A stretch of DNA of 64,000 bases from positions 2,410,216 to 2,474,215 of the forward strand of contig JARGXX010000092.1 in assembly GCA_030374765.1 (NCBI GenBank). Direction: 5' to 3'. Origin of the DNA: Agarophyton chilense. Its lineage: Eukaryota > Rhodophyta > Florideophyceae > Gracilariales > Gracilariaceae. This document shows positions 1 to 64,000 of this stretch, piece by piece. Each line of letters begins with the position of its first letter. Positions within the stretch are counted from its first letter, which is position 1. Under the pieces are notes generated by a model. That model was not told the origin of the DNA. It ran no database searches and saw only the letters and a list, made by a program, of their open reading frames with translations. Both the position numbers and the translations under genes were made by a program.

Positions 1-3000
1 TGAAGAGAATGTGTTTGGTTGTGGGCGCGCTGGAAGAAGGCGGAGAGTTCCAAAGGGTGTGAGCCCGGCGTTTACGAACATCGGAGAGACCAGAATGGTA
101 CAGGAGAACCGTGAAAGTAGTGGATTGTTTAAGGGCACCAAAAGAAGAACGCGAAGCGGAGAGAGCTTCATGGACAGCTTCGGCAGCCGGGCGTGTCAAC
201 GAGAATATAAGAACGCGAGCTAGGGTTGTGTCAGCCGACGAGTGAAGTAATCGAGCCACATGCTCTTGCATGATTGAGACGCCCAGCTGAAGCAGGTATC
301 CAAACACATCCTGAAAGTGGCCATGAGCGGCGCGAAAGCGTGTGGCACGCGAAGTGCTGGGAGCTGAGCTTAGGTGATACACGACAAAAGAAATGTTGTT
401 TCTTGCAGTCGAAGAAGCGTACACATGCGCGTTCGGGATGTGCAGCTGCGACAGAAGAAGGGGGCGGTCGCGCGGCGGCACTGTCGCGCTTAAAAGCACG
501 CGAGGGATCTTTGTGGGAATATGGCCGAAGCAGTTGTGGAGGTTGGCCAAGCACGGGCGAAAGTGTTGCCATAAAAGAAACAAGTGACATTCATCGATGG
601 CAATGCGGGCGAGGCGGTCGGCGGCGATCAGTCGCGTGGTGAACTCTGTAAAAGAAGGAAGAGAAAGTCTTTCAGCGGAAAAGATGTAAATGTCGGCAAA
701 GGAGTGCGATCCGGGAGGGGTGGGTGTACGAGAAGCACGAAGGCCGAAGAGCTGAGCGCGCAGTTCGTATTCACTGAGCAAGGCTGTGAGAGGGGTGATG
801 AGAACGGTGGAGTATTTGCCCTTTTCCATGAAGACGGGGAGCAGAAGAGATAGTGTTTTTCCAGATCCAGTCGGCTGGAGTAGTAGCATGTTGGAAAGCC
901 TGTTGTACACGGCCGCTGTGTTCACAAATTGTTGGTGGGACTTGAATAAAGCGGAGTCGTTGGAAAGTGCCTCTCTTAGTGCTCGGAGCATTTCTGATGT
1001 AGTATGTTCGTAGGTCACAAGCGGTTGTTGTAAGAGAGAAGCTCCACCGCGCGGTATGGCGGCTGCCATAAAAGCAGGCGGATGTGGATTGAAAGGATGA
1101 GAGGCGGCCAGGTTTAGGTTGATTTGAGAATGGGGGATCGCAGAGCGGTCAGTGGGAGGGGACGGGGTTGGCTGCGATGTATGGATGGAGCGCTTTGGTT
1201 CAGGTGTAGGTAGAACTGTGTCAGAAACCGGACGTTTTCTGTGGTGTTGTTGTTGTTGTTGTTGTTTGGTGAGGGGAGCATTAAGAAGAAGACCGAGATA
1301 CTGGTGCCATTTGCTGGACCACTCGCGATATTTGGAAAGTTGAGAGTGCTGCAAACCGGATATGTCATGTGGTGTACGAGCGTAAAGAAAAGCGGCGGTG
1401 TGCGCAGAGTGGCCCGCCTGGCCATGGGCAGTGGTCAATAGCTCTTCCAAGATGTGATCGGCTACAGAAGATGCGGTGACATTGGAAACTGTGTTGGTCA
1501 TTCCCACGGTGAAGTTTCTATAGTCGTTGAAGGATATCGGGAAACCGCGTTTGCTCAAGTGAGAGCTGATTATCGAGCGGATGGTGTTTGCGGCATACGG
1601 AATTCCGCAGTTGGCGAACAGCATTTTCCAATGCATCTGGAAACAGTTTTCTCCGTGTAGGCAGCGGACGATATATGCTTCAAAAGGACGTATCAGAGTC
1701 AAGTACATGAGCAGAAGACGGGATGTTTGGGCATCGGGAAAGCGAGCAATCGGAGTGGCGGCCCCTTTGCTGTTTCGCGTTTTCATGTAACGGCAAATGA
1801 GGACAGGCGATTTGTCGATGAGCATGAGACAACGTTGAAAGTGTTGGTCGTTGTGGATACGGTATGTCTCAATCTCTGTGCCGCGCGCAGGAGAGCCCGA
1901 CGAAAGGTGTAGCGCAACCAACAGGCGTTCTTGGATTTTCTGTGCACATGAGAGCCACCTCGACAACGCATGCGTGAACATATCGGTGCCCAAAATGTCG
2001 GTTGTGGGCAGTTGTGTGCGGGGAAAGGTACCGTTTTGCTTGCGTTGCGGAAGAAACGGAGTGTGGTCGGTGTTGGAGTTGTGGGGCATGGAAGACGTGA
2101 GACAAGTGAAAACGAAAGCCATGTTTTGTTCGATAAATGGGCGGTTGTTGAGGTTGGTAAGGAAAGAAAAGCCTGGGCTTTTGTTGAAGGAGTCGTCCTG
2201 AAGTGAGTGTAGCGCGTTTGTGAAACCGGTTGGCAGAGCGTGGCCAAGAAGCAGGTCGTTGTGAAGAGTATGTTGTATTTCTTTGTGTAGAGTTAAAACC
2301 AAAGAGCCGACTTCTGAGAGGGCGAGGTGAATGTCACGCACTATGCCGCAGGACGGGTGAACATCACAATTGTGGAAAGAAACGAACATTTCCTCGCGAG
2401 AGGATATGGACATTGCAAGCGTGAGTGTCTTTCTGACAAACGAAAGGGCGTTGTTGGAATCAGCGTCGATTGCCGCGTCGATGGTACGCATGCGTTCTTG
2501 AACGTGAACTGTGCGTTCGGAAGCAGGGGTGGCAGGTTGCAACAGGGGAGAAGATTTGGAGAGCACGTGCAGTTCGTGTATGGCGCAGGCACAGATGCCA
2601 TATTGAAGAGCGGCGAGGAGGTGCGTCACATCTGAGGCGGCTGCAAAACGAAAGGAGGTATTGTTGGGGTCGTGAGAAATGACCGTGTCGTAAGGCTCAG
2701 GCGTGCGGTCAGACGGCAAGGGGGCAGCGATAGGCGGGTTGGGGTCGGTGCTTATCACGCTTGCGCAAGCAATGAAGTTGCGAACGGAGAGGAGATCTAA
2801 AGACTGGTATGGCGCTAAAGATTGAAGCAAGAAGGGCTTGAGCGCGCTATGGACCGCTGGGCCATGTTGGGTTGGAGGAAACGGGGCGGGGAGCTCACCA
2901 GAGGAAGACATGCGAATGGCATCCAACACGGAAGTAGTGTAGCAGTACATGAGGTCTGAGTCGGGTACGAGATGAGGGAGGTTTGCCCTTGTCCTGTGAG

Positions 3001-4240
3001 TAAACACAAGCAAACGGGAAATGTGTGAAGCGTAACGCTTGAGGGTTTCAGTGGAGACAGTTTTAAAAGCTGTGTCGGTGCGCTTGTTGAGGCGGTCCAA
3101 GAAAGCCAGGGAGGTCTTACTAACCAAAATGTTCACCTGAGAGAGGTAGTCGAAGATGTGGTGGGTGATGGTGCTTTCAGCGGATGTGGGCGTTGTGCCA
3201 GTTCTGGATAGTTGAGCCGCCACATCCAGATGAACATGAAGCGAGTGAAGAACGATGTCAAACTTGGAAAAGGTGATGAAAGAATTCTTCTCCGAGTGGT
3301 GACGAAGCAAAGGGTCTGATTGCGAACAAGGAGCGCCGGTGGTGAACTTTTGTAAAAAGTGGTTAATGTGTTGAAGCGGGGGCTCGATGCCTTTGGCAGT
3401 CGTTGCCACTGGACGATGGGGTGGTTGGAGACAAACAGGCTGCGCCGGGGGGGTCTCAGGCCGTGCCGCAGGCGCCTGCGGAACCTGGAAAGTTTTGGAC
3501 AAGCAGCCTATGGGTTGAGCATTGGTAACGGGGAATAAACGGCGACGAACGCCGCCGTACACTGTCTGCAAGGCAATACGGCCCGACGAGACGGTACGGT
3601 CAAGGTGCGGCTGGGCAACCGCAGGCGACATGTTGTGGCATTCGATCAGATGCGCTTGCAAACGAACGGGGTCGAGGTAGCAGAATTTGCAGAGCGGGCA
3701 CTGATAGCCATTGTGAATGGCAATGTGAGCCAGGGGCGTGAGGAACGTAGAGGGCCCGGACACAAATTGAGCGTTGTGTTGGGGGCGATACTTTTGCCAC
3801 ACGGGGGCAACGGTAGAGTTGTTGCGCAAGGTGTGCACCTCGTGCAGGATTGCCATTGACATGGGACGTGCAATTTCCAAAGGGATGGAGTGCTGTTTGC
3901 GCAAGTGATGTTGGATTGCGCGGGCAGACGGCAGCCCACACTGGCAGTTGACGCACAACGGAAAGAACCCAATAGAATGAATACCCATATTCACAATGGT
4001 ACCGAGTGCCATGATAAAAGAGGAAGAATCGTCGGCTGCATTTGCGTCGGTAACGGGTAAGTCGGAATGGGGTTGAGCATGGGCGTCACGCGCCACGGGC
4101 GGAGGCGGTGGGGGGAGCAGGGGATTAGGGGGAGTGGGCGGTGAGATGTTCACCGCAGCCCTCGGTGGGCTGTGCACCGAAGAGGGGATGAACACGGGCA
4201 AGCCATGTTCGCCGGCGGAGGATAAGCTGTTTTGCGACAT
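1..4240 (-). CDS. C2H2 / tyrosine-recombinase-like / RecQ-type helicase fusion, 3' end beyond left edge
   Basis: One uninterrupted minus-strand frame runs from ATG at 4240 to base 1, so at least 1,413 residues are visible and the stop lies outside. Two fingers of pattern C-x2-C-x12-H-x4-H sit at C96/C99/H112/H117 and C181/C184/H197/H202. Residues about 780-955 show a tyrosine-recombinase layout: R786 in SPARGTEI, K820 in RYMKTRN, R908 in NDYRNF, H944 and Y953 in GHSAHTAAFLYAR, with the family's usual 9-residue H-to-Y spacing. A superfamily 2 helicase follows: PTGSGKT 1123-1129, DECH 1216-1219, SAT 1251-1253, then a RecQ-like YHSGLSD at 1381. Helicase motifs V and VI lie past the edge. A CAA run near 1245-1262 gives a short polyQ. 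Paired fingers plus RecQ resemble fungal OrsD/telomere-linked helicase proteins as I know them. Helicase and finger calls are firm; the recombinase call is motif-based inference, with the HxxR histidine replaced by N905. Confidence 0.85.
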   Translation of the reverse strand, partial: MSQNSLSSAGEHGLPVFIPSSVHSPPRAAVNISPPTPPNPLLPPPPPPVARDAHAQPHSDLPVTDANAADDSSSFIMALGTIVNMGIHSIGFFPLCVNCQCGLPSARAIQHHLRKQHSIPLEIARPMSMAILHEVHTLRNNSTVAPVWQKYRPQHNAQFVSGPSTFLTPLAHIAIHNGYQCPLCKFCYLDPVRLQAHLIECHNMSPAVAQPHLDRTVSSGRIALQTVYGGVRRRLFPVTNAQPIGCLSKTFQVPQAPAARPETPPAQPVCLQPPHRPVATTAKGIEPPLQHINHFLQKFTTGAPCSQSDPLLRHHSEKNSFITFSKFDIVLHSLHVHLDVAAQLSRTGTTPTSAESTITHHIFDYLSQVNILVSKTSLAFLDRLNKRTDTAFKTVSTETLKRYASHISRLLVFTHRTRANLPHLVPDSDLMYCYTTSVLDAIRMSSSGELPAPFPPTQHGPAVHSALKPFLLQSLAPYQSLDLLSVRNFIACASVISTDPNPPIAAPLPSDRTPEPYDTVISHDPNNTSFRFAAASDVTHLLAALQYGICACAIHELHVLSKSSPLLQPATPASERTVHVQERMRTIDAAIDADSNNALSFVRKTLTLAMSISSREEMFVSFHNCDVHPSCGIVRDIHLALSEVGSLVLTLHKEIQHTLHNDLLLGHALPTGFTNALHSLQDDSFNKSPGFSFLTNLNNRPFIEQNMAFVFTCLTSSMPHNSNTDHTPFLPQRKQNGTFPRTQLPTTDILGTDMFTHALSRWLSCAQKIQERLLVALHLSSGSPARGTEIETYRIHNDQHFQRCLMLIDKSPVLICRYMKTRNSKGAATPIARFPDAQTSRLLLMYLTLIRPFEAYIVRCLHGENCFQMHWKMLFANCGIPYAANTIRSIISSHLSKRGFPISFNDYRNFTVGMTNTVSNVTASSVADHILEELLTTAHGQAGHSAHTAAFLYARTPHDISGLQHSQLSKYREWSSKWHQYLGLLLNAPLTKQQQQQQHHRKRPVSDTVLPTPEPKRSIHTSQPTPSPPTDRSAIPHSQINLNLAASHPFNPHPPAFMAAAIPRGGASLLQQPLVTYEHTTSEMLRALREALSNDSALFKSHQQFVNTAAVYNRLSNMLLLQPTGSGKTLSLLLPVFMEKGKYSTVLITPLTALLSEYELRAQLFGLRASRTPTPPGSHSFADIYIFSAERLSLPSFTEFTTRLIAADRLARIAIDECHLFLLWQHFRPCLANLHNCFGHIPTKIPRVLLSATVPPRDRPLLLSQLHIPNAHVYASSTARNNISFVVYHLSSAPSTSRATRFRAAHGHFQDVFGYLLQLGVSIMQEHVARLLHSSADTTLARVLIFSLTRPAAEAVHEALSASRSSFGALKQSTTFTVLLYHSGLSDVRKRRAHTLWNSPPSSSAPTTKHILF

Positions 4241-5209
4241 AACTGAACGTGTAAGAGAGAGAAGAAGACGCTTGGGAGGATTGTTTTTGAAGACGCAAAG
4301 AAAGACACACACAAACAAACACAATCGAGTTTGGGAGCATCAGCGAAATGGACGGGTTCACTGCCGATATAGCAGTATAAGTAGTAAATAGGTGGGGCGA
4401 GGGTAATTGGAGAAAGGCGGTTTGGTGTTTTGGGGGAGGGCGCGTGTGGCTGGCTTTAGCAAACGGCATACTGTAAAAGGGAACCATCAGGATACTATTT
4501 GGTATTGCAGGTCATTCATTCCCGGTGTATGACTGTGGGTTTGTGGGGAGGAGTGTGTCACAATAAAGCTCATTGGCCTCCGCCCCATTGAGGAGAGTGA
4601 TTTTGTGTAAGGGGCGTGGTTTCCGTGGAAGGGGGGAGCGGGAAGGGGAAAAAGGGCAGCGCAGAGAAGAGATGGGGCTGCGCGTTGGTGGAGTCGGGTT
4701 GGGGGAGGGCAGAAGTTTTCAGGGTGGGTTCGTATTTGTGTGTAAATGGACGGAGGTTTAGAACGAGCTGGCGCGCGATCGGGTGCGCCAGCGGATGTTG
4801 TGCGGCAATGTGGCAACTTGTTGTGAAGCATGACGTTTTCGGAACGGCTAACTAGTGACGGTGGTGGCGTATCGTACACACGTATTAGTTTGAGCACAAG
4901 CGGTGCTGCACCGCGGTTGAGCTCATATATGCATATGCGACATGTTTGACCGTTGATTTTGGAAAAATGGTGCTACATGTGACGTGGGTAGGAGGGGTGC
5001 TATGTGTTACAGTATGCGCACTGTGTAACGTTATGATGGTGTTTGGCAAAAGAAGTGAGATGTTGCGGGGCGTGGCAGTGGGGGCCGAAGAAGAAGGTTA
5101 TAGGTTTTCTGTTTTTAAAACGAATGAAGGAAGAGAGTTTGCGCGTGGTTGTTCTTAGGAGAGAAGGTTTAGTTTTTAGTTGTGTTTTACTGAGAAAGAA
5201 AAGAAACAA
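4241..5209. other. Intergenic region, no gene seen
   Basis: This stretch separates the 5' end of the recombinase-helicase gene from the 3' end of the methyltransferase-SET gene; both are on the minus strand. It should hold the promoter and 5' UTR of the former and the 3' UTR of the latter. The + strand is strongly G-rich, like the neighbouring coding DNA. Short open frames here show no recognisable motif, and I see no repeat or RNA gene. Confidence 0.5.
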
Positions 5210-8200
5210 CTAATCTACAAGATTCACATGAAAGGTCTGTGTTTGTGGTTTTGGAACCCTGGGCCAATGAGCGTAGTCGTTTCCATAGTCTATTAGCACT
5301 TCTTCTTCTCGCTCGATGGTTCGGGTGGCCACTATTGTGATAAGGTGGTAGTCTTGGATTCCTGACTTTGAGTTTTTCAAAGTAGACGAAAGGCGCGCTA
5401 CTACATTTGGTGTGCGAGGGTTTGGGAGTACCTTGTCCCGTAAGGCCTGAATGTCGAGGTCCTCTGGGCGGTATTGGGCATCATTGATGATTCCGCCAAC
5501 ACAGAACGGGGCAGGCGTGATCCACATGGAGTGGGTTCCACGGTCTCCCGGGGTGGGCAGTCTGACAAAGTCCGGGCCTGTCACTCGGATTTCCATGGAA
5601 GTGGAGTTGAAGCGCTCCACGGTGACGGCGAGCAAACCGTTGGCATACGAAGACTGTGTGGCGGAGCGTTTGGAGAGGTCGTGGTAGACGAGGGTTCCAT
5701 AAAAGTAGCACACTGTGTCGCCTTCATTAAACTGGCGTGCGGCAAAGACACCGTCTCCCGCCAAGGGGTGTCGGATGTCGGACTTTTTGGTATACACTCC
5801 ATGGGCATACCCTTCTATGGCCAGTAACGTATCCGGATCGATCTGAGTGAGAAGGCCCTGTTTCTCTCGCGGCCATTCATGCACCGGTTTAGTGCGGCAA
5901 ACGGCTGCAAACTCACGGTCTTTCCACAAGTTGCAGAGAAAGGAAGCGAGCGGCGCAGGAAAAATTTGGTACTGTGGCAGACCGGGAGGCGCGGTCCAAA
6001 GGTATTTCGATCGCAGGTCCGTGTTCGGTATTGAGCGAACTACGCGATTGAACTTGGCGATGAGATGGTGCGGCACTTCAATGTCGGTGCTGTTCTGTAA
6101 AACGGTTTTGATAAAGTGAACGACAGCATTGTGTTTTGCGTGAGCGTAACACACTGCGTCTTTCTCGCACCCCAAAAAGCGTCTGTGACCTGGGAGCTCC
6201 ATGCACGCCAAAGCGGTGGAACCCGTTCCGGCAAATAAATCCACCACCATGTCGCCAGGCTGAGAATAGCGGCTTATGAGTTCCTTGAGTAGAGCACGAC
6301 TCTTCTGCTCCGGGCGTACTTTTTCAGTGACGGCGTTGTGATTGTTGGTGACAGAATGCAGGCGATTCCAACGCAGGGTCTCGCCAGCGGCTAGTCCCGG
6401 CACGTTATCAATCACGTTCTTGTAAGCCGGGTAGCGAGAAGGAACGTAGTTGTAGTTAACGAGGTTTACGCGAGCCAGGTTTTCATCGTGAGTGAGCCCC
6501 GTTTTGATGCCGTGAATGGCGTACTCGGTGATGGGCAACGGCGACGTTCGCAGCCCGCGGTGGCTCCCAGTAGGATGGGAGGCGGCGCGGACGAAAACCA
6601 ACGGCACAGGGTCCACCTTGAACAGCGCAGTTTGGGACTCGGAAATGCTTTTGAAGCACGACAACCACGGCCTGAACTGGCGAATGGAGCAAAAGAGAAT
6701 AAAGTGGCCGCCAGGGCACAACAGCTCGCCAATAACCTGCGCCGTGCGCTTCATATCGTCTTGGGAAATGGCGTCGTGGTTGCTGTTGTGGCGGCCAGCT
6801 AAGGAACGAATGTTGTAAGGCGGGTCGGTGAGGACCAGTTGCACTGCTCCGACTGGAGATGAGGCGGTAGTTCGTTTGATAATATCCACCTGTACGAATT
6901 CTTTGAAATCGACACCGTAGAGGCGAATATGCTTTTCCATTTCGTCCTCCGCCTCTTGTAGAGCGTTGAGAGTAGTAGTTTGGGTGAAGGAGTGCGGCGG
7001 GAGGACGCGAGTTTCGTTGACGTTGTAGGGAAGATTTGGGGGTTGGGGAGGAGGTGAGGGACCAGCGGCGTTGGCGCGTTCCGACGACGACGGTAGTGGC
7101 GCTGCCGGATCAGGCGGAGGTTGCTGCTGTGACTCGTTCATAATGATGTCCACCAACTCGGCTTCTTTTTTGGCTATCTCCACGACCGGGTTGAGGGGTT
7201 GGCCCGGAATAGGGCCGACCATGGCCATTCGAATCGGGGTCCAAAGTGGCAGACCGAACGTCGTGAAGCGGTGAGGGTACACGTCGACGGTCGAGTTATA
7301 CTCGAATTGCGTCAAAGATTGCCAGCGAGCGGTTTCATCCATTTCGTATAGGAAGTCGTTGAAAAGCAGGCGGTGAAGGTCGTTCAAAAATTCGGAAGCT
7401 AGCACGCGTAGATTGCGGTCAACCTCGTCGGTGTGGGACCAGGCGACGCTGTCCACTTCAGATTGGACTTTGGAAGGCTGTGCCTTCTTGGCAAATGTGG
7501 TAGTTTGCGATAAAGGGGCGTAGCCTTCCCCGCGGCGTTCGAGAGCGTGGTAGGTTAGGGTGTTGCTGTCGAACAAGATGTACGGAGCGAGCATGTGCTC
7601 CAGTGAGTCATACCCAAGATGGCGGCAGAACACATTCCAAGAGGTCACAAGCTTGTGCACGACAAATGAAATTCGCTCGCACGTTTCGTGCTTAAAGTTT
7701 TGCAACGAAGCCAACATAGAGGTCGCGGTTGCAACGCCGGTATTGAGGCGTTGTTTCTTGGTCTGGCGCGATTTGAGTTTCTCGCGTTTGAGAGTGTAGA
7801 TCATCGACAGGTACAAAACCATTTCAAAACGAGATGCCTCAACGGTAGTGGAGAATCGTGAGCGACTGTCCTTGGAAGTTTGCGACTGCGGAGGCAGAAT
7901 GCGCGATTTGAGGAAGGACGACAAGAGAGCCGTTTTCGGAATGAGCAAGTCGACTTGACGGCTGGGGCGGCGGCGATTTGTAGGCGCATTGGAAGAACGA
8001 GCACTTGCACGGGTGGTACCATTACCAGCAGCAGAAGACGGTTGCTGCTCAGAAGTATTGTTTGAAGCTTGGATTTGGAGGTAGAGCTGGTACAAGTCCC
8101 TGAGACGCCGGTCGTTGCTACCATCGTCGAGGTCCACACATCTGGCCATGAGGTACACCTGAGAAAAGTAGTTGTTTTTGAGGAGGCTGTGTTGTATCTC

Positions 8201-8407
8201 CGTGTTGGTGTACTTGCCGTGCTTTTCAGATGGCACGACCAAGGAGCAAACTTCCTCTGCAGCTGGCACAGAGCCTCGGTTCTGAACTGCGAAGTAGACC
8301 AAGTCCAGGTACTGCAGCGCGCGGGCGTTGGGATCATCGGGGCGCATGCGGGCGTACGCGTCGCGCAGCGGCAAGAACAAACCAATGAGACCTTCGGTGG
8401 TGACCAT
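5210..8407 (-). CDS. Beta-class DNA methyltransferase fused to a SET domain
   Basis: The protein is 1,065 aa from ATG at 8407; the frame is open further upstream but only from a TTG. Residues 1-500 are unrecognised and end in a Pro/Ser-rich linker. The methyltransferase has motif IV as DPPYN at 528-532 and motif I as DLFAGTGS at 723-730. That order (IV before I) is the beta class, as in CcrM and HinfI methylases, and DPPY favours adenine-N6, or possibly cytosine-N4, as target. A SET-like domain covers about 875-1050: AGDGVFAA at 883-890, GIINDAQ in place of the usual NHxC core, and VLIDYGNDY near 1037-1045. SET enzymes methylate lysines with the same cofactor, S-adenosylmethionine. A DNA and protein methyltransferase in one chain suggests a chromatin writer. 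No intron is evident. The altered NHxC motif leaves SET activity uncertain. Confidence 0.88.
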   Translation of the reverse strand: MVTTEGLIGLFLPLRDAYARMRPDDPNARALQYLDLVYFAVQNRGSVPAAEEVCSLVVPSEKHGKYTNTEIQHSLLKNNYFSQVYLMARCVDLDDGSNDRRLRDLYQLYLQIQASNNTSEQQPSSAAGNGTTRASARSSNAPTNRRRPSRQVDLLIPKTALLSSFLKSRILPPQSQTSKDSRSRFSTTVEASRFEMVLYLSMIYTLKREKLKSRQTKKQRLNTGVATATSMLASLQNFKHETCERISFVVHKLVTSWNVFCRHLGYDSLEHMLAPYILFDSNTLTYHALERRGEGYAPLSQTTTFAKKAQPSKVQSEVDSVAWSHTDEVDRNLRVLASEFLNDLHRLLFNDFLYEMDETARWQSLTQFEYNSTVDVYPHRFTTFGLPLWTPIRMAMVGPIPGQPLNPVVEIAKKEAELVDIIMNESQQQPPPDPAAPLPSSSERANAAGPSPPPQPPNLPYNVNETRVLPPHSFTQTTTLNALQEAEDEMEKHIRLYGVDFKEFVQVDIIKRTTASSPVGAVQLVLTDPPYNIRSLAGRHNSNHDAISQDDMKRTAQVIGELLCPGGHFILFCSIRQFRPWLSCFKSISESQTALFKVDPVPLVFVRAASHPTGSHRGLRTSPLPITEYAIHGIKTGLTHDENLARVNLVNYNYVPSRYPAYKNVIDNVPGLAAGETLRWNRLHSVTNNHNAVTEKVRPEQKSRALLKELISRYSQPGDMVVDLFAGTGSTALACMELPGHRRFLGCEKDAVCYAHAKHNAVVHFIKTVLQNSTDIEVPHHLIAKFNRVVRSIPNTDLRSKYLWTAPPGLPQYQIFPAPLASFLCNLWKDREFAAVCRTKPVHEWPREKQGLLTQIDPDTLLAIEGYAHGVYTKKSDIRHPLAGDGVFAARQFNEGDTVCYFYGTLVYHDLSKRSATQSSYANGLLAVTVERFNSTSMEIRVTGPDFVRLPTPGDRGTHSMWITPAPFCVGGIINDAQYRPEDLDIQALRDKVLPNPRTPNVVARLSSTLKNSKSGIQDYHLITIVATRTIEREEEVLIDYGNDYAHWPRVPKPQTQTFHVNLVD

Positions 8408-8850
8408 CTTGTAAGACGGAACTTGGAGAGATATTCGAAGTGTCGGTGGAGAAGGCTGGGGGCGGAGATAGAGAGATAGAAGGGGATGTGATTGAACGAA
8501 GAGAGACTTGTTCTTTTGAAGGGGAAATCGGGGGCTGAAGTTGTGCAAGGGCGTCTTGATTGAAGGGGTCGTGGGGTTTAGGGGTTCAAAGAGCGGGGCC
8601 GTTTAGGGGTTTGCGCAATGGTGAGGTCTTGGGCTTTAGCGGGTGCGTGTACGTCAAAGCCGTTCTTGATCGTAACTCGATACCGCAGCGGGCGCAAGAA
8701 TCCAAAACAAGCAACACCGCTGAAACAACGACAAAGTTTCGAAAGGAGAACGTTGCCAAGCGGAGAGGACTGCAGAAGAGCGATAGCCGACAGCTCAAAT
8801 ACGGTCGGGGTCGGTTAACGTGAGATGCAGTTTGAGGGAGCAAAAGGGGG
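8408..8850. promoter_or_regulatory. Divergent upstream region with telomere-like motifs
   Basis: This is the left part of the spacer between the divergently read methyltransferase-SET gene and ParB-oxygenase gene, so it should contain the former's promoter. It includes TTTAGGGG motifs between 8577 and 8621, on the same strand as the arrays further right. No TATA-like element stands out. The regulatory role is positional inference only. Confidence 0.35.
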
Positions 8851-8993
8851 ATTGCCTGCAGGCAATAAATTTCAACTGCGAATTACGGCTCATAATTTGC
8901 ACCCCGATTGTTGATTTGCATTATTATTTCGCACTTTCGGGGTGCAAATTATGAGCCGTAATTCGCAGTTGACCAAAAGTGCCCGCAGGCAAT
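8851..8993. repeat. 143-bp palindromic foldback element, copy 1
   Basis: Two perfect 36-bp inverted arms flank a 29-nt AT-rich loop. Outside the arms, the ends repeat as ATTGCCTGC-R-GGCA in inverted orientation, so nearly the whole element folds on itself. The left terminus is itself a perfect palindrome, ATTGCCTGCAGGCAAT. It encodes nothing. Confidence 0.92.
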
Positions 8994-9624
8994 TTCACTC
9001 AATGTGAGCAAACTCGTTTCTCTTCTACCAGGCGCCGTACCAAGGCCATAGACGCTGTATAGAGCCGATTCCCATGCCTGTGTCTCCCTCTCACGGCTTT
9101 ATACCGGCGGTAACGAAGGTTATTGAACCTGTTGGGGCTGAACGTCTTTTCTAGCGGCGCCCAACCTTAGACTACCACAGGCGAATACTGTGGAATTTGA
9201 AAGGTGAACGAGCTTGCGTAAAGGGTGCCGACAGACATGTTTGTGGAAAGACATGTTTTGGTGCACTTCCGAGAATTAGTAGCATCTGTATAGAGAGGAG
9301 AGTGGTGAGGAAGTTTGGTTTTTTAGAGTACTTGGTTGATATTAAAAAGTTGAATGTATATTAGTTGTGACACGGTGCAGTGGAAGAAGAAGCGCTGTGC
9401 GCGAGTGAAGGGGTTTAGTGAAACATCATTAGGCTTTTGGTTTTGGAATGGGGCTTGAAATGGGTCTACAGAGGCGTATGCGAGAGACGAGGGGTGTGGT
9501 GAGAGTTTAGGAGTGTGGCGCAAATGTAGGGAGCGGCGTGTGGGCGAAGGCGAAAAACGGGGTGTGGGGGGCCCAGGGGGGTGTTTTTGGATGTGGGCAG
9601 ACGTAGTCAAAAAGAGCGATTGGG
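8851..9624. repeat. ~773-bp repeat unit, left copy
   Basis: The unit is the 143-bp palindrome plus about 630 bp that starts TTCACTCAATGTGAGC and ends CAGACGTAGTCAAAAAG. The same unit occurs at 14835-15607 and 15608-16371 in the same orientation with scattered substitutions. Frames inside the unit look like chance: no domain is seen and they do not stay open between copies. Confidence 0.88.
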
Positions 9625-9767
9625 ATTGCCTGCAGGCAATAAATTTCAACTGCGAATTACGGCTCATAATTTGCACCCCGATTGTTGATTTGCATTATTA
9701 TTTCGCACTTTCGGGGTGCAAATTATGAGCCGTAATTCGCAGTTGACCAAAAGTGCCCGCAGGCAAT
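9625..9767. repeat. 143-bp palindromic foldback element, copy 2
   Basis: Same sequence and orientation as copy 1. Here the right flank leaves the repeat unit and enters unique sequence upstream of the ParB-oxygenase gene, so this copy marks the left boundary of the unique gene segment. Confidence 0.92.
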
Positions 9768-10203
9768 TTGCCACACACAACCCCCCTAAAAATTATAAAA
9801 TTTGGTGTCTGTGCAGCGGTTTTTTTGGAACGGATCGCGATTGCTGTGACGCGTGTCACGCGTCGTTGGGGTTCAGGTTGCCACTACACAACCACTAGGA
9901 GCCCTTTTTAGTTTTTCGCGGAAAGGACGGAGTCGAAGTACACCCGTTTACACCCGTTTTCCCCGCCGTCACATTCCTTCCCTTTCCCGAACTGCAGCCT
10001 CTGTCTTGTTTTGTAAACGGATCAAGCGGGCGCCATCAAAGTTCGCATCAAGTCTGCACTTTTACTTGAATCATCTCCCCGCGGGCCTGAGTTTCGGATC
10101 TGCCGTATTTGGCTTTGTGTTCCGCCTTCATTCGCCCGTGTCATAGTTTTTGTTGTCACGCTCTTCTGCGCGCATCTCCCCGGTTCATATTGTGTGTATT
10201 GCA
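9768..10203 (+). promoter_or_regulatory. Upstream region of the ParB-oxygenase gene
   Basis: Unique sequence between the left repeat array and the ATG at 10204; it should hold the promoter and 5' UTR. The reading frame is open without an ATG for about 50 bases upstream of the start. No conserved promoter element was identified. Confidence 0.35.
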
Positions 10204-13200
10204 ATGCCATCGCGTGGAAAACATCAAAAGATGAAAGCAGCCGACGTCGTGTTTCTTTTGGCGAAAGGCGAAGGGGGAAACCGCCGGCGCGTCGGAACGG
10301 CTGTGTTGATGCCTGGTAGGAAGGAGGGGGAATTGTCCAGGGATATGCATGGATCTAGCCTAAAGAGCTTTGAGGCGGAAGGTGAGGATTTGGTGAAAGT
10401 TCGCAGTGTTAAGATCCTGCCGGGGTTTGACGACATTAGGTACCCGTACCGATTTGGTGGTGTGGAAGAACCGCCTGCAACACTGGGTGGGGTGTTACCG
10501 AATTCTTTTTATTCGTGGGACCTCGGTATGATGGAGGCGATGGAAACAACAGGGGAGGTGGTTGAGGTGGATTCAGATGAATCCGCTGATGCGGTCGGAA
10601 AGAGGAGGAGAAAGTCCCCACCCCCGTCGAAGGGTACTCCCGACGTACAACGGCGTCCACCTACGACGCCCCGAACGGGAAGTCGTAAGACGAGGTCCCA
10701 GAGCCGCCAAGGGCGCGCATCGCAGCGCTCGAATGCATCTGGTTCGACTGCAACTGGTGCTGGGGCAACTGTTGCCACCGTTTCTCCTGGTACAATTCGA
10801 CGCACTGGGCGACCTCGTCTGAGGTCTCAACCAACGCCGCGCAGGGGCACATCCGTTTCACGCGCAGTAACGCCACGCCCTCGTACGCCACCGGGCGGAA
10901 CGATTGAAGTGGGTACTTCGGCCGCCAAGGCAGTGGAGGTGGATGAGGACGTCATTTTCACGGGTATGAGGTCGGGCCCGTCGAACACCCGGTCATTGTC
11001 ACAAGCGGTGGAGCCTCCGAAACAGGCTGTTGCGATCCCCACCGATAGCAAGATTGAGCTGAACCACTATAGGCAGGTGAATGCTACGGTGGATATCGGC
11101 AGAATTCGCTACGGGGAGCATCAAGTGCGGGCATTGAATGGGCAGCACAGGGAGAATTTGAAGGTTATGATGGAGCAGCAAGGTGTTTTGGGAGCGGTTG
11201 GGCGGGTGAGCGTTGCAATCGTGCTCGGCGGCAGATCAGTGGATGAGGTTCTTCAAGGCAATTCAATTACCTGTGAGTGTCTGTTGGTGGATGGGCTTCA
11301 TCGTTTGGTGGTGTACCAAGACCTGAGGAACACGTCCCAGAGGTGGAAAAGCATGACCCAAGTGCTGGACGTCGTTCTGTGGTTGCGACCGGACGGGAAG
11401 GACCTCACAAGGAAGGAGCGGTTGAGCATCGGTTGTAAGCTGAACATCATGGCAAGCAACGTGTTGGCGATGTCGTTTGCGGACCGCGTGCACACCACCG
11501 TGTCGTTCATAATGGCGTCAGTGTTGGATGACAAAGTGAAGGTCAAGTCACTGACGTCATATGCGGTGGCAGTAGCGATGCAAGAGTTTATGCTACTCGG
11601 CACATTGGAAACGACGCAACTTCGGCGCTACGCCGACATTGCCCTTGCTCTTGTAAGGAGCCCGGAGTTGCTGAGCAACTTTGAGAAGGTGTGCAAAGAG
11701 GCGCCGAAGTTGGGTCTGTCGCATTTGTCGGACGACCGGTTGTACACACTCGATGAAGGCGGTTTTTTGTTTTGCGTGGAGTGTGTGAAGGCTTTACTGG
11801 GTACCCGCGGGGGTTTCGAAGGGGGGAGAAGGGGCCGGTTCGAGGATATGCGGTATTACTTTTTCAAGTTTGCGCTGCAGGTGTACTTCTTTTGCCGACA
11901 AGTGGCAGAGAAGAAGGACGTGACGGTTGCCGCCGTGCTCGACACCCAAATGAGCATTGGCGGAGTGGAAACGTCCACCGTGCGGAACTTCCTCGTCATG
12001 AATGTGTCTAAGATGGAGAACTCCGGGAGCGACCGGCAGTGGGAAAGGAAGCTGGAGCGCAAAATGAAGGAAGTGACGGACAGGATGGAGGGGTTGTTTG
12101 AAGTAGGGAGTGAGGAGAGGAGTAGGGACAGGGTCTCCAGCGAGCCTTCGGGGCAGCATCAAAGTCGGAGCGCTCCGGGACGGGCGAAGGTGAAGACTGT
12201 GGCGCCGTCGCCGGAGGTGGCTGTGTTGGACTTGGACGACGACATGAACTACAACGAGTCGCGTCCAAGGGTGAGCACGCGTAAGGGGAACGGAAAAAGA
12301 ACTGTTCCAAGGGTGGAAGAGGTGCCGGTTGGGCGTGCAAGGGGTGTGAAGCGAAAAGCTCCTGACACGAGACTGTCTCCACCCAGTCGCCGGTCGAAGA
12401 GAACCCAACTGGCACAGGAAAGGGAGTTGTTGCAGCGGATGAAGCAGTTGCGGAGAGATACTCTGTTTGAACTGTTGGGGAACCTGGGAATCCGCGCTGA
12501 GAACTTCTCAGACGGCGAGGGTAATGAGGCATTCGTGACGGACGATGCAGTGGGTGAAGGTGTGCAGCAGGGTGGGGAGGGGTCGATGAGAGATGCTGAC
12601 ATTGAGCGCCCATTTGACGACTCTAACCCTCCCGATGGACCGCCGCAATGGATGAGGCTGCCAGAAACTTACAAAGGGGCTTCATCGCCGGCATGGTGTA
12701 ATTGGGCAAATGTGCCGCCGAGCATGTTGCCAAAGGATGTTAACGTGATTGAACACGTGCATCCTTGGTTGGACACCATCCATATGGCGTCCAAGCACCG
12801 AGCTGAATGCCTGACGGCGGAAGAGCTGAAGCTGGTCCACCATCTGGTGTTTTGGCACGCCGCGAAGGAGAAGCATGCGGCGCTGGAATCTACCAAGGTT
12901 CCGGTGTTTGGACAAGTGCTACCGACGAGCGGCAATCCGAAAAGTGAAGAGGAGCGCCTGTGGATGGCAGCGATGGAGCGGGATGAGTTGGCGTTGGAGT
13001 TCTTCGGTGAAAAGCGCAGGGAGCTGCAACACCAAGGGTTCTGCATTTTGGAATCGTTTGCAACCGATGAGGGTGCGCCGAAATGTTTGAATGGTGGGGA
13101 TGTGTCTGGGAAAATGCTGCAATGGTTTGAAGACAACTTCAAGCAGCAGCCCGACTTGCGGATTGAATCGAACCGCATAAGATGGAACCCGATTATCAAC

Positions 13201-14097
13201 GCCGGATCGGCGGTGGATGGGAAGGATCGGAATGTAGGAGTTGGAAGGTTTATGACGACCCGAGCCGGGATGGTGGATGCAGTAGAACGCGACCCGCAAT
13301 TGGAGTGGCTTGTTCGGCGTCGGGCATTGTTGGATGCGCGGCTGGGCCAGATCTTGTGTGCGTTGCGATTGAACAACAACCTCAGCAACAGCATCAAGAT
13401 GCATGGGCCGGTGACGGGAGGCAGAGTTTTGTGCACGAGCTTGGAATGCCGGCGGCAAGCTCTTCACACCGACTTTCGAGGGCTGACGCACGAAGAAAGG
13501 GAGGCCGGAGGGAACCCGGGGTACTTTATGATGGTTTCTGGGCAGTTTTCGTTCCCCATATGGGTGTGCGAAGATTCGCACCGCACGGTATTCGGAAGCT
13601 TGCAGCGCCTGAAGCAGCTTTCGAAGAGCATGGAGGTGAAAAAGTTGCGAGTGCCGCCGTTCTCTGTTTTCATTGGCAGGGGAGACGTGTTCCACGCTGG
13701 AGCTTCTTACGAAGACGGGTACATGGAGCGTGAGCTGGTCCGCTACCACATGTACATGGTGCCTGACGGATATCAGCTCCCTGATGCAGTTCACCGGCAA
13801 CAGGGATTCACTCCGCGGTTTGTGTCCAATGATGACGTGGACCTACAAGCCGAAGAGGAATATGAAGGACTGGGGGAACAAGGGACCAAGAATAACTCCG
13901 GAGAGGACGATGCGCAGTCGCCGATAGAAGCAGACGAGATAGAAGCGATGGAGGTGGCCAACGACGAATCGGATTTAGACGCGGAGATTTTGCAATTGGT
14001 GGGAGGGGACAACAACGGCTATGCAGGGGCTGATAGCGATGGCATTCATGAGTCTGACTGGGTCGTCAGTGATGAATCTGAAGCCAATAACGCATGA
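10204..14097 (+). CDS. ParB-like domain plus 2-oxoglutarate/Fe(II) oxygenase-like protein
   Basis: 1,297 aa without a visible intron; the ATG at 10204 is preferred over an upstream TTG. The N-terminal 280 residues are basic and low-complexity, with an AT-hook-like TGRPRLR near 200. A ParB-like fold covers about 290-390, with the core VDGLHRL (D363-G364-L365-H366-R367), followed by a helical region that may be a helix-turn-helix. A second basic, disordered stretch lies near 640-820. The C-terminal part has a 2OG-Fe(II) oxygenase signature: H1088-T-D1090 in ALHTDF, H1164 in GDVFHAG, and R1180 in LVRYHMY as the likely 2-oxoglutarate anchor. An acidic tail ends the protein. The adjacent DNA methyltransferase makes a nucleic-acid or chromatin substrate plausible, but that is inference from context. 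ParB and oxygenase are motif-level calls; the substrate is unknown. Confidence 0.78.
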   Translation: MPSRGKHQKMKAADVVFLLAKGEGGNRRRVGTAVLMPGRKEGELSRDMHGSSLKSFEAEGEDLVKVRSVKILPGFDDIRYPYRFGGVEEPPATLGGVLPNSFYSWDLGMMEAMETTGEVVEVDSDESADAVGKRRRKSPPPSKGTPDVQRRPPTTPRTGSRKTRSQSRQGRASQRSNASGSTATGAGATVATVSPGTIRRTGRPRLRSQPTPRRGTSVSRAVTPRPRTPPGGTIEVGTSAAKAVEVDEDVIFTGMRSGPSNTRSLSQAVEPPKQAVAIPTDSKIELNHYRQVNATVDIGRIRYGEHQVRALNGQHRENLKVMMEQQGVLGAVGRVSVAIVLGGRSVDEVLQGNSITCECLLVDGLHRLVVYQDLRNTSQRWKSMTQVLDVVLWLRPDGKDLTRKERLSIGCKLNIMASNVLAMSFADRVHTTVSFIMASVLDDKVKVKSLTSYAVAVAMQEFMLLGTLETTQLRRYADIALALVRSPELLSNFEKVCKEAPKLGLSHLSDDRLYTLDEGGFLFCVECVKALLGTRGGFEGGRRGRFEDMRYYFFKFALQVYFFCRQVAEKKDVTVAAVLDTQMSIGGVETSTVRNFLVMNVSKMENSGSDRQWERKLERKMKEVTDRMEGLFEVGSEERSRDRVSSEPSGQHQSRSAPGRAKVKTVAPSPEVAVLDLDDDMNYNESRPRVSTRKGNGKRTVPRVEEVPVGRARGVKRKAPDTRLSPPSRRSKRTQLAQERELLQRMKQLRRDTLFELLGNLGIRAENFSDGEGNEAFVTDDAVGEGVQQGGEGSMRDADIERPFDDSNPPDGPPQWMRLPETYKGASSPAWCNWANVPPSMLPKDVNVIEHVHPWLDTIHMASKHRAECLTAEELKLVHHLVFWHAAKEKHAALESTKVPVFGQVLPTSGNPKSEEERLWMAAMERDELALEFFGEKRRELQHQGFCILESFATDEGAPKCLNGGDVSGKMLQWFEDNFKQQPDLRIESNRIRWNPIINAGSAVDGKDRNVGVGRFMTTRAGMVDAVERDPQLEWLVRRRALLDARLGQILCALRLNNNLSNSIKMHGPVTGGRVLCTSLECRRQALHTDFRGLTHEEREAGGNPGYFMMVSGQFSFPIWVCEDSHRTVFGSLQRLKQLSKSMEVKKLRVPPFSVFIGRGDVFHAGASYEDGYMERELVRYHMYMVPDGYQLPDAVHRQQGFTPRFVSNDDVDLQAEEEYEGLGEQGTKNNSGEDDAQSPIEADEIEAMEVANDESDLDAEILQLVGGDNNGYAGADSDGIHESDWVVSDESEANNA

Positions 14098-14144
14098 TGC
14101 ACCGATGCGGTCTGTTGGAACAGTAGCATATCTAGATACCTTGG

Positions 14145-14150
14145 AATAAA
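14145..14150 (+). terminator. AATAAA polyadenylation signal
   Basis: A canonical AATAAA lies 48 bp after the stop codon of the ParB-oxygenase gene, as expected for a eukaryotic 3' UTR. Confidence 0.55.
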
Positions 14151-14200
14151 GTACTCGTTTCTATCCTAAAACCTAACCTTTCATCGTGCTTCTTCCTCTA

Positions 14201-14228
14201 CTTGTACTAGTAATTCTGGTAGTACAAG
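14201..14228. other. 9-bp perfect stem-loop
   Basis: CTTGTACTA and TAGTACAAG form a perfect 9-bp stem around a 10-nt loop, 50 bp beyond the AATAAA. It may be a chance hairpin or a transcript-end structure; no family is recognised. Confidence 0.35.
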
Positions 14229-14397
14229 TATATGTGCTACTAATACTATTGGTAATCAGCATAAGTAAGAGGTAGTAACACACATAGTACTACATCAGTG
14301 GTTGTTTTAGTCATACGTAGAACATTTTCTGAATACGGTATTCCAAGTAGATGTGGCGCTTGCAACGGCGCCACTGTATGCAGTATAAAACCGTACG

Positions 14398-14667
14398 ATG
14401 AGTACACGCGATTGCAACGGGGGGGGACCAGTCAAGGAGGCGGTTTTGTGTTGTGAGGAATATAGAAGTGTTACGAAATGGGGCCATTTGACGATTGCAG
14501 GCGTAAATGTGGTTTTCAAAAAGGTATCTTATATCGAAAGTTACCCGTACTTTTCCGTGATGATTGTATTAAACGGTAAAGAAATCACTGCGTACACGCG
14601 TATTGAGGTGGGTCGACGTACTGCAGCTCCGCGTAGAAGTAATGAAAGCACATGCGTGCATATGTAA
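14398..14667 (+). CDS. Possible small hypothetical protein
   Basis: An 89-aa frame from a true ATG, lying between the ParB-oxygenase gene and the right repeat array. A TATAAAA sits about 16 bp before the ATG, too close for a normal eukaryotic promoter. It has no recognised motif, signal peptide or membrane segment. It is listed because it is the only ATG-initiated frame of any size in this gap; it could be chance. Confidence 0.2.
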   Translation: MSTRDCNGGGPVKEAVLCCEEYRSVTKWGHLTIAGVNVVFKKVSYIESYPYFSVMIVLNGKEITAYTRIEVGRRTAAPRRSNESTCVHM

Positions 14668-14834
14668 AGCAATGGCCACTTGAACGCGGAATGGCACCCT
14701 AGCGCGTGATGTTTACCATGTGCTGTGAAGGCTTGGTGTTTAAGAATACTTGGTTGAAGGCGAAAAACGGGGTGTGGGGGGCCCAGGGGGGTGTTTTTGG
14801 ATGTGGGCAGACGTAGTCAAAAAGGGGGATTGGG

Positions 14835-14977
14835 ATTGCCTGCAGGCAATAAATTTCAACTGCGAATTACGGCTCATAATTTGCACCCCGATTGTTGATT
14901 TGCATTATTATTTCGCACTTTCGGGGTGCAAATTATGAGCCGTAATTCGCAGTTGACCAAAAGTGCCCGCAGGCAAT
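14835..14977. repeat. 143-bp palindromic foldback element, copy 3
   Basis: Same sequence as copy 1. It follows a short remnant (about 14743-14834) of the larger repeat unit, in which the stretch between TACTTGGTTGA and AGGCGAAAAACGG has been deleted. It starts the repeat array to the right of the ParB-oxygenase gene. Confidence 0.92.
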
Positions 14978-15607
14978 TTCACTCAATGTGAGCAAACTCG
15001 TTTCCCTCCTACCAGGCGCCGTACCAAGGCCATAGCTGCTCTATAGAGCCGATTCCCATGCCTGTGTCTCCCTCTAACGGCTTTATACCGGCGGTAACGA
15101 CGTTTATTGAACCGGTTGGGGCTGAACGTCTTTTCTAGCGGCGCCCAACCTTAGAGTACCACAGGCGAATACTGTCGAATGGGAAAGGTGAACGAGCTCG
15201 CGTAAACGGTGTCGAGAGACATGTTTGTGGAAAGACATGTTTTGGTGCACTTCCGAGAATTAGTAGCATCTGTATAGAGAGGAGAGTGGTGAGAAAGTTT
15301 GGTGTTTTACAGTACTTGGTTGAAATTGAAAAGTTGAATGTATATTAGGAGTGACACGGTGCAGTGGAGAAGAAGCGCTGTGCGCGAGTGAAGGGGTTTT
15401 GTGAAACATCATTAGGCTTTCGGTTTTGCAATGGGGCTGGAAATGGGTCTACAGAGGCGTATCCGAGAGACGAGGGGTGTGGTGAGAGTTTAGGAATGTG
15501 GCGCAAATGTAGGGAGAGGCGTGTGGGCGAAGGCGAAAAACGGGGTGTGGGGGGCCCAGGGGGGTGTTTTTGGATGTGGGCAGACGTAGTCAAAAAGAGC
15601 GATTGGG
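14835..15607. repeat. ~773-bp repeat unit, right copy 1
   Basis: Direct repeat of 8851-9624, in tandem with the next unit. With the left copy it brackets the ParB-oxygenase gene in direct orientation. Confidence 0.88.
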
Positions 15608-15750
15608 ATTGCCTGCAGGCAATAAATTTCAACTGCGAATTACGGCTCATAATTTGCACCCCGATTGTTGATTTGCATTATTATTTCGCACTTTCGGGGT
15701 GCAAATTATGAGCCGTAATTCGCAGTTGACCAAAAGTGCCCGCAGGCAAT
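15608..15750. repeat. 143-bp palindromic foldback element, copy 4
   Basis: Same as the other copies; it begins the second repeat unit of the right-hand array. Confidence 0.92.
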
Positions 15751-16371
15751 TTCACTCAATGTGAGCAAACTCGTTTCCCTCCTACCAGGCGCCGTACCAT
15801 GGCCATAGCTGCTCTATAGAGCCGATTCCCATGCCTGTGTCTCCCTCTAACGGCTTTATGCCGGCGGTAACGACGGTTATTGAACCGGTTGGGGCTGAAC
15901 GTCTTTTCTAGCGGCGCCCAACCTTAGACTACCACAGGCGAATACTGTCGAATGTGAAAGGTGAACGAGCTTGTGTAAAGGGTGTCGACAGACATGTTTG
16001 TGGAAAAACATGTTTTGGTGCACTTCCGAGAATTAGTAGCATCTGTATAGAGAGGAGAGTGGTGAGGAAGTTAGAGTACTTGGTTGAAATTGAAAAGTTG
16101 AATGTACATGAGTTGTGACACGGTGCAGTGAAGAAGAAGCCTTGTGGGCGAGTGAAGAGACGCAGTGAAACAACATTAGGTTTTCGGTTTTGCAATGACG
16201 CTTGATATGGGTCTAAGCAGGCGTATGCGAGATATGAGGGGTGTGGCGAGAGTTTAGGAATGTGGCGCAAATGTAGGGAGCGGCGTGTGGGCGAAGGCGA
16301 AAAACGGTGTCTTGGGGGTCCAGGGGGGTGTTTTTGGATGTGGGCAGACGTAGTCAAAAAGGGGGATTGAG
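15608..16371. repeat. ~773-bp repeat unit, right copy 2
   Basis: 764-bp tandem neighbour of the previous unit, more diverged near its right end (about 16120-16320). It is followed by a lone palindrome, copy 5. Confidence 0.85.
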
Positions 16372-16514
16372 ATTGCCTGCAGGCAATAAATTTCAACTGC
16401 GAATTACGGCTCATAATTTGCACCCCGATTGTTGATTTGCATTATTATTTCGCACTTTCGGGGTGCAAATTATGGGCCGTAATTCGCAGTTGACCAAAAG
16501 TGCCCGCAGGCAAT
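16372..16514. repeat. 143-bp palindromic foldback element, copy 5
   Basis: Same element with at least one substitution in the right arm (ATTATGGGCC rather than ATTATGAGCC). It ends the array; unique sequence follows. Confidence 0.9.
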
Positions 16515-16580
16515 CTCAAACATTAAAAAATAAAAACATTAAATTATCATAGAGGGAAACCGAAAGTGGCAAAACGCGAC

Positions 16581-16628
16581 ACGAGGCCACGAGGCCACGA
16601 GTCCACGACGCCACGACGCCACGACGAC
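16581..16628. repeat. 8-bp minisatellite, six units
   Basis: Six consecutive 8-bp units of ACGAGGCC or ACGACGCC, the third and last with substitutions. No coding context is seen. Confidence 0.7.
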
Positions 16629-17726
16629 TCCGCGTCACGACTCGAGGCATTTGTACAGCAAGGCCCGGTGGGTGATGGCGCTTGTTGTGCAATGGGTGTG
16701 CGCTGTATACAGTGTCGCTGTTGTATAGTTGGGACACGAGGGGCATGTACGAGATGCGATGGGCATTGTACATTTTCGGACAAGCGCTGCCAAACAGCGC
16801 ATGTGTATCGGTGGCAGCGTGACTCCCATTCAGAATTTTTAGCGTTGTTCGTTTGAGCGTATGTGTGTGTGACTGCTTCCGCGTCGCGCCCGAATGGTAT
16901 GGGGGCGTCGACGTGACAAAAAAGCGCGCTTGCGACGCACGTTTTACATCATCTGAGAAGCACGCGTGTGCGCGTGGTGGATCGAGCGACGGTGATGTGA
17001 TTGCTATTTGCAATATACAAACTGAACATTCTATCAGAATGTCGCTGTCAAATTCTGCAGTGGATTAAAACTGTGCAGCCGGCTTTGTGCGCAGCGGTGT
17101 GTGGCACTAGGCCCACCCCCACCGGAGTGGAAGGGAGGGTTGGGCACAGAGGGGTTTAGCCTTGCAAATTGTATTGGGGGTATCGAGAGAGCCGGGGATT
17201 TTAGGCGGGAGGAGTAATGAGGAGGGCTTGCAAACATGCCATAGTTCGGAACAGCGACAAGCAGACATAATGTGCCAGTGCTTTAAGTTGCGACAAGGAA
17301 GCGGGACGTTTTGTCGCGCATTTTGGCCGAGCTGGCGCGCACGTCACACAAACAAACAAACAGCATAGACATGGTAGACACATGCGCGAGAGCGCCATGG
17401 ACGCGCGGCGGTGACTGTAATAAAGGGCAACGGTTCCAGCGCTCGCTGTGAATGACGTTGTCGGCGAGCGCTCTCTTTGGCGTGCATACAACACGCGTTG
17501 GCACACGCGGCTCACTCGGACGCGCACGCGACGCATCCATGTCACGCTGTGTGCAAGACGGGCACGTCTTGTAGGGGCGTTGTGAGCTATAAGAAGTGAG
17601 GCGACGGCGATCCGTGACAAGAAAACAACGGGCACAGGTTGCAGTTTAGTATAGGAGCTTCACAGACAAGAACCCATCGACATCCTTGGATTGCATGCTG
17701 TGGGTGCTTTTCGAGGGGTTAAGTCT
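16629..17726. other. Non-coding stretch, no feature identified
   Basis: GC-rich unique sequence between the repeat array and the C2H2 gene. Frames on both strands are short, overlap each other, and mostly begin at non-ATG codons. I see no domain, RNA gene or repeat. Confidence 0.4.
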
Positions 17727-18140
17727 ATGATCATGCAGCCCACGCAGAGAATCACGCCACTTGGGACACACGCATTGTCCCAGCCAAGGCCGGCCGCGCA
17801 GGCAACGACGGGGTTGGCGCCGCCGGTGACAGCAGGCGCGAAAGAGCCGTGGCACGGAGACGCTGCACATCTCATTGAGGCACAGCGGTGGGGCTTAAAC
17901 CCATGGACGAGGAAGTGGAGCGTAAAATACTTTGGATATGTAATCGACGCGATCATCATAGGCCCCTGTCACTCAAAGCAGCGTGTCTCTCAAAGTCAAG
18001 CGTTCAAGGCCACCGTACTTTGTGAGTTGTGTGGCGCAACTTTCATCAGCAAGGGCAATCGGAACCGGCACCGCCGGGTGGTGCACCAGGGTAAACGCGT
18101 GAGGTGCGACCGCGCACAGTGCAACGAGGTACGTACGTGA
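17727..18140 (+). pseudogene. C2H2 zinc-finger gene with an in-frame stop
   Basis: From ATG 17727 the frame gives 137 aa. Near the end is a good C2H2 finger with core CELCGATF and pattern C-x2-C-x12-H-x4-H, then the start of another (CDRAQC). The frame stops at TGA 18138-18140 but continues in the same frame to TGA 18339. The continuation includes a finger-like half, CDQTFTQIADMRRH followed by CRRWH, lacking its first cysteine. A nonsense mutation in a multi-finger gene fits best. A spliced intron between the GTACGT motifs (18129-18140) and the nearby AGs would be only about 20 nt, implausibly short. The GTACGT motifs leave a longer intron model open. C2H2 proteins usually bind DNA; the target is unknown. 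Confidence 0.5.
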
Positions 18141-18462
18141 AGGCACACAGCGGTAGATTTTGAGCGCGCGCACGATATATGTTCTAACCGAAAGAAACAC
18201 CGCCTGTCCCTTCGTCGCTGCGATCAGACTTTTACACAAATAGCCGACATGCGGCGGCACTGCCGCCGATGGCATCACGGCACGCCACCACGACCATGCG
18301 CGCCGCGTTATGAGTACACTAAAACTCCCGTGCGAAGGTGAGATCATACCTTCTTCTATTTGCACTACATCTATCTCCGTACCCCTGTCGGACACGTGCG
18401 CCACGACTGCCTGCAAGAAGTATAAAGCATTTGTGGAAGAAAACTTGTAATTGGTGTTTAGG

Positions 18463-18565
18463 GCATTTAGAAAAGCGTTAGGGGGTCTTAGACATAGATG
18501 AGGTGTTTAGGGGAGGTTTTGAGTTTACGGGGTTTTATATATCATAAAAGAAACCGGCTCTTCTA
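18463..18565 (-). mobile_element. Degenerate remnant of a Penelope-like element 3' end
   Basis: The + strand here parallels the PLE 3'-terminal region at about 34275-34355: a TTAGAAAA block, then TTTAGGGGA, GTTTT, TTTACGGGG and TTTAT in the same order and spacing, followed by an AAGGAAAACAATCCTCCTCT-like stretch. Substitutions are many, and no RT frame follows, so it would be an old, 5'-truncated copy. This is alignment by eye over roughly 90 bp. Confidence 0.4.
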
Positions 18566-18660
18566 TATATATGTAAATATTTCTTGTTGGAGCTGACGTC
18601 TCACGTCGTAGAAATGTTAAAAGATGTGTTCAATCTATGCATGAGAGCCTATACGTATTG

Positions 18661-18736
18661 CAGGGCGCAAGTGTGGGCTGGCGCTTGGTAAAACGCGGTT
18701 GCCACAAGCGCTTGGTAATTACATAGACTAAGCGCC
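18661..18736. repeat. GCGCTTGG dispersed repeat, copy 1
   Basis: A roughly 76-bp block (GGCTGGCGCTTGGTAAAACG ... GCGCTTGGTAATTACATA ... AAGCGCC) recurs at 20261-20348 and 20547-20623. It has short inverted termini, GCGCTTGG and CCAAGCGC. A short GCGCTTGGT motif also recurs near 20930, 21031 and 21129. Confidence 0.65.
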
Positions 18737-18933
18737 AAAGGCTGGTTTTACATTTAGTTTGGTGTGCATGGAAGTTTAGAAAACCTACGTTGTTTAAAGT
18801 TTGAGTATGAAAAGCGGGTTGTTTGCAGTCTAATTAGGGAGGGTTTGCAGAAAAAAATAATTGTAAGTTGACACATGCAAATACTTTTTGATATAGACTG
18901 GTGCCTTTGGCGATATTTTGTAGTGATATCACG

Positions 18934-19800
18934 CTAGTTGTGTTGCAAGGCCATTGTGACAAAGTAGCTATGGGTGGGCGCGATATCCGCTTCTCCTTCA
19001 GCTGAAAGGCGTAAGCTCATGTCGTGAAAAACTCGGTTGCGCCAATTGAACTCGCTTAGAGAAGTGGCAAAGTCGCCTACGTGTAGCCCATAAGCCAATA
19101 AAGCGTTCACCGTTGCTTGCTGTGGTAAGTACACGCCTCTGCATTTGGCTACCAGCGTGATCAGCTCGGTCATAACTGGTCGTAGCACTGCTTGGTATTG
19201 TGTGGCAAGTGCTTTAATGTCCACATTTCCAAAAGCAGCTCCTACAATGTTAAACGAACATAGCCAAATGAACTTTTCGTAGTAGGCGCGCGTCCAGTCG
19301 TCGTCGTTCACCACAGATGCTTCCACCCCTCCTGTTCGTAGGCGGTCGGCCAAAGCTTGGGCCCATTTGCCAGTCATTGTAGTGCAACCGCCGTTTGTCA
19401 CAGTAGACGGGTCTCGCGATGGGATTGCAACGTAAAGCACGACTCGTGTGTTGTGCTGCAAGCCATGTTTCTGTAGAAACGGCATGATATCTCCATTTTG
19501 CATGAACACAAGATCCTGGCGTCGATGAGGTGGGAATTGTGTAATAACTTCTTGCAATGCATCGTTTCTCGTACAAACGAAAATGGGTCCTTCATTTCTG
19601 CATCGATTGAGGTTGTCTCCACGTCGCAGCACCACATCCGCTTCCTGCGATTGCGTTGGACTACCAAGGGTTTTGAGCCAAGAGCCAATTCTTCCCGCTC
19701 CCACGATGGTGCATGGTATGGGTTTTTGCGTCCGAGTCGCGGTTATGGCTGTGTCCTGGAGCCGCACACGAGAATCATGGCAACACATTATGCTACCCAT
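18934..19800 (-). CDS. Ketopantoate (2-dehydropantoate) reductase-like protein
   Basis: 288 aa from a true ATG at 19800, matching the usual length of about 300 aa for the ApbA/PanE family. The N-terminus has a Rossmann NAD(P)-binding loop, TIVGAGRIGSWL, with G34, G36 and G39. The C-terminal helical domain contains YYEKFIWLCSFN, placing K176 and N184 where the family has its catalytic lysine and conserved asparagines. PanE reduces 2-dehydropantoate to pantoate with NADPH in pantothenate and coenzyme A synthesis; paralogues may use other 2-oxoacids. It is the only metabolic gene in the window and has no functional partner nearby, lying between degenerate repeats. The substrate is therefore unproven; the fold call is good. 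Confidence 0.8.
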   Translation of the reverse strand: MGSIMCCHDSRVRLQDTAITATRTQKPIPCTIVGAGRIGSWLKTLGSPTQSQEADVVLRRGDNLNRCRNEGPIFVCTRNDALQEVITQFPPHRRQDLVFMQNGDIMPFLQKHGLQHNTRVVLYVAIPSRDPSTVTNGGCTTMTGKWAQALADRLRTGGVEASVVNDDDWTRAYYEKFIWLCSFNIVGAAFGNVDIKALATQYQAVLRPVMTELITLVAKCRGVYLPQQATVNALLAYGLHVGDFATSLSEFNWRNRVFHDMSLRLSAEGEADIAPTHSYFVTMALQHN

Positions 19801-20260
19801 TGCGCTTTACGGATTATTTTGCAATGTTGAGGACAAGAAAGCGTTTTCTTTTGTTTTGCGAAAGTTGGACTTGGTACCGTGAGCGTTTTTGTGTTTGTGT
19901 GTATGGGCTTTAGCAGTATTTGAAGTGGTACGATTTGAAAAAATGGAAAGAACGTGTTCGTATTTAAGGATTTAGGATCCCATGGGTTTAAAGAGACTTT
20001 TGGACGTAGGTCTAAATATTATTCTGTTATGAAGAAGATAGAAATACATTGTGCTTGGAACAGAGCAGGTTTATCATCGTTTGTGTGAGCGGTCGTAGTA
20101 AAAACTTAGTATGCGAAAACGAACCGCGTGAGACGTAGCGAACACACTTTCTTGCTTGCATAAAAATGTATTAGAATCTTCGACCTCGTAAAATAAAGTT
20201 GAGTGAGGATATGAAGCATTTTCTAGGTTTTGCTTCATAACAGGAGTTATATATGTATTG

Positions 20261-20348
20261 CATAGTGCATATGTGGCTGGCACTTGGTATAACACGGTTG
20301 TCAGTAGCGCTTGGGGCTTAGGGGTTTAGGTGATTACGTACATGATTA
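20261..20348. repeat. GCGCTTGG dispersed repeat, copy 2, with telomere-like insert
   Basis: Same block as copies 1 and 3, but a GGCTTAGGGGTTTAGG stretch at about 20314-20330 stands between GCGCTTGG and the GATTAC part, where the other copies read straight through. Confidence 0.6.
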
Positions 20349-20546
20349 CAATTGGTCGAATCTATACCACAATCCTCGCTGTGGAGAAATTGGATGTCAA
20401 AGAAGGAACAGGAAGACAGTACTGTAATTTATTTGGGTGGTGCATGAAAAAGTAGAGCTGCAAGTAGAATTTACTGTTCTTGTGACGCTTGCTGGAACCA
20501 GCAAGACAAGATATATGCTTTAGCTTCTGGTCACCTATATATATTA

Positions 20547-20623
20547 CAGGTTGTAAGTGTGGGCTGGCGCTTGGTAAAACGCAGTTGTCAGTAGCGCTTG
20601 GTAATTACATACACCAAGCGCCA
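20547..20623. repeat. GCGCTTGG dispersed repeat, copy 3
   Basis: Closest match to copy 1; ends with ACACCAAGCGCC, completing the inverted termini. Confidence 0.65.
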
Positions 20624-21439
20624 CGCGCTGCATTCGACGTATGTGCGATTTTGACCCCCTGGATGGAAAACGTTGTGCTGGAGAGCGCGTATGACACATT
20701 GGCACGCTCAAAAAATCGTGGCTAATTGCGCTCAGGCGCTTCGTTTGGGTAACGTAGCGCGCGACTTGGCAGATGTTGGGGCGCAGCACCCATTTTCGCA
20801 ATTTTTGCATTTGAAAAAATCATAAATTTTACGCGCGCTTGGCTTTCTGCCAAATCCTGCGTTTGCACATGCTTTATTGTAACATTTTTGCTGCACAACG
20901 TGGAGGCGTGCGTCGAGTGTGGCACTCAAAGGCGCTTGGTTTCAGCCACATCTCCGCTGCACAGTCGAGCTGTGTTGTAAGCTGGATAATGTGCGAAAGT
21001 TTTATCAAAAGAAAGGGTTAGGGTATGCGTTTGCGCTTGGTTCTGTGGCGATTTCGTGGAGGCAGTTGGCACATTGTCAGGCGTTTTGTATGTGCGTTTT
21101 TGGGGTCGTAAACGCGGCTAAAAAAGGTGCGTTTGCGCTTGGTTCTAGGATGGTTTTCATATCCGGCAACACTGGGGGCCGATATTCGTTGGTATTGTCA
21201 AGTTCAATGTAGGTTGAGTGTGGTGAGTAGTAGGTCAGGCGAGTGCTGGCGCCACACTCTCAGCTAAAGAAGACGCGTGCAGTGCGTTTAGTGAGGTAGG
21301 GATGACGTATGCTTAACGATGCCAGGTAGGGTCTTATGACGTTAAGGTTTGTCCAACAGTGCCATCGCCACTAAGTAGCTATCGGTCAGGGCCTACGGGA
21401 GTTTACGTTTTCGTACAGGAAACCATTGTGTACGGGCTT

Positions 21440-21965
21440 TTACAGGTTTCAGGGGTTTAGGGGTTCTTTCTACTATAACTATAGGGGTGGTTTTTCGGTT
21501 TAAGTGCGGTTTTCGTATTGTTTTACGCGGTTTTAGGAATTTGGAATTAGTTTTTCGAAGGAGAAGGCGAAACCGGGAAATGTGTTTAACGAGGTTTTTT
21601 GTGTTTTCTATGTTTTGTAGAGAGCATTTTTTGGTTTTAGGGTTTTTCAGGGTTTTAAGATTGGGTTTAAAAGGGTTACCATGGTTTTCATGGTTTTCAG
21701 GGGTTTTAGGATAGAAGAAATTGTGTTTTCCCGGTTTTATAAGTTTTCATAAGGATTGACGAAACTCGAAAATGTGTTTTTGAGGTTTAAAGGGTTTTTA
21801 TTTGGGTTTTTAGGGTTTTATCGGATTTATGGTTTAACAAATACCCGGTTTAATCGGTTTAAAGGGTTTTCATCGGGGTTTTCAGGGGTGTATCGGTTTT
21901 ACGGAATGAGAAATACCTGGGTTTACGGGGTTTTACTCTTTTTCCCCGGTTGTTTCCCGTTTTAA
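21440..21965 (+). repeat. Degenerate interstitial telomeric tract
   Basis: About 525 bp rich in GGTTTTAGG, GGGTTTTTAGG and GGGGTTTTAGG motifs with many substitutions; G-rich strand on +. Near its left end it holds the non-telomeric insert TTCTTTCTACTATAACTATA (21464-21483), which also occurs inside the tract at 33.9 kb. Frames through it are low-complexity artefacts. Confidence 0.75.
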
Positions 21966-23525
21966 ACAGGATTCAGAAGATGGACATCATCTTTGTCAGA
22001 TTTGAGGTTGATTTTTTGTGGCAGCCATCCTCAAATTGGGAATGGAGGAGTGTATCCTCCATTCTAGACAACACGTGGCACACGTAGCGAACTCTTCCGC
22101 GGACATACATTACACGTTCACTACACGCTGAACACCAATGACACGTTGTCCACCGCTCTCGCTCTGTGATACGTGTTTGTGTACACATACCGATGTTGCC
22201 ATGGTTTGTGCATAGGATATTGGGATACCGCAAGACCGCAGTTTAGATTAAATTGGACCGCTGGTCGATGGTTGACCAAGCGAAATCAGCTGGCGTAGTA
22301 CAGTGTGCACTGGCCCTGCACACTGTGTTACGCCGCCGGAGATCGTGGATTCAATTCTCGTCACACTGCATGGCTCTCACTGGCCATGGGCGTCATGCAG
22401 TGTTTACAAAGGAGTTCTTCACAATCGCCGCTGTATTTTGTTTTTCATTCTTGCCCAAAATTGCCGAGGGCTTTCTAAACGACTACGACTTGAAATGGGA
22501 ATCTGTTCTTTTATAAGAGTCTAGTCGTTCCAGAATAGCCATCAGCTTTTTCTACTATACTACTAATGGTTTTTTGTAGCAGAAAGATGTCAGAGTGGGC
22601 TGATGAGCAAAAAATACCTAAGCACTACTACGCGCACAACTCCATGTTTTTTTCTTCGCGTTATAATCGCTTGCAAAGGCAACACAACAACGAGTTGCAG
22701 AAATCGGGACTTTGGTTCTCGCCTCAGAAGAAGACGTAGGGGTTTTAGGACTTCATGCAGATGTTGGCAGTTTAGTTTCAATGGGGTCTGACGATTTTTA
22801 GAATGAAACGAGATCACCAACACCTCAAGCGTCATACAACACGGATCTAGCGTGACACATGTTTTCGGCAATGCGTGAATATATGTATGATCCTCAAAGA
22901 TGGAGGAGTTACCTATCTTTCGCAGTCCTTCCCTTGATTGTATACAGTGCAGCACAGACAAACTTCCTGTCTTCCCCACATGATCAGATATACATTCCAA
23001 ACTGCAAATATGAGATCAGTTTTGGCGAATACACCTCTCAAGTGGTACCTCCACTGCCTACATACTGGAAGAGAAATTAAAGAGCCCCCCCATGAGATCC
23101 ATCAGTTCCCGTGCAAGTTGGCGATATTGGAATTGAAATTAAAGAGGTACAAACCTGACGCGCGTACATACACTTTGGCATGAACTGAAAAGGTAGAAGC
23201 ATCAATGCCGTCGTCTTCCTGTATAAACTGTGAATTTGGATTCTGTAAGGAACAAGCGAGAAGTCCAGTTTGTGTACCCTGTGCTCCCTGCGCACAGTCC
23301 ATGCTCTCATCTTCGCAGAAAAGGAGTATTTCAGAGCCAGCTCGTGTTTCTCAGGGTAGTAGTCGAGTCTTTTCTCGTTTGTACATTGTCCCCAACCCGG
23401 GATGAGTGTCTTCGGCTTCTGTTGCATTTCCTCTCTTTTTTTATTATCCGGTTCTTACGTCTTCTAAACCCTACAGTTGCGTTCTGCATTCCAAACTCTT
23501 CACGTTTTTAGGCAGTCTTTGAGCG
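21966..23525. other. Unannotated stretch upstream of the recombinase gene
   Basis: AT-richer unique sequence. The last few hundred bases should hold the promoter of the gene starting at 23526. Short frames on both strands have no recognisable domains. Confidence 0.4.
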
Positions 23526-26132
23526 ATGACGAACGCGGCCGGGTTTTTTAACACCGTCTACGGAATCTCGTCCGACACAGAATCTCCCGAACCACAATAT
23601 AAGCTTTCACGACGTGAAGGCCAGTCGGCAACACACGAAAGACACCGCCAAAAACAATCGAGAAGAGGCGAAAATGAAGACCAATGCCCTCGAAATAAAA
23701 AGAACCAGGCAACGCCACCCGATGATCTGTCTTCCTCCCTTGGATCCCCGTCTGATTCAGTTCCACATCCAAGCACTGTGGAAAGGAAAAATAGAAAGAA
23801 CCGATTGACGTCTGCGGGTCCCGAGTTGCCGTCTACGCAACAGGTGAGAAAAGCTCTCCATGCTCCTCAAAGCGATAATGAAGACGAAGGCCCTCGAAAG
23901 AAAAAGAAAAAGGCAACCCCACCAGGCACTTTGTCTTCCTCACTTGCATCCCAGTCTGATTTAGAACCCAATCCTAGCAATACGACAAGGAGTAATAGAA
24001 AGAACCGATTGAAGTCGGTGGTTCCCGAGCTTCCATCTACAACAAAGATGAGAAACCCCCACCATGCTCCACATTTCGGTCACAATGAGATGCAGAGAGC
24101 ATGGGAAGATGAAGGAGAGTATCATGAAGATGTCCACTATCTACCGCCACGTGATTCCGGCGAACAGCCGCCTGCATTCGAGAAACCCGTGGGAGATACA
24201 ACAAATGACGGGAAAGTTCTTGTTTCGTCAAAAGAAAAGCCCCAGCGCTTGAGCTTTAGTGACTCCGAAGAGCACGGAGAAGGGGAAAATGAGGATGAAA
24301 CGGGGCTCTCGAACCACATCGACGGAAGAACTGTTGATATTATTGGAGAAGAGGAAGGAGTGAAAGCAGAAAACACAGATGATGGTGAAGAATTAAAACC
24401 CATGGATTTAACAGGTCTTCTCGAAGATCAAGAGAGAGAGCTGGATCAGATGAATGATGCATATTGGCACTCCCGAGCAGATATCTACCGTTCGAAATTC
24501 AATTCCAGACGTGCTTATGGTTACGGGAAGGTAGACGAGGTCAACGCCCCCGATCTGATGATCACACACAAGGATCCAGGGCAACAATTATCATCCAAAG
24601 AAAAGTGGCACATGATGATTCGTGATACGCTCCTTCGTGACCCAGAATTCTTCACGAGCCCCATCGCTCTGCTGAAGGAGAAATGTCCTAGGGTCGGGAA
24701 GGGCCTCACAGCCTACGCAGGTCTCAGAATTACACCTGAAAACTGTGAGGACCTGAAAGAGATCTATTCCCTGAAATACAAAACACGCGAACTGATGAAT
24801 GTTTCCAGTGGGACCAGTTTTATGTTGGTGAAGTCAATCACCGGGCAGTTTATGCGCTGGTGTATTTCTGCTTGTGTGATGCGCCGATCTTCGGGATGGC
24901 GGAAGAACTCGTTGTTTTCATGTGTTTCAAATGAGAACCTTATGAAGTGTTTCATCAACCACTTCATTTCCATGGCATCCTGCTGCACTGTGGCTTCAAA
25001 GTGCAACACACTCCTCAATGTGTGCAGGTTTGCCAGAATGAGGTACGTAACGAATGCCGAAAAGATTTCTGACTTGGAAAGGGTTATGATGTTTTTGAGT
25101 ACAACCTTCAACGCCGCTAAAACACGTGCCCGAAAGGAATCTCGAATGAAGCAGGCGGCTGAGAAACGCGTTCAAAATCATATGATTGTCACTGAGGATC
25201 ATATCAAGCGCGGGGTTCGGCTTGCGCGAGGTCGTCTCTCAGATATTTGTAACAATTTTGCAGCCGATGTCAATGGCAAAGGCCATGAGAAGAGCGTGCA
25301 GAAGATGCAAAAGAACCAAGGGCTCCTCGACAAATGGTGCATCAACTTTCTAGCTCTCCTTGCTTTGTGCGGTGGAGGACAACGGCCACAGGCATACGCA
25401 AAACTTCAGTGTCCGACTAAGAAAGAGCTCAAGGAAATGGAGAGGCCTGGTGGCAATGGCGGAAATACAGTCGGTATCAACACGCTTTCAGAGAAGACGG
25501 CAAGAGCGCTAGACATTCCGAATGTTAACTTTCCCTGCATGATTGTGTCATACCTTCGATTCCACGTCAAAGTAGTACGACCAATTCTTCTACATCGCAG
25601 TAGAAACGATCAGTTGATATCTAAGACTGGTCAGCCACTTCTCTTGCATTCACGGTACGGGGACTTTCTTACCACAGCCAATGTTTCAAATTCCATCAAG
25701 ATGTTCATGCGCGAAATAGATCCCGATCTGAAATCAGTTACTGCAATGACATTGCGCGCCAGCTACGCCACATCAATGCTGCATCAGTTTCGTTCTGGAT
25801 CGCTTGGTAAATCCATGTCTGAGGAAAAGTTTTTGGGATTGGTTGCAAAGCAAATGAACACATCAGTTGAGCAATTGCGCTGTACGTATGCTGCTTGCTA
25901 CTCCACTGACTTCAAGGAAACCATGGACCTTATCTCAAAGCATTTTTGCATTGTCCTCAATGAAGAAGATGACGACAAACCAGTGAAGCGCGGAGTAAGT
26001 GAGGCAGGTACTCCAGAGAAAGACAACGTGATAAGGGGAAATATTGGACGTGACAGTGATGATGATGATGATGATGATGAACTCTCCAGTGGTGGGTTTC
26101 AACTCTTTGAAGACGATGAGGAGGAGATTTAG
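23526..26132 (+). CDS. Tyrosine-recombinase-like protein
   Basis: 868 aa from a true ATG, intronless. The N-terminal 180 residues contain a duplicated module of about 66 residues (49-114 and 117-182; each has NED, PRxKK, ATPP, LSSSL, NRKNRL and PELPST in order), with Lys-rich nuclear-localisation-like runs. The middle is acidic. The C-terminal third looks like a tyrosine recombinase: R620 in LCGGGQRPQAY (box I), R744 in MTLRASYATSML (box II), and a terminal MNTSVEQLRCTY that aligns with the family's LGH...Y box and ends in Y788. The HxxR histidine is M741 and the box III histidine is T779, so part of the catalytic set is changed, as in some Crypton-type elements. An acidic run with consecutive Asp ends the protein. 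It probably mobilises DNA; activity is uncertain. The convergent neighbour encodes a ParB/C48 fusion. Confidence 0.68.
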   Translation: MTNAAGFFNTVYGISSDTESPEPQYKLSRREGQSATHERHRQKQSRRGENEDQCPRNKKNQATPPDDLSSSLGSPSDSVPHPSTVERKNRKNRLTSAGPELPSTQQVRKALHAPQSDNEDEGPRKKKKKATPPGTLSSSLASQSDLEPNPSNTTRSNRKNRLKSVVPELPSTTKMRNPHHAPHFGHNEMQRAWEDEGEYHEDVHYLPPRDSGEQPPAFEKPVGDTTNDGKVLVSSKEKPQRLSFSDSEEHGEGENEDETGLSNHIDGRTVDIIGEEEGVKAENTDDGEELKPMDLTGLLEDQERELDQMNDAYWHSRADIYRSKFNSRRAYGYGKVDEVNAPDLMITHKDPGQQLSSKEKWHMMIRDTLLRDPEFFTSPIALLKEKCPRVGKGLTAYAGLRITPENCEDLKEIYSLKYKTRELMNVSSGTSFMLVKSITGQFMRWCISACVMRRSSGWRKNSLFSCVSNENLMKCFINHFISMASCCTVASKCNTLLNVCRFARMRYVTNAEKISDLERVMMFLSTTFNAAKTRARKESRMKQAAEKRVQNHMIVTEDHIKRGVRLARGRLSDICNNFAADVNGKGHEKSVQKMQKNQGLLDKWCINFLALLALCGGGQRPQAYAKLQCPTKKELKEMERPGGNGGNTVGINTLSEKTARALDIPNVNFPCMIVSYLRFHVKVVRPILLHRSRNDQLISKTGQPLLLHSRYGDFLTTANVSNSIKMFMREIDPDLKSVTAMTLRASYATSMLHQFRSGSLGKSMSEEKFLGLVAKQMNTSVEQLRCTYAACYSTDFKETMDLISKHFCIVLNEEDDDKPVKRGVSEAGTPEKDNVIRGNIGRDSDDDDDDDELSSGGFQLFEDDEEEI

Positions 26133-26474
26133 GAAAAAGTTCGATAGAAATGCTCTGTTCAGAAAGGGTCGCAACGGAGAGTTCTGCGCTTGATACATTT
26201 CCGAGCCATGATATAGAAAACGCGGTGAGAAAGTAGGGAATAACGTAAATGATGCGCACTACTGTGATCTCTCGGAGATGCATTGTTCAGCGGGAAAGAA
26301 ACAAACTCTATAGAATGGATAGGTAGAATGTATTCACTCGATAATCCGTTTGCAACAAGAGGTAAAATGTTGAACGCCGATCCCTTGTCGAAATTTGCAG
26401 CCTTGCATTTTATGTCTTGAAATCTGAAAAGAGAGACAGATAGAACATACGACCGTACCATGAACCTTGGGCCA

Positions 26475-26912
26475 TTAGATCGACCTGCTTTTCTTCATAC
26501 GATTCACCAGATCCTCGGCATTCTTCATGCATGCTTCCCACTCCATCTTCATCTCATTATCTTCAACCTTGTGTACTAGATACCCACCTTCTTGTATGAT
26601 TTGGCTCCATCTCGGTGCCGACTCAGAAATTTCTTCACCCTGAATTCTATGCACTTTGCTTACTCTCCGAATCAGGCGCTCGCAGCTTGGAAGTGGTTGG
26701 CTATTTGCAGGAGGTGAAACCTTCCTCTGCTTGTCTTGTTCTCTTTCAAGTCCTGGAGGCACCGTAGAAATGATTCGTTCAACTTTGCTTCGTATAGTGG
26801 CCTCATCGTCAAGCTCTTCTCTCACTTTCTTCATCTCTGGCTCATTCAAAAGTCGGGGAATACTCGTTTTCTTCTTTAAATCCTCTTCATTGCCAATGGC
26901 CTTGATGGCTCT
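26475..26912 (-). pseudogene. In-frame continuation after the stop of the C48 gene
   Basis: After TAG at 26913-26915 the same frame stays open for 145 codons to a stop at 26475. The composition is protein-like: charged and coiled-coil-prone (KKVREELDDEATIRSKVE). The first ATG inside it comes about 25 codons in. It is either the original C-terminus cut off by a nonsense mutation, a readthrough extension, or chance. Confidence 0.4.
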
Positions 26913-29201
26913 CTATGACATACTGCGTACAAGAAACTCAGGCTCAGATGTCGACATACACTGCGTACTGTCTAAGCGTTGTTGCTGGAGAGAAGGGATC
27001 CAGGAACATTTTTCGAAATGTTTGTCACTATTTGCGAGTACAGGGCCTTCATCAAAGTGCTCTTTGCATGGGTCTGGCTTTCCGAAGGTTGGAGGTCCGT
27101 TGGCAGATTGTGCCTGGATAATATCATTCGTTTCTGAAAGAGGCAGTGTTCGCACATGTGCGTTGTCGTCATCCCAAAGGTAAACAGTGCTCCTGATCGG
27201 TTTTGGTGATTGTTTGTCGTATGCTATGCAAAGTAGTTTGAGACGCGCCTGGATGTCATGACTGTACTGTGTAAATGTGTACTTCGAATAACACATCTTC
27301 ATATATTGTTCAACTTGTGTCACAGAACCACCCAGGAAGATACTGAAGTTTTTAGCGACCAAAGAAATATGGTAGGTAGCGTAGAATCCACATTCCAGGC
27401 GCTTCTGAAGAGCTTTCCTAAGACTGACCACTGAAATAAAACGGCTCAACGTAGAACTGGATACACAGCGCTTTCCTGGATAGCTTGCTACCAGATAGTG
27501 GATCAAGTTTGAGTCTAGACCCTTGTGAGGGGAACTGCTCCCCATACTATCCAAGCAATACACATGCGTCTTCCTTTCTCTTTCTGGCACTGGTTCACTT
27601 GAGCACCCATCCTCGTGTTCAAGGTCGTACAGTAGTCGCGGGAGATTAGCAACGACGGCTATAGACCAGTGATTGCTGCCACAAAACATGACGACGGTGA
27701 TATTCGAGTCCCAGACAATCTCGTGAGCATTCTGTTTTGTATTCTTGTGTTCCTGCACCTTTCGAATCAGTTCATCCAACTCAGGGCTGCCTTCCATGAA
27801 AACACTGTCCCACCAGCCGCTAACTAGAATAGAAGGCAAAATGTACACCTCCGAAATTGATTCCATAGTCCAGTTGTTAAGAAAATTCAAAATGAATAAA
27901 AGCGTTTCGTCGCTTGCCATTGTGAGGGCTTGGATAGATTTCATGTCGCTCTTCCCCAAGGTGAAAGATTCCTGGCAGGTACCACCATCCACGAGTAGTC
28001 GAGCTTCCTTCAGTCCCTCGGTCTCAAGCACATCGATTGCATTGTTGATCATTTGTATAAGATTGAACTCTTCTACATCTTCTTCAATATCCCTCTTCTT
28101 CTCCAGCTCTGCCCTCACCATGTTGATAATTTTTCTCTTCTCTTCAGTGCCATCGAGTACATGTATACGTCCTTCCTTGATATCCGGATCTTCCTTCACT
28201 GGTTCATTACGTATAATGAGGTCAAGTTCATCTAAAAGCGCAACGCATCCCGGAGTACTCCAATCAATATAGTGCTCCCAGCCTTTAGGAGGCTTGGTTC
28301 GGAACGTTTGCGTGCTTGTGTCTCCTTGCTCATACTTTCTTTTTCTTCCCCTTTTTTTCCCGTCCACTTCACTTCCAGTGATATCAGAAAACTGGCAGAT
28401 GAATTTCATTCCTTCACTTCTTCGCGAAAGCCACAGAGATACTGTTCTTCTTATATTTTCCACGGGCCATCTCTTCAAAGTATTCAGTGTGGTTCGAGTG
28501 AACTTCGAATCTCCGCAATCTTCTATTACACAAAGGTCCGAAACAACGTCGGCCTCGAGAAGTCGATCGGCGCCGGACATGTACCCTCTTAAAGTATTCA
28601 TTGCCAAATTTGAATCAAGAAAAGCAATGGCGTATTTGCTCGAGTCACCCGTTAGATCTTGAAGTCCTTTGTAGAGTTTAAGCAGCTTTGAATGTGTCAT
28701 GGATTTTGGTTTCGCGCTTCTTGTCTGTGAAAGTCTATTGCTTTCCTGCCAGAGCCAGTACTCCTTCAGCTTTCCATATAGAACCACTTGCTGCATGATT
28801 CCATACGTTTGTGGGCGGGGTTGAAGCGATTCTATATGGTGAGTAATAAGAGCTTCATGAGTTCTAAGGTTCAATTTTCCGTGAAGTGATGAGAAGTCGA
28901 TTATTTGATACGGTAACAAAGGAATCAGCATTTGCCTTGCACTCACTATCAGTCTATGAGAACCACTGAGGACAAGGAGCTTCCCCTGGCTAACACCCTT
29001 CATACCTTTCACGATCAGCAGTGGGTCTGAAAGTCGAAACTCAGATGGGGCCCTGATTTCTTTGGAGACCTGAAAAAGTCTAAGCGGTGAGGTGCTGCGT
29101 CCGATAATGGGGCCTATAAACAGATCAATACATCCCAAAAATACCTCGGAGGATCTTCCTCTCAGAATGCATTGATAAAGCTCCCTTTCGAAAGAATCCA
29201 T
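26913..29201 (-). CDS. ParB-like domain plus C48 (Ulp1-type) cysteine protease
   Basis: 762 aa from ATG at 29201; the frame is open 71 codons further upstream but only from a TTG, so a 5' exon is possible. Residues about 30-100 are ParB-like, with KLLVLSGSHRLIVSARQ (G80-S81-H82-R83). A basic AT-hook-like KKRGRKRKYE lies mid-protein. The C-terminal part matches a Ulp1/SENP peptidase: H511 in NHWSIAVV, D551 in YCLDSM and C604 in LECGFYATYH, with an insertion between H and D. Such enzymes cleave SUMO-type conjugates and are frequent cargo of eukaryotic transposons. It is convergent with the recombinase gene; 780 bp separate the stop codons. The frame continues after its TAG (see 26475-26912). 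Protease fold is likely; the ParB call rests on the short core. Confidence 0.72.
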   Translation of the reverse strand: MDSFERELYQCILRGRSSEVFLGCIDLFIGPIIGRSTSPLRLFQVSKEIRAPSEFRLSDPLLIVKGMKGVSQGKLLVLSGSHRLIVSARQMLIPLLPYQIIDFSSLHGKLNLRTHEALITHHIESLQPRPQTYGIMQQVVLYGKLKEYWLWQESNRLSQTRSAKPKSMTHSKLLKLYKGLQDLTGDSSKYAIAFLDSNLAMNTLRGYMSGADRLLEADVVSDLCVIEDCGDSKFTRTTLNTLKRWPVENIRRTVSLWLSRRSEGMKFICQFSDITGSEVDGKKRGRKRKYEQGDTSTQTFRTKPPKGWEHYIDWSTPGCVALLDELDLIIRNEPVKEDPDIKEGRIHVLDGTEEKRKIINMVRAELEKKRDIEEDVEEFNLIQMINNAIDVLETEGLKEARLLVDGGTCQESFTLGKSDMKSIQALTMASDETLLFILNFLNNWTMESISEVYILPSILVSGWWDSVFMEGSPELDELIRKVQEHKNTKQNAHEIVWDSNITVVMFCGSNHWSIAVVANLPRLLYDLEHEDGCSSEPVPERERKTHVYCLDSMGSSSPHKGLDSNLIHYLVASYPGKRCVSSSTLSRFISVVSLRKALQKRLECGFYATYHISLVAKNFSIFLGGSVTQVEQYMKMCYSKYTFTQYSHDIQARLKLLCIAYDKQSPKPIRSTVYLWDDDNAHVRTLPLSETNDIIQAQSANGPPTFGKPDPCKEHFDEGPVLANSDKHFEKCSWIPSLQQQRLDSTQCMSTSEPEFLVRSMS

Positions 29202-29765
29202 GTGCTTTATGGAGATGATACTTTTGAAGAAGCGCAGAGGATGTGTAAAAGTATTCCTGTGGAGTAATATAGTACGGTTTGTGTTTGAAGGACAACCAGA
29301 GAAACTATATCCAATGCGCTCTAGATAGTAGGACAAGTATGGCGCGTATCGTGTACCAAAAAGATCTCTTTTTCGGAGCGATGCCACAGTGATCAATGTG
29401 AGAACGAGAAACAACGAAGGCTTTGGACTATGTCGTAGATGTACTGCTCGGGAGGGTCCATTAGAATCCAGGAAAACGCTGTTGTATTAGGAAAGAACGT
29501 CGGTTCGGTGTGGTCTCACCACGGCCGACTGGCGACTAGAGGCATTTGACGAAGCAGACAGTATGAGTGGGAAAGAGAGCCGACGTGTAGAGACTTAGAA
29601 CAGCCGCAGCGAAGCGCAGCGAATTCCCCTAGCATTCTTTCACCCACGTGCTCTAAAAGAACGGCGCAGATCAGGAGCACATACCAGCATGTGGCATTGC
29701 ACGTAATGGAGGTGCAGCGCTTGTGTACTCTTTACTGCGCACAAAATTTTTCAGAAAACTTGAAG

Positions 29766-30785
29766 GCGCAACTGCTCATTTGGAAGACGGAATCTTTCAT
29801 TTTGGAAGCAGCATTCGAATTGAAAAAAAAGAATTTTCTGAAATGGCCGACAGATCGATTGGAGGATTCAATCCTCGATTTGGAAATCAAAAAAAAATCT
29901 AGAAAATTGAGCTTAATTGCAGTGCGCCATGGCGCCCCTAGAACCACGCACCAAATCTGCCACCCGCACTTGGTGCCCTTTTTGGCTTTTTTTGAAATCT
30001 TTTGACGCCCGTGGCGGCGTTTTGCGCGATCATGGTGCTACAGTTTTGGCTTTGATTGACGTTTGCACATTCTGGGCTCATCAGTCCATTTTTTTGGAAA
30101 CTGGACTGCACAGCCGCTCACTTGGAGGACAGAATCCCCCATTTTGCGAGCAGCATCGGAATCAAAAAATAAGTATTATTATGAAATGGCCGACAGATCG
30201 AGTGGCAGATTCGCTCCTGGATTTGGAACTCAAAAACCAATCTAAAAAATTGAGCTTAATTGCGCTGCGCCATGGCGCCCCTAGAACCCCCCACCAACTC
30301 TGCCACCTGCACTTGGTACCCTTTCTTGCATCTTTTCTTTGAAATCTTTTGGCGCCCGTGGCGGCGTTTTGCGCAATTATGGTGCCTCCGTTTTTAGCTT
30401 TGATTCAAGTTCGCTCATGCCGGGCTCATTAGTCCATTTAAATTAAAACTGGACAGCGCAGCCACTCATTTGGAGGACGGAATCCCCCATTTTGCCAGGA
30501 GCATCGGAATGGAAAAAAAAATTCTTTTCTGAAATGGCCGACAAATCGAGTGGCAGATTCAATCCTTGATTTCGAACTCAAAAAAAATCTAAAAAATTGA
30601 ACTTAATAGCACTGCGCCATGCAGCCCCTAGAGCCCGGCCCCAAATCTGCCGACGGCACTTGGTGCCCTACTTTGCTTCGTTTTCTTGAAATCATTTGGT
30701 GCCTGTGACAGCGTTTTCTGTGATCATGGTGCCTCACTTCCGGCTTCCATTCACGTTCGCCGATCCCGGGCTCATCAGGCCTTAG
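29766..30785. repeat. Three diverged tandem units of ~345 bp
   Basis: Shared blocks recur three times: CTCATTTGGAGGACGGAATC, GAAATGGCCGACAGATCGA, GCGCCATGGCGCCCCTAGA and GGCTCATCAGTCC. Anchors at 29924, 30267 and 30614 give spacings of 343 and 347 bp. No coding frame is conserved across units, so open frames here are incidental. The block fills the spacer between the C48 gene and the next plus-strand gene. Confidence 0.8.
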
Positions 30786-31223
30786 CCTTTAACAACGCGC
30801 CCGCTCTCCAACACCCTCACACGCAGCCCCTATCTCATGTTATCGCACCCGTGCCTTCACATACACTGAGGCCTCTTCTGGGAGTTGTACTTCCGCGCTT
30901 AACAATTGCGACTCTCGCCAACAGTGACATCCGCGTCCCATCTCCCTAACAGGAAGCCTTCTGCTTTCTGTCTCGAAGGTTAGAACCTGTGCCTACGTTC
31001 ACAAAGACCAGCCGCTTCTCTCGTACACCGTTTTTATCCTGGATTACCCCCAACACGGTACTCTCGCGTAAGCGATTGGTTCGTGCGCCAACTATCAGAC
31101 TGACGTAGTTTGTGATATACTACACTACACAGGGGAGCATGCTACACTCGATATCCATTTTGTTGCACCATACATTTCTTCGTGTTACGGGACTTATGTG
31201 CGGTTACTTCAATAACCGCGAGC

Positions 31224-32897
31224 ATGACATCTATTAATGTTTCATCTCAGGCTGTAGATCACCTTGGCAAGGGGCCTCAACCTCTTTTACAAATCTTGGT
31301 TGACGATCGCCCGCTTCCTCATAAGCCGGCGCTCCCCGCAAGTGATGTGAAGTGTGGATCATGGAAAGCTGCCTATGACGGTCTTCTGAAAGGATTCGGA
31401 TTCGGACTTACCATACACCATTTGTCACCGAGTGATTATTGTGAAATAGACCAATATCTAGAGTACAAGTTTGATAAAGGAGATATGCGGAGTAACCTAT
31501 CTTCCATGCAGGCGCCACAAATGATGGATTTCGACTACAAAGGTCCGATTGGAAAGAGCTTTATTGTAAGGTTTGCGCCACGAAGAGACCATGTTGGTGT
31601 GTTGGAAAAGATTATTGTTCTTCATCAGCTTGCTGTATCAAGAGTGCTAGAGCGTGGTATAGTTGAGGAGAAGTACGGATGTACTACGGATGTGATGCCG
31701 AAGTTTCGCAATCTACAGGTTCTGACGAGTGTACGTTGCAGGTTCAACATTGTGCTGTATCCTATCCAGGGCATGCAGGATTTCATAAGGGTAATCGACG
31801 AAGACATATCCAGTTACCAAATTGAGACATCGAGAAGCCTAATTATCTCCCCCAAGACCGTGCTTCCCGTAAACGAGCGAGAAGACAGTCCCGGGCGTTG
31901 GCAGCGTAATGCGAAGGAATCTTCGGAGAATAAGGCCACTGGATCTTACGTGGTCTACACTCTTTTTCCTACTTCCTCAGGCGGTTTTTTTGCTAGTGAG
32001 TTGGAGGGTATCGGAATATACGTCACTGTCACAGAACAGATAGTAACCGGGCACACAGCGAAAAGGGGAGAGTCTGGGCTGTACTATGAGTTTGTTGTGC
32101 CTTTGCGCCCGATGCAGTCAAACGAGTCAAGGACTTTCTTTATGACAGTGGGTTCATGTCTAATCCTTCCTAGCACTTTGGCTGTACGGTTTGGAGGACC
32201 CCAAAGATACAAAGTACAGGTTTTTGGATACTTATTGAAAGCAGAGCGATTGGGAAACGAAGTAATGGACTTTTGCTGTAGAGAAGAATCCGATATTTTG
32301 CCCGGTATCGACGAGATTGACAGTCGTACGGAGTTTTTGACGCCGTCGTTTCTACAGAACATGGATATTGTTAACTTCAACATTCTGCATCGCCATGGGA
32401 AGAGCGCGAGAGAAGGGGTTTTTGGTACAATTCCTACGGTAATGGATATTAAGATCAACTCTGAATTTAGAAAAATGCTTTTGCGGAATATGTACGATGC
32501 AGTACCAGGACTGCTGCGAATGGAAGATGTATATTTGAAAAACCCTGTTCTCAAGTTAGTGAAATGGGTTGAGGGAGTTACGTATGAAGATGGTGGCGCA
32601 ACACCAGAGATTCGAATGTGGTTCGGACATAACAAACAATGGTTTTTAGAGAAAGATCTATACACCTACGTTGACTCTCTTTTAAAAGATGGCATTCAGT
32701 ACCCCTTAGATCTTTGCGAGTTGAATGTTTTGGTGAAGGAGAAGATGATGGAAGAAGATGATAGTTCAAACAGTAGTGACAGCATTCAGGAGGAGGAGGA
32801 AAGCTCATCATCGGAAGGCTCATGCTCTGATCATACTGAAAGCTCATCTCCTGAAGATAGTACCGCAAGCGAGAACGGTCAAGACCAAGAGACATGA
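31224..32897 (+). CDS. Unrecognised protein with acidic Ser/Glu-rich tail
   Basis: 557 aa from ATG 31224; the frame also reads from an upstream GTG, which is not used here. I do not recognise a domain. The first 500 residues have ordinary globular composition with several beta-strand-like stretches; no signal peptide or membrane segment is apparent. The last 55 residues are almost entirely Ser, Glu and Asp (for example DDSSNSSDSIQEEEESSSSE), typical of a nuclear or chromatin-associated acidic tail with casein-kinase-2 sites. It follows the 345-bp repeats and precedes a small plus-strand gene. Genes with this composition often accompany DNA-handling proteins, but no function can be assigned. 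Confidence 0.7.
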   Translation: MTSINVSSQAVDHLGKGPQPLLQILVDDRPLPHKPALPASDVKCGSWKAAYDGLLKGFGFGLTIHHLSPSDYCEIDQYLEYKFDKGDMRSNLSSMQAPQMMDFDYKGPIGKSFIVRFAPRRDHVGVLEKIIVLHQLAVSRVLERGIVEEKYGCTTDVMPKFRNLQVLTSVRCRFNIVLYPIQGMQDFIRVIDEDISSYQIETSRSLIISPKTVLPVNEREDSPGRWQRNAKESSENKATGSYVVYTLFPTSSGGFFASELEGIGIYVTVTEQIVTGHTAKRGESGLYYEFVVPLRPMQSNESRTFFMTVGSCLILPSTLAVRFGGPQRYKVQVFGYLLKAERLGNEVMDFCCREESDILPGIDEIDSRTEFLTPSFLQNMDIVNFNILHRHGKSAREGVFGTIPTVMDIKINSEFRKMLLRNMYDAVPGLLRMEDVYLKNPVLKLVKWVEGVTYEDGGATPEIRMWFGHNKQWFLEKDLYTYVDSLLKDGIQYPLDLCELNVLVKEKMMEEDDSSNSSDSIQEEEESSSSEGSCSDHTESSSPEDSTASENGQDQET

Positions 32898-33377
32898 CAG
32901 TCAAAAGAAGATTGGGGTTTTGAACAGGGAGAAGACGTAGGACTATGGGGTTTAAATGAGGAAATCATCGTATGATACAACACAGGATATCGGAGATTGA
33001 AGGACGTTCAATAGCGAAGACGAGTACGAAAAGGAAGTACTCACTTCTGTAGAACGAAACAGAGATGTTGAGGGCCAGAACAAGTCGAAAGAAACCATGA
33101 TATACCAGCACCGTCGTTTCCAATGTGAATAATGTTGGTGCAAAGATAAAGAAAATGTAGATTGCAGTTTGAAAGAGAAAACTATTGACAACGGGTGAAA
33201 TTAAAACTAGTTGATACGCACATTGTCATTGCATGTATGAGTGCATGCACGACGCATGGAAGGGTGTTTAGCATCTGCGTTAGGGGACAGCATGCGTTGT
33301 TCTGAATGCCCGTGTAGTGTACAGAGGGTTCCGCGGAATTAAGTCTTGCACTTGCAGTGTCGCACGCAACCTATACC

Positions 33378-33767
33378 ATGGACATTGGTTTGCAGCGATA
33401 CCTCGTTAGAAAACTGAAAGGGTGTACTGTACCTGATGAGCGAGCACTTGTGAAAGAAGGACAACCGTTTCAGTTTAAACTGACAGACAGGGGTTTAGAG
33501 TCGTTGGCTCTCGGCCCCATGCCTATCAAGAGAAACCATGACCTCAGCTTCAAAGATGTTACTATCGCGAAAGACAGCGGTCCGGATAAAGACTGGGGAG
33601 CATCGGACACTACGATCTGTCGGCGAGGTGAACTCGTTGGCTGTCACTTAGATGTGGCAGGCAAATTGAAGCTTAAATCATTTACGTGGTTTATGGTTGA
33701 ACTGAGTTTTAATAAAATGAATGTTGCCATGGAAATCCAAACAATACAAATACTACATATTCAGTAA
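33378..33767 (+). CDS. Unrecognised 129-aa protein
   Basis: The ATG at 33378 sits in ACCATGG, a strong start context, and is preferred over an upstream GTG at 33357. The 129-aa product is basic with alternating hydrophobic residues near its C-terminus (KLKSFTWFMVELSFNKMNVA), suggesting a small beta-rich domain. No family is recognised. It lies 480 bp after the acidic-tail gene on the same strand and 165 bp before the telomeric tract, making it the last cellular-type gene in the window. An AATAAA overlaps its stop codon region (33766-33771). Confidence 0.5.
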   Translation: MDIGLQRYLVRKLKGCTVPDERALVKEGQPFQFKLTDRGLESLALGPMPIKRNHDLSFKDVTIAKDSGPDKDWGASDTTICRRGELVGCHLDVAGKLKLKSFTWFMVELSFNKMNVAMEIQTIQILHIQ

Positions 33768-33929
33768 TAAAAACTATATAAGTATTGTAGTGGCGCCAGG
33801 GACAACTAAAATTATACATTGGGGGATTTCGAAAAGTAAAGAAAAAAGATATGAAAAGTCACTAACTCGTATGAGAATATTTTGAAAACAAGCGGTTAAC
33901 GAATCAGCTGCCGTTTTAGCATCGTTTAA

Positions 33930-34208
33930 GGCGGTTTTACGGTTTAGGGTTTTTAGGGTTTTACGGGTTTAGGGGTTCTTTCTACTATAACTATAGGGGT
34001 TTTAGGGGTTTAGGGCTTTAGGGGTTTAGGGGTTTAGGGGTTTTAGGGGTTTTAGGGGTTTTAGGGGTTTAGGGGTTTTAGGGGTTTAGGGGGTTTTAGG
34101 GGTTTAGGGGTTTAGGGGTTTAGGGGTTTAGGGGTTTTAGGGGTTTTAGGGGTTTAGGGGTTTTTAGGGGTTTAGGGTTTAAGGGGTTTAGGGGTTTAGG
34201 GGTTGAGG
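33930..34208 (+). repeat. Interstitial telomeric array (TTTAGGGG/TTTTAGGGG), inner
   Basis: About 280 bp of irregular repeats, mostly TTTAGGGG and TTTTAGGGG, G-rich strand on +. The left 50 bp is degenerate and includes the 20-bp insert also present at 21464-21483. The right edge runs into the PLE 3' end at GGTTTTAGGTAGG. Confidence 0.93.
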
Positions 34209-34618
34209 GGTTTTAGGTAGGAGATATTGAAGGTGTGCGGCGTCGCTAGGGGAGAGAGAGAAGGGCTTAGGGGAAGCCCTTAGAAAAAGAGGAGGATTTA
34301 GGGGAAGTTTTACCTTTACGGGGATTTATTTTTGCGTAAGGAAAACAATCCTCCTCTAGGGGCTGCTCCCACAGCAGGGTACTGCACCCCGCTCTGGGAG
34401 AAAAGGGATGTAGAGAGAAAGGGGCGAAGAACAGGGGCGATTCGCGTAGGGCAGAGCGCTTTCGTCTTTATTGACTCTTCAGTGCCGTGTGGTGGGATGA
34501 GAAGAATTATGAGTAGCAGGCGGGGCCTACTGAGCTCTTATATCCTATCTCAAATCCCACTGCACTGTCATGCTACTACCTTACTCTCTAAATGGGCATC
34601 TTATGCTCTAAATTAGAA

Positions 34619-36430
34619 CTAATCCTTATTCCTGTCTCGCTCCTGGTTTTTCCAGAAGTCGTTCCAGTATCGAGTATATACCTGAACCTGCCGTTTCTTG
34701 CGGATCCGTGTATTTACTCGGCGAGCAGGTTGATGTCGCTTATGGCCAGTAGTGCGCTGCCTGGAGTTGATAGACTCCTTGCAGGGAATCGCACTTATGA
34801 TATGGCTCTTCACCGTGTTTCCTCTTTTGAAGATGAGGACACGAGGCCATTTGACTCTTATTCCGTGATAGGGCAATTGGCCGTCAATCCATTGTTCCAA
34901 ATGACGCCAGTACCGTTTCATATTGGGATGGAATAAGCATTTCACCATACCATCGAGGGGTGGCTTCTTCCTTTTAGAACGTTCGAGATATTTGGCTCTT
35001 TCTCGAAAGCTAACGTATTCCAATGCCGTTCGTAGGTAGTTACCGGTGTACCCACGCTGTGACAGCATTTTGAAAAGGAAGTTCACCTTGGCCTTCCACG
35101 TCCGTTCATCGCTGGTGTTTCGAAGGTAGCGAATCATCTCTCCCTTCACCACTCCAGTGAACGTATGAGTGGGATGATTGGACTTGCCATGGAGGTAAAG
35201 AAACTTCGAGATGGGCTTTGTGTACACCCTTAAGTCAACGATGTTATCGAAGAAAAATCTCTGTCCTTTGTAAATCTCCAGATCCAGGTACACTGCTTTC
35301 TTATCGCTGATATCCCACGTGAGACTAAGGCTTGAACAAGCGTTTAGCTTCACCATCAGCTTCTCGGCAGCTTTTCTGTTTCGGAGCACTACTAAACCGT
35401 CATCGATATAGCGACGGTTCAGTATGATATCCTTGACTGCGTCCCTGAAGATCTTCCGGAACTTAAAAAACAAGTAAAGGTTAGCAAATGCGGGCGCCAC
35501 TGCTGTCCCGGTTGCCGTTCCTTCTTCCTGTTTGTGCAACCCATGTCCATCTGTCACGTAGTTATTGAACATGATGAATTGTAGAACTCGACACCAAAAG
35601 CCTTTGTTGGGCATGAATATACGAGGAAGTTCACGCACCAACAATCGGATGGCATCTCTGATGTCGATGGATGGGTAGCATCTCTCCACGTCGTAAGTAA
35701 GAAAGATACAGTCCGTGGGAAGATGTATGTGTTCCAGCTGCCGTACGGTCTCCCAGCTGTTAACTGTGATTGCCGGGATCTTTGCCACCACTCTATTGAG
35801 GATAGCACTTAACTGTCTCGATAGATTCGCAGTGATATACGAATGCGATGCAGTTATCGGTCTCGACTTAATCGTAGGCTTGTGGATCTTCGGTAGTACA
35901 TAAAACGGGGCTGGTTTGTCGGCTTTCAATGCGTATTCCAAAACACCTTCTTTAAACTCGCGTTCAATCCGGCATTTCTCGAGGATTCCAAAGAGGTTAC
36001 CACGGAGCACTTCATGGGGGAAGAAATCAACCGTGGAGAATACACCCTCATGGATCTCCTTCTTAACCATCTCGTCATAGACTTCTCGGCTCATCAATGT
36101 GAGTCCAAGATTCTTATCGGCTTGTTTGACGATCCAGCCTTTCGTCTTTATGTACTTGATTCCTCGCATCAATGTAAGATGCAAGGTGGAGGGTCGATCG
36201 ATGCTCATATCGGATATATCTCTCTCAAACTTTCCTTTCACCCGGAGAGCTGTTGGGAGATCGACCTTCCTTCGACCCGTTACTAGTTCGGAAAAGAGTT
36301 GATCCACAGTCTCTTGCAGGCAGACTTTAAGTGGAGTGCGTAATACAAATCCTCCACCAACTGAGAGAACTTTTTTGACTTCAAACGGAAGTTCTTTGTC
36401 GGCTATTCCAATTGGTGGATTGTACTTCAA
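34619..36430 (-). CDS. Penelope-type reverse transcriptase, ORF2 of unit 1
   Basis: 603 codons from a TTG at 36430; there is no ATG before residue 75, and the frame stays open upstream into ORF1 in the -1 frame. PLE hallmarks in order: ADKNLG at 104-109, FYVLPKIHK at 176-184, motif A YDVERCYPSID with D247, motif B GTATGTAVAPAFANLYL at 304-320, motif C RYIDD with D343 and D344, and the thumb-region KSNHPTHTF and QRGY found in PLE RTs. The C-terminal 110 residues are basic and lack GIY-YIG endonuclease motifs. RT of this type copies element RNA into DNA, primed in EN-deficient PLEs by an exposed chromosome 3' end. The three copies in the window encode identical proteins. Confidence 0.92.
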   Translation of the reverse strand: MKYNPPIGIADKELPFEVKKVLSVGGGFVLRTPLKVCLQETVDQLFSELVTGRRKVDLPTALRVKGKFERDISDMSIDRPSTLHLTLMRGIKYIKTKGWIVKQADKNLGLTLMSREVYDEMVKKEIHEGVFSTVDFFPHEVLRGNLFGILEKCRIEREFKEGVLEYALKADKPAPFYVLPKIHKPTIKSRPITASHSYITANLSRQLSAILNRVVAKIPAITVNSWETVRQLEHIHLPTDCIFLTYDVERCYPSIDIRDAIRLLVRELPRIFMPNKGFWCRVLQFIMFNNYVTDGHGLHKQEEGTATGTAVAPAFANLYLFFKFRKIFRDAVKDIILNRRYIDDGLVVLRNRKAAEKLMVKLNACSSLSLTWDISDKKAVYLDLEIYKGQRFFFDNIVDLRVYTKPISKFLYLHGKSNHPTHTFTGVVKGEMIRYLRNTSDERTWKAKVNFLFKMLSQRGYTGNYLRTALEYVSFRERAKYLERSKRKKPPLDGMVKCLFHPNMKRYWRHLEQWIDGQLPYHGIRVKWPRVLIFKRGNTVKSHIISAIPCKESINSRQRTTGHKRHQPARRVNTRIRKKRQVQVYTRYWNDFWKNQERDRNKD

Positions 36431-36474
36431 CTCTTTAACCTTGAAGCAACGGGGTTTCCTTCGCCGTGAACGGT

Positions 36475-37392
36475 TTAGTTTTGCTTGGCGCCCCGTCCGG
36501 CGGCGCCTGGCTTCCCGTTTTTCGGCTTTGGCTTCACGGGTTTCTTGGACTTGCCTCCCTGCTGTAGATGGCTTTTCGGGCGGTTTTGTTGACCTTTACT
36601 GTTCTTCCCTTTAGCCTTCAGGGGGGCTTGAGAAACTTTAAGAGAGGAAACTTCCTTCCTAAGTGCTTCCATCTCCTTCCGCAGCCGATCGACTTCGTCT
36701 GAAGCCTCAGCTTCATCGGCCTCGGCAGCGGATTCTTTTAGGAGAGTAGCATTCCGTTTCTCATCGTCAATGACTTGTCCAATGGTGTTCTTGAGTTCCA
36801 TTCGAAGCTTAGCTGATTGCAGCTCTTCCACAAACACCGATCGGTAACTTGCAAACGTTGCAAGAATCTGATCCTTGGAGATGTGACTCGTCTTTCGGTA
36901 GACGCGATTTAGTGCTTCTTTCACCTTAACCATGGCTTCGTTGAGAAGCTTCTTTCGCTCATCAGTCAGGAATTCAAGTTCATCCTTCCTGACTTTTATG
37001 AGGAAGTCCAGAGAGTCCTGTGCAAACTTCTCTGACATGGCTTTAAACTCAGCACCATGCTTCTCCTTCATTGAACTGGACATCTGCGGCATTCGGGGTA
37101 CCGCAATAGACTTTGGAAAGGTTCCATCGTCTTTGTGCTTTTCCAGCTCATCAAGGAGATCGACCCTGCGAGCTATCTTTTCGTCCACAGTAAGAACGCG
37201 CTTGCGGTGTAAAGCGACTAGTTTATTCAGCTGTGGCTTCACCATCTTCAAAATCTCAAAATCAGGAAGTTCTTGCTCATTAACTTGAGCATCGTTTTCC
37301 TGAATCGGATTGTTTTCTTGAAGAACAGCAGCTTCCTCCTCATGAACCGATGTGTCGTGTTCAATGTTGGAGGCCATGCTACGTGTTTGCAT
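36475..37392 (-). CDS. Gag-like coiled-coil/basic ORF1 of PLE unit 1
   Basis: 305 aa from ATG at 37392. The N-terminal half is acidic and helical. A heptad-like segment, DEVDRLRKEMEALRKEVSSL, lies near 235-255, then a Lys/Gly/Pro-rich basic tail (GKSKKPVKPKPKNGKP) suited to RNA binding. No zinc knuckle is present. It precedes RT ORF2, whose frame overlaps its end in -1. A likely role is RNA packaging or multimerisation of the element's ribonucleoprotein; this is inferred from composition and position. Confidence 0.75.
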   Translation of the reverse strand: MQTRSMASNIEHDTSVHEEEAAVLQENNPIQENDAQVNEQELPDFEILKMVKPQLNKLVALHRKRVLTVDEKIARRVDLLDELEKHKDDGTFPKSIAVPRMPQMSSSMKEKHGAEFKAMSEKFAQDSLDFLIKVRKDELEFLTDERKKLLNEAMVKVKEALNRVYRKTSHISKDQILATFASYRSVFVEELQSAKLRMELKNTIGQVIDDEKRNATLLKESAAEADEAEASDEVDRLRKEMEALRKEVSSLKVSQAPLKAKGKNSKGQQNRPKSHLQQGGKSKKPVKPKPKNGKPGAAGRGAKQN

Positions 37393-37850
37393 AGTGAGAG
37401 AGATATCTGCTCGGCGACGGCTACTACCTCGCGTACTAGAGGTTTTAGGTAGGAGATATTGAAGGTGTGCGGCGTCGCTAGGGGAGAGAGAGAAGGGCTT
37501 AGGGGAAGCCCTTAGAAAAAGAGGAGGATTTAGGGGAAGTTTTACCTTTACGGGGATTTATTTTTGCGTAAGGAAAACAATCCTCCTCTAGGGGCTGCTC
37601 CCACAGCAGGGTACTGCACCCCGCTCTGGGAGAAAAGGGATGTAGAGAGAAAGGGGCGAAGAACAGGGGCGATTCGCGTAGGGCAGAGCGCTTTCGTCTT
37701 TATTGACTCTTCAGTGCCGTGTGGTGGGATGAGAAGAATTATGAGTAGCAGGCGGGGCCTACTGAGCTCTTATATCCTATCTCAAATCCCACTGCACTGT
37801 CATGCTACTACCTTACTCTCTAAATGGGCATCTTATGCTCTAAATTAGAA

Positions 37851-39662
37851 CTAATCCTTATTCCTGTCTCGCTCCTGGTTTTTCCAGAAGTCGTTCCAGT
37901 ATCGAGTATATACCTGAACCTGCCGTTTCTTGCGGATCCGTGTATTTACTCGGCGAGCAGGTTGATGTCGCTTATGGCCAGTAGTGCGCTGCCTGGAGTT
38001 GATAGACTCCTTGCAGGGAATCGCACTTATGATATGGCTCTTCACCGTGTTTCCTCTTTTGAAGATGAGGACACGAGGCCATTTGACTCTTATTCCGTGA
38101 TAGGGCAATTGGCCGTCAATCCATTGTTCCAAATGACGCCAGTACCGTTTCATATTGGGATGGAATAAGCATTTCACCATACCATCGAGGGGTGGCTTCT
38201 TCCTTTTAGAACGTTCGAGATATTTGGCTCTTTCTCGAAAGCTAACGTATTCCAATGCCGTTCGTAGGTAGTTACCGGTGTACCCACGCTGTGACAGCAT
38301 TTTGAAAAGGAAGTTCACCTTGGCCTTCCACGTCCGTTCATCGCTGGTGTTTCGAAGGTAGCGAATCATCTCTCCCTTCACCACTCCAGTGAACGTATGA
38401 GTGGGATGATTGGACTTGCCATGGAGGTAAAGAAACTTCGAGATGGGCTTTGTGTACACCCTTAAGTCAACGATGTTATCGAAGAAAAATCTCTGTCCTT
38501 TGTAAATCTCCAGATCCAGGTACACTGCTTTCTTATCGCTGATATCCCACGTGAGACTAAGGCTTGAACAAGCGTTTAGCTTCACCATCAGCTTCTCGGC
38601 AGCTTTTCTGTTTCGGAGCACTACTAAACCGTCATCGATATAGCGACGGTTCAGTATGATATCCTTGACTGCGTCCCTGAAGATCTTCCGGAACTTAAAA
38701 AACAAGTAAAGGTTAGCAAATGCGGGCGCCACTGCTGTCCCGGTTGCCGTTCCTTCTTCCTGTTTGTGCAACCCATGTCCATCTGTCACGTAGTTATTGA
38801 ACATGATGAATTGTAGAACTCGACACCAAAAGCCTTTGTTGGGCATGAATATACGAGGAAGTTCACGCACCAACAATCGGATGGCATCTCTGATGTCGAT
38901 GGATGGGTAGCATCTCTCCACGTCGTAAGTAAGAAAGATACAGTCCGTGGGAAGATGTATGTGTTCCAGCTGCCGTACGGTCTCCCAGCTGTTAACTGTG
39001 ATTGCCGGGATCTTTGCCACCACTCTATTGAGGATAGCACTTAACTGTCTCGATAGATTCGCAGTGATATACGAATGCGATGCAGTTATCGGTCTCGACT
39101 TAATCGTAGGCTTGTGGATCTTCGGTAGTACATAAAACGGGGCTGGTTTGTCGGCTTTCAATGCGTATTCCAAAACACCTTCTTTAAACTCGCGTTCAAT
39201 CCGGCATTTCTCGAGGATTCCAAAGAGGTTACCACGGAGCACTTCATGGGGGAAGAAATCAACCGTGGAGAATACACCCTCATGGATCTCCTTCTTAACC
39301 ATCTCGTCATAGACTTCTCGGCTCATCAATGTGAGTCCAAGATTCTTATCGGCTTGTTTGACGATCCAGCCTTTCGTCTTTATGTACTTGATTCCTCGCA
39401 TCAATGTAAGATGCAAGGTGGAGGGTCGATCGATGCTCATATCGGATATATCTCTCTCAAACTTTCCTTTCACCCGGAGAGCTGTTGGGAGATCGACCTT
39501 CCTTCGACCCGTTACTAGTTCGGAAAAGAGTTGATCCACAGTCTCTTGCAGGCAGACTTTAAGTGGAGTGCGTAATACAAATCCTCCACCAACTGAGAGA
39601 ACTTTTTTGACTTCAAACGGAAGTTCTTTGTCGGCTATTCCAATTGGTGGATTGTACTTCAA
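37851..39662 (-). CDS. Penelope-type reverse transcriptase, ORF2 of unit 2
   Basis: Protein identical to the unit 1 RT, with intact FYVLPKIHK, YDVER, GTATGTAVAP and RYIDD motifs. If expression depends on fusion with ORF1, the upstream frameshift in this unit would silence it. Confidence 0.9.
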   Translation of the reverse strand: MKYNPPIGIADKELPFEVKKVLSVGGGFVLRTPLKVCLQETVDQLFSELVTGRRKVDLPTALRVKGKFERDISDMSIDRPSTLHLTLMRGIKYIKTKGWIVKQADKNLGLTLMSREVYDEMVKKEIHEGVFSTVDFFPHEVLRGNLFGILEKCRIEREFKEGVLEYALKADKPAPFYVLPKIHKPTIKSRPITASHSYITANLSRQLSAILNRVVAKIPAITVNSWETVRQLEHIHLPTDCIFLTYDVERCYPSIDIRDAIRLLVRELPRIFMPNKGFWCRVLQFIMFNNYVTDGHGLHKQEEGTATGTAVAPAFANLYLFFKFRKIFRDAVKDIILNRRYIDDGLVVLRNRKAAEKLMVKLNACSSLSLTWDISDKKAVYLDLEIYKGQRFFFDNIVDLRVYTKPISKFLYLHGKSNHPTHTFTGVVKGEMIRYLRNTSDERTWKAKVNFLFKMLSQRGYTGNYLRTALEYVSFRERAKYLERSKRKKPPLDGMVKCLFHPNMKRYWRHLEQWIDGQLPYHGIRVKWPRVLIFKRGNTVKSHIISAIPCKESINSRQRTTGHKRHQPARRVNTRIRKKRQVQVYTRYWNDFWKNQERDRNKD

Positions 39663-39706
39663 CTCTTTAACCTTGAAGCAACGGGGTTTCCTTCGCCGTG
39701 AACGGT

Positions 39707-40623
39707 TTAGTTTTGCTTGGCGCCCCGTCCGGCGGCGCCTGGCTTCCCGTTTTTCGGCTTTGGCTTCACGGGTTTCTTGGACTTGCCTCCCTGCTGTAGA
39801 TGGCTTTTCGGGCGGTTTTGTTGACCTTTACTGTTCTTCCCTTTAGCCTTCAGGGGGGCTTGAGAAACTTTAAGAGAGGAAACTTCCTTCCTAAGTGCTT
39901 CCATCTCCTTCCGCAGCCGATCGACTTCGTCTGAAGCCTCAGCTTCATCGGCCTCGGCAGCGGATTCTTTTAGGAGAGTAGCATTCCGTTTCTCATCGTC
40001 AATGACTTGTCCAATGGTGTTCTTGAGTTCCATTCGAAGCTTAGCTGATTGCAGCTCTTCCACAAACACCGATCGGTAACTTGCAAACGTTGCAAGAATC
40101 TGATCCTTGGAGATGTGACTCGTCTTTCGGTAGACGCGATTTAGTGCTTCTTTCACCTTAACCATGGCTTCGTTGAGAAGCTTCTTTCGCTCATCAGTCA
40201 GGAATTCAAGTTCATCCTTCCTGACTTTTATGAGGAAGTCCAGAGAGTCCTGTGCAAACTTCTCTGACATGGCTTTAAACTCAGCACCATGCTTCTCCTT
40301 CATTGAACTGGACATCTGCGGCATTCGGGTACCGCAATAGACTTTGGAAAGGTTCCATCGTCTTTGTGCTTTTCCAGCTCATCAAGGAGATCGACCCTGC
40401 GAGCTATCTTTTCGTCCACAGTAAGAACGCGCTTGCGGTGTAAAGCGACTAGTTTATTCAGCTGTGGCTTCACCATCTTCAAAATCTCAAAATCAGGAAG
40501 TTCTTGCTCATTAACTTGAGCATCGTTTTCCTGAATCGGATTGTTTTCTTGAAGAACAGCAGCTTCCTCCTCATGAACCGATGTGTCGTGTTCAATGTTG
40601 GAGGCCATGCTACGTGTTTGCAT
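39707..40623 (-). pseudogene. Frameshifted ORF1 of PLE unit 2
   Basis: Same ORF1 as in units 1 and 3, but a run of four G (on +) is three G near 40327. The frame breaks after about residue 98, leaving a 107-codon 5' frame (40300-40623) and a 205-codon 3' frame (39707-40324). It could be a real mutation or a homopolymer error. Confidence 0.85.
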
Positions 40624-41081
40624 AGTGAGAGAGATATCTGCTCGGCGACGGCTACTACCTCGCGTACTAGAGGTTTTAGGTAGGAGATATTGAAGGTGTG
40701 CGGCGTCGCTAGGGGAGAGAGAGAAGGGCTTAGGGGAAGCCCTTAGAAAAAGAGGAGGATTTAGGGGAAGTTTTACCTTTACGGGGATTTATTTTTGCGT
40801 AAGGAAAACAATCCTCCTCTAGGGGCTGCTCCCACAGCAGGGTACTGCACCCCGCTCTGGGAGAAAAGGGATGTAGAGAGAAAGGGGCGAAGAACAGGGG
40901 CGATTCGCGTAGGGCAGAGCGCTTTCGTCTTTATTGACTCTTCAGTGCCGTGTGGTGGGATGAGAAGAATTATGAGTAGCAGGCGGGGCCTACTGAGCTC
41001 TTATATCCTATCTCAAATCCCACTGCACTGTCATGCTACTACCTTACTCTCTAAATGGGCATCTTATGCTCTAAATTAGAA

Positions 41082-42893
41082 CTAATCCTTATTCCTGTCT
41101 CGCTCCTGGTTTTTCCAGAAGTCGTTCCAGTATCGAGTATATACCTGAACCTGCCGTTTCTTGCGGATCCGTGTATTTACTCGGCGAGCAGGTTGATGTC
41201 GCTTATGGCCAGTAGTGCGCTGCCTGGAGTTGATAGACTCCTTGCAGGGAATCGCACTTATGATATGGCTCTTCACCGTGTTTCCTCTTTTGAAGATGAG
41301 GACACGAGGCCATTTGACTCTTATTCCGTGATAGGGCAATTGGCCGTCAATCCATTGTTCCAAATGACGCCAGTACCGTTTCATATTGGGATGGAATAAG
41401 CATTTCACCATACCATCGAGGGGTGGCTTCTTCCTTTTAGAACGTTCGAGATATTTGGCTCTTTCTCGAAAGCTAACGTATTCCAATGCCGTTCGTAGGT
41501 AGTTACCGGTGTACCCACGCTGTGACAGCATTTTGAAAAGGAAGTTCACCTTGGCCTTCCACGTCCGTTCATCGCTGGTGTTTCGAAGGTAGCGAATCAT
41601 CTCTCCCTTCACCACTCCAGTGAACGTATGAGTGGGATGATTGGACTTGCCATGGAGGTAAAGAAACTTCGAGATGGGCTTTGTGTACACCCTTAAGTCA
41701 ACGATGTTATCGAAGAAAAATCTCTGTCCTTTGTAAATCTCCAGATCCAGGTACACTGCTTTCTTATCGCTGATATCCCACGTGAGACTAAGGCTTGAAC
41801 AAGCGTTTAGCTTCACCATCAGCTTCTCGGCAGCTTTTCTGTTTCGGAGCACTACTAAACCGTCATCGATATAGCGACGGTTCAGTATGATATCCTTGAC
41901 TGCGTCCCTGAAGATCTTCCGGAACTTAAAAAACAAGTAAAGGTTAGCAAATGCGGGCGCCACTGCTGTCCCGGTTGCCGTTCCTTCTTCCTGTTTGTGC
42001 AACCCATGTCCATCTGTCACGTAGTTATTGAACATGATGAATTGTAGAACTCGACACCAAAAGCCTTTGTTGGGCATGAATATACGAGGAAGTTCACGCA
42101 CCAACAATCGGATGGCATCTCTGATGTCGATGGATGGGTAGCATCTCTCCACGTCGTAAGTAAGAAAGATACAGTCCGTGGGAAGATGTATGTGTTCCAG
42201 CTGCCGTACGGTCTCCCAGCTGTTAACTGTGATTGCCGGGATCTTTGCCACCACTCTATTGAGGATAGCACTTAACTGTCTCGATAGATTCGCAGTGATA
42301 TACGAATGCGATGCAGTTATCGGTCTCGACTTAATCGTAGGCTTGTGGATCTTCGGTAGTACATAAAACGGGGCTGGTTTGTCGGCTTTCAATGCGTATT
42401 CCAAAACACCTTCTTTAAACTCGCGTTCAATCCGGCATTTCTCGAGGATTCCAAAGAGGTTACCACGGAGCACTTCATGGGGGAAGAAATCAACCGTGGA
42501 GAATACACCCTCATGGATCTCCTTCTTAACCATCTCGTCATAGACTTCTCGGCTCATCAATGTGAGTCCAAGATTCTTATCGGCTTGTTTGACGATCCAG
42601 CCTTTCGTCTTTATGTACTTGATTCCTCGCATCAATGTAAGATGCAAGGTGGAGGGTCGATCGATGCTCATATCGGATATATCTCTCTCAAACTTTCCTT
42701 TCACCCGGAGAGCTGTTGGGAGATCGACCTTCCTTCGACCCGTTACTAGTTCGGAAAAGAGTTGATCCACAGTCTCTTGCAGGCAGACTTTAAGTGGAGT
42801 GCGTAATACAAATCCTCCACCAACTGAGAGAACTTTTTTGACTTCAAACGGAAGTTCTTTGTCGGCTATTCCAATTGGTGGATTGTACTTCAA
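41082..42893 (-). CDS. Penelope-type reverse transcriptase, ORF2 of unit 3
   Basis: Identical in protein sequence to the unit 1 RT, with the same TTG-only start and -1 overlap with ORF1. Upstream ORF1 is intact here, so unit 3 is potentially competent. Confidence 0.92.
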   Translation of the reverse strand: MKYNPPIGIADKELPFEVKKVLSVGGGFVLRTPLKVCLQETVDQLFSELVTGRRKVDLPTALRVKGKFERDISDMSIDRPSTLHLTLMRGIKYIKTKGWIVKQADKNLGLTLMSREVYDEMVKKEIHEGVFSTVDFFPHEVLRGNLFGILEKCRIEREFKEGVLEYALKADKPAPFYVLPKIHKPTIKSRPITASHSYITANLSRQLSAILNRVVAKIPAITVNSWETVRQLEHIHLPTDCIFLTYDVERCYPSIDIRDAIRLLVRELPRIFMPNKGFWCRVLQFIMFNNYVTDGHGLHKQEEGTATGTAVAPAFANLYLFFKFRKIFRDAVKDIILNRRYIDDGLVVLRNRKAAEKLMVKLNACSSLSLTWDISDKKAVYLDLEIYKGQRFFFDNIVDLRVYTKPISKFLYLHGKSNHPTHTFTGVVKGEMIRYLRNTSDERTWKAKVNFLFKMLSQRGYTGNYLRTALEYVSFRERAKYLERSKRKKPPLDGMVKCLFHPNMKRYWRHLEQWIDGQLPYHGIRVKWPRVLIFKRGNTVKSHIISAIPCKESINSRQRTTGHKRHQPARRVNTRIRKKRQVQVYTRYWNDFWKNQERDRNKD

Positions 42894-42937
42894 CTCTTTA
42901 ACCTTGAAGCAACGGGGTTTCCTTCGCCGTGAACGGT

Positions 42938-43855
42938 TTAGTTTTGCTTGGCGCCCCGTCCGGCGGCGCCTGGCTTCCCGTTTTTCGGCTTTGGCTTCAC
43001 GGGTTTCTTGGACTTGCCTCCCTGCTGTAGATGGCTTTTCGGGCGGTTTTGTTGACCTTTACTGTTCTTCCCTTTAGCCTTCAGGGGGGCTTGAGAAACT
43101 TTAAGAGAGGAAACTTCCTTCCTAAGTGCTTCCATCTCCTTCCGCAGCCGATCGACTTCGTCTGAAGCCTCAGCTTCATCGGCCTCGGCAGCGGATTCTT
43201 TTAGGAGAGTAGCATTCCGTTTCTCATCGTCAATGACTTGTCCAATGGTGTTCTTGAGTTCCATTCGAAGCTTAGCTGATTGCAGCTCTTCCACAAACAC
43301 CGATCGGTAACTTGCAAACGTTGCAAGAATCTGATCCTTGGAGATGTGACTCGTCTTTCGGTAGACGCGATTTAGTGCTTCTTTCACCTTAACCATGGCT
43401 TCGTTGAGAAGCTTCTTTCGCTCATCAGTCAGGAATTCAAGTTCATCCTTCCTGACTTTTATGAGGAAGTCCAGAGAGTCCTGTGCAAACTTCTCTGACA
43501 TGGCTTTAAACTCAGCACCATGCTTCTCCTTCATTGAACTGGACATCTGCGGCATTCGGGGTACCGCAATAGACTTTGGAAAGGTTCCATCGTCTTTGTG
43601 CTTTTCCAGCTCATCAAGGAGATCGACCCTGCGAGCTATCTTTTCGTCCACAGTAAGAACGCGCTTGCGGTGTAAAGCGACTAGTTTATTCAGCTGTGGC
43701 TTCACCATCTTCAAAATCTCAAAATCAGGAAGTTCTTGCTCATTAACTTGAGCATCGTTTTCCTGAATCGGATTGTTTTCTTGAAGAACAGCAGCTTCCT
43801 CCTCATGAACCGATGTGTCGTGTTCAATGTTGGAGGCCATGCTACGTGTTTGCAT
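42938..43855 (-). CDS. Gag-like coiled-coil/basic ORF1 of PLE unit 3
   Basis: 305 aa, identical to ORF1 of unit 1, from ATG at 43855, 48 nt after the inferred element 5' end. It has the same heptad segment and basic tail. Confidence 0.75.
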   Translation of the reverse strand: MQTRSMASNIEHDTSVHEEEAAVLQENNPIQENDAQVNEQELPDFEILKMVKPQLNKLVALHRKRVLTVDEKIARRVDLLDELEKHKDDGTFPKSIAVPRMPQMSSSMKEKHGAEFKAMSEKFAQDSLDFLIKVRKDELEFLTDERKKLLNEAMVKVKEALNRVYRKTSHISKDQILATFASYRSVFVEELQSAKLRMELKNTIGQVIDDEKRNATLLKESAAEADEAEASDEVDRLRKEMEALRKEVSSLKVSQAPLKAKGKNSKGQQNRPKSHLQQGGKSKKPVKPKPKNGKPGAAGRGAKQN

Positions 43856-43903
43856 AGTGAGAGAGATATCTGCTCGGCGACGGCTACTACCTCGCGTACT
43901 AGA

Positions 43904-43999
43904 GGTTTTAGGTAGGAGATATTGAAGGTGTGCGGCGTCGCTAGGGGAGAGAGAGAAGGGCTTAGGGGAAGCCCTTAGAAAAAGAGGAGGATTTAGGGG
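43904..43999 (-). mobile_element. 5'-truncated PLE copy (unit 4), 96 bp
   Basis: Only the 3'-terminal 96 bp of the element is present. The match to the other units ends exactly after ATTTAGGGG, and telomeric repeats continue from there instead of AAGTTTTACC. Confidence 0.88.
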
Positions 44000-44488
44000 T
44001 TTAGGGGTTTAGGGGTTTAGGGGTTAGGGGTTTTAGGGGTTTAGGGGTTTTTAGGGGTTTAGGGGTTTAGGGGTTTTAGGGGTTTAGGGGTTTTAGGGGT
44101 TTTAGGGGTTTAGGGGTTTAGGGGTTTTAGGGGTTTAGGGGTTTAGGGGTTTTAGGGCGTAGGGGTTTAGGGGTTTAGGGGTTTAGGGGTTTAGGGGTTT
44201 TAGGGGTTTAGGGGTTTTAGGGGTTTAGGGGTTTAGGGGTTTTAGGGGTTTAGGGGTTTAGGGGTTTTAGGGGTTTAGGGTTTAGGGGTTTTAAGGGGTT
44301 TAGGGGTTTTAGGGGTTTTTAGGGGTTTAGGGGTTTTAGGGGTTTAGGGCGTTTAGGGGTTCTAAGGGTTTAGGGGTTTTTAGGGGTTTAGGGGTTTAGG
44401 GGTTTAGGGGTTTTAGGGCGTTTAGGGGTTTAGGGTTTAGGGGTTTAGGGGTTTAGGGTTTAGGGGTTTAGGGGTTTAGGGGTTTAGG
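44000..44488 (+). repeat. Interstitial telomeric array (TTTAGGGG/TTTTAGGGG), outer
   Basis: About 490 bp of irregular TTTAGGGG and TTTTAGGGG repeats with few substitutions, in the same orientation as the inner array. It passes into the satellite through GGGGTTTAGGTGTT, a sequence also found once in every satellite monomer. Confidence 0.95.
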
Positions 44489-47400
44489 TGTTAAGAAATG
44501 CGGTGGGAATAATTACATGATATTAGGGGCGCTACTCCTAATTGTAATTGTCCTGCAAACAATGGGAATTGAACCCACGACTTGTGGAAAATATTAACAA
44601 ATATTAACCACTGAGCTAAACGTACTCATATTGGCTTGACTTATGGACTTGCGACGTTTCCATTTAAGGTACTAATCGACTTGCAACTGTTCCCCTTAAG
44701 GGTACTTGGTTGGCGACGGCATTTTTCTATTCCGCGAACGGGGTTTAGGTGTTAAGAAATGCGGTGGGAATGTGCGGCGTCGCTGTGCTCTGGAGGAACT
44801 TAATTTGCTAATTAGGGGTGGCCAAACCTTAATTGCAAGTGTTACCTCGTCATTAAGCTAATTACATGATATTAGGGGCGCTACTCCTAATTGTAATTGT
44901 CCTGCAAACAATGGGAATTGAACCCACGACTTGTGGAAAATATTAACAAATATTAACCACTGAGCTAAACGTACTCATATTGGCTTGACTTATGGACTTG
45001 CGACGTTTCCATTTAAGGTACTAATCGACTTGCAACTGTTCCCCTTAAGGGTACTTGGTTGGCGACGGCATTTTTCTATTCCGCGAACGGGGTTTAGGTG
45101 TTAAGAAATGCGGTGGGAATGTGCGGCGTCGCTGTGCTCTGGAGGAACTTAATTTGCTAATTAGGGGTGGCCAAACCTTAATTGCAAGTGTTACCTCGTC
45201 ATTAAGCTAATTACATGATATTAGGGGCGCTACTCCTAATTGTAATTGTCCTGCAAACAATGGGAATTGAACCCACGACTTGTGGAAAATATTAACAAAT
45301 ATTAACCACTGAGCTAAACGTACTCATATTGGCTTGACTTATGGACTTGCGACGTTTCCATTTAAGGTACTAATCGACTTGCAACTGTTCCCCTTAAGGG
45401 TACTTGGTTGGCGACGGCATTTTTCTATTCCGCGAACGGGGTTTAGGTGTTAAGAAATGCGGTGGGAATGTGCGGCGTCGCTGTGCTCTGGAGGAACTTA
45501 ATTTGCTAATTAGGGGTGGCCAAACCTTAATTGCAAGTGTTACCTCGTCATTAAGCTAATTACATGATATTAGGGGCGCTACTCCTAATTGTAATTGTCC
45601 TGCAAACAATGGGAATTGAACCCACGACTTGTGGAAAATATTAACAAATATTAACCACTGAGCTAAACGTACTCATATTGGCTTGACTTATGGACTTGCG
45701 ACGTTTCCATTTAAGGTACTAATCGACTTGCAACTGTTCCCCTTAAGGGTACTTGGTTGGCGACGGCATTTTTCTATTCCGCGAACGGGGTTTAGGTGTT
45801 AAGAAATGCGGTGGGAATGTGCGGCGTCGCTGTGCTCTGGAGGAACTTAATTTGCTAATTAGGGGTGGCCAAACCTTAATTGCAAGTGTTACCTCGTCAT
45901 TAAGCTAATTACATGATATTAGGGGCGCTACTCCTAATTGTAATTGTCCTGCAAACAATGGGAATTGAACCCACGACTTGTGGAAAATATTAACAAATAT
46001 TAACCACTGAGCTAAACGTACTCATATTGGCTTGACTTATGGACTTGCGACGTTTCCATTTAAGGTACTAATCGACTTGCAACTGTTCCCCTTAAGGGTA
46101 CTTGGTTGGCGACGGCATTTTTCTATTCCGCGAACGGGGTTTAGGTGTTAAGAAATGCGGTGGGAATGTGCGGCGTCGCTGTGCTCTGGAGGAACTTAAT
46201 TTGCTAATTAGGGGTGGCCAAACCTTAATTGCAAGTGTTACCTCGTCATTAAGCTAATTACATGATATTAGGGGCGCTACTCCTAATTGTAATTGTCCTG
46301 CAAACAATGGGAATTGAACCCACGACTTGTGGAAAATATTAACAAATATTAACCACTGAGCTAAACGTACTCATATTGGCTTGACTTATGGACTTGCGAC
46401 GTTTCCATTTAAGGTACTAATCGACTTGCAACTGTTCCCCTTAAGGGTACTTGGTTGGCGACGGCATTTTTCTATTCCGCGAACGGGGTTTAGGTGTTAA
46501 GAAATGCGGTGGGAATGTGCGGCGTCGCTGTGCTCTGGAGGAACTTAATTTGCTAATTAGGGGTGGCCAAACCTTAATTGCAAGTGTTACCTCGTCATTA
46601 AGCTAATTACATGATATTAGGGGCGCTACTCCTAATTGTAATTGTCCTGCAAACAATGGGAATTGAACCCACGACTTGTGGAAAATATTAACAAATATTA
46701 ACCACTGAGCTAAACGTACTCATATTGGCTTGACTTATGGACTTGCGACGTTTCCATTTAAGGTACTAATCGACTTGCAACTGTTCCCCTTAAGGGTACT
46801 TGGTTGGCGACGGCATTTTTCTATTCCGCGAACGGGGTTTAGGTGTTAAGAAATGCGGTGGGAATGTGCGGCGTCGCTGTGCTCTGGAGGAACTTAATTT
46901 GCTAATTAGGGGTGGCCAAACCTTAATTGCAAGTGTTACCTCGTCATTAAGCTAATTACATGATATTAGGGGCGCTACTCCTAATTGTAATTGTCCTGCA
47001 AACAATGGGAATTGAACCCACGACTTGTGGAAAATATTAACAAATATTAACCACTGAGCTAAACGTACTCATATTGGCTTGACTTATGGACTTGCGACGT
47101 TTCCATTTAAGGTACTAATCGACTTGCAACTGTTCCCCTTAAGGGTACTTGGTTGGCGACGGCATTTTTCTATTCCGCGAACGGGGTTTAGGTGTTAAGA
47201 AATGCGGTGGGAATGTGCGGCGTCGCTGTGCTCTGGAGGAACTTAATTTGCTAATTAGGGGTGGCCAAACCTTAATTGCAAGTGTTACCTCGTCATTAAG
47301 CTAATTACATGATATTAGGGGCGCTACTCCTAATTGTAATTGTCCTGCAAACAATGGGAATTGAACCCACGACTTGTGGAAAATATTAACAAATATTAAC

Positions 47401-50400
47401 CACTGAGCTAAACGTACTCATATTGGCTTGACTTATGGACTTGCGACGTTTCCATTTAAGGTACTAATCGACTTGCAACTGTTCCCCTTAAGGGTACTTG
47501 GTTGGCGACGGCATTTTTCTATTCCGCGAACGGGGTTTAGGTGTTAAGAAATGCGGTGGGAATGTGCGGCGTCGCTGTGCTCTGGAGGAACTTAATTTGC
47601 TAATTAGGGGTGGCCAAACCTTAATTGCAAGTGTTACCTCGTCATTAAGCTAATTACATGATATTAGGGGCGCTACTCCTAATTGTAATTGTCCTGCAAA
47701 CAATGGGAATTGAACCCACGACTTGTGGAAAATATTAACAAATATTAACCACTGAGCTAAACGTACTCATATTGGCTTGACTTATGGACTTGCGACGTTT
47801 CCATTTAAGGTACTAATCGACTTGCAACTGTTCCCCTTAAGGGTACTTGGTTGGCGACGGCATTTTTCTATTCCGCGAACGGGGTTTAGGTGTTAAGAAA
47901 TGCGGTGGGAATGTGCGGCGTCGCTGTGCTCTGGAGGAACTTAATTTGCTAATTAGGGGTGGCCAAACCTTAATTGCAAGTGTTACCTCGTCATTAAGCT
48001 AATTACATGATATTAGGGGCGCTACTCCTAATTGTAATTGTCCTGCAAACAATGGGAATTGAACCCACGACTTGTGGAAAATATTAACAAATATTAACCA
48101 CTGAGCTAAACGTACTCATATTGGCTTGACTTATGGACTTGCGACGTTTCCATTTAAGGTACTAATCGACTTGCAACTGTTCCCCTTAAGGGTACTTGGT
48201 TGGCGACGGCATTTTTCTATTCCGCGAACGGGGTTTAGGTGTTAAGAAATGCGGTGGGAATGTGCGGCGTCGCTGTGCTCTGGAGGAACTTAATTTGCTA
48301 ATTAGGGGTGGCCAAACCTTAATTGCAAGTGTTACCTCGTCATTAAGCTAATTACATGATATTAGGGGCGCTACTCCTAATTGTAATTGTCCTGCAAACA
48401 ATGGGAATTGAACCCACGACTTGTGGAAAATATTAACAAATATTAACCACTGAGCTAAACGTACTCATATTGGCTTGACTTATGGACTTGCGACGTTTCC
48501 ATTTAAGGTACTAATCGACTTGCAACTGTTCCCCTTAAGGGTACTTGGTTGGCGACGGCATTTTTCTATTCCGCGAACGGGGTTTAGGTGTTAAGAAATG
48601 CGGTGGGAATGTGCGGCGTCGCTGTGCTCTGGAGGAACTTAATTTGCTAATTAGGGGTGGCCAAACCTTAATTGCAAGTGTTACCTCGTCATTAAGCTAA
48701 TTACATGATATTAGGGGCGCTACTCCTAATTGTAATTGTCCTGCAAACAATGGGAATTGAACCCACGACTTGTGGAAAATATTAACAAATATTAACCACT
48801 GAGCTAAACGTACTCATATTGGCTTGACTTATGGACTTGCGACGTTTCCATTTAAGGTACTAATCGACTTGCAACTGTTCCCCTTAAGGGTACTTGGTTG
48901 GCGACGGCATTTTTCTATTCCGCGAACGGGGTTTAGGTGTTAAGAAATGCGGTGGGAATGTGCGGCGTCGCTGTGCTCTGGAGGAACTTAATTTGCTAAT
49001 TAGGGGTGGCCAAACCTTAATTGCAAGTGTTACCTCGTCATTAAGCTAATTACATGATATTAGGGGCGCTACTCCTAATTGTAATTGTCCTGCAAACAAT
49101 GGGAATTGAACCCACGACTTGTGGAAAATATTAACAAATATTAACCACTGAGCTAAACGTACTCATATTGGCTTGACTTATGGACTTGCGACGTTTCCAT
49201 TTAAGGTACTAATCGACTTGCAACTGTTCCCCTTAAGGGTACTTGGTTGGCGACGGCATTTTTCTATTCCGCGAACGGGGTTTAGGTGTTAAGAAATGCG
49301 GTGGGAATGTGCGGCGTCGCTGTGCTCTGGAGGAACTTAATTTGCTAATTAGGGGTGGCCAAACCTTAATTGCAAGTGTTACCTCGTCATTAAGCTAATT
49401 ACATGATATTAGGGGCGCTACTCCTAATTGTAATTGTCCTGCAAACAATGGGAATTGAACCCACGACTTGTGGAAAATATTAACAAATATTAACCACTGA
49501 GCTAAACGTACTCATATTGGCTTGACTTATGGACTTGCGACGTTTCCATTTAAGGTACTAATCGACTTGCAACTGTTCCCCTTAAGGGTACTTGGTTGGC
49601 GACGGCATTTTTCTATTCCGCGAACGGGGTTTAGGTGTTAAGAAATGCGGTGGGAATGTGCGGCGTCGCTGTGCTCTGGAGGAACTTAATTTGCTAATTA
49701 GGGGTGGCCAAACCTTAATTGCAAGTGTTACCTCGTCATTAAGCTAATTACATGATATTAGGGGCGCTACTCCTAATTGTAATTGTCCTGCAAACAATGG
49801 GAATTGAACCCACGACTTGTGGAAAATATTAACAAATATTAACCACTGAGCTAAACGTACTCATATTGGCTTGACTTATGGACTTGCGACGTTTCCATTT
49901 AAGGTACTAATCGACTTGCAACTGTTCCCCTTAAGGGTACTTGGTTGGCGACGGCATTTTTCTATTCCGCGAACGGGGTTTAGGTGTTAAGAAATGCGGT
50001 GGGAATGTGCGGCGTCGCTGTGCTCTGGAGGAACTTAATTTGCTAATTAGGGGTGGCCAAACCTTAATTGCAAGTGTTACCTCGTCATTAAGCTAATTAC
50101 ATGATATTAGGGGCGCTACTCCTAATTGTAATTGTCCTGCAAACAATGGGAATTGAACCCACGACTTGTGGAAAATATTAACAAATATTAACCACTGAGC
50201 TAAACGTACTCATATTGGCTTGACTTATGGACTTGCGACGTTTCCATTTAAGGTACTAATCGACTTGCAACTGTTCCCCTTAAGGGTACTTGGTTGGCGA
50301 CGGCATTTTTCTATTCCGCGAACGGGGTTTAGGTGTTAAGAAATGCGGTGGGAATGTGCGGCGTCGCTGTGCTCTGGAGGAACTTAATTTGCTAATTAGG

Positions 50401-53400
50401 GGTGGCCAAACCTTAATTGCAAGTGTTACCTCGTCATTAAGCTAATTACATGATATTAGGGGCGCTACTCCTAATTGTAATTGTCCTGCAAACAATGGGA
50501 ATTGAACCCACGACTTGTGGAAAATATTAACAAATATTAACCACTGAGCTAAACGTACTCATATTGGCTTGACTTATGGACTTGCGACGTTTCCATTTAA
50601 GGTACTAATCGACTTGCAACTGTTCCCCTTAAGGGTACTTGGTTGGCGACGGCATTTTTCTATTCCGCGAACGGGGTTTAGGTGTTAAGAAATGCGGTGG
50701 GAATGTGCGGCGTCGCTGTGCTCTGGAGGAACTTAATTTGCTAATTAGGGGTGGCCAAACCTTAATTGCAAGTGTTACCTCGTCATTAAGCTAATTACAT
50801 GATATTAGGGGCGCTACTCCTAATTGTAATTGTCCTGCAAACAATGGGAATTGAACCCACGACTTGTGGAAAATATTAACAAATATTAACCACTGAGCTA
50901 AACGTACTCATATTGGCTTGACTTATGGACTTGCGACGTTTCCATTTAAGGTACTAATCGACTTGCAACTGTTCCCCTTAAGGGTACTTGGTTGGCGACG
51001 GCATTTTTCTATTCCGCGAACGGGGTTTAGGTGTTAAGAAATGCGGTGGGAATGTGCGGCGTCGCTGTGCTCTGGAGGAACTTAATTTGCTAATTAGGGG
51101 TGGCCAAACCTTAATTGCAAGTGTTACCTCGTCATTAAGCTAATTACATGATATTAGGGGCGCTACTCCTAATTGTAATTGTCCTGCAAACAATGGGAAT
51201 TGAACCCACGACTTGTGGAAAATATTAACAAATATTAACCACTGAGCTAAACGTACTCATATTGGCTTGACTTATGGACTTGCGACGTTTCCATTTAAGG
51301 TACTAATCGACTTGCAACTGTTCCCCTTAAGGGTACTTGGTTGGCGACGGCATTTTTCTATTCCGCGAACGGGGTTTAGGTGTTAAGAAATGCGGTGGGA
51401 ATGTGCGGCGTCGCTGTGCTCTGGAGGAACTTAATTTGCTAATTAGGGGTGGCCAAACCTTAATTGCAAGTGTTACCTCGTCATTAAGCTAATTACATGA
51501 TATTAGGGGCGCTACTCCTAATTGTAATTGTCCTGCAAACAATGGGAATTGAACCCACGACTTGTGGAAAATATTAACAAATATTAACCACTGAGCTAAA
51601 CGTACTCATATTGGCTTGACTTATGGACTTGCGACGTTTCCATTTAAGGTACTAATCGACTTGCAACTGTTCCCCTTAAGGGTACTTGGTTGGCGACGGC
51701 ATTTTTCTATTCCGCGAACGGGGTTTAGGTGTTAAGAAATGCGGTGGGAATGTGCGGCGTCGCTGTGCTCTGGAGGAACTTAATTTGCTAATTAGGGGTG
51801 GCCAAACCTTAATTGCAAGTGTTACCTCGTCATTAAGCTAATTACATGATATTAGGGGCGCTACTCCTAATTGTAATTGTCCTGCAAACAATGGGAATTG
51901 AACCCACGACTTGTGGAAAATATTAACAAATATTAACCACTGAGCTAAACGTACTCATATTGGCTTGACTTATGGACTTGCGACGTTTCCATTTAAGGTA
52001 CTAATCGACTTGCAACTGTTCCCCTTAAGGGTACTTGGTTGGCGACGGCATTTTTCTATTCCGCGAACGGGGTTTAGGTGTTAAGAAATGCGGTGGGAAT
52101 GTGCGGCGTCGCTGTGCTCTGGAGGAACTTAATTTGCTAATTAGGGGTGGCCAAACCTTAATTGCAAGTGTTACCTCGTCATTAAGCTAATTACATGATA
52201 TTAGGGGCGCTACTCCTAATTGTAATTGTCCTGCAAACAATGGGAATTGAACCCACGACTTGTGGAAAATATTAACAAATATTAACCACTGAGCTAAACG
52301 TACTCATATTGGCTTGACTTATGGACTTGCGACGTTTCCATTTAAGGTACTAATCGACTTGCAACTGTTCCCCTTAAGGGTACTTGGTTGGCGACGGCAT
52401 TTTTCTATTCCGCGAACGGGGTTTAGGTGTTAAGAAATGCGGTGGGAATGTGCGGCGTCGCTGTGCTCTGGAGGAACTTAATTTGCTAATTAGGGGTGGC
52501 CAAACCTTAATTGCAAGTGTTACCTCGTCATTAAGCTAATTACATGATATTAGGGGCGCTACTCCTAATTGTAATTGTCCTGCAAACAATGGGAATTGAA
52601 CCCACGACTTGTGGAAAATATTAACAAATATTAACCACTGAGCTAAACGTACTCATATTGGCTTGACTTATGGACTTGCGACGTTTCCATTTAAGGTACT
52701 AATCGACTTGCAACTGTTCCCCTTAAGGGTACTTGGTTGGCGACGGCATTTTTCTATTCCGCGAACGGGGTTTAGGTGTTAAGAAATGCGGTGGGAATGT
52801 GCGGCGTCGCTGTGCTCTGGAGGAACTTAATTTGCTAATTAGGGGTGGCCAAACCTTAATTGCAAGTGTTACCTCGTCATTAAGCTAATTACATGATATT
52901 AGGGGCGCTACTCCTAATTGTAATTGTCCTGCAAACAATGGGAATTGAACCCACGACTTGTGGAAAATATTAACAAATATTAACCACTGAGCTAAACGTA
53001 CTCATATTGGCTTGACTTATGGACTTGCGACGTTTCCATTTAAGGTACTAATCGACTTGCAACTGTTCCCCTTAAGGGTACTTGGTTGGCGACGGCATTT
53101 TTCTATTCCGCGAACGGGGTTTAGGTGTTAAGAAATGCGGTGGGAATGTGCGGCGTCGCTGTGCTCTGGAGGAACTTAATTTGCTAATTAGGGGTGGCCA
53201 AACCTTAATTGCAAGTGTTACCTCGTCATTAAGCTAATTACATGATATTAGGGGCGCTACTCCTAATTGTAATTGTCCTGCAAACAATGGGAATTGAACC
53301 CACGACTTGTGGAAAATATTAACAAATATTAACCACTGAGCTAAACGTACTCATATTGGCTTGACTTATGGACTTGCGACGTTTCCATTTAAGGTACTAA

Positions 53401-56400
53401 TCGACTTGCAACTGTTCCCCTTAAGGGTACTTGGTTGGCGACGGCATTTTTCTATTCCGCGAACGGGGTTTAGGTGTTAAGAAATGCGGTGGGAATGTGC
53501 GGCGTCGCTGTGCTCTGGAGGAACTTAATTTGCTAATTAGGGGTGGCCAAACCTTAATTGCAAGTGTTACCTCGTCATTAAGCTAATTACATGATATTAG
53601 GGGCGCTACTCCTAATTGTAATTGTCCTGCAAACAATGGGAATTGAACCCACGACTTGTGGAAAATATTAACAAATATTAACCACTGAGCTAAACGTACT
53701 CATATTGGCTTGACTTATGGACTTGCGACGTTTCCATTTAAGGTACTAATCGACTTGCAACTGTTCCCCTTAAGGGTACTTGGTTGGCGACGGCATTTTT
53801 CTATTCCGCGAACGGGGTTTAGGTGTTAAGAAATGCGGTGGGAATGTGCGGCGTCGCTGTGCTCTGGAGGAACTTAATTTGCTAATTAGGGGTGGCCAAA
53901 CCTTAATTGCAAGTGTTACCTCGTCATTAAGCTAATTACATGATATTAGGGGCGCTACTCCTAATTGTAATTGTCCTGCAAACAATGGGAATTGAACCCA
54001 CGACTTGTGGAAAATATTAACAAATATTAACCACTGAGCTAAACGTACTCATATTGGCTTGACTTATGGACTTGCGACGTTTCCATTTAAGGTACTAATC
54101 GACTTGCAACTGTTCCCCTTAAGGGTACTTGGTTGGCGACGGCATTTTTCTATTCCGCGAACGGGGTTTAGGTGTTAAGAAATGCGGTGGGAATGTGCGG
54201 CGTCGCTGTGCTCTGGAGGAACTTAATTTGCTAATTAGGGGTGGCCAAACCTTAATTGCAAGTGTTACCTCGTCATTAAGCTAATTACATGATATTAGGG
54301 GCGCTACTCCTAATTGTAATTGTCCTGCAAACAATGGGAATTGAACCCACGACTTGTGGAAAATATTAACAAATATTAACCACTGAGCTAAACGTACTCA
54401 TATTGGCTTGACTTATGGACTTGCGACGTTTCCATTTAAGGTACTAATCGACTTGCAACTGTTCCCCTTAAGGGTACTTGGTTGGCGACGGCATTTTTCT
54501 ATTCCGCGAACGGGGTTTAGGTGTTAAGAAATGCGGTGGGAATGTGCGGCGTCGCTGTGCTCTGGAGGAACTTAATTTGCTAATTAGGGGTGGCCAAACC
54601 TTAATTGCAAGTGTTACCTCGTCATTAAGCTAATTACATGATATTAGGGGCGCTACTCCTAATTGTAATTGTCCTGCAAACAATGGGAATTGAACCCACG
54701 ACTTGTGGAAAATATTAACAAATATTAACCACTGAGCTAAACGTACTCATATTGGCTTGACTTATGGACTTGCGACGTTTCCATTTAAGGTACTAATCGA
54801 CTTGCAACTGTTCCCCTTAAGGGTACTTGGTTGGCGACGGCATTTTTCTATTCCGCGAACGGGGTTTAGGTGTTAAGAAATGCGGTGGGAATGTGCGGCG
54901 TCGCTGTGCTCTGGAGGAACTTAATTTGCTAATTAGGGGTGGCCAAACCTTAATTGCAAGTGTTACCTCGTCATTAAGCTAATTACATGATATTAGGGGC
55001 GCTACTCCTAATTGTAATTGTCCTGCAAACAATGGGAATTGAACCCACGACTTGTGGAAAATATTAACAAATATTAACCACTGAGCTAAACGTACTCATA
55101 TTGGCTTGACTTATGGACTTGCGACGTTTCCATTTAAGGTACTAATCGACTTGCAACTGTTCCCCTTAAGGGTACTTGGTTGGCGACGGCATTTTTCTAT
55201 TCCGCGAACGGGGTTTAGGTGTTAAGAAATGCGGTGGGAATGTGCGGCGTCGCTGTGCTCTGGAGGAACTTAATTTGCTAATTAGGGGTGGCCAAACCTT
55301 AATTGCAAGTGTTACCTCGTCATTAAGCTAATTACATGATATTAGGGGCGCTACTCCTAATTGTAATTGTCCTGCAAACAATGGGAATTGAACCCACGAC
55401 TTGTGGAAAATATTAACAAATATTAACCACTGAGCTAAACGTACTCATATTGGCTTGACTTATGGACTTGCGACGTTTCCATTTAAGGTACTAATCGACT
55501 TGCAACTGTTCCCCTTAAGGGTACTTGGTTGGCGACGGCATTTTTCTATTCCGCGAACGGGGTTTAGGTGTTAAGAAATGCGGTGGGAATGTGCGGCGTC
55601 GCTGTGCTCTGGAGGAACTTAATTTGCTAATTAGGGGTGGCCAAACCTTAATTGCAAGTGTTACCTCGTCATTAAGCTAATTACATGATATTAGGGGCGC
55701 TACTCCTAATTGTAATTGTCCTGCAAACAATGGGAATTGAACCCACGACTTGTGGAAAATATTAACAAATATTAACCACTGAGCTAAACGTACTCATATT
55801 GGCTTGACTTATGGACTTGCGACGTTTCCATTTAAGGTACTAATCGACTTGCAACTGTTCCCCTTAAGGGTACTTGGTTGGCGACGGCATTTTTCTATTC
55901 CGCGAACGGGGTTTAGGTGTTAAGAAATGCGGTGGGAATGTGCGGCGTCGCTGTGCTCTGGAGGAACTTAATTTGCTAATTAGGGGTGGCCAAACCTTAA
56001 TTGCAAGTGTTACCTCGTCATTAAGCTAATTACATGATATTAGGGGCGCTACTCCTAATTGTAATTGTCCTGCAAACAATGGGAATTGAACCCACGACTT
56101 GTGGAAAATATTAACAAATATTAACCACTGAGCTAAACGTACTCATATTGGCTTGACTTATGGACTTGCGACGTTTCCATTTAAGGTACTAATCGACTTG
56201 CAACTGTTCCCCTTAAGGGTACTTGGTTGGCGACGGCATTTTTCTATTCCGCGAACGGGGTTTAGGTGTTAAGAAATGCGGTGGGAATGTGCGGCGTCGC
56301 TGTGCTCTGGAGGAACTTAATTTGCTAATTAGGGGTGGCCAAACCTTAATTGCAAGTGTTACCTCGTCATTAAGCTAATTACATGATATTAGGGGCGCTA

Positions 56401-59400
56401 CTCCTAATTGTAATTGTCCTGCAAACAATGGGAATTGAACCCACGACTTGTGGAAAATATTAACAAATATTAACCACTGAGCTAAACGTACTCATATTGG
56501 CTTGACTTATGGACTTGCGACGTTTCCATTTAAGGTACTAATCGACTTGCAACTGTTCCCCTTAAGGGTACTTGGTTGGCGACGGCATTTTTCTATTCCG
56601 CGAACGGGGTTTAGGTGTTAAGAAATGCGGTGGGAATGTGCGGCGTCGCTGTGCTCTGGAGGAACTTAATTTGCTAATTAGGGGTGGCCAAACCTTAATT
56701 GCAAGTGTTACCTCGTCATTAAGCTAATTACATGATATTAGGGGCGCTACTCCTAATTGTAATTGTCCTGCAAACAATGGGAATTGAACCCACGACTTGT
56801 GGAAAATATTAACAAATATTAACCACTGAGCTAAACGTACTCATATTGGCTTGACTTATGGACTTGCGACGTTTCCATTTAAGGTACTAATCGACTTGCA
56901 ACTGTTCCCCTTAAGGGTACTTGGTTGGCGACGGCATTTTTCTATTCCGCGAACGGGGTTTAGGTGTTAAGAAATGCGGTGGGAATGTGCGGCGTCGCTG
57001 TGCTCTGGAGGAACTTAATTTGCTAATTAGGGGTGGCCAAACCTTAATTGCAAGTGTTACCTCGTCATTAAGCTAATTACATGATATTAGGGGCGCTACT
57101 CCTAATTGTAATTGTCCTGCAAACAATGGGAATTGAACCCACGACTTGTGGAAAATATTAACAAATATTAACCACTGAGCTAAACGTACTCATATTGGCT
57201 TGACTTATGGACTTGCGACGTTTCCATTTAAGGTACTAATCGACTTGCAACTGTTCCCCTTAAGGGTACTTGGTTGGCGACGGCATTTTTCTATTCCGCG
57301 AACGGGGTTTAGGTGTTAAGAAATGCGGTGGGAATGTGCGGCGTCGCTGTGCTCTGGAGGAACTTAATTTGCTAATTAGGGGTGGCCAAACCTTAATTGC
57401 AAGTGTTACCTCGTCATTAAGCTAATTACATGATATTAGGGGCGCTACTCCTAATTGTAATTGTCCTGCAAACAATGGGAATTGAACCCACGACTTGTGG
57501 AAAATATTAACAAATATTAACCACTGAGCTAAACGTACTCATATTGGCTTGACTTATGGACTTGCGACGTTTCCATTTAAGGTACTAATCGACTTGCAAC
57601 TGTTCCCCTTAAGGGTACTTGGTTGGCGACGGCATTTTTCTATTCCGCGAACGGGGTTTAGGTGTTAAGAAATGCGGTGGGAATGTGCGGCGTCGCTGTG
57701 CTCTGGAGGAACTTAATTTGCTAATTAGGGGTGGCCAAACCTTAATTGCAAGTGTTACCTCGTCATTAAGCTAATTACATGATATTAGGGGCGCTACTCC
57801 TAATTGTAATTGTCCTGCAAACAATGGGAATTGAACCCACGACTTGTGGAAAATATTAACAAATATTAACCACTGAGCTAAACGTACTCATATTGGCTTG
57901 ACTTATGGACTTGCGACGTTTCCATTTAAGGTACTAATCGACTTGCAACTGTTCCCCTTAAGGGTACTTGGTTGGCGACGGCATTTTTCTATTCCGCGAA
58001 CGGGGTTTAGGTGTTAAGAAATGCGGTGGGAATGTGCGGCGTCGCTGTGCTCTGGAGGAACTTAATTTGCTAATTAGGGGTGGCCAAACCTTAATTGCAA
58101 GTGTTACCTCGTCATTAAGCTAATTACATGATATTAGGGGCGCTACTCCTAATTGTAATTGTCCTGCAAACAATGGGAATTGAACCCACGACTTGTGGAA
58201 AATATTAACAAATATTAACCACTGAGCTAAACGTACTCATATTGGCTTGACTTATGGACTTGCGACGTTTCCATTTAAGGTACTAATCGACTTGCAACTG
58301 TTCCCCTTAAGGGTACTTGGTTGGCGACGGCATTTTTCTATTCCGCGAACGGGGTTTAGGTGTTAAGAAATGCGGTGGGAATGTGCGGCGTCGCTGTGCT
58401 CTGGAGGAACTTAATTTGCTAATTAGGGGTGGCCAAACCTTAATTGCAAGTGTTACCTCGTCATTAAGCTAATTACATGATATTAGGGGCGCTACTCCTA
58501 ATTGTAATTGTCCTGCAAACAATGGGAATTGAACCCACGACTTGTGGAAAATATTAACAAATATTAACCACTGAGCTAAACGTACTCATATTGGCTTGAC
58601 TTATGGACTTGCGACGTTTCCATTTAAGGTACTAATCGACTTGCAACTGTTCCCCTTAAGGGTACTTGGTTGGCGACGGCATTTTTCTATTCCGCGAACG
58701 GGGTTTAGGTGTTAAGAAATGCGGTGGGAATGTGCGGCGTCGCTGTGCTCTGGAGGAACTTAATTTGCTAATTAGGGGTGGCCAAACCTTAATTGCAAGT
58801 GTTACCTCGTCATTAAGCTAATTACATGATATTAGGGGCGCTACTCCTAATTGTAATTGTCCTGCAAACAATGGGAATTGAACCCACGACTTGTGGAAAA
58901 TATTAACAAATATTAACCACTGAGCTAAACGTACTCATATTGGCTTGACTTATGGACTTGCGACGTTTCCATTTAAGGTACTAATCGACTTGCAACTGTT
59001 CCCCTTAAGGGTACTTGGTTGGCGACGGCATTTTTCTATTCCGCGAACGGGGTTTAGGTGTTAAGAAATGCGGTGGGAATGTGCGGCGTCGCTGTGCTCT
59101 GGAGGAACTTAATTTGCTAATTAGGGGTGGCCAAACCTTAATTGCAAGTGTTACCTCGTCATTAAGCTAATTACATGATATTAGGGGCGCTACTCCTAAT
59201 TGTAATTGTCCTGCAAACAATGGGAATTGAACCCACGACTTGTGGAAAATATTAACAAATATTAACCACTGAGCTAAACGTACTCATATTGGCTTGACTT
59301 ATGGACTTGCGACGTTTCCATTTAAGGTACTAATCGACTTGCAACTGTTCCCCTTAAGGGTACTTGGTTGGCGACGGCATTTTTCTATTCCGCGAACGGG

Positions 59401-62400
59401 GTTTAGGTGTTAAGAAATGCGGTGGGAATGTGCGGCGTCGCTGTGCTCTGGAGGAACTTAATTTGCTAATTAGGGGTGGCCAAACCTTAATTGCAAGTGT
59501 TACCTCGTCATTAAGCTAATTACATGATATTAGGGGCGCTACTCCTAATTGTAATTGTCCTGCAAACAATGGGAATTGAACCCACGACTTGTGGAAAATA
59601 TTAACAAATATTAACCACTGAGCTAAACGTACTCATATTGGCTTGACTTATGGACTTGCGACGTTTCCATTTAAGGTACTAATCGACTTGCAACTGTTCC
59701 CCTTAAGGGTACTTGGTTGGCGACGGCATTTTTCTATTCCGCGAACGGGGTTTAGGTGTTAAGAAATGCGGTGGGAATGTGCGGCGTCGCTGTGCTCTGG
59801 AGGAACTTAATTTGCTAATTAGGGGTGGCCAAACCTTAATTGCAAGTGTTACCTCGTCATTAAGCTAATTACATGATATTAGGGGCGCTACTCCTAATTG
59901 TAATTGTCCTGCAAACAATGGGAATTGAACCCACGACTTGTGGAAAATATTAACAAATATTAACCACTGAGCTAAACGTACTCATATTGGCTTGACTTAT
60001 GGACTTGCGACGTTTCCATTTAAGGTACTAATCGACTTGCAACTGTTCCCCTTAAGGGTACTTGGTTGGCGACGGCATTTTTCTATTCCGCGAACGGGGT
60101 TTAGGTGTTAAGAAATGCGGTGGGAATGTGCGGCGTCGCTGTGCTCTGGAGGAACTTAATTTGCTAATTAGGGGTGGCCAAACCTTAATTGCAAGTGTTA
60201 CCTCGTCATTAAGCTAATTACATGATATTAGGGGCGCTACTCCTAATTGTAATTGTCCTGCAAACAATGGGAATTGAACCCACGACTTGTGGAAAATATT
60301 AACAAATATTAACCACTGAGCTAAACGTACTCATATTGGCTTGACTTATGGACTTGCGACGTTTCCATTTAAGGTACTAATCGACTTGCAACTGTTCCCC
60401 TTAAGGGTACTTGGTTGGCGACGGCATTTTTCTATTCCGCGAACGGGGTTTAGGTGTTAAGAAATGCGGTGGGAATGTGCGGCGTCGCTGTGCTCTGGAG
60501 GAACTTAATTTGCTAATTAGGGGTGGCCAAACCTTAATTGCAAGTGTTACCTCGTCATTAAGCTAATTACATGATATTAGGGGCGCTACTCCTAATTGTA
60601 ATTGTCCTGCAAACAATGGGAATTGAACCCACGACTTGTGGAAAATATTAACAAATATTAACCACTGAGCTAAACGTACTCATATTGGCTTGACTTATGG
60701 ACTTGCGACGTTTCCATTTAAGGTACTAATCGACTTGCAACTGTTCCCCTTAAGGGTACTTGGTTGGCGACGGCATTTTTCTATTCCGCGAACGGGGTTT
60801 AGGTGTTAAGAAATGCGGTGGGAATGTGCGGCGTCGCTGTGCTCTGGAGGAACTTAATTTGCTAATTAGGGGTGGCCAAACCTTAATTGCAAGTGTTACC
60901 TCGTCATTAAGCTAATTACATGATATTAGGGGCGCTACTCCTAATTGTAATTGTCCTGCAAACAATGGGAATTGAACCCACGACTTGTGGAAAATATTAA
61001 CAAATATTAACCACTGAGCTAAACGTACTCATATTGGCTTGACTTATGGACTTGCGACGTTTCCATTTAAGGTACTAATCGACTTGCAACTGTTCCCCTT
61101 AAGGGTACTTGGTTGGCGACGGCATTTTTCTATTCCGCGAACGGGGTTTAGGTGTTAAGAAATGCGGTGGGAATGTGCGGCGTCGCTGTGCTCTGGAGGA
61201 ACTTAATTTGCTAATTAGGGGTGGCCAAACCTTAATTGCAAGTGTTACCTCGTCATTAAGCTAATTACATGATATTAGGGGCGCTACTCCTAATTGTAAT
61301 TGTCCTGCAAACAATGGGAATTGAACCACGACTTGTGGAAAATATTAACAAATATTAACCACTGAGCTAAACGTACTCATATTGGCTTGACTTATGGACT
61401 TGCGACGTTTCCATTTAAGGTACTAATCGACTTGCAACTGTTCCCCTTAAGGGTACTTGGTTGGCGACGGCATTTTTCTATTCCGCGAACGGGGTTTAGG
61501 TGTTAAGAAATGCGGTGGGAATGTGCGGCGTCGCTGTGCTCTGGAGGAACTTAATTTGCTAATTAGGGGTGGCCAAACCTTAATTGCAAGTGTTACCTCG
61601 TCATTAAGCTAATTACATGATATTAGGGGCGCTACTCCTAATTGTAATTGTCCTGCAAACAATGGGAATTGAACCCACGACTTGTGGAAAATATTAACAA
61701 ATATTAACCACTGAGCTAAACGTACTCATATTGGCTTGACTTATGGACTTGCGACGTTTCCATTTAAGGTACTAATCGACTTGCAACTGTTCCCCTTAAG
61801 GGTACTTGGTTGGCGACGGCATTTTTCTATTCCGCGAACGGGGTTTAGGTGTTAAGAAATGCGGTGGGAATGTGCGGCGTCGCTGTGCTCTGGAGGAACT
61901 TAATTTGCTAATTAGGGGTGGCCAAACCTTAATTGCAAGTGTTACCTCGTCATTAAGCTAATTACATGATATTAGGGGCGCTACTCCTAATTGTAATTGT
62001 CCTGCAAACAATGGGAATTGAACCCACGACTTGTGGAAAATATTAACAAATATTAACCACTGAGCTAAACGTACTCATATTGGCTTGACTTATGGACTTG
62101 CGACGTTTCCATTTAAGGTACTAATCGACTTGCAACTGTTCCCCTTAAGGGTACTTGGTTGGCGACGGCATTTTTCTATTCCGCGAACGGGGTTTAGGTG
62201 TTAAGAAATGCGGTGGGAATGTGCGGCGTCGCTGTGCTCTGGAGGAACTTAATTTGCTAATTAGGGGTGGCCAAACCTTAATTGCAAGTGTTACCTCGTC
62301 ATTAAGCTAATTACATGATATTAGGGGCGCTACTCCTAATTGTAATTGTCCTGCAAACAATGGGAATTGAACCCACGACTTGTGGAAAATATTAACAAAT

Positions 62401-64000
62401 ATTAACCACTGAGCTAAACGTACTCATATTGGCTTGACTTATGGACTTGCGACGTTTCCATTTAAGGTACTAATCGACTTGCAACTGTTCCCCTTAAGGG
62501 TACTTGGTTGGCGACGGCATTTTTCTATTCCGCGAACGGGGTTTAGGTGTTAAGAAATGCGGTGGGAATGTGCGGCGTCGCTGTGCTCTGGAGGAACTTA
62601 ATTTGCTAATTAGGGGTGGCCAAACCTTAATTGCAAGTGTTACCTCGTCATTAAGCTAATTACATGATATTAGGGCGCTACTCCTAATTGTAATTGTCCT
62701 GCAAACAATGGGAATTGAACCCACGACTTGTGGAAAATATTAACAAATATTAACCACTGAGCTAAACGTACTCATATTGGCTTGACTTATGGACTTGCGA
62801 CGTTTCCATTTAAGGTACTAATCGACTTGCAACTGTTCCCCTTAAGGGTACTTGGTTGGCGACGGCATTTTTCTATTCCGCGAACGGGGTTTAGGTGTTA
62901 AGAAATGCGGTGGGAATGTGCGGCGTCGCTGTGCTCTGGAGGAACTTAATTTGCTAATTAGGGGTGGCCAAACCTTAATTGCAAGTGTTACCTCGTCATT
63001 AAGCTAATTACATGATATTAGGGGCGCTACTCCTAATTGTAATTGTCCTGCAAACAATGGGAATTGAACCCACGACTTGTGGAAAATATTAACAATATTA
63101 ACCACTGAGCTAAACGTACTCATATTGGCTTGACTTATGGACTTGCGACGTTTCCATTTAAGGTACTAATCGACTTGCAACTGTTCCCCTTAAGGGTACT
63201 TGGTTGGCGACGGCATTTTTCTATTCCGCGAACGGGGTTTAGGTGTTAAGAAATGCGGTGGGAATGTGCGGCGTCGCTGTGCTCTGGAGGAACTTAATTT
63301 GCTAATTAGGGGTGGCCAAACCTTAATTGCAAGTGTTACCTCGTCATTAAGCTAATTACATGATATTAGGGGCGCTACTCCTAATTGTAATTGTCCTGCA
63401 AACAATGGGAATTGAACCCACGACTTGTGGAAAATATTAACAAATATTAACCACTGAGCTAAACGTACTCATATTGGCTTGACTTATGGACTTGCGACGT
63501 TTCCATTTAAGGTACTAATCGACTTGCAACTGTTCCCCTTAAGGGTACTTGGTTGGCGACGGCATTTTTCTATTCCGCGAACGGGTTTAGGTGTTAAGAA
63601 ATGCGGTGGGAATGTGCGGCGTCGCTGTGCTCTGGAGGAACTTAATTTGCTAATTAGGGGTGGCCAAACCTTAATTGCAAGTGTTACCTCGTCATTAAGC
63701 TAATTACATGATATTAGGGGCGCTACTCCTAATTGTAATTGTCCTGCAAACAATGGGAATTGAACCCACGACTTGTGGAAAATATTAACAAATATTAACC
63801 ACTGAGCTAAACGTACTCATATTGGCTTGACTTATGGACTTGCGACGTTTCCATTTAAGGTACTAATCGACTTGCAACTGTTCCCCTTAAGGGTACTTGG
63901 TTGGCGACGGCATTTTTCTATTCTATTCCGCGAACGGGGTTTAGGTGTTAAGAAATGCGGTGGGAATGTGCGGCGTCGCTGTGCTCTGGAGGAACTTAAA
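44479..64000. repeat. 349-bp satellite array, 55 full monomers plus partial ends
   Basis: The anchor GCGGTGGGAA recurs every 349 bp from 44761 to 63957. The first monomer (anchor 44500) is 261 bp, with an 88-bp internal deletion; the last is cut by the window end. I saw only five length changes, all in the right-hand part: single-base losses near 61327, 62673, 63094 and 63584 and a 5-bp duplication near 63920. These account exactly for the anchor positions. Each monomer holds one GGGGTTTAGG on + and one tRNA-like sequence on minus. No coding frame is conserved. Confidence 0.97.
44554..44625 (-). other. tRNA-like sequence with pol III A and B boxes (first of 56)
   Basis: On the minus strand TAGCTCAGTGG matches the A box and GGTTCAATTCC the B box, about 31 nt apart. 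The T arm is complete: GTGGG, loop TTCAATT, CCCAT. The acceptor pairs poorly, no D stem forms, and the anticodon region is an AT-rich hairpin, GTGG-TT-AATATT-TGTT-AATATT-TT-CCAC. A TTGTTA loop hints at an Asn (GTT) ancestor. It recurs every 349 bp to about 63745. A TTTT between the boxes could terminate pol III. It is better read as a tRNA-derived head, as in SINEs, than as a working tRNA. Confidence 0.7.

What the first reader, a model, noticed from the sequence alone, without database searches (positions are those of the whole stretch)
34209..44530. Satellite and PLE share a telomere-seed plus 14-bp tail
On + the PLE 3' end reads TTTTAGGT, 15 bp, then TGTGCGGCGTCGCT. The satellite reads GTTTAGGTG, 22 bp, then the same TGTGCGGCGTCGCT. 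With its tRNA-like head, each monomer has the layout of a SINE whose tail is borrowed from its partner retroelement. Inference: the PLE RT may copy satellite RNA onto chromosome ends, a possibly undescribed non-autonomous telomere-building system.
Basis: partly seen in the sequence, partly recalled or inferred. Interest (0 to 1): 0.85.

Follow-up and report, generated by a model that had tools for sequence, protein, structure and literature searches.

The report
Telomeric satellite borrowing both retroelement ends
A 349-base non-coding repeat at this organism's chromosome ends carries both the start and the end of a neighbouring telomere-seeking retroelement, so it looks like a tiny parasite that rides that element's copying enzyme onto chromosome tips.

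Summary
The shared tail is real. The 14-bp block occurs 383 times in the 79.8-Mb genome: 365 in the satellite, 17 in the PLE-type element (PLE-A), 1 in unrelated DNA. The satellite also shares the PLE 5' end (GCCGTCGCC and flank, same register), and three further PLE families (B, C, D) carry nearly the same 3' motif, so it looks like a family-wide cis-signal. Of 15 inspected satellite beginnings, 13 start at the GGTTTAGG seed, 12 of them after telomere tracts, one as a 36-bp single insert. In 23 loci oriented by their elements, no satellite or PLE hit ran the other way. Distal ends are variably 5'-truncated and usually capped by telomere repeats. That is the anatomy of telomere-primed reverse transcription. 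The tRNA-like module is real but lies 107 nt inside the RNA, so it is not a canonical SINE head. Best reading: a minimal non-autonomous PLE (MoTeR2-like logic) seeded at chromosome ends by PLE RT. How long homogeneous arrays arise is open: no direct PLE-satellite join was found with two genome-wide patterns, and one array holds blocks of variant monomers, pointing to multimeric or circular templates or DNA-level amplification. There is no transcript or enzymatic evidence.

The parts
33994..34213 (+). proximal telomeric tract, G-rich strand (T3-5)AGGGG
34209..37440 (-). PLE-A copy 1 (3232 bp); RNA sense on the minus strand, RNA 3' end at 34209
34234..34247 (+). 14-bp block TGTGCGGCGTCGCT (RNA: AGCGACGCCGCACA) in PLE-A copy 1; repeated at 37466, 40697, 43929
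34460..34482 (-). hammerhead-like core motif CTGAAGAG..GACGAAA in the PLE-A 3' UTR (Rfam does not confirm it)
34619..36430 (-). reverse transcriptase ORF, 603 aa (RVT_1 hit); no endonuclease domain found by Pfam
36475..37392 (-). ORF1, 305 aa, only sub-threshold coiled-coil-like Pfam hits
37413..37421 (-). 5' shared motif GCCGTCGCC (RNA 20-28) of PLE-A copy 1
37441..40671 (-). PLE-A copy 2 (one base fewer, ORF1 interrupted; RT ORF 37851-39662 open)
40672..43903 (-). PLE-A copy 3 (RT 41082-42893, ORF1 42938-43855)
43904..43999 (-). PLE-A copy 4, only the 3'-most 96 bp (5'-truncated), followed by telomere repeats
43992..44492 (+). second telomeric tract between PLE-A and the satellite
44481..44741 (-). 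first satellite monomer: positions 1-30 then 118-349 (88 bp missing, including the 14-bp block), joined to telomere at GGTTTAGG
44742..63999 (-). satellite array to the contig end, 349-bp monomers, 50 identical; RNA sense on the minus strand
44771..44784 (+). 14-bp block in the first full monomer
44903..44984 (-). tRNA-like module (RNA 107-188): A box 44957-44967, B box 44914-44924
45061..45069 (-). 5' shared motif GCCGTCGCC (RNA 22-30) of the first full monomer

Best explanation
The satellite is a minimal non-autonomous derivative of the telomere-associated PLE-type retroelements in this genome. Its RNA (minus strand) begins like a PLE RNA (GTTCGCGG..TAG..GCCGTCGCC) and ends like one (AGCGACGCCGCACA, about 20 nt, CCUAAACC). 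The unpaired 3' CCUAAACC anneals to the G-rich 3' overhang (TTTAGGGG)n; the PLE reverse transcriptase, recognising the conserved 3' motif, extends the chromosome end, often stopping early, and telomerase then caps the new end. Shown: shared termini, seed junctions, orientation, variable truncation, telomere repeats beyond the truncated ends, a TERT domain. Inferred: satellite RNA, recognition of the motif by PLE RT, capping by telomerase, which PLE family is the partner. Unresolved: whether long identical arrays come from multimeric or circular RNA templates or from later DNA-level amplification.
For: Block census 365 satellite + 17 PLE-A + 1 unrelated of 383. The 3' motif GCGACGC[C/A]GCACA also stands near the 3' end of PLE-B, C and D. 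5' ends of satellite, A, B and D align in register with an invariant GCCGTCGCC. 13 of 15 satellite, 9 of 9 PLE-A and 3 of 3 PLE-B proximal boundaries in fetched loci start at position 1. In 23 loci oriented by element, 0 minus-strand element hits and 0 C-rich telomere runs; 22 of 23 have G-rich runs. 20 distinct telomere-repeat patterns precede 22 junctions, so most insertions look independent. Truncated ends that meet telomere repeats: satellite at 300 (C1, C75), 198 (C12), 36 (C99); PLE-A at 96, 262, 308, 377, 2448, 2581. TERT RNA-binding domain at C73, E 2.5e-29.
Against: No expression or enzyme data. 2 of 15 satellite beginnings are internal (C71 at 121, C75 at 88), beside a short TTA match. 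No PLE-satellite join in either direction with the two patterns tried. Array homogeneity, the SNP block on C99 and a shared odd distal end on C1 and C75 show that DNA exchange or local amplification also acts. With PLE-A alone the satellite shares just the 14-mer at the 3' end and a 9-mer at the 5' end, and that 5' score (18) equals the best PLE-A interior window; the 5' case rests on B, D and register. Only 1 of 7 stretches fetched downstream of older RT copies showed the motif. PLE identity of the RT rests on RVT_1, architecture and recalled motifs; no database PLE was compared and the AlphaFold model failed (pLDDT 32.9).
Confidence: 0.62

Rival explanations
1. The satellite once derived from a PLE but now spreads only by DNA recombination between chromosome ends (break-induced replication, unequal exchange, telomeric circles), as described for MoTeR arrays.
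For: No PLE-satellite join with two patterns; 16 full monomers plus the truncated first with 149A>T, followed by 35 without it, on C99; C1 and C75 share a distal end truncated at 300 with a similar odd TATAGGG; C128 and C129 share array length and upstream pattern, C12 and C31 an upstream pattern; 5 first monomers jump internally, as a strand invasion could give. BIR of arrays is described for MoTeR (PMC7367193 passages).
Against: 13 of 15 beginnings fall on the same base, in mostly different telomere contexts (20 patterns in 22 junctions); a 36-bp insert lies between telomere repeats; PLEs show the same boundary rule.
Confidence: 0.25
2. Same end-primed reverse transcription, but the partner is PLE-B or any of the PLE families rather than PLE-A of this window.
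For: The best local alignment of the satellite tail is with PLE-B (score 30, 31 of 41 columns in the printed alignment) against 28 for A; the 5' end is also closest to B (22 against 18). PLE-B has more RT copies.
Against: The exact 14-mer is shared with A only, and 13 of it with C; B differs at one of those 13.
Confidence: 0.1
3. The shared letters are chance or a general subtelomeric host motif.
For: The 14-mer read backwards occurs 9 times and one exact match lies in unrelated DNA, so single chance hits exist.
Against: Near-exclusive census, same register at both ends, shuffles.
Confidence: 0.02

Closest known systems
MoTeR1/MoTeR2 of Magnaporthe oryzae (PMC7367193, passages read)
   Same: Telomere-inserted autonomous element plus a non-autonomous partner sharing both the 5' and 3' termini; head-to-tail arrays; 5' truncation capped by telomere repeats; BIR of arrays.
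   Different: MoTeR1 has a putative REL-ENDO domain (non-LTR type, recalled); MoTeR2 is about 1.7 kb and shares 860 and 77 bp. Here the partner is PLE-type, the satellite is 349 bp, without an ORF of 60 aa, and shares only about 30-40 nt at each end.
Endonuclease-deficient telomeric PLEs: Athena and Terminons (PMC6431247 and PMC12477314 passages); Coprina (recalled); the 2007 and 2017 originals not held
   Same: Two ORFs without endonuclease, attachment to G-rich overhangs through reverse-complement telomeric letters at the RNA 3' end, 5' truncation by telomeric repeats, head-to-tail arrays.
   Different: In those accounts a hammerhead lies immediately beside the 3' telomeric letters; here a hammerhead-like core lies 134-236 nt upstream of another conserved motif that precedes the seed. 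No short non-coding partner is mentioned in the passages read.
Metazoan retrozymes (PMC7229834 passages)
   Same: About 300-bp non-coding tandem monomers, co-occurring with PLEs, which are proposed as the helper.
   Different: Retrozymes have type I hammerheads and circular RNAs; the satellite has no CTGANGA..GAAA core on either strand. Here helper and satellite share terminal sequences, which those passages do not report.
tRNA-derived SINEs with LINE tails (recalled)
   Same: Pol III-type A and B boxes, tail shared with a helper retroelement.
   Different: Module internal, both ends shared, tandem arrays at telomeres, PLE-type helper.

Membership tests
Telomere-associated endonuclease-deficient PLE (PLE-A) | Reverse transcriptase ORF | tested here: met
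   RVT_1 E 5.3e-08, over the cut-off; PLE-specific motifs such as PKIHKP are recalled only
Telomere-associated endonuclease-deficient PLE (PLE-A) | RT belongs to the PLE clade in a phylogeny | not tested
   no reference PLE proteins at hand; PDB searches empty; structure model unusable
Telomere-associated endonuclease-deficient PLE (PLE-A) | No GIY-YIG endonuclease | tested here: met
   no such Pfam hit listed at E up to 1 in either ORF
Telomere-associated endonuclease-deficient PLE (PLE-A) | RNA 3' end joined to telomeric repeats, 5' truncation, head-to-tail copies | tested here: met
Telomere-associated endonuclease-deficient PLE (PLE-A) | Hammerhead ribozyme | tested here: inconclusive
   core motif in A-D, no Rfam match, fold ambiguous
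Non-autonomous PLE (satellite) | No coding capacity, shares both termini with an autonomous PLE | tested here: met
   0 ORFs of 60 aa or more in window 44742-46200
Non-autonomous PLE (satellite) | Mobilised in trans by PLE RT | not testable with these tools
   needs RNA and enzyme assays
tRNA-derived SINE (satellite) | A and B boxes at tRNA spacing | tested here: met
   zero mismatches, spacing 43; 0 of 3000 shuffles with 1 or fewer, 2 with two
tRNA-derived SINE (satellite) | tRNA-like head at the RNA 5' end, Pol III transcript | tested here: not met
   module at RNA 107-188, T4 run at 151; Pol III use untested
Retrozyme (satellite) | Hammerhead ribozyme in the monomer | tested here: not met
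   no core on either strand, no hammerhead among Rfam hits

The most novel reading that the evidence does not exclude
A PLE-type reverse transcriptase, kin of telomerase, builds chromosome-end DNA from a 349-nt non-coding RNA held in a 5'-3' panhandle that leaves its telomere-complementary 3' end free, reading a circular or multimeric form many times around, so that a satellite acts as a mobile second telomere template beside telomerase.
Probability: 0.15. Interest if true: 0.85.

Novelty: new variant of a known kind. Interest (0 to 1): 0.6.

Why it matters
PLEs have been proposed, but in the passages read not shown, to mobilise short tandem non-coding repeats such as retrozymes. Here helper and passenger share both termini in one genome, with more than twenty natural junctions read, so trans-mobilisation by a PLE becomes directly testable, and the conserved 3' motif is a candidate recognition signal. 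It also offers a retrotranspositional origin for a telomeric satellite, as against recombination alone.

Tried and rejected
Hammerhead in the satellite: none on either strand. Rfam on the locus, on three PLE loci and on the satellite: nothing over a gathering score; tRNA at 15.9 bits against a cut-off of 29. Intron reading of the 88 bp missing from the first monomer: no fitting GT..AG boundary (by eye). Panhandle as proof: the 5' CGUCGC / 3' GCGACG pairing has P above 0.9 in the satellite fold, but shuffles reach the duplex energy in 15 (satellite), 126 (A), 288 (B) and 202 (D) of 2000, and cognate pairs are not consistently strongest; kept as an idea. RT stop at the motif: 7 of 14 satellite breakpoints that I listed by hand fall in positions 24-43 (binomial 4.9e-6), but the interval was chosen after looking and 5 of the 7 are internal jumps. 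Other short families with the tail: block variants gave 60 places. I read some of them: on C1, C32, C127, C98, the C22 end and a B-like relic on C113 they are PLE tails, while C16, C22:334590 and C88 are unrelated; the rest I assign to PLE-B by position. TGTGCHGCGTCGCT gave 9 scattered places, backward control 2, not inspected. Tandem-junction signatures gave 46 and 9 places and no new family, though letters were printed for only 19 of the 46 and none of the 9. Tails of older RT copies: 6 of 7 downstream stretches lacked the motif. Structure of the RT: failed, so no fold search was made. Host identity: not established; 'TTTAGGGG' with telomere listed 2 papers, and a passage of one names it only as a variant repeat.
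Full report
What is there. The window is the end of contig C92 (2,474,215 bp) of a 79.8-Mb, 135-contig genome. Reading toward the contig end: a G-strand telomeric tract (33994-34213), three tandem retroelement units of 3232, 3231 and 3232 bp and a 96-bp 5'-truncated fourth (34209-43999), a second telomeric tract (to 44492), then a 349-bp satellite to the contig end. The retroelement (called PLE-A here) runs on the minus strand, with a 305-aa ORF1 and a 603-aa RT (RVT_1, E 5.3e-08) and no endonuclease domain found. Copy 2 lacks one base, which interrupts ORF1.

The observation. Genome-wide the 14-mer occurs 383 times; the backward control occurs 9 times. 365 are followed by satellite sequence. 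The other 18 are followed by A; 17 of these are PLE-A copies and one, C93:476124, sits in unrelated DNA.

Both ends are shared. A second family, PLE-B (3060-bp period, 70% amino-acid identity), has more copies than PLE-A: one search lists 75 RT matches (123 candidates, 73 scored), 12 of them full-length PLE-A. PLE-B and two older families, C and D, carry GCGACGC[A/C]GCACA at the same place, then CCTAAA(A)CC or, in D, CCGAAACC. For D, 3 of 4 places were read, and the boundary between one copy's 3' end and the next copy's 5' end is my assignment. Of 7 stretches downstream of older RT copies, only the PLE-C one showed the motif. The RNA 5' ends of A, B, D and the satellite align in register with an invariant GCCGTCGCC. 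Against 20,000 dinucleotide shuffles, the summed score of the satellite 3' end with A, B and C was reached once, and that of the 5' end with A, B and D 28 times. Satellite windows away from its ends, and PLE-A interior windows, scored at most 18; the satellite 5' end scores 22 with B, 20 with D and 18 with A, so the match to A alone is no better than background and register carries the case there.

Junctions. I oriented 23 fetched stretches of 20 contigs by their elements. No element hit ran the other way. No C-rich telomere run was found, and 22 of 23 had G-rich runs; the exception, the proximal piece of C75, joins unique DNA through about one and a half repeats. Satellite beginnings: 15 seen; 13 start at position 1 (GGTTTAGG; C64 with one changed base, C2 with another) and 2 internally (C71 at 121, C75 at 88, beside TTA). 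PLE-A: 9 of 9 at position 1, 8 after telomere repeats and 1 (C105) after other DNA. PLE-B: 3 of 3. 20 distinct telomere-repeat length patterns precede 22 junctions, so most insertions look independent; C128/C129 and C12/C31 share a pattern. Distal ends vary. Satellite: cut at 300 (C1, C75), 198 (C12) or 36 (C99) then telomere; full length then telomere (C128, C129); cut at 221 on C64 and joined to a second piece starting at position 9, then telomere; cut at 181 on C71, a short jumped piece, then telomere; cut at 223 on C31 and joined to other DNA. PLE-A: cut at 96, 262, 308, 377, 2448 or 2581, then telomere; about 110 on C105, then other DNA. The list of satellite places is capped at 100 of 365, so arrays other than those on the 12 contigs read may exist. 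A TERT RNA-binding domain is present: C73, E 2.5e-29.

The tRNA-like module. A and B boxes match with zero mismatches at spacing 43; 0 of 3000 shuffles reach one mismatch or fewer. ARAGORN reports it only at a lowered threshold and Rfam tRNA at 15.9 bits, below the gathering score. It lies at RNA 107-188, not at the 5' end, and T4 lies between the boxes. A tRNA-derived promoter remnant is well supported; a SINE-type Pol III transcript with the right 3' end is not.

How arrays form. Direct joins of satellite to PLE-A or PLE-B in either direction: 0 with the two patterns tried. Like-to-like joins: 8 for PLE-A among the 9 hits (the ninth, C105:1933927, was not inspected) and 42 at PLE-B positions among the 46 (letters printed for 18 of them). 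On C99, 16 full monomers plus the truncated first carry 149A>T, and the next 35 do not. PLE-A copies likewise fall into sets: 766T>G on C28, C68, C95 and C97 and not on C9 or C92. These results speak against one-by-one addition from a mixed RNA pool, and for multimeric or circular templates or DNA amplification. C1 and C75 also share a distal end, so chromosome-end exchange occurs. I regard RT seeding as likely and the amplification step as open.

Known comparators. Passages of PMC7367193 describe MoTeR2, a telomeric element likely dependent on MoTeR1 with both its ends, and BIR of arrays. Passages of PMC6431247 and PMC12477314 describe endonuclease-deficient PLEs and Terminons that attach to G-rich overhangs. 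Passages of PMC7229834 propose PLEs as helpers of about 300-bp retrozymes. A passage of PMC6685494 mentions short non-autonomous Penelope elements in butterflies. No paper describing a short non-coding telomeric partner of a PLE stood in the listings of searches; I saw titles and starts of abstracts, several lists were capped (20 of 51, 12 of 51, 12 of 293, 10 of 16), and the library lacks the key PLE originals.

Verdict. A new variant of a known kind: MoTeR2-like logic on a PLE-type element, reduced to 349 non-coding bases. The enzymatic step is inferred.

Noticed in passing
PLE 3' UTRs: window 34460-34482; L027 8882; L061 (reverse complement) 195; L068 147: Hammerhead-like core CTGA[A/G]GAG..GACGAAAGCGCTC conserved in PLE-A, B, C and D inside a long hairpin; Rfam does not match it where tried.
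   Followed up: partly
L049 (C32:37700-40000), 501-639: A decayed satellite monomer in which many patches are changed to telomere-like letters (GGGTTT, AGGGG), as if mixed with telomere repeats or mis-polished in assembly.
   Followed up: no
C99 satellite array (L080, L081, L052): 16 full monomers plus the truncated first carry one SNP, followed by 35 monomers without it.
   Followed up: partly
first satellite monomers on C92, C2, C71, C75, C99: Monomers next to the telomere often break at positions 24-40 and resume internally, close to the conserved motif.
   Followed up: partly
window 5210-8548 (-): One 1112-aa frame with an N6/N4 DNA methylase domain and a SET domain.
   Followed up: no
window 23526-26132 (+) and 26913-29414 (-): A long ORF without Pfam match (recalled resemblance to Crypton-type tyrosine recombinases) beside an ORF with a Ulp1-type C48 peptidase domain.
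   Followed up: no
window 29775-30778: A 348-bp tandem repeat of 2.9 copies, of almost the same period as the satellite but with a different unit.
   Followed up: no
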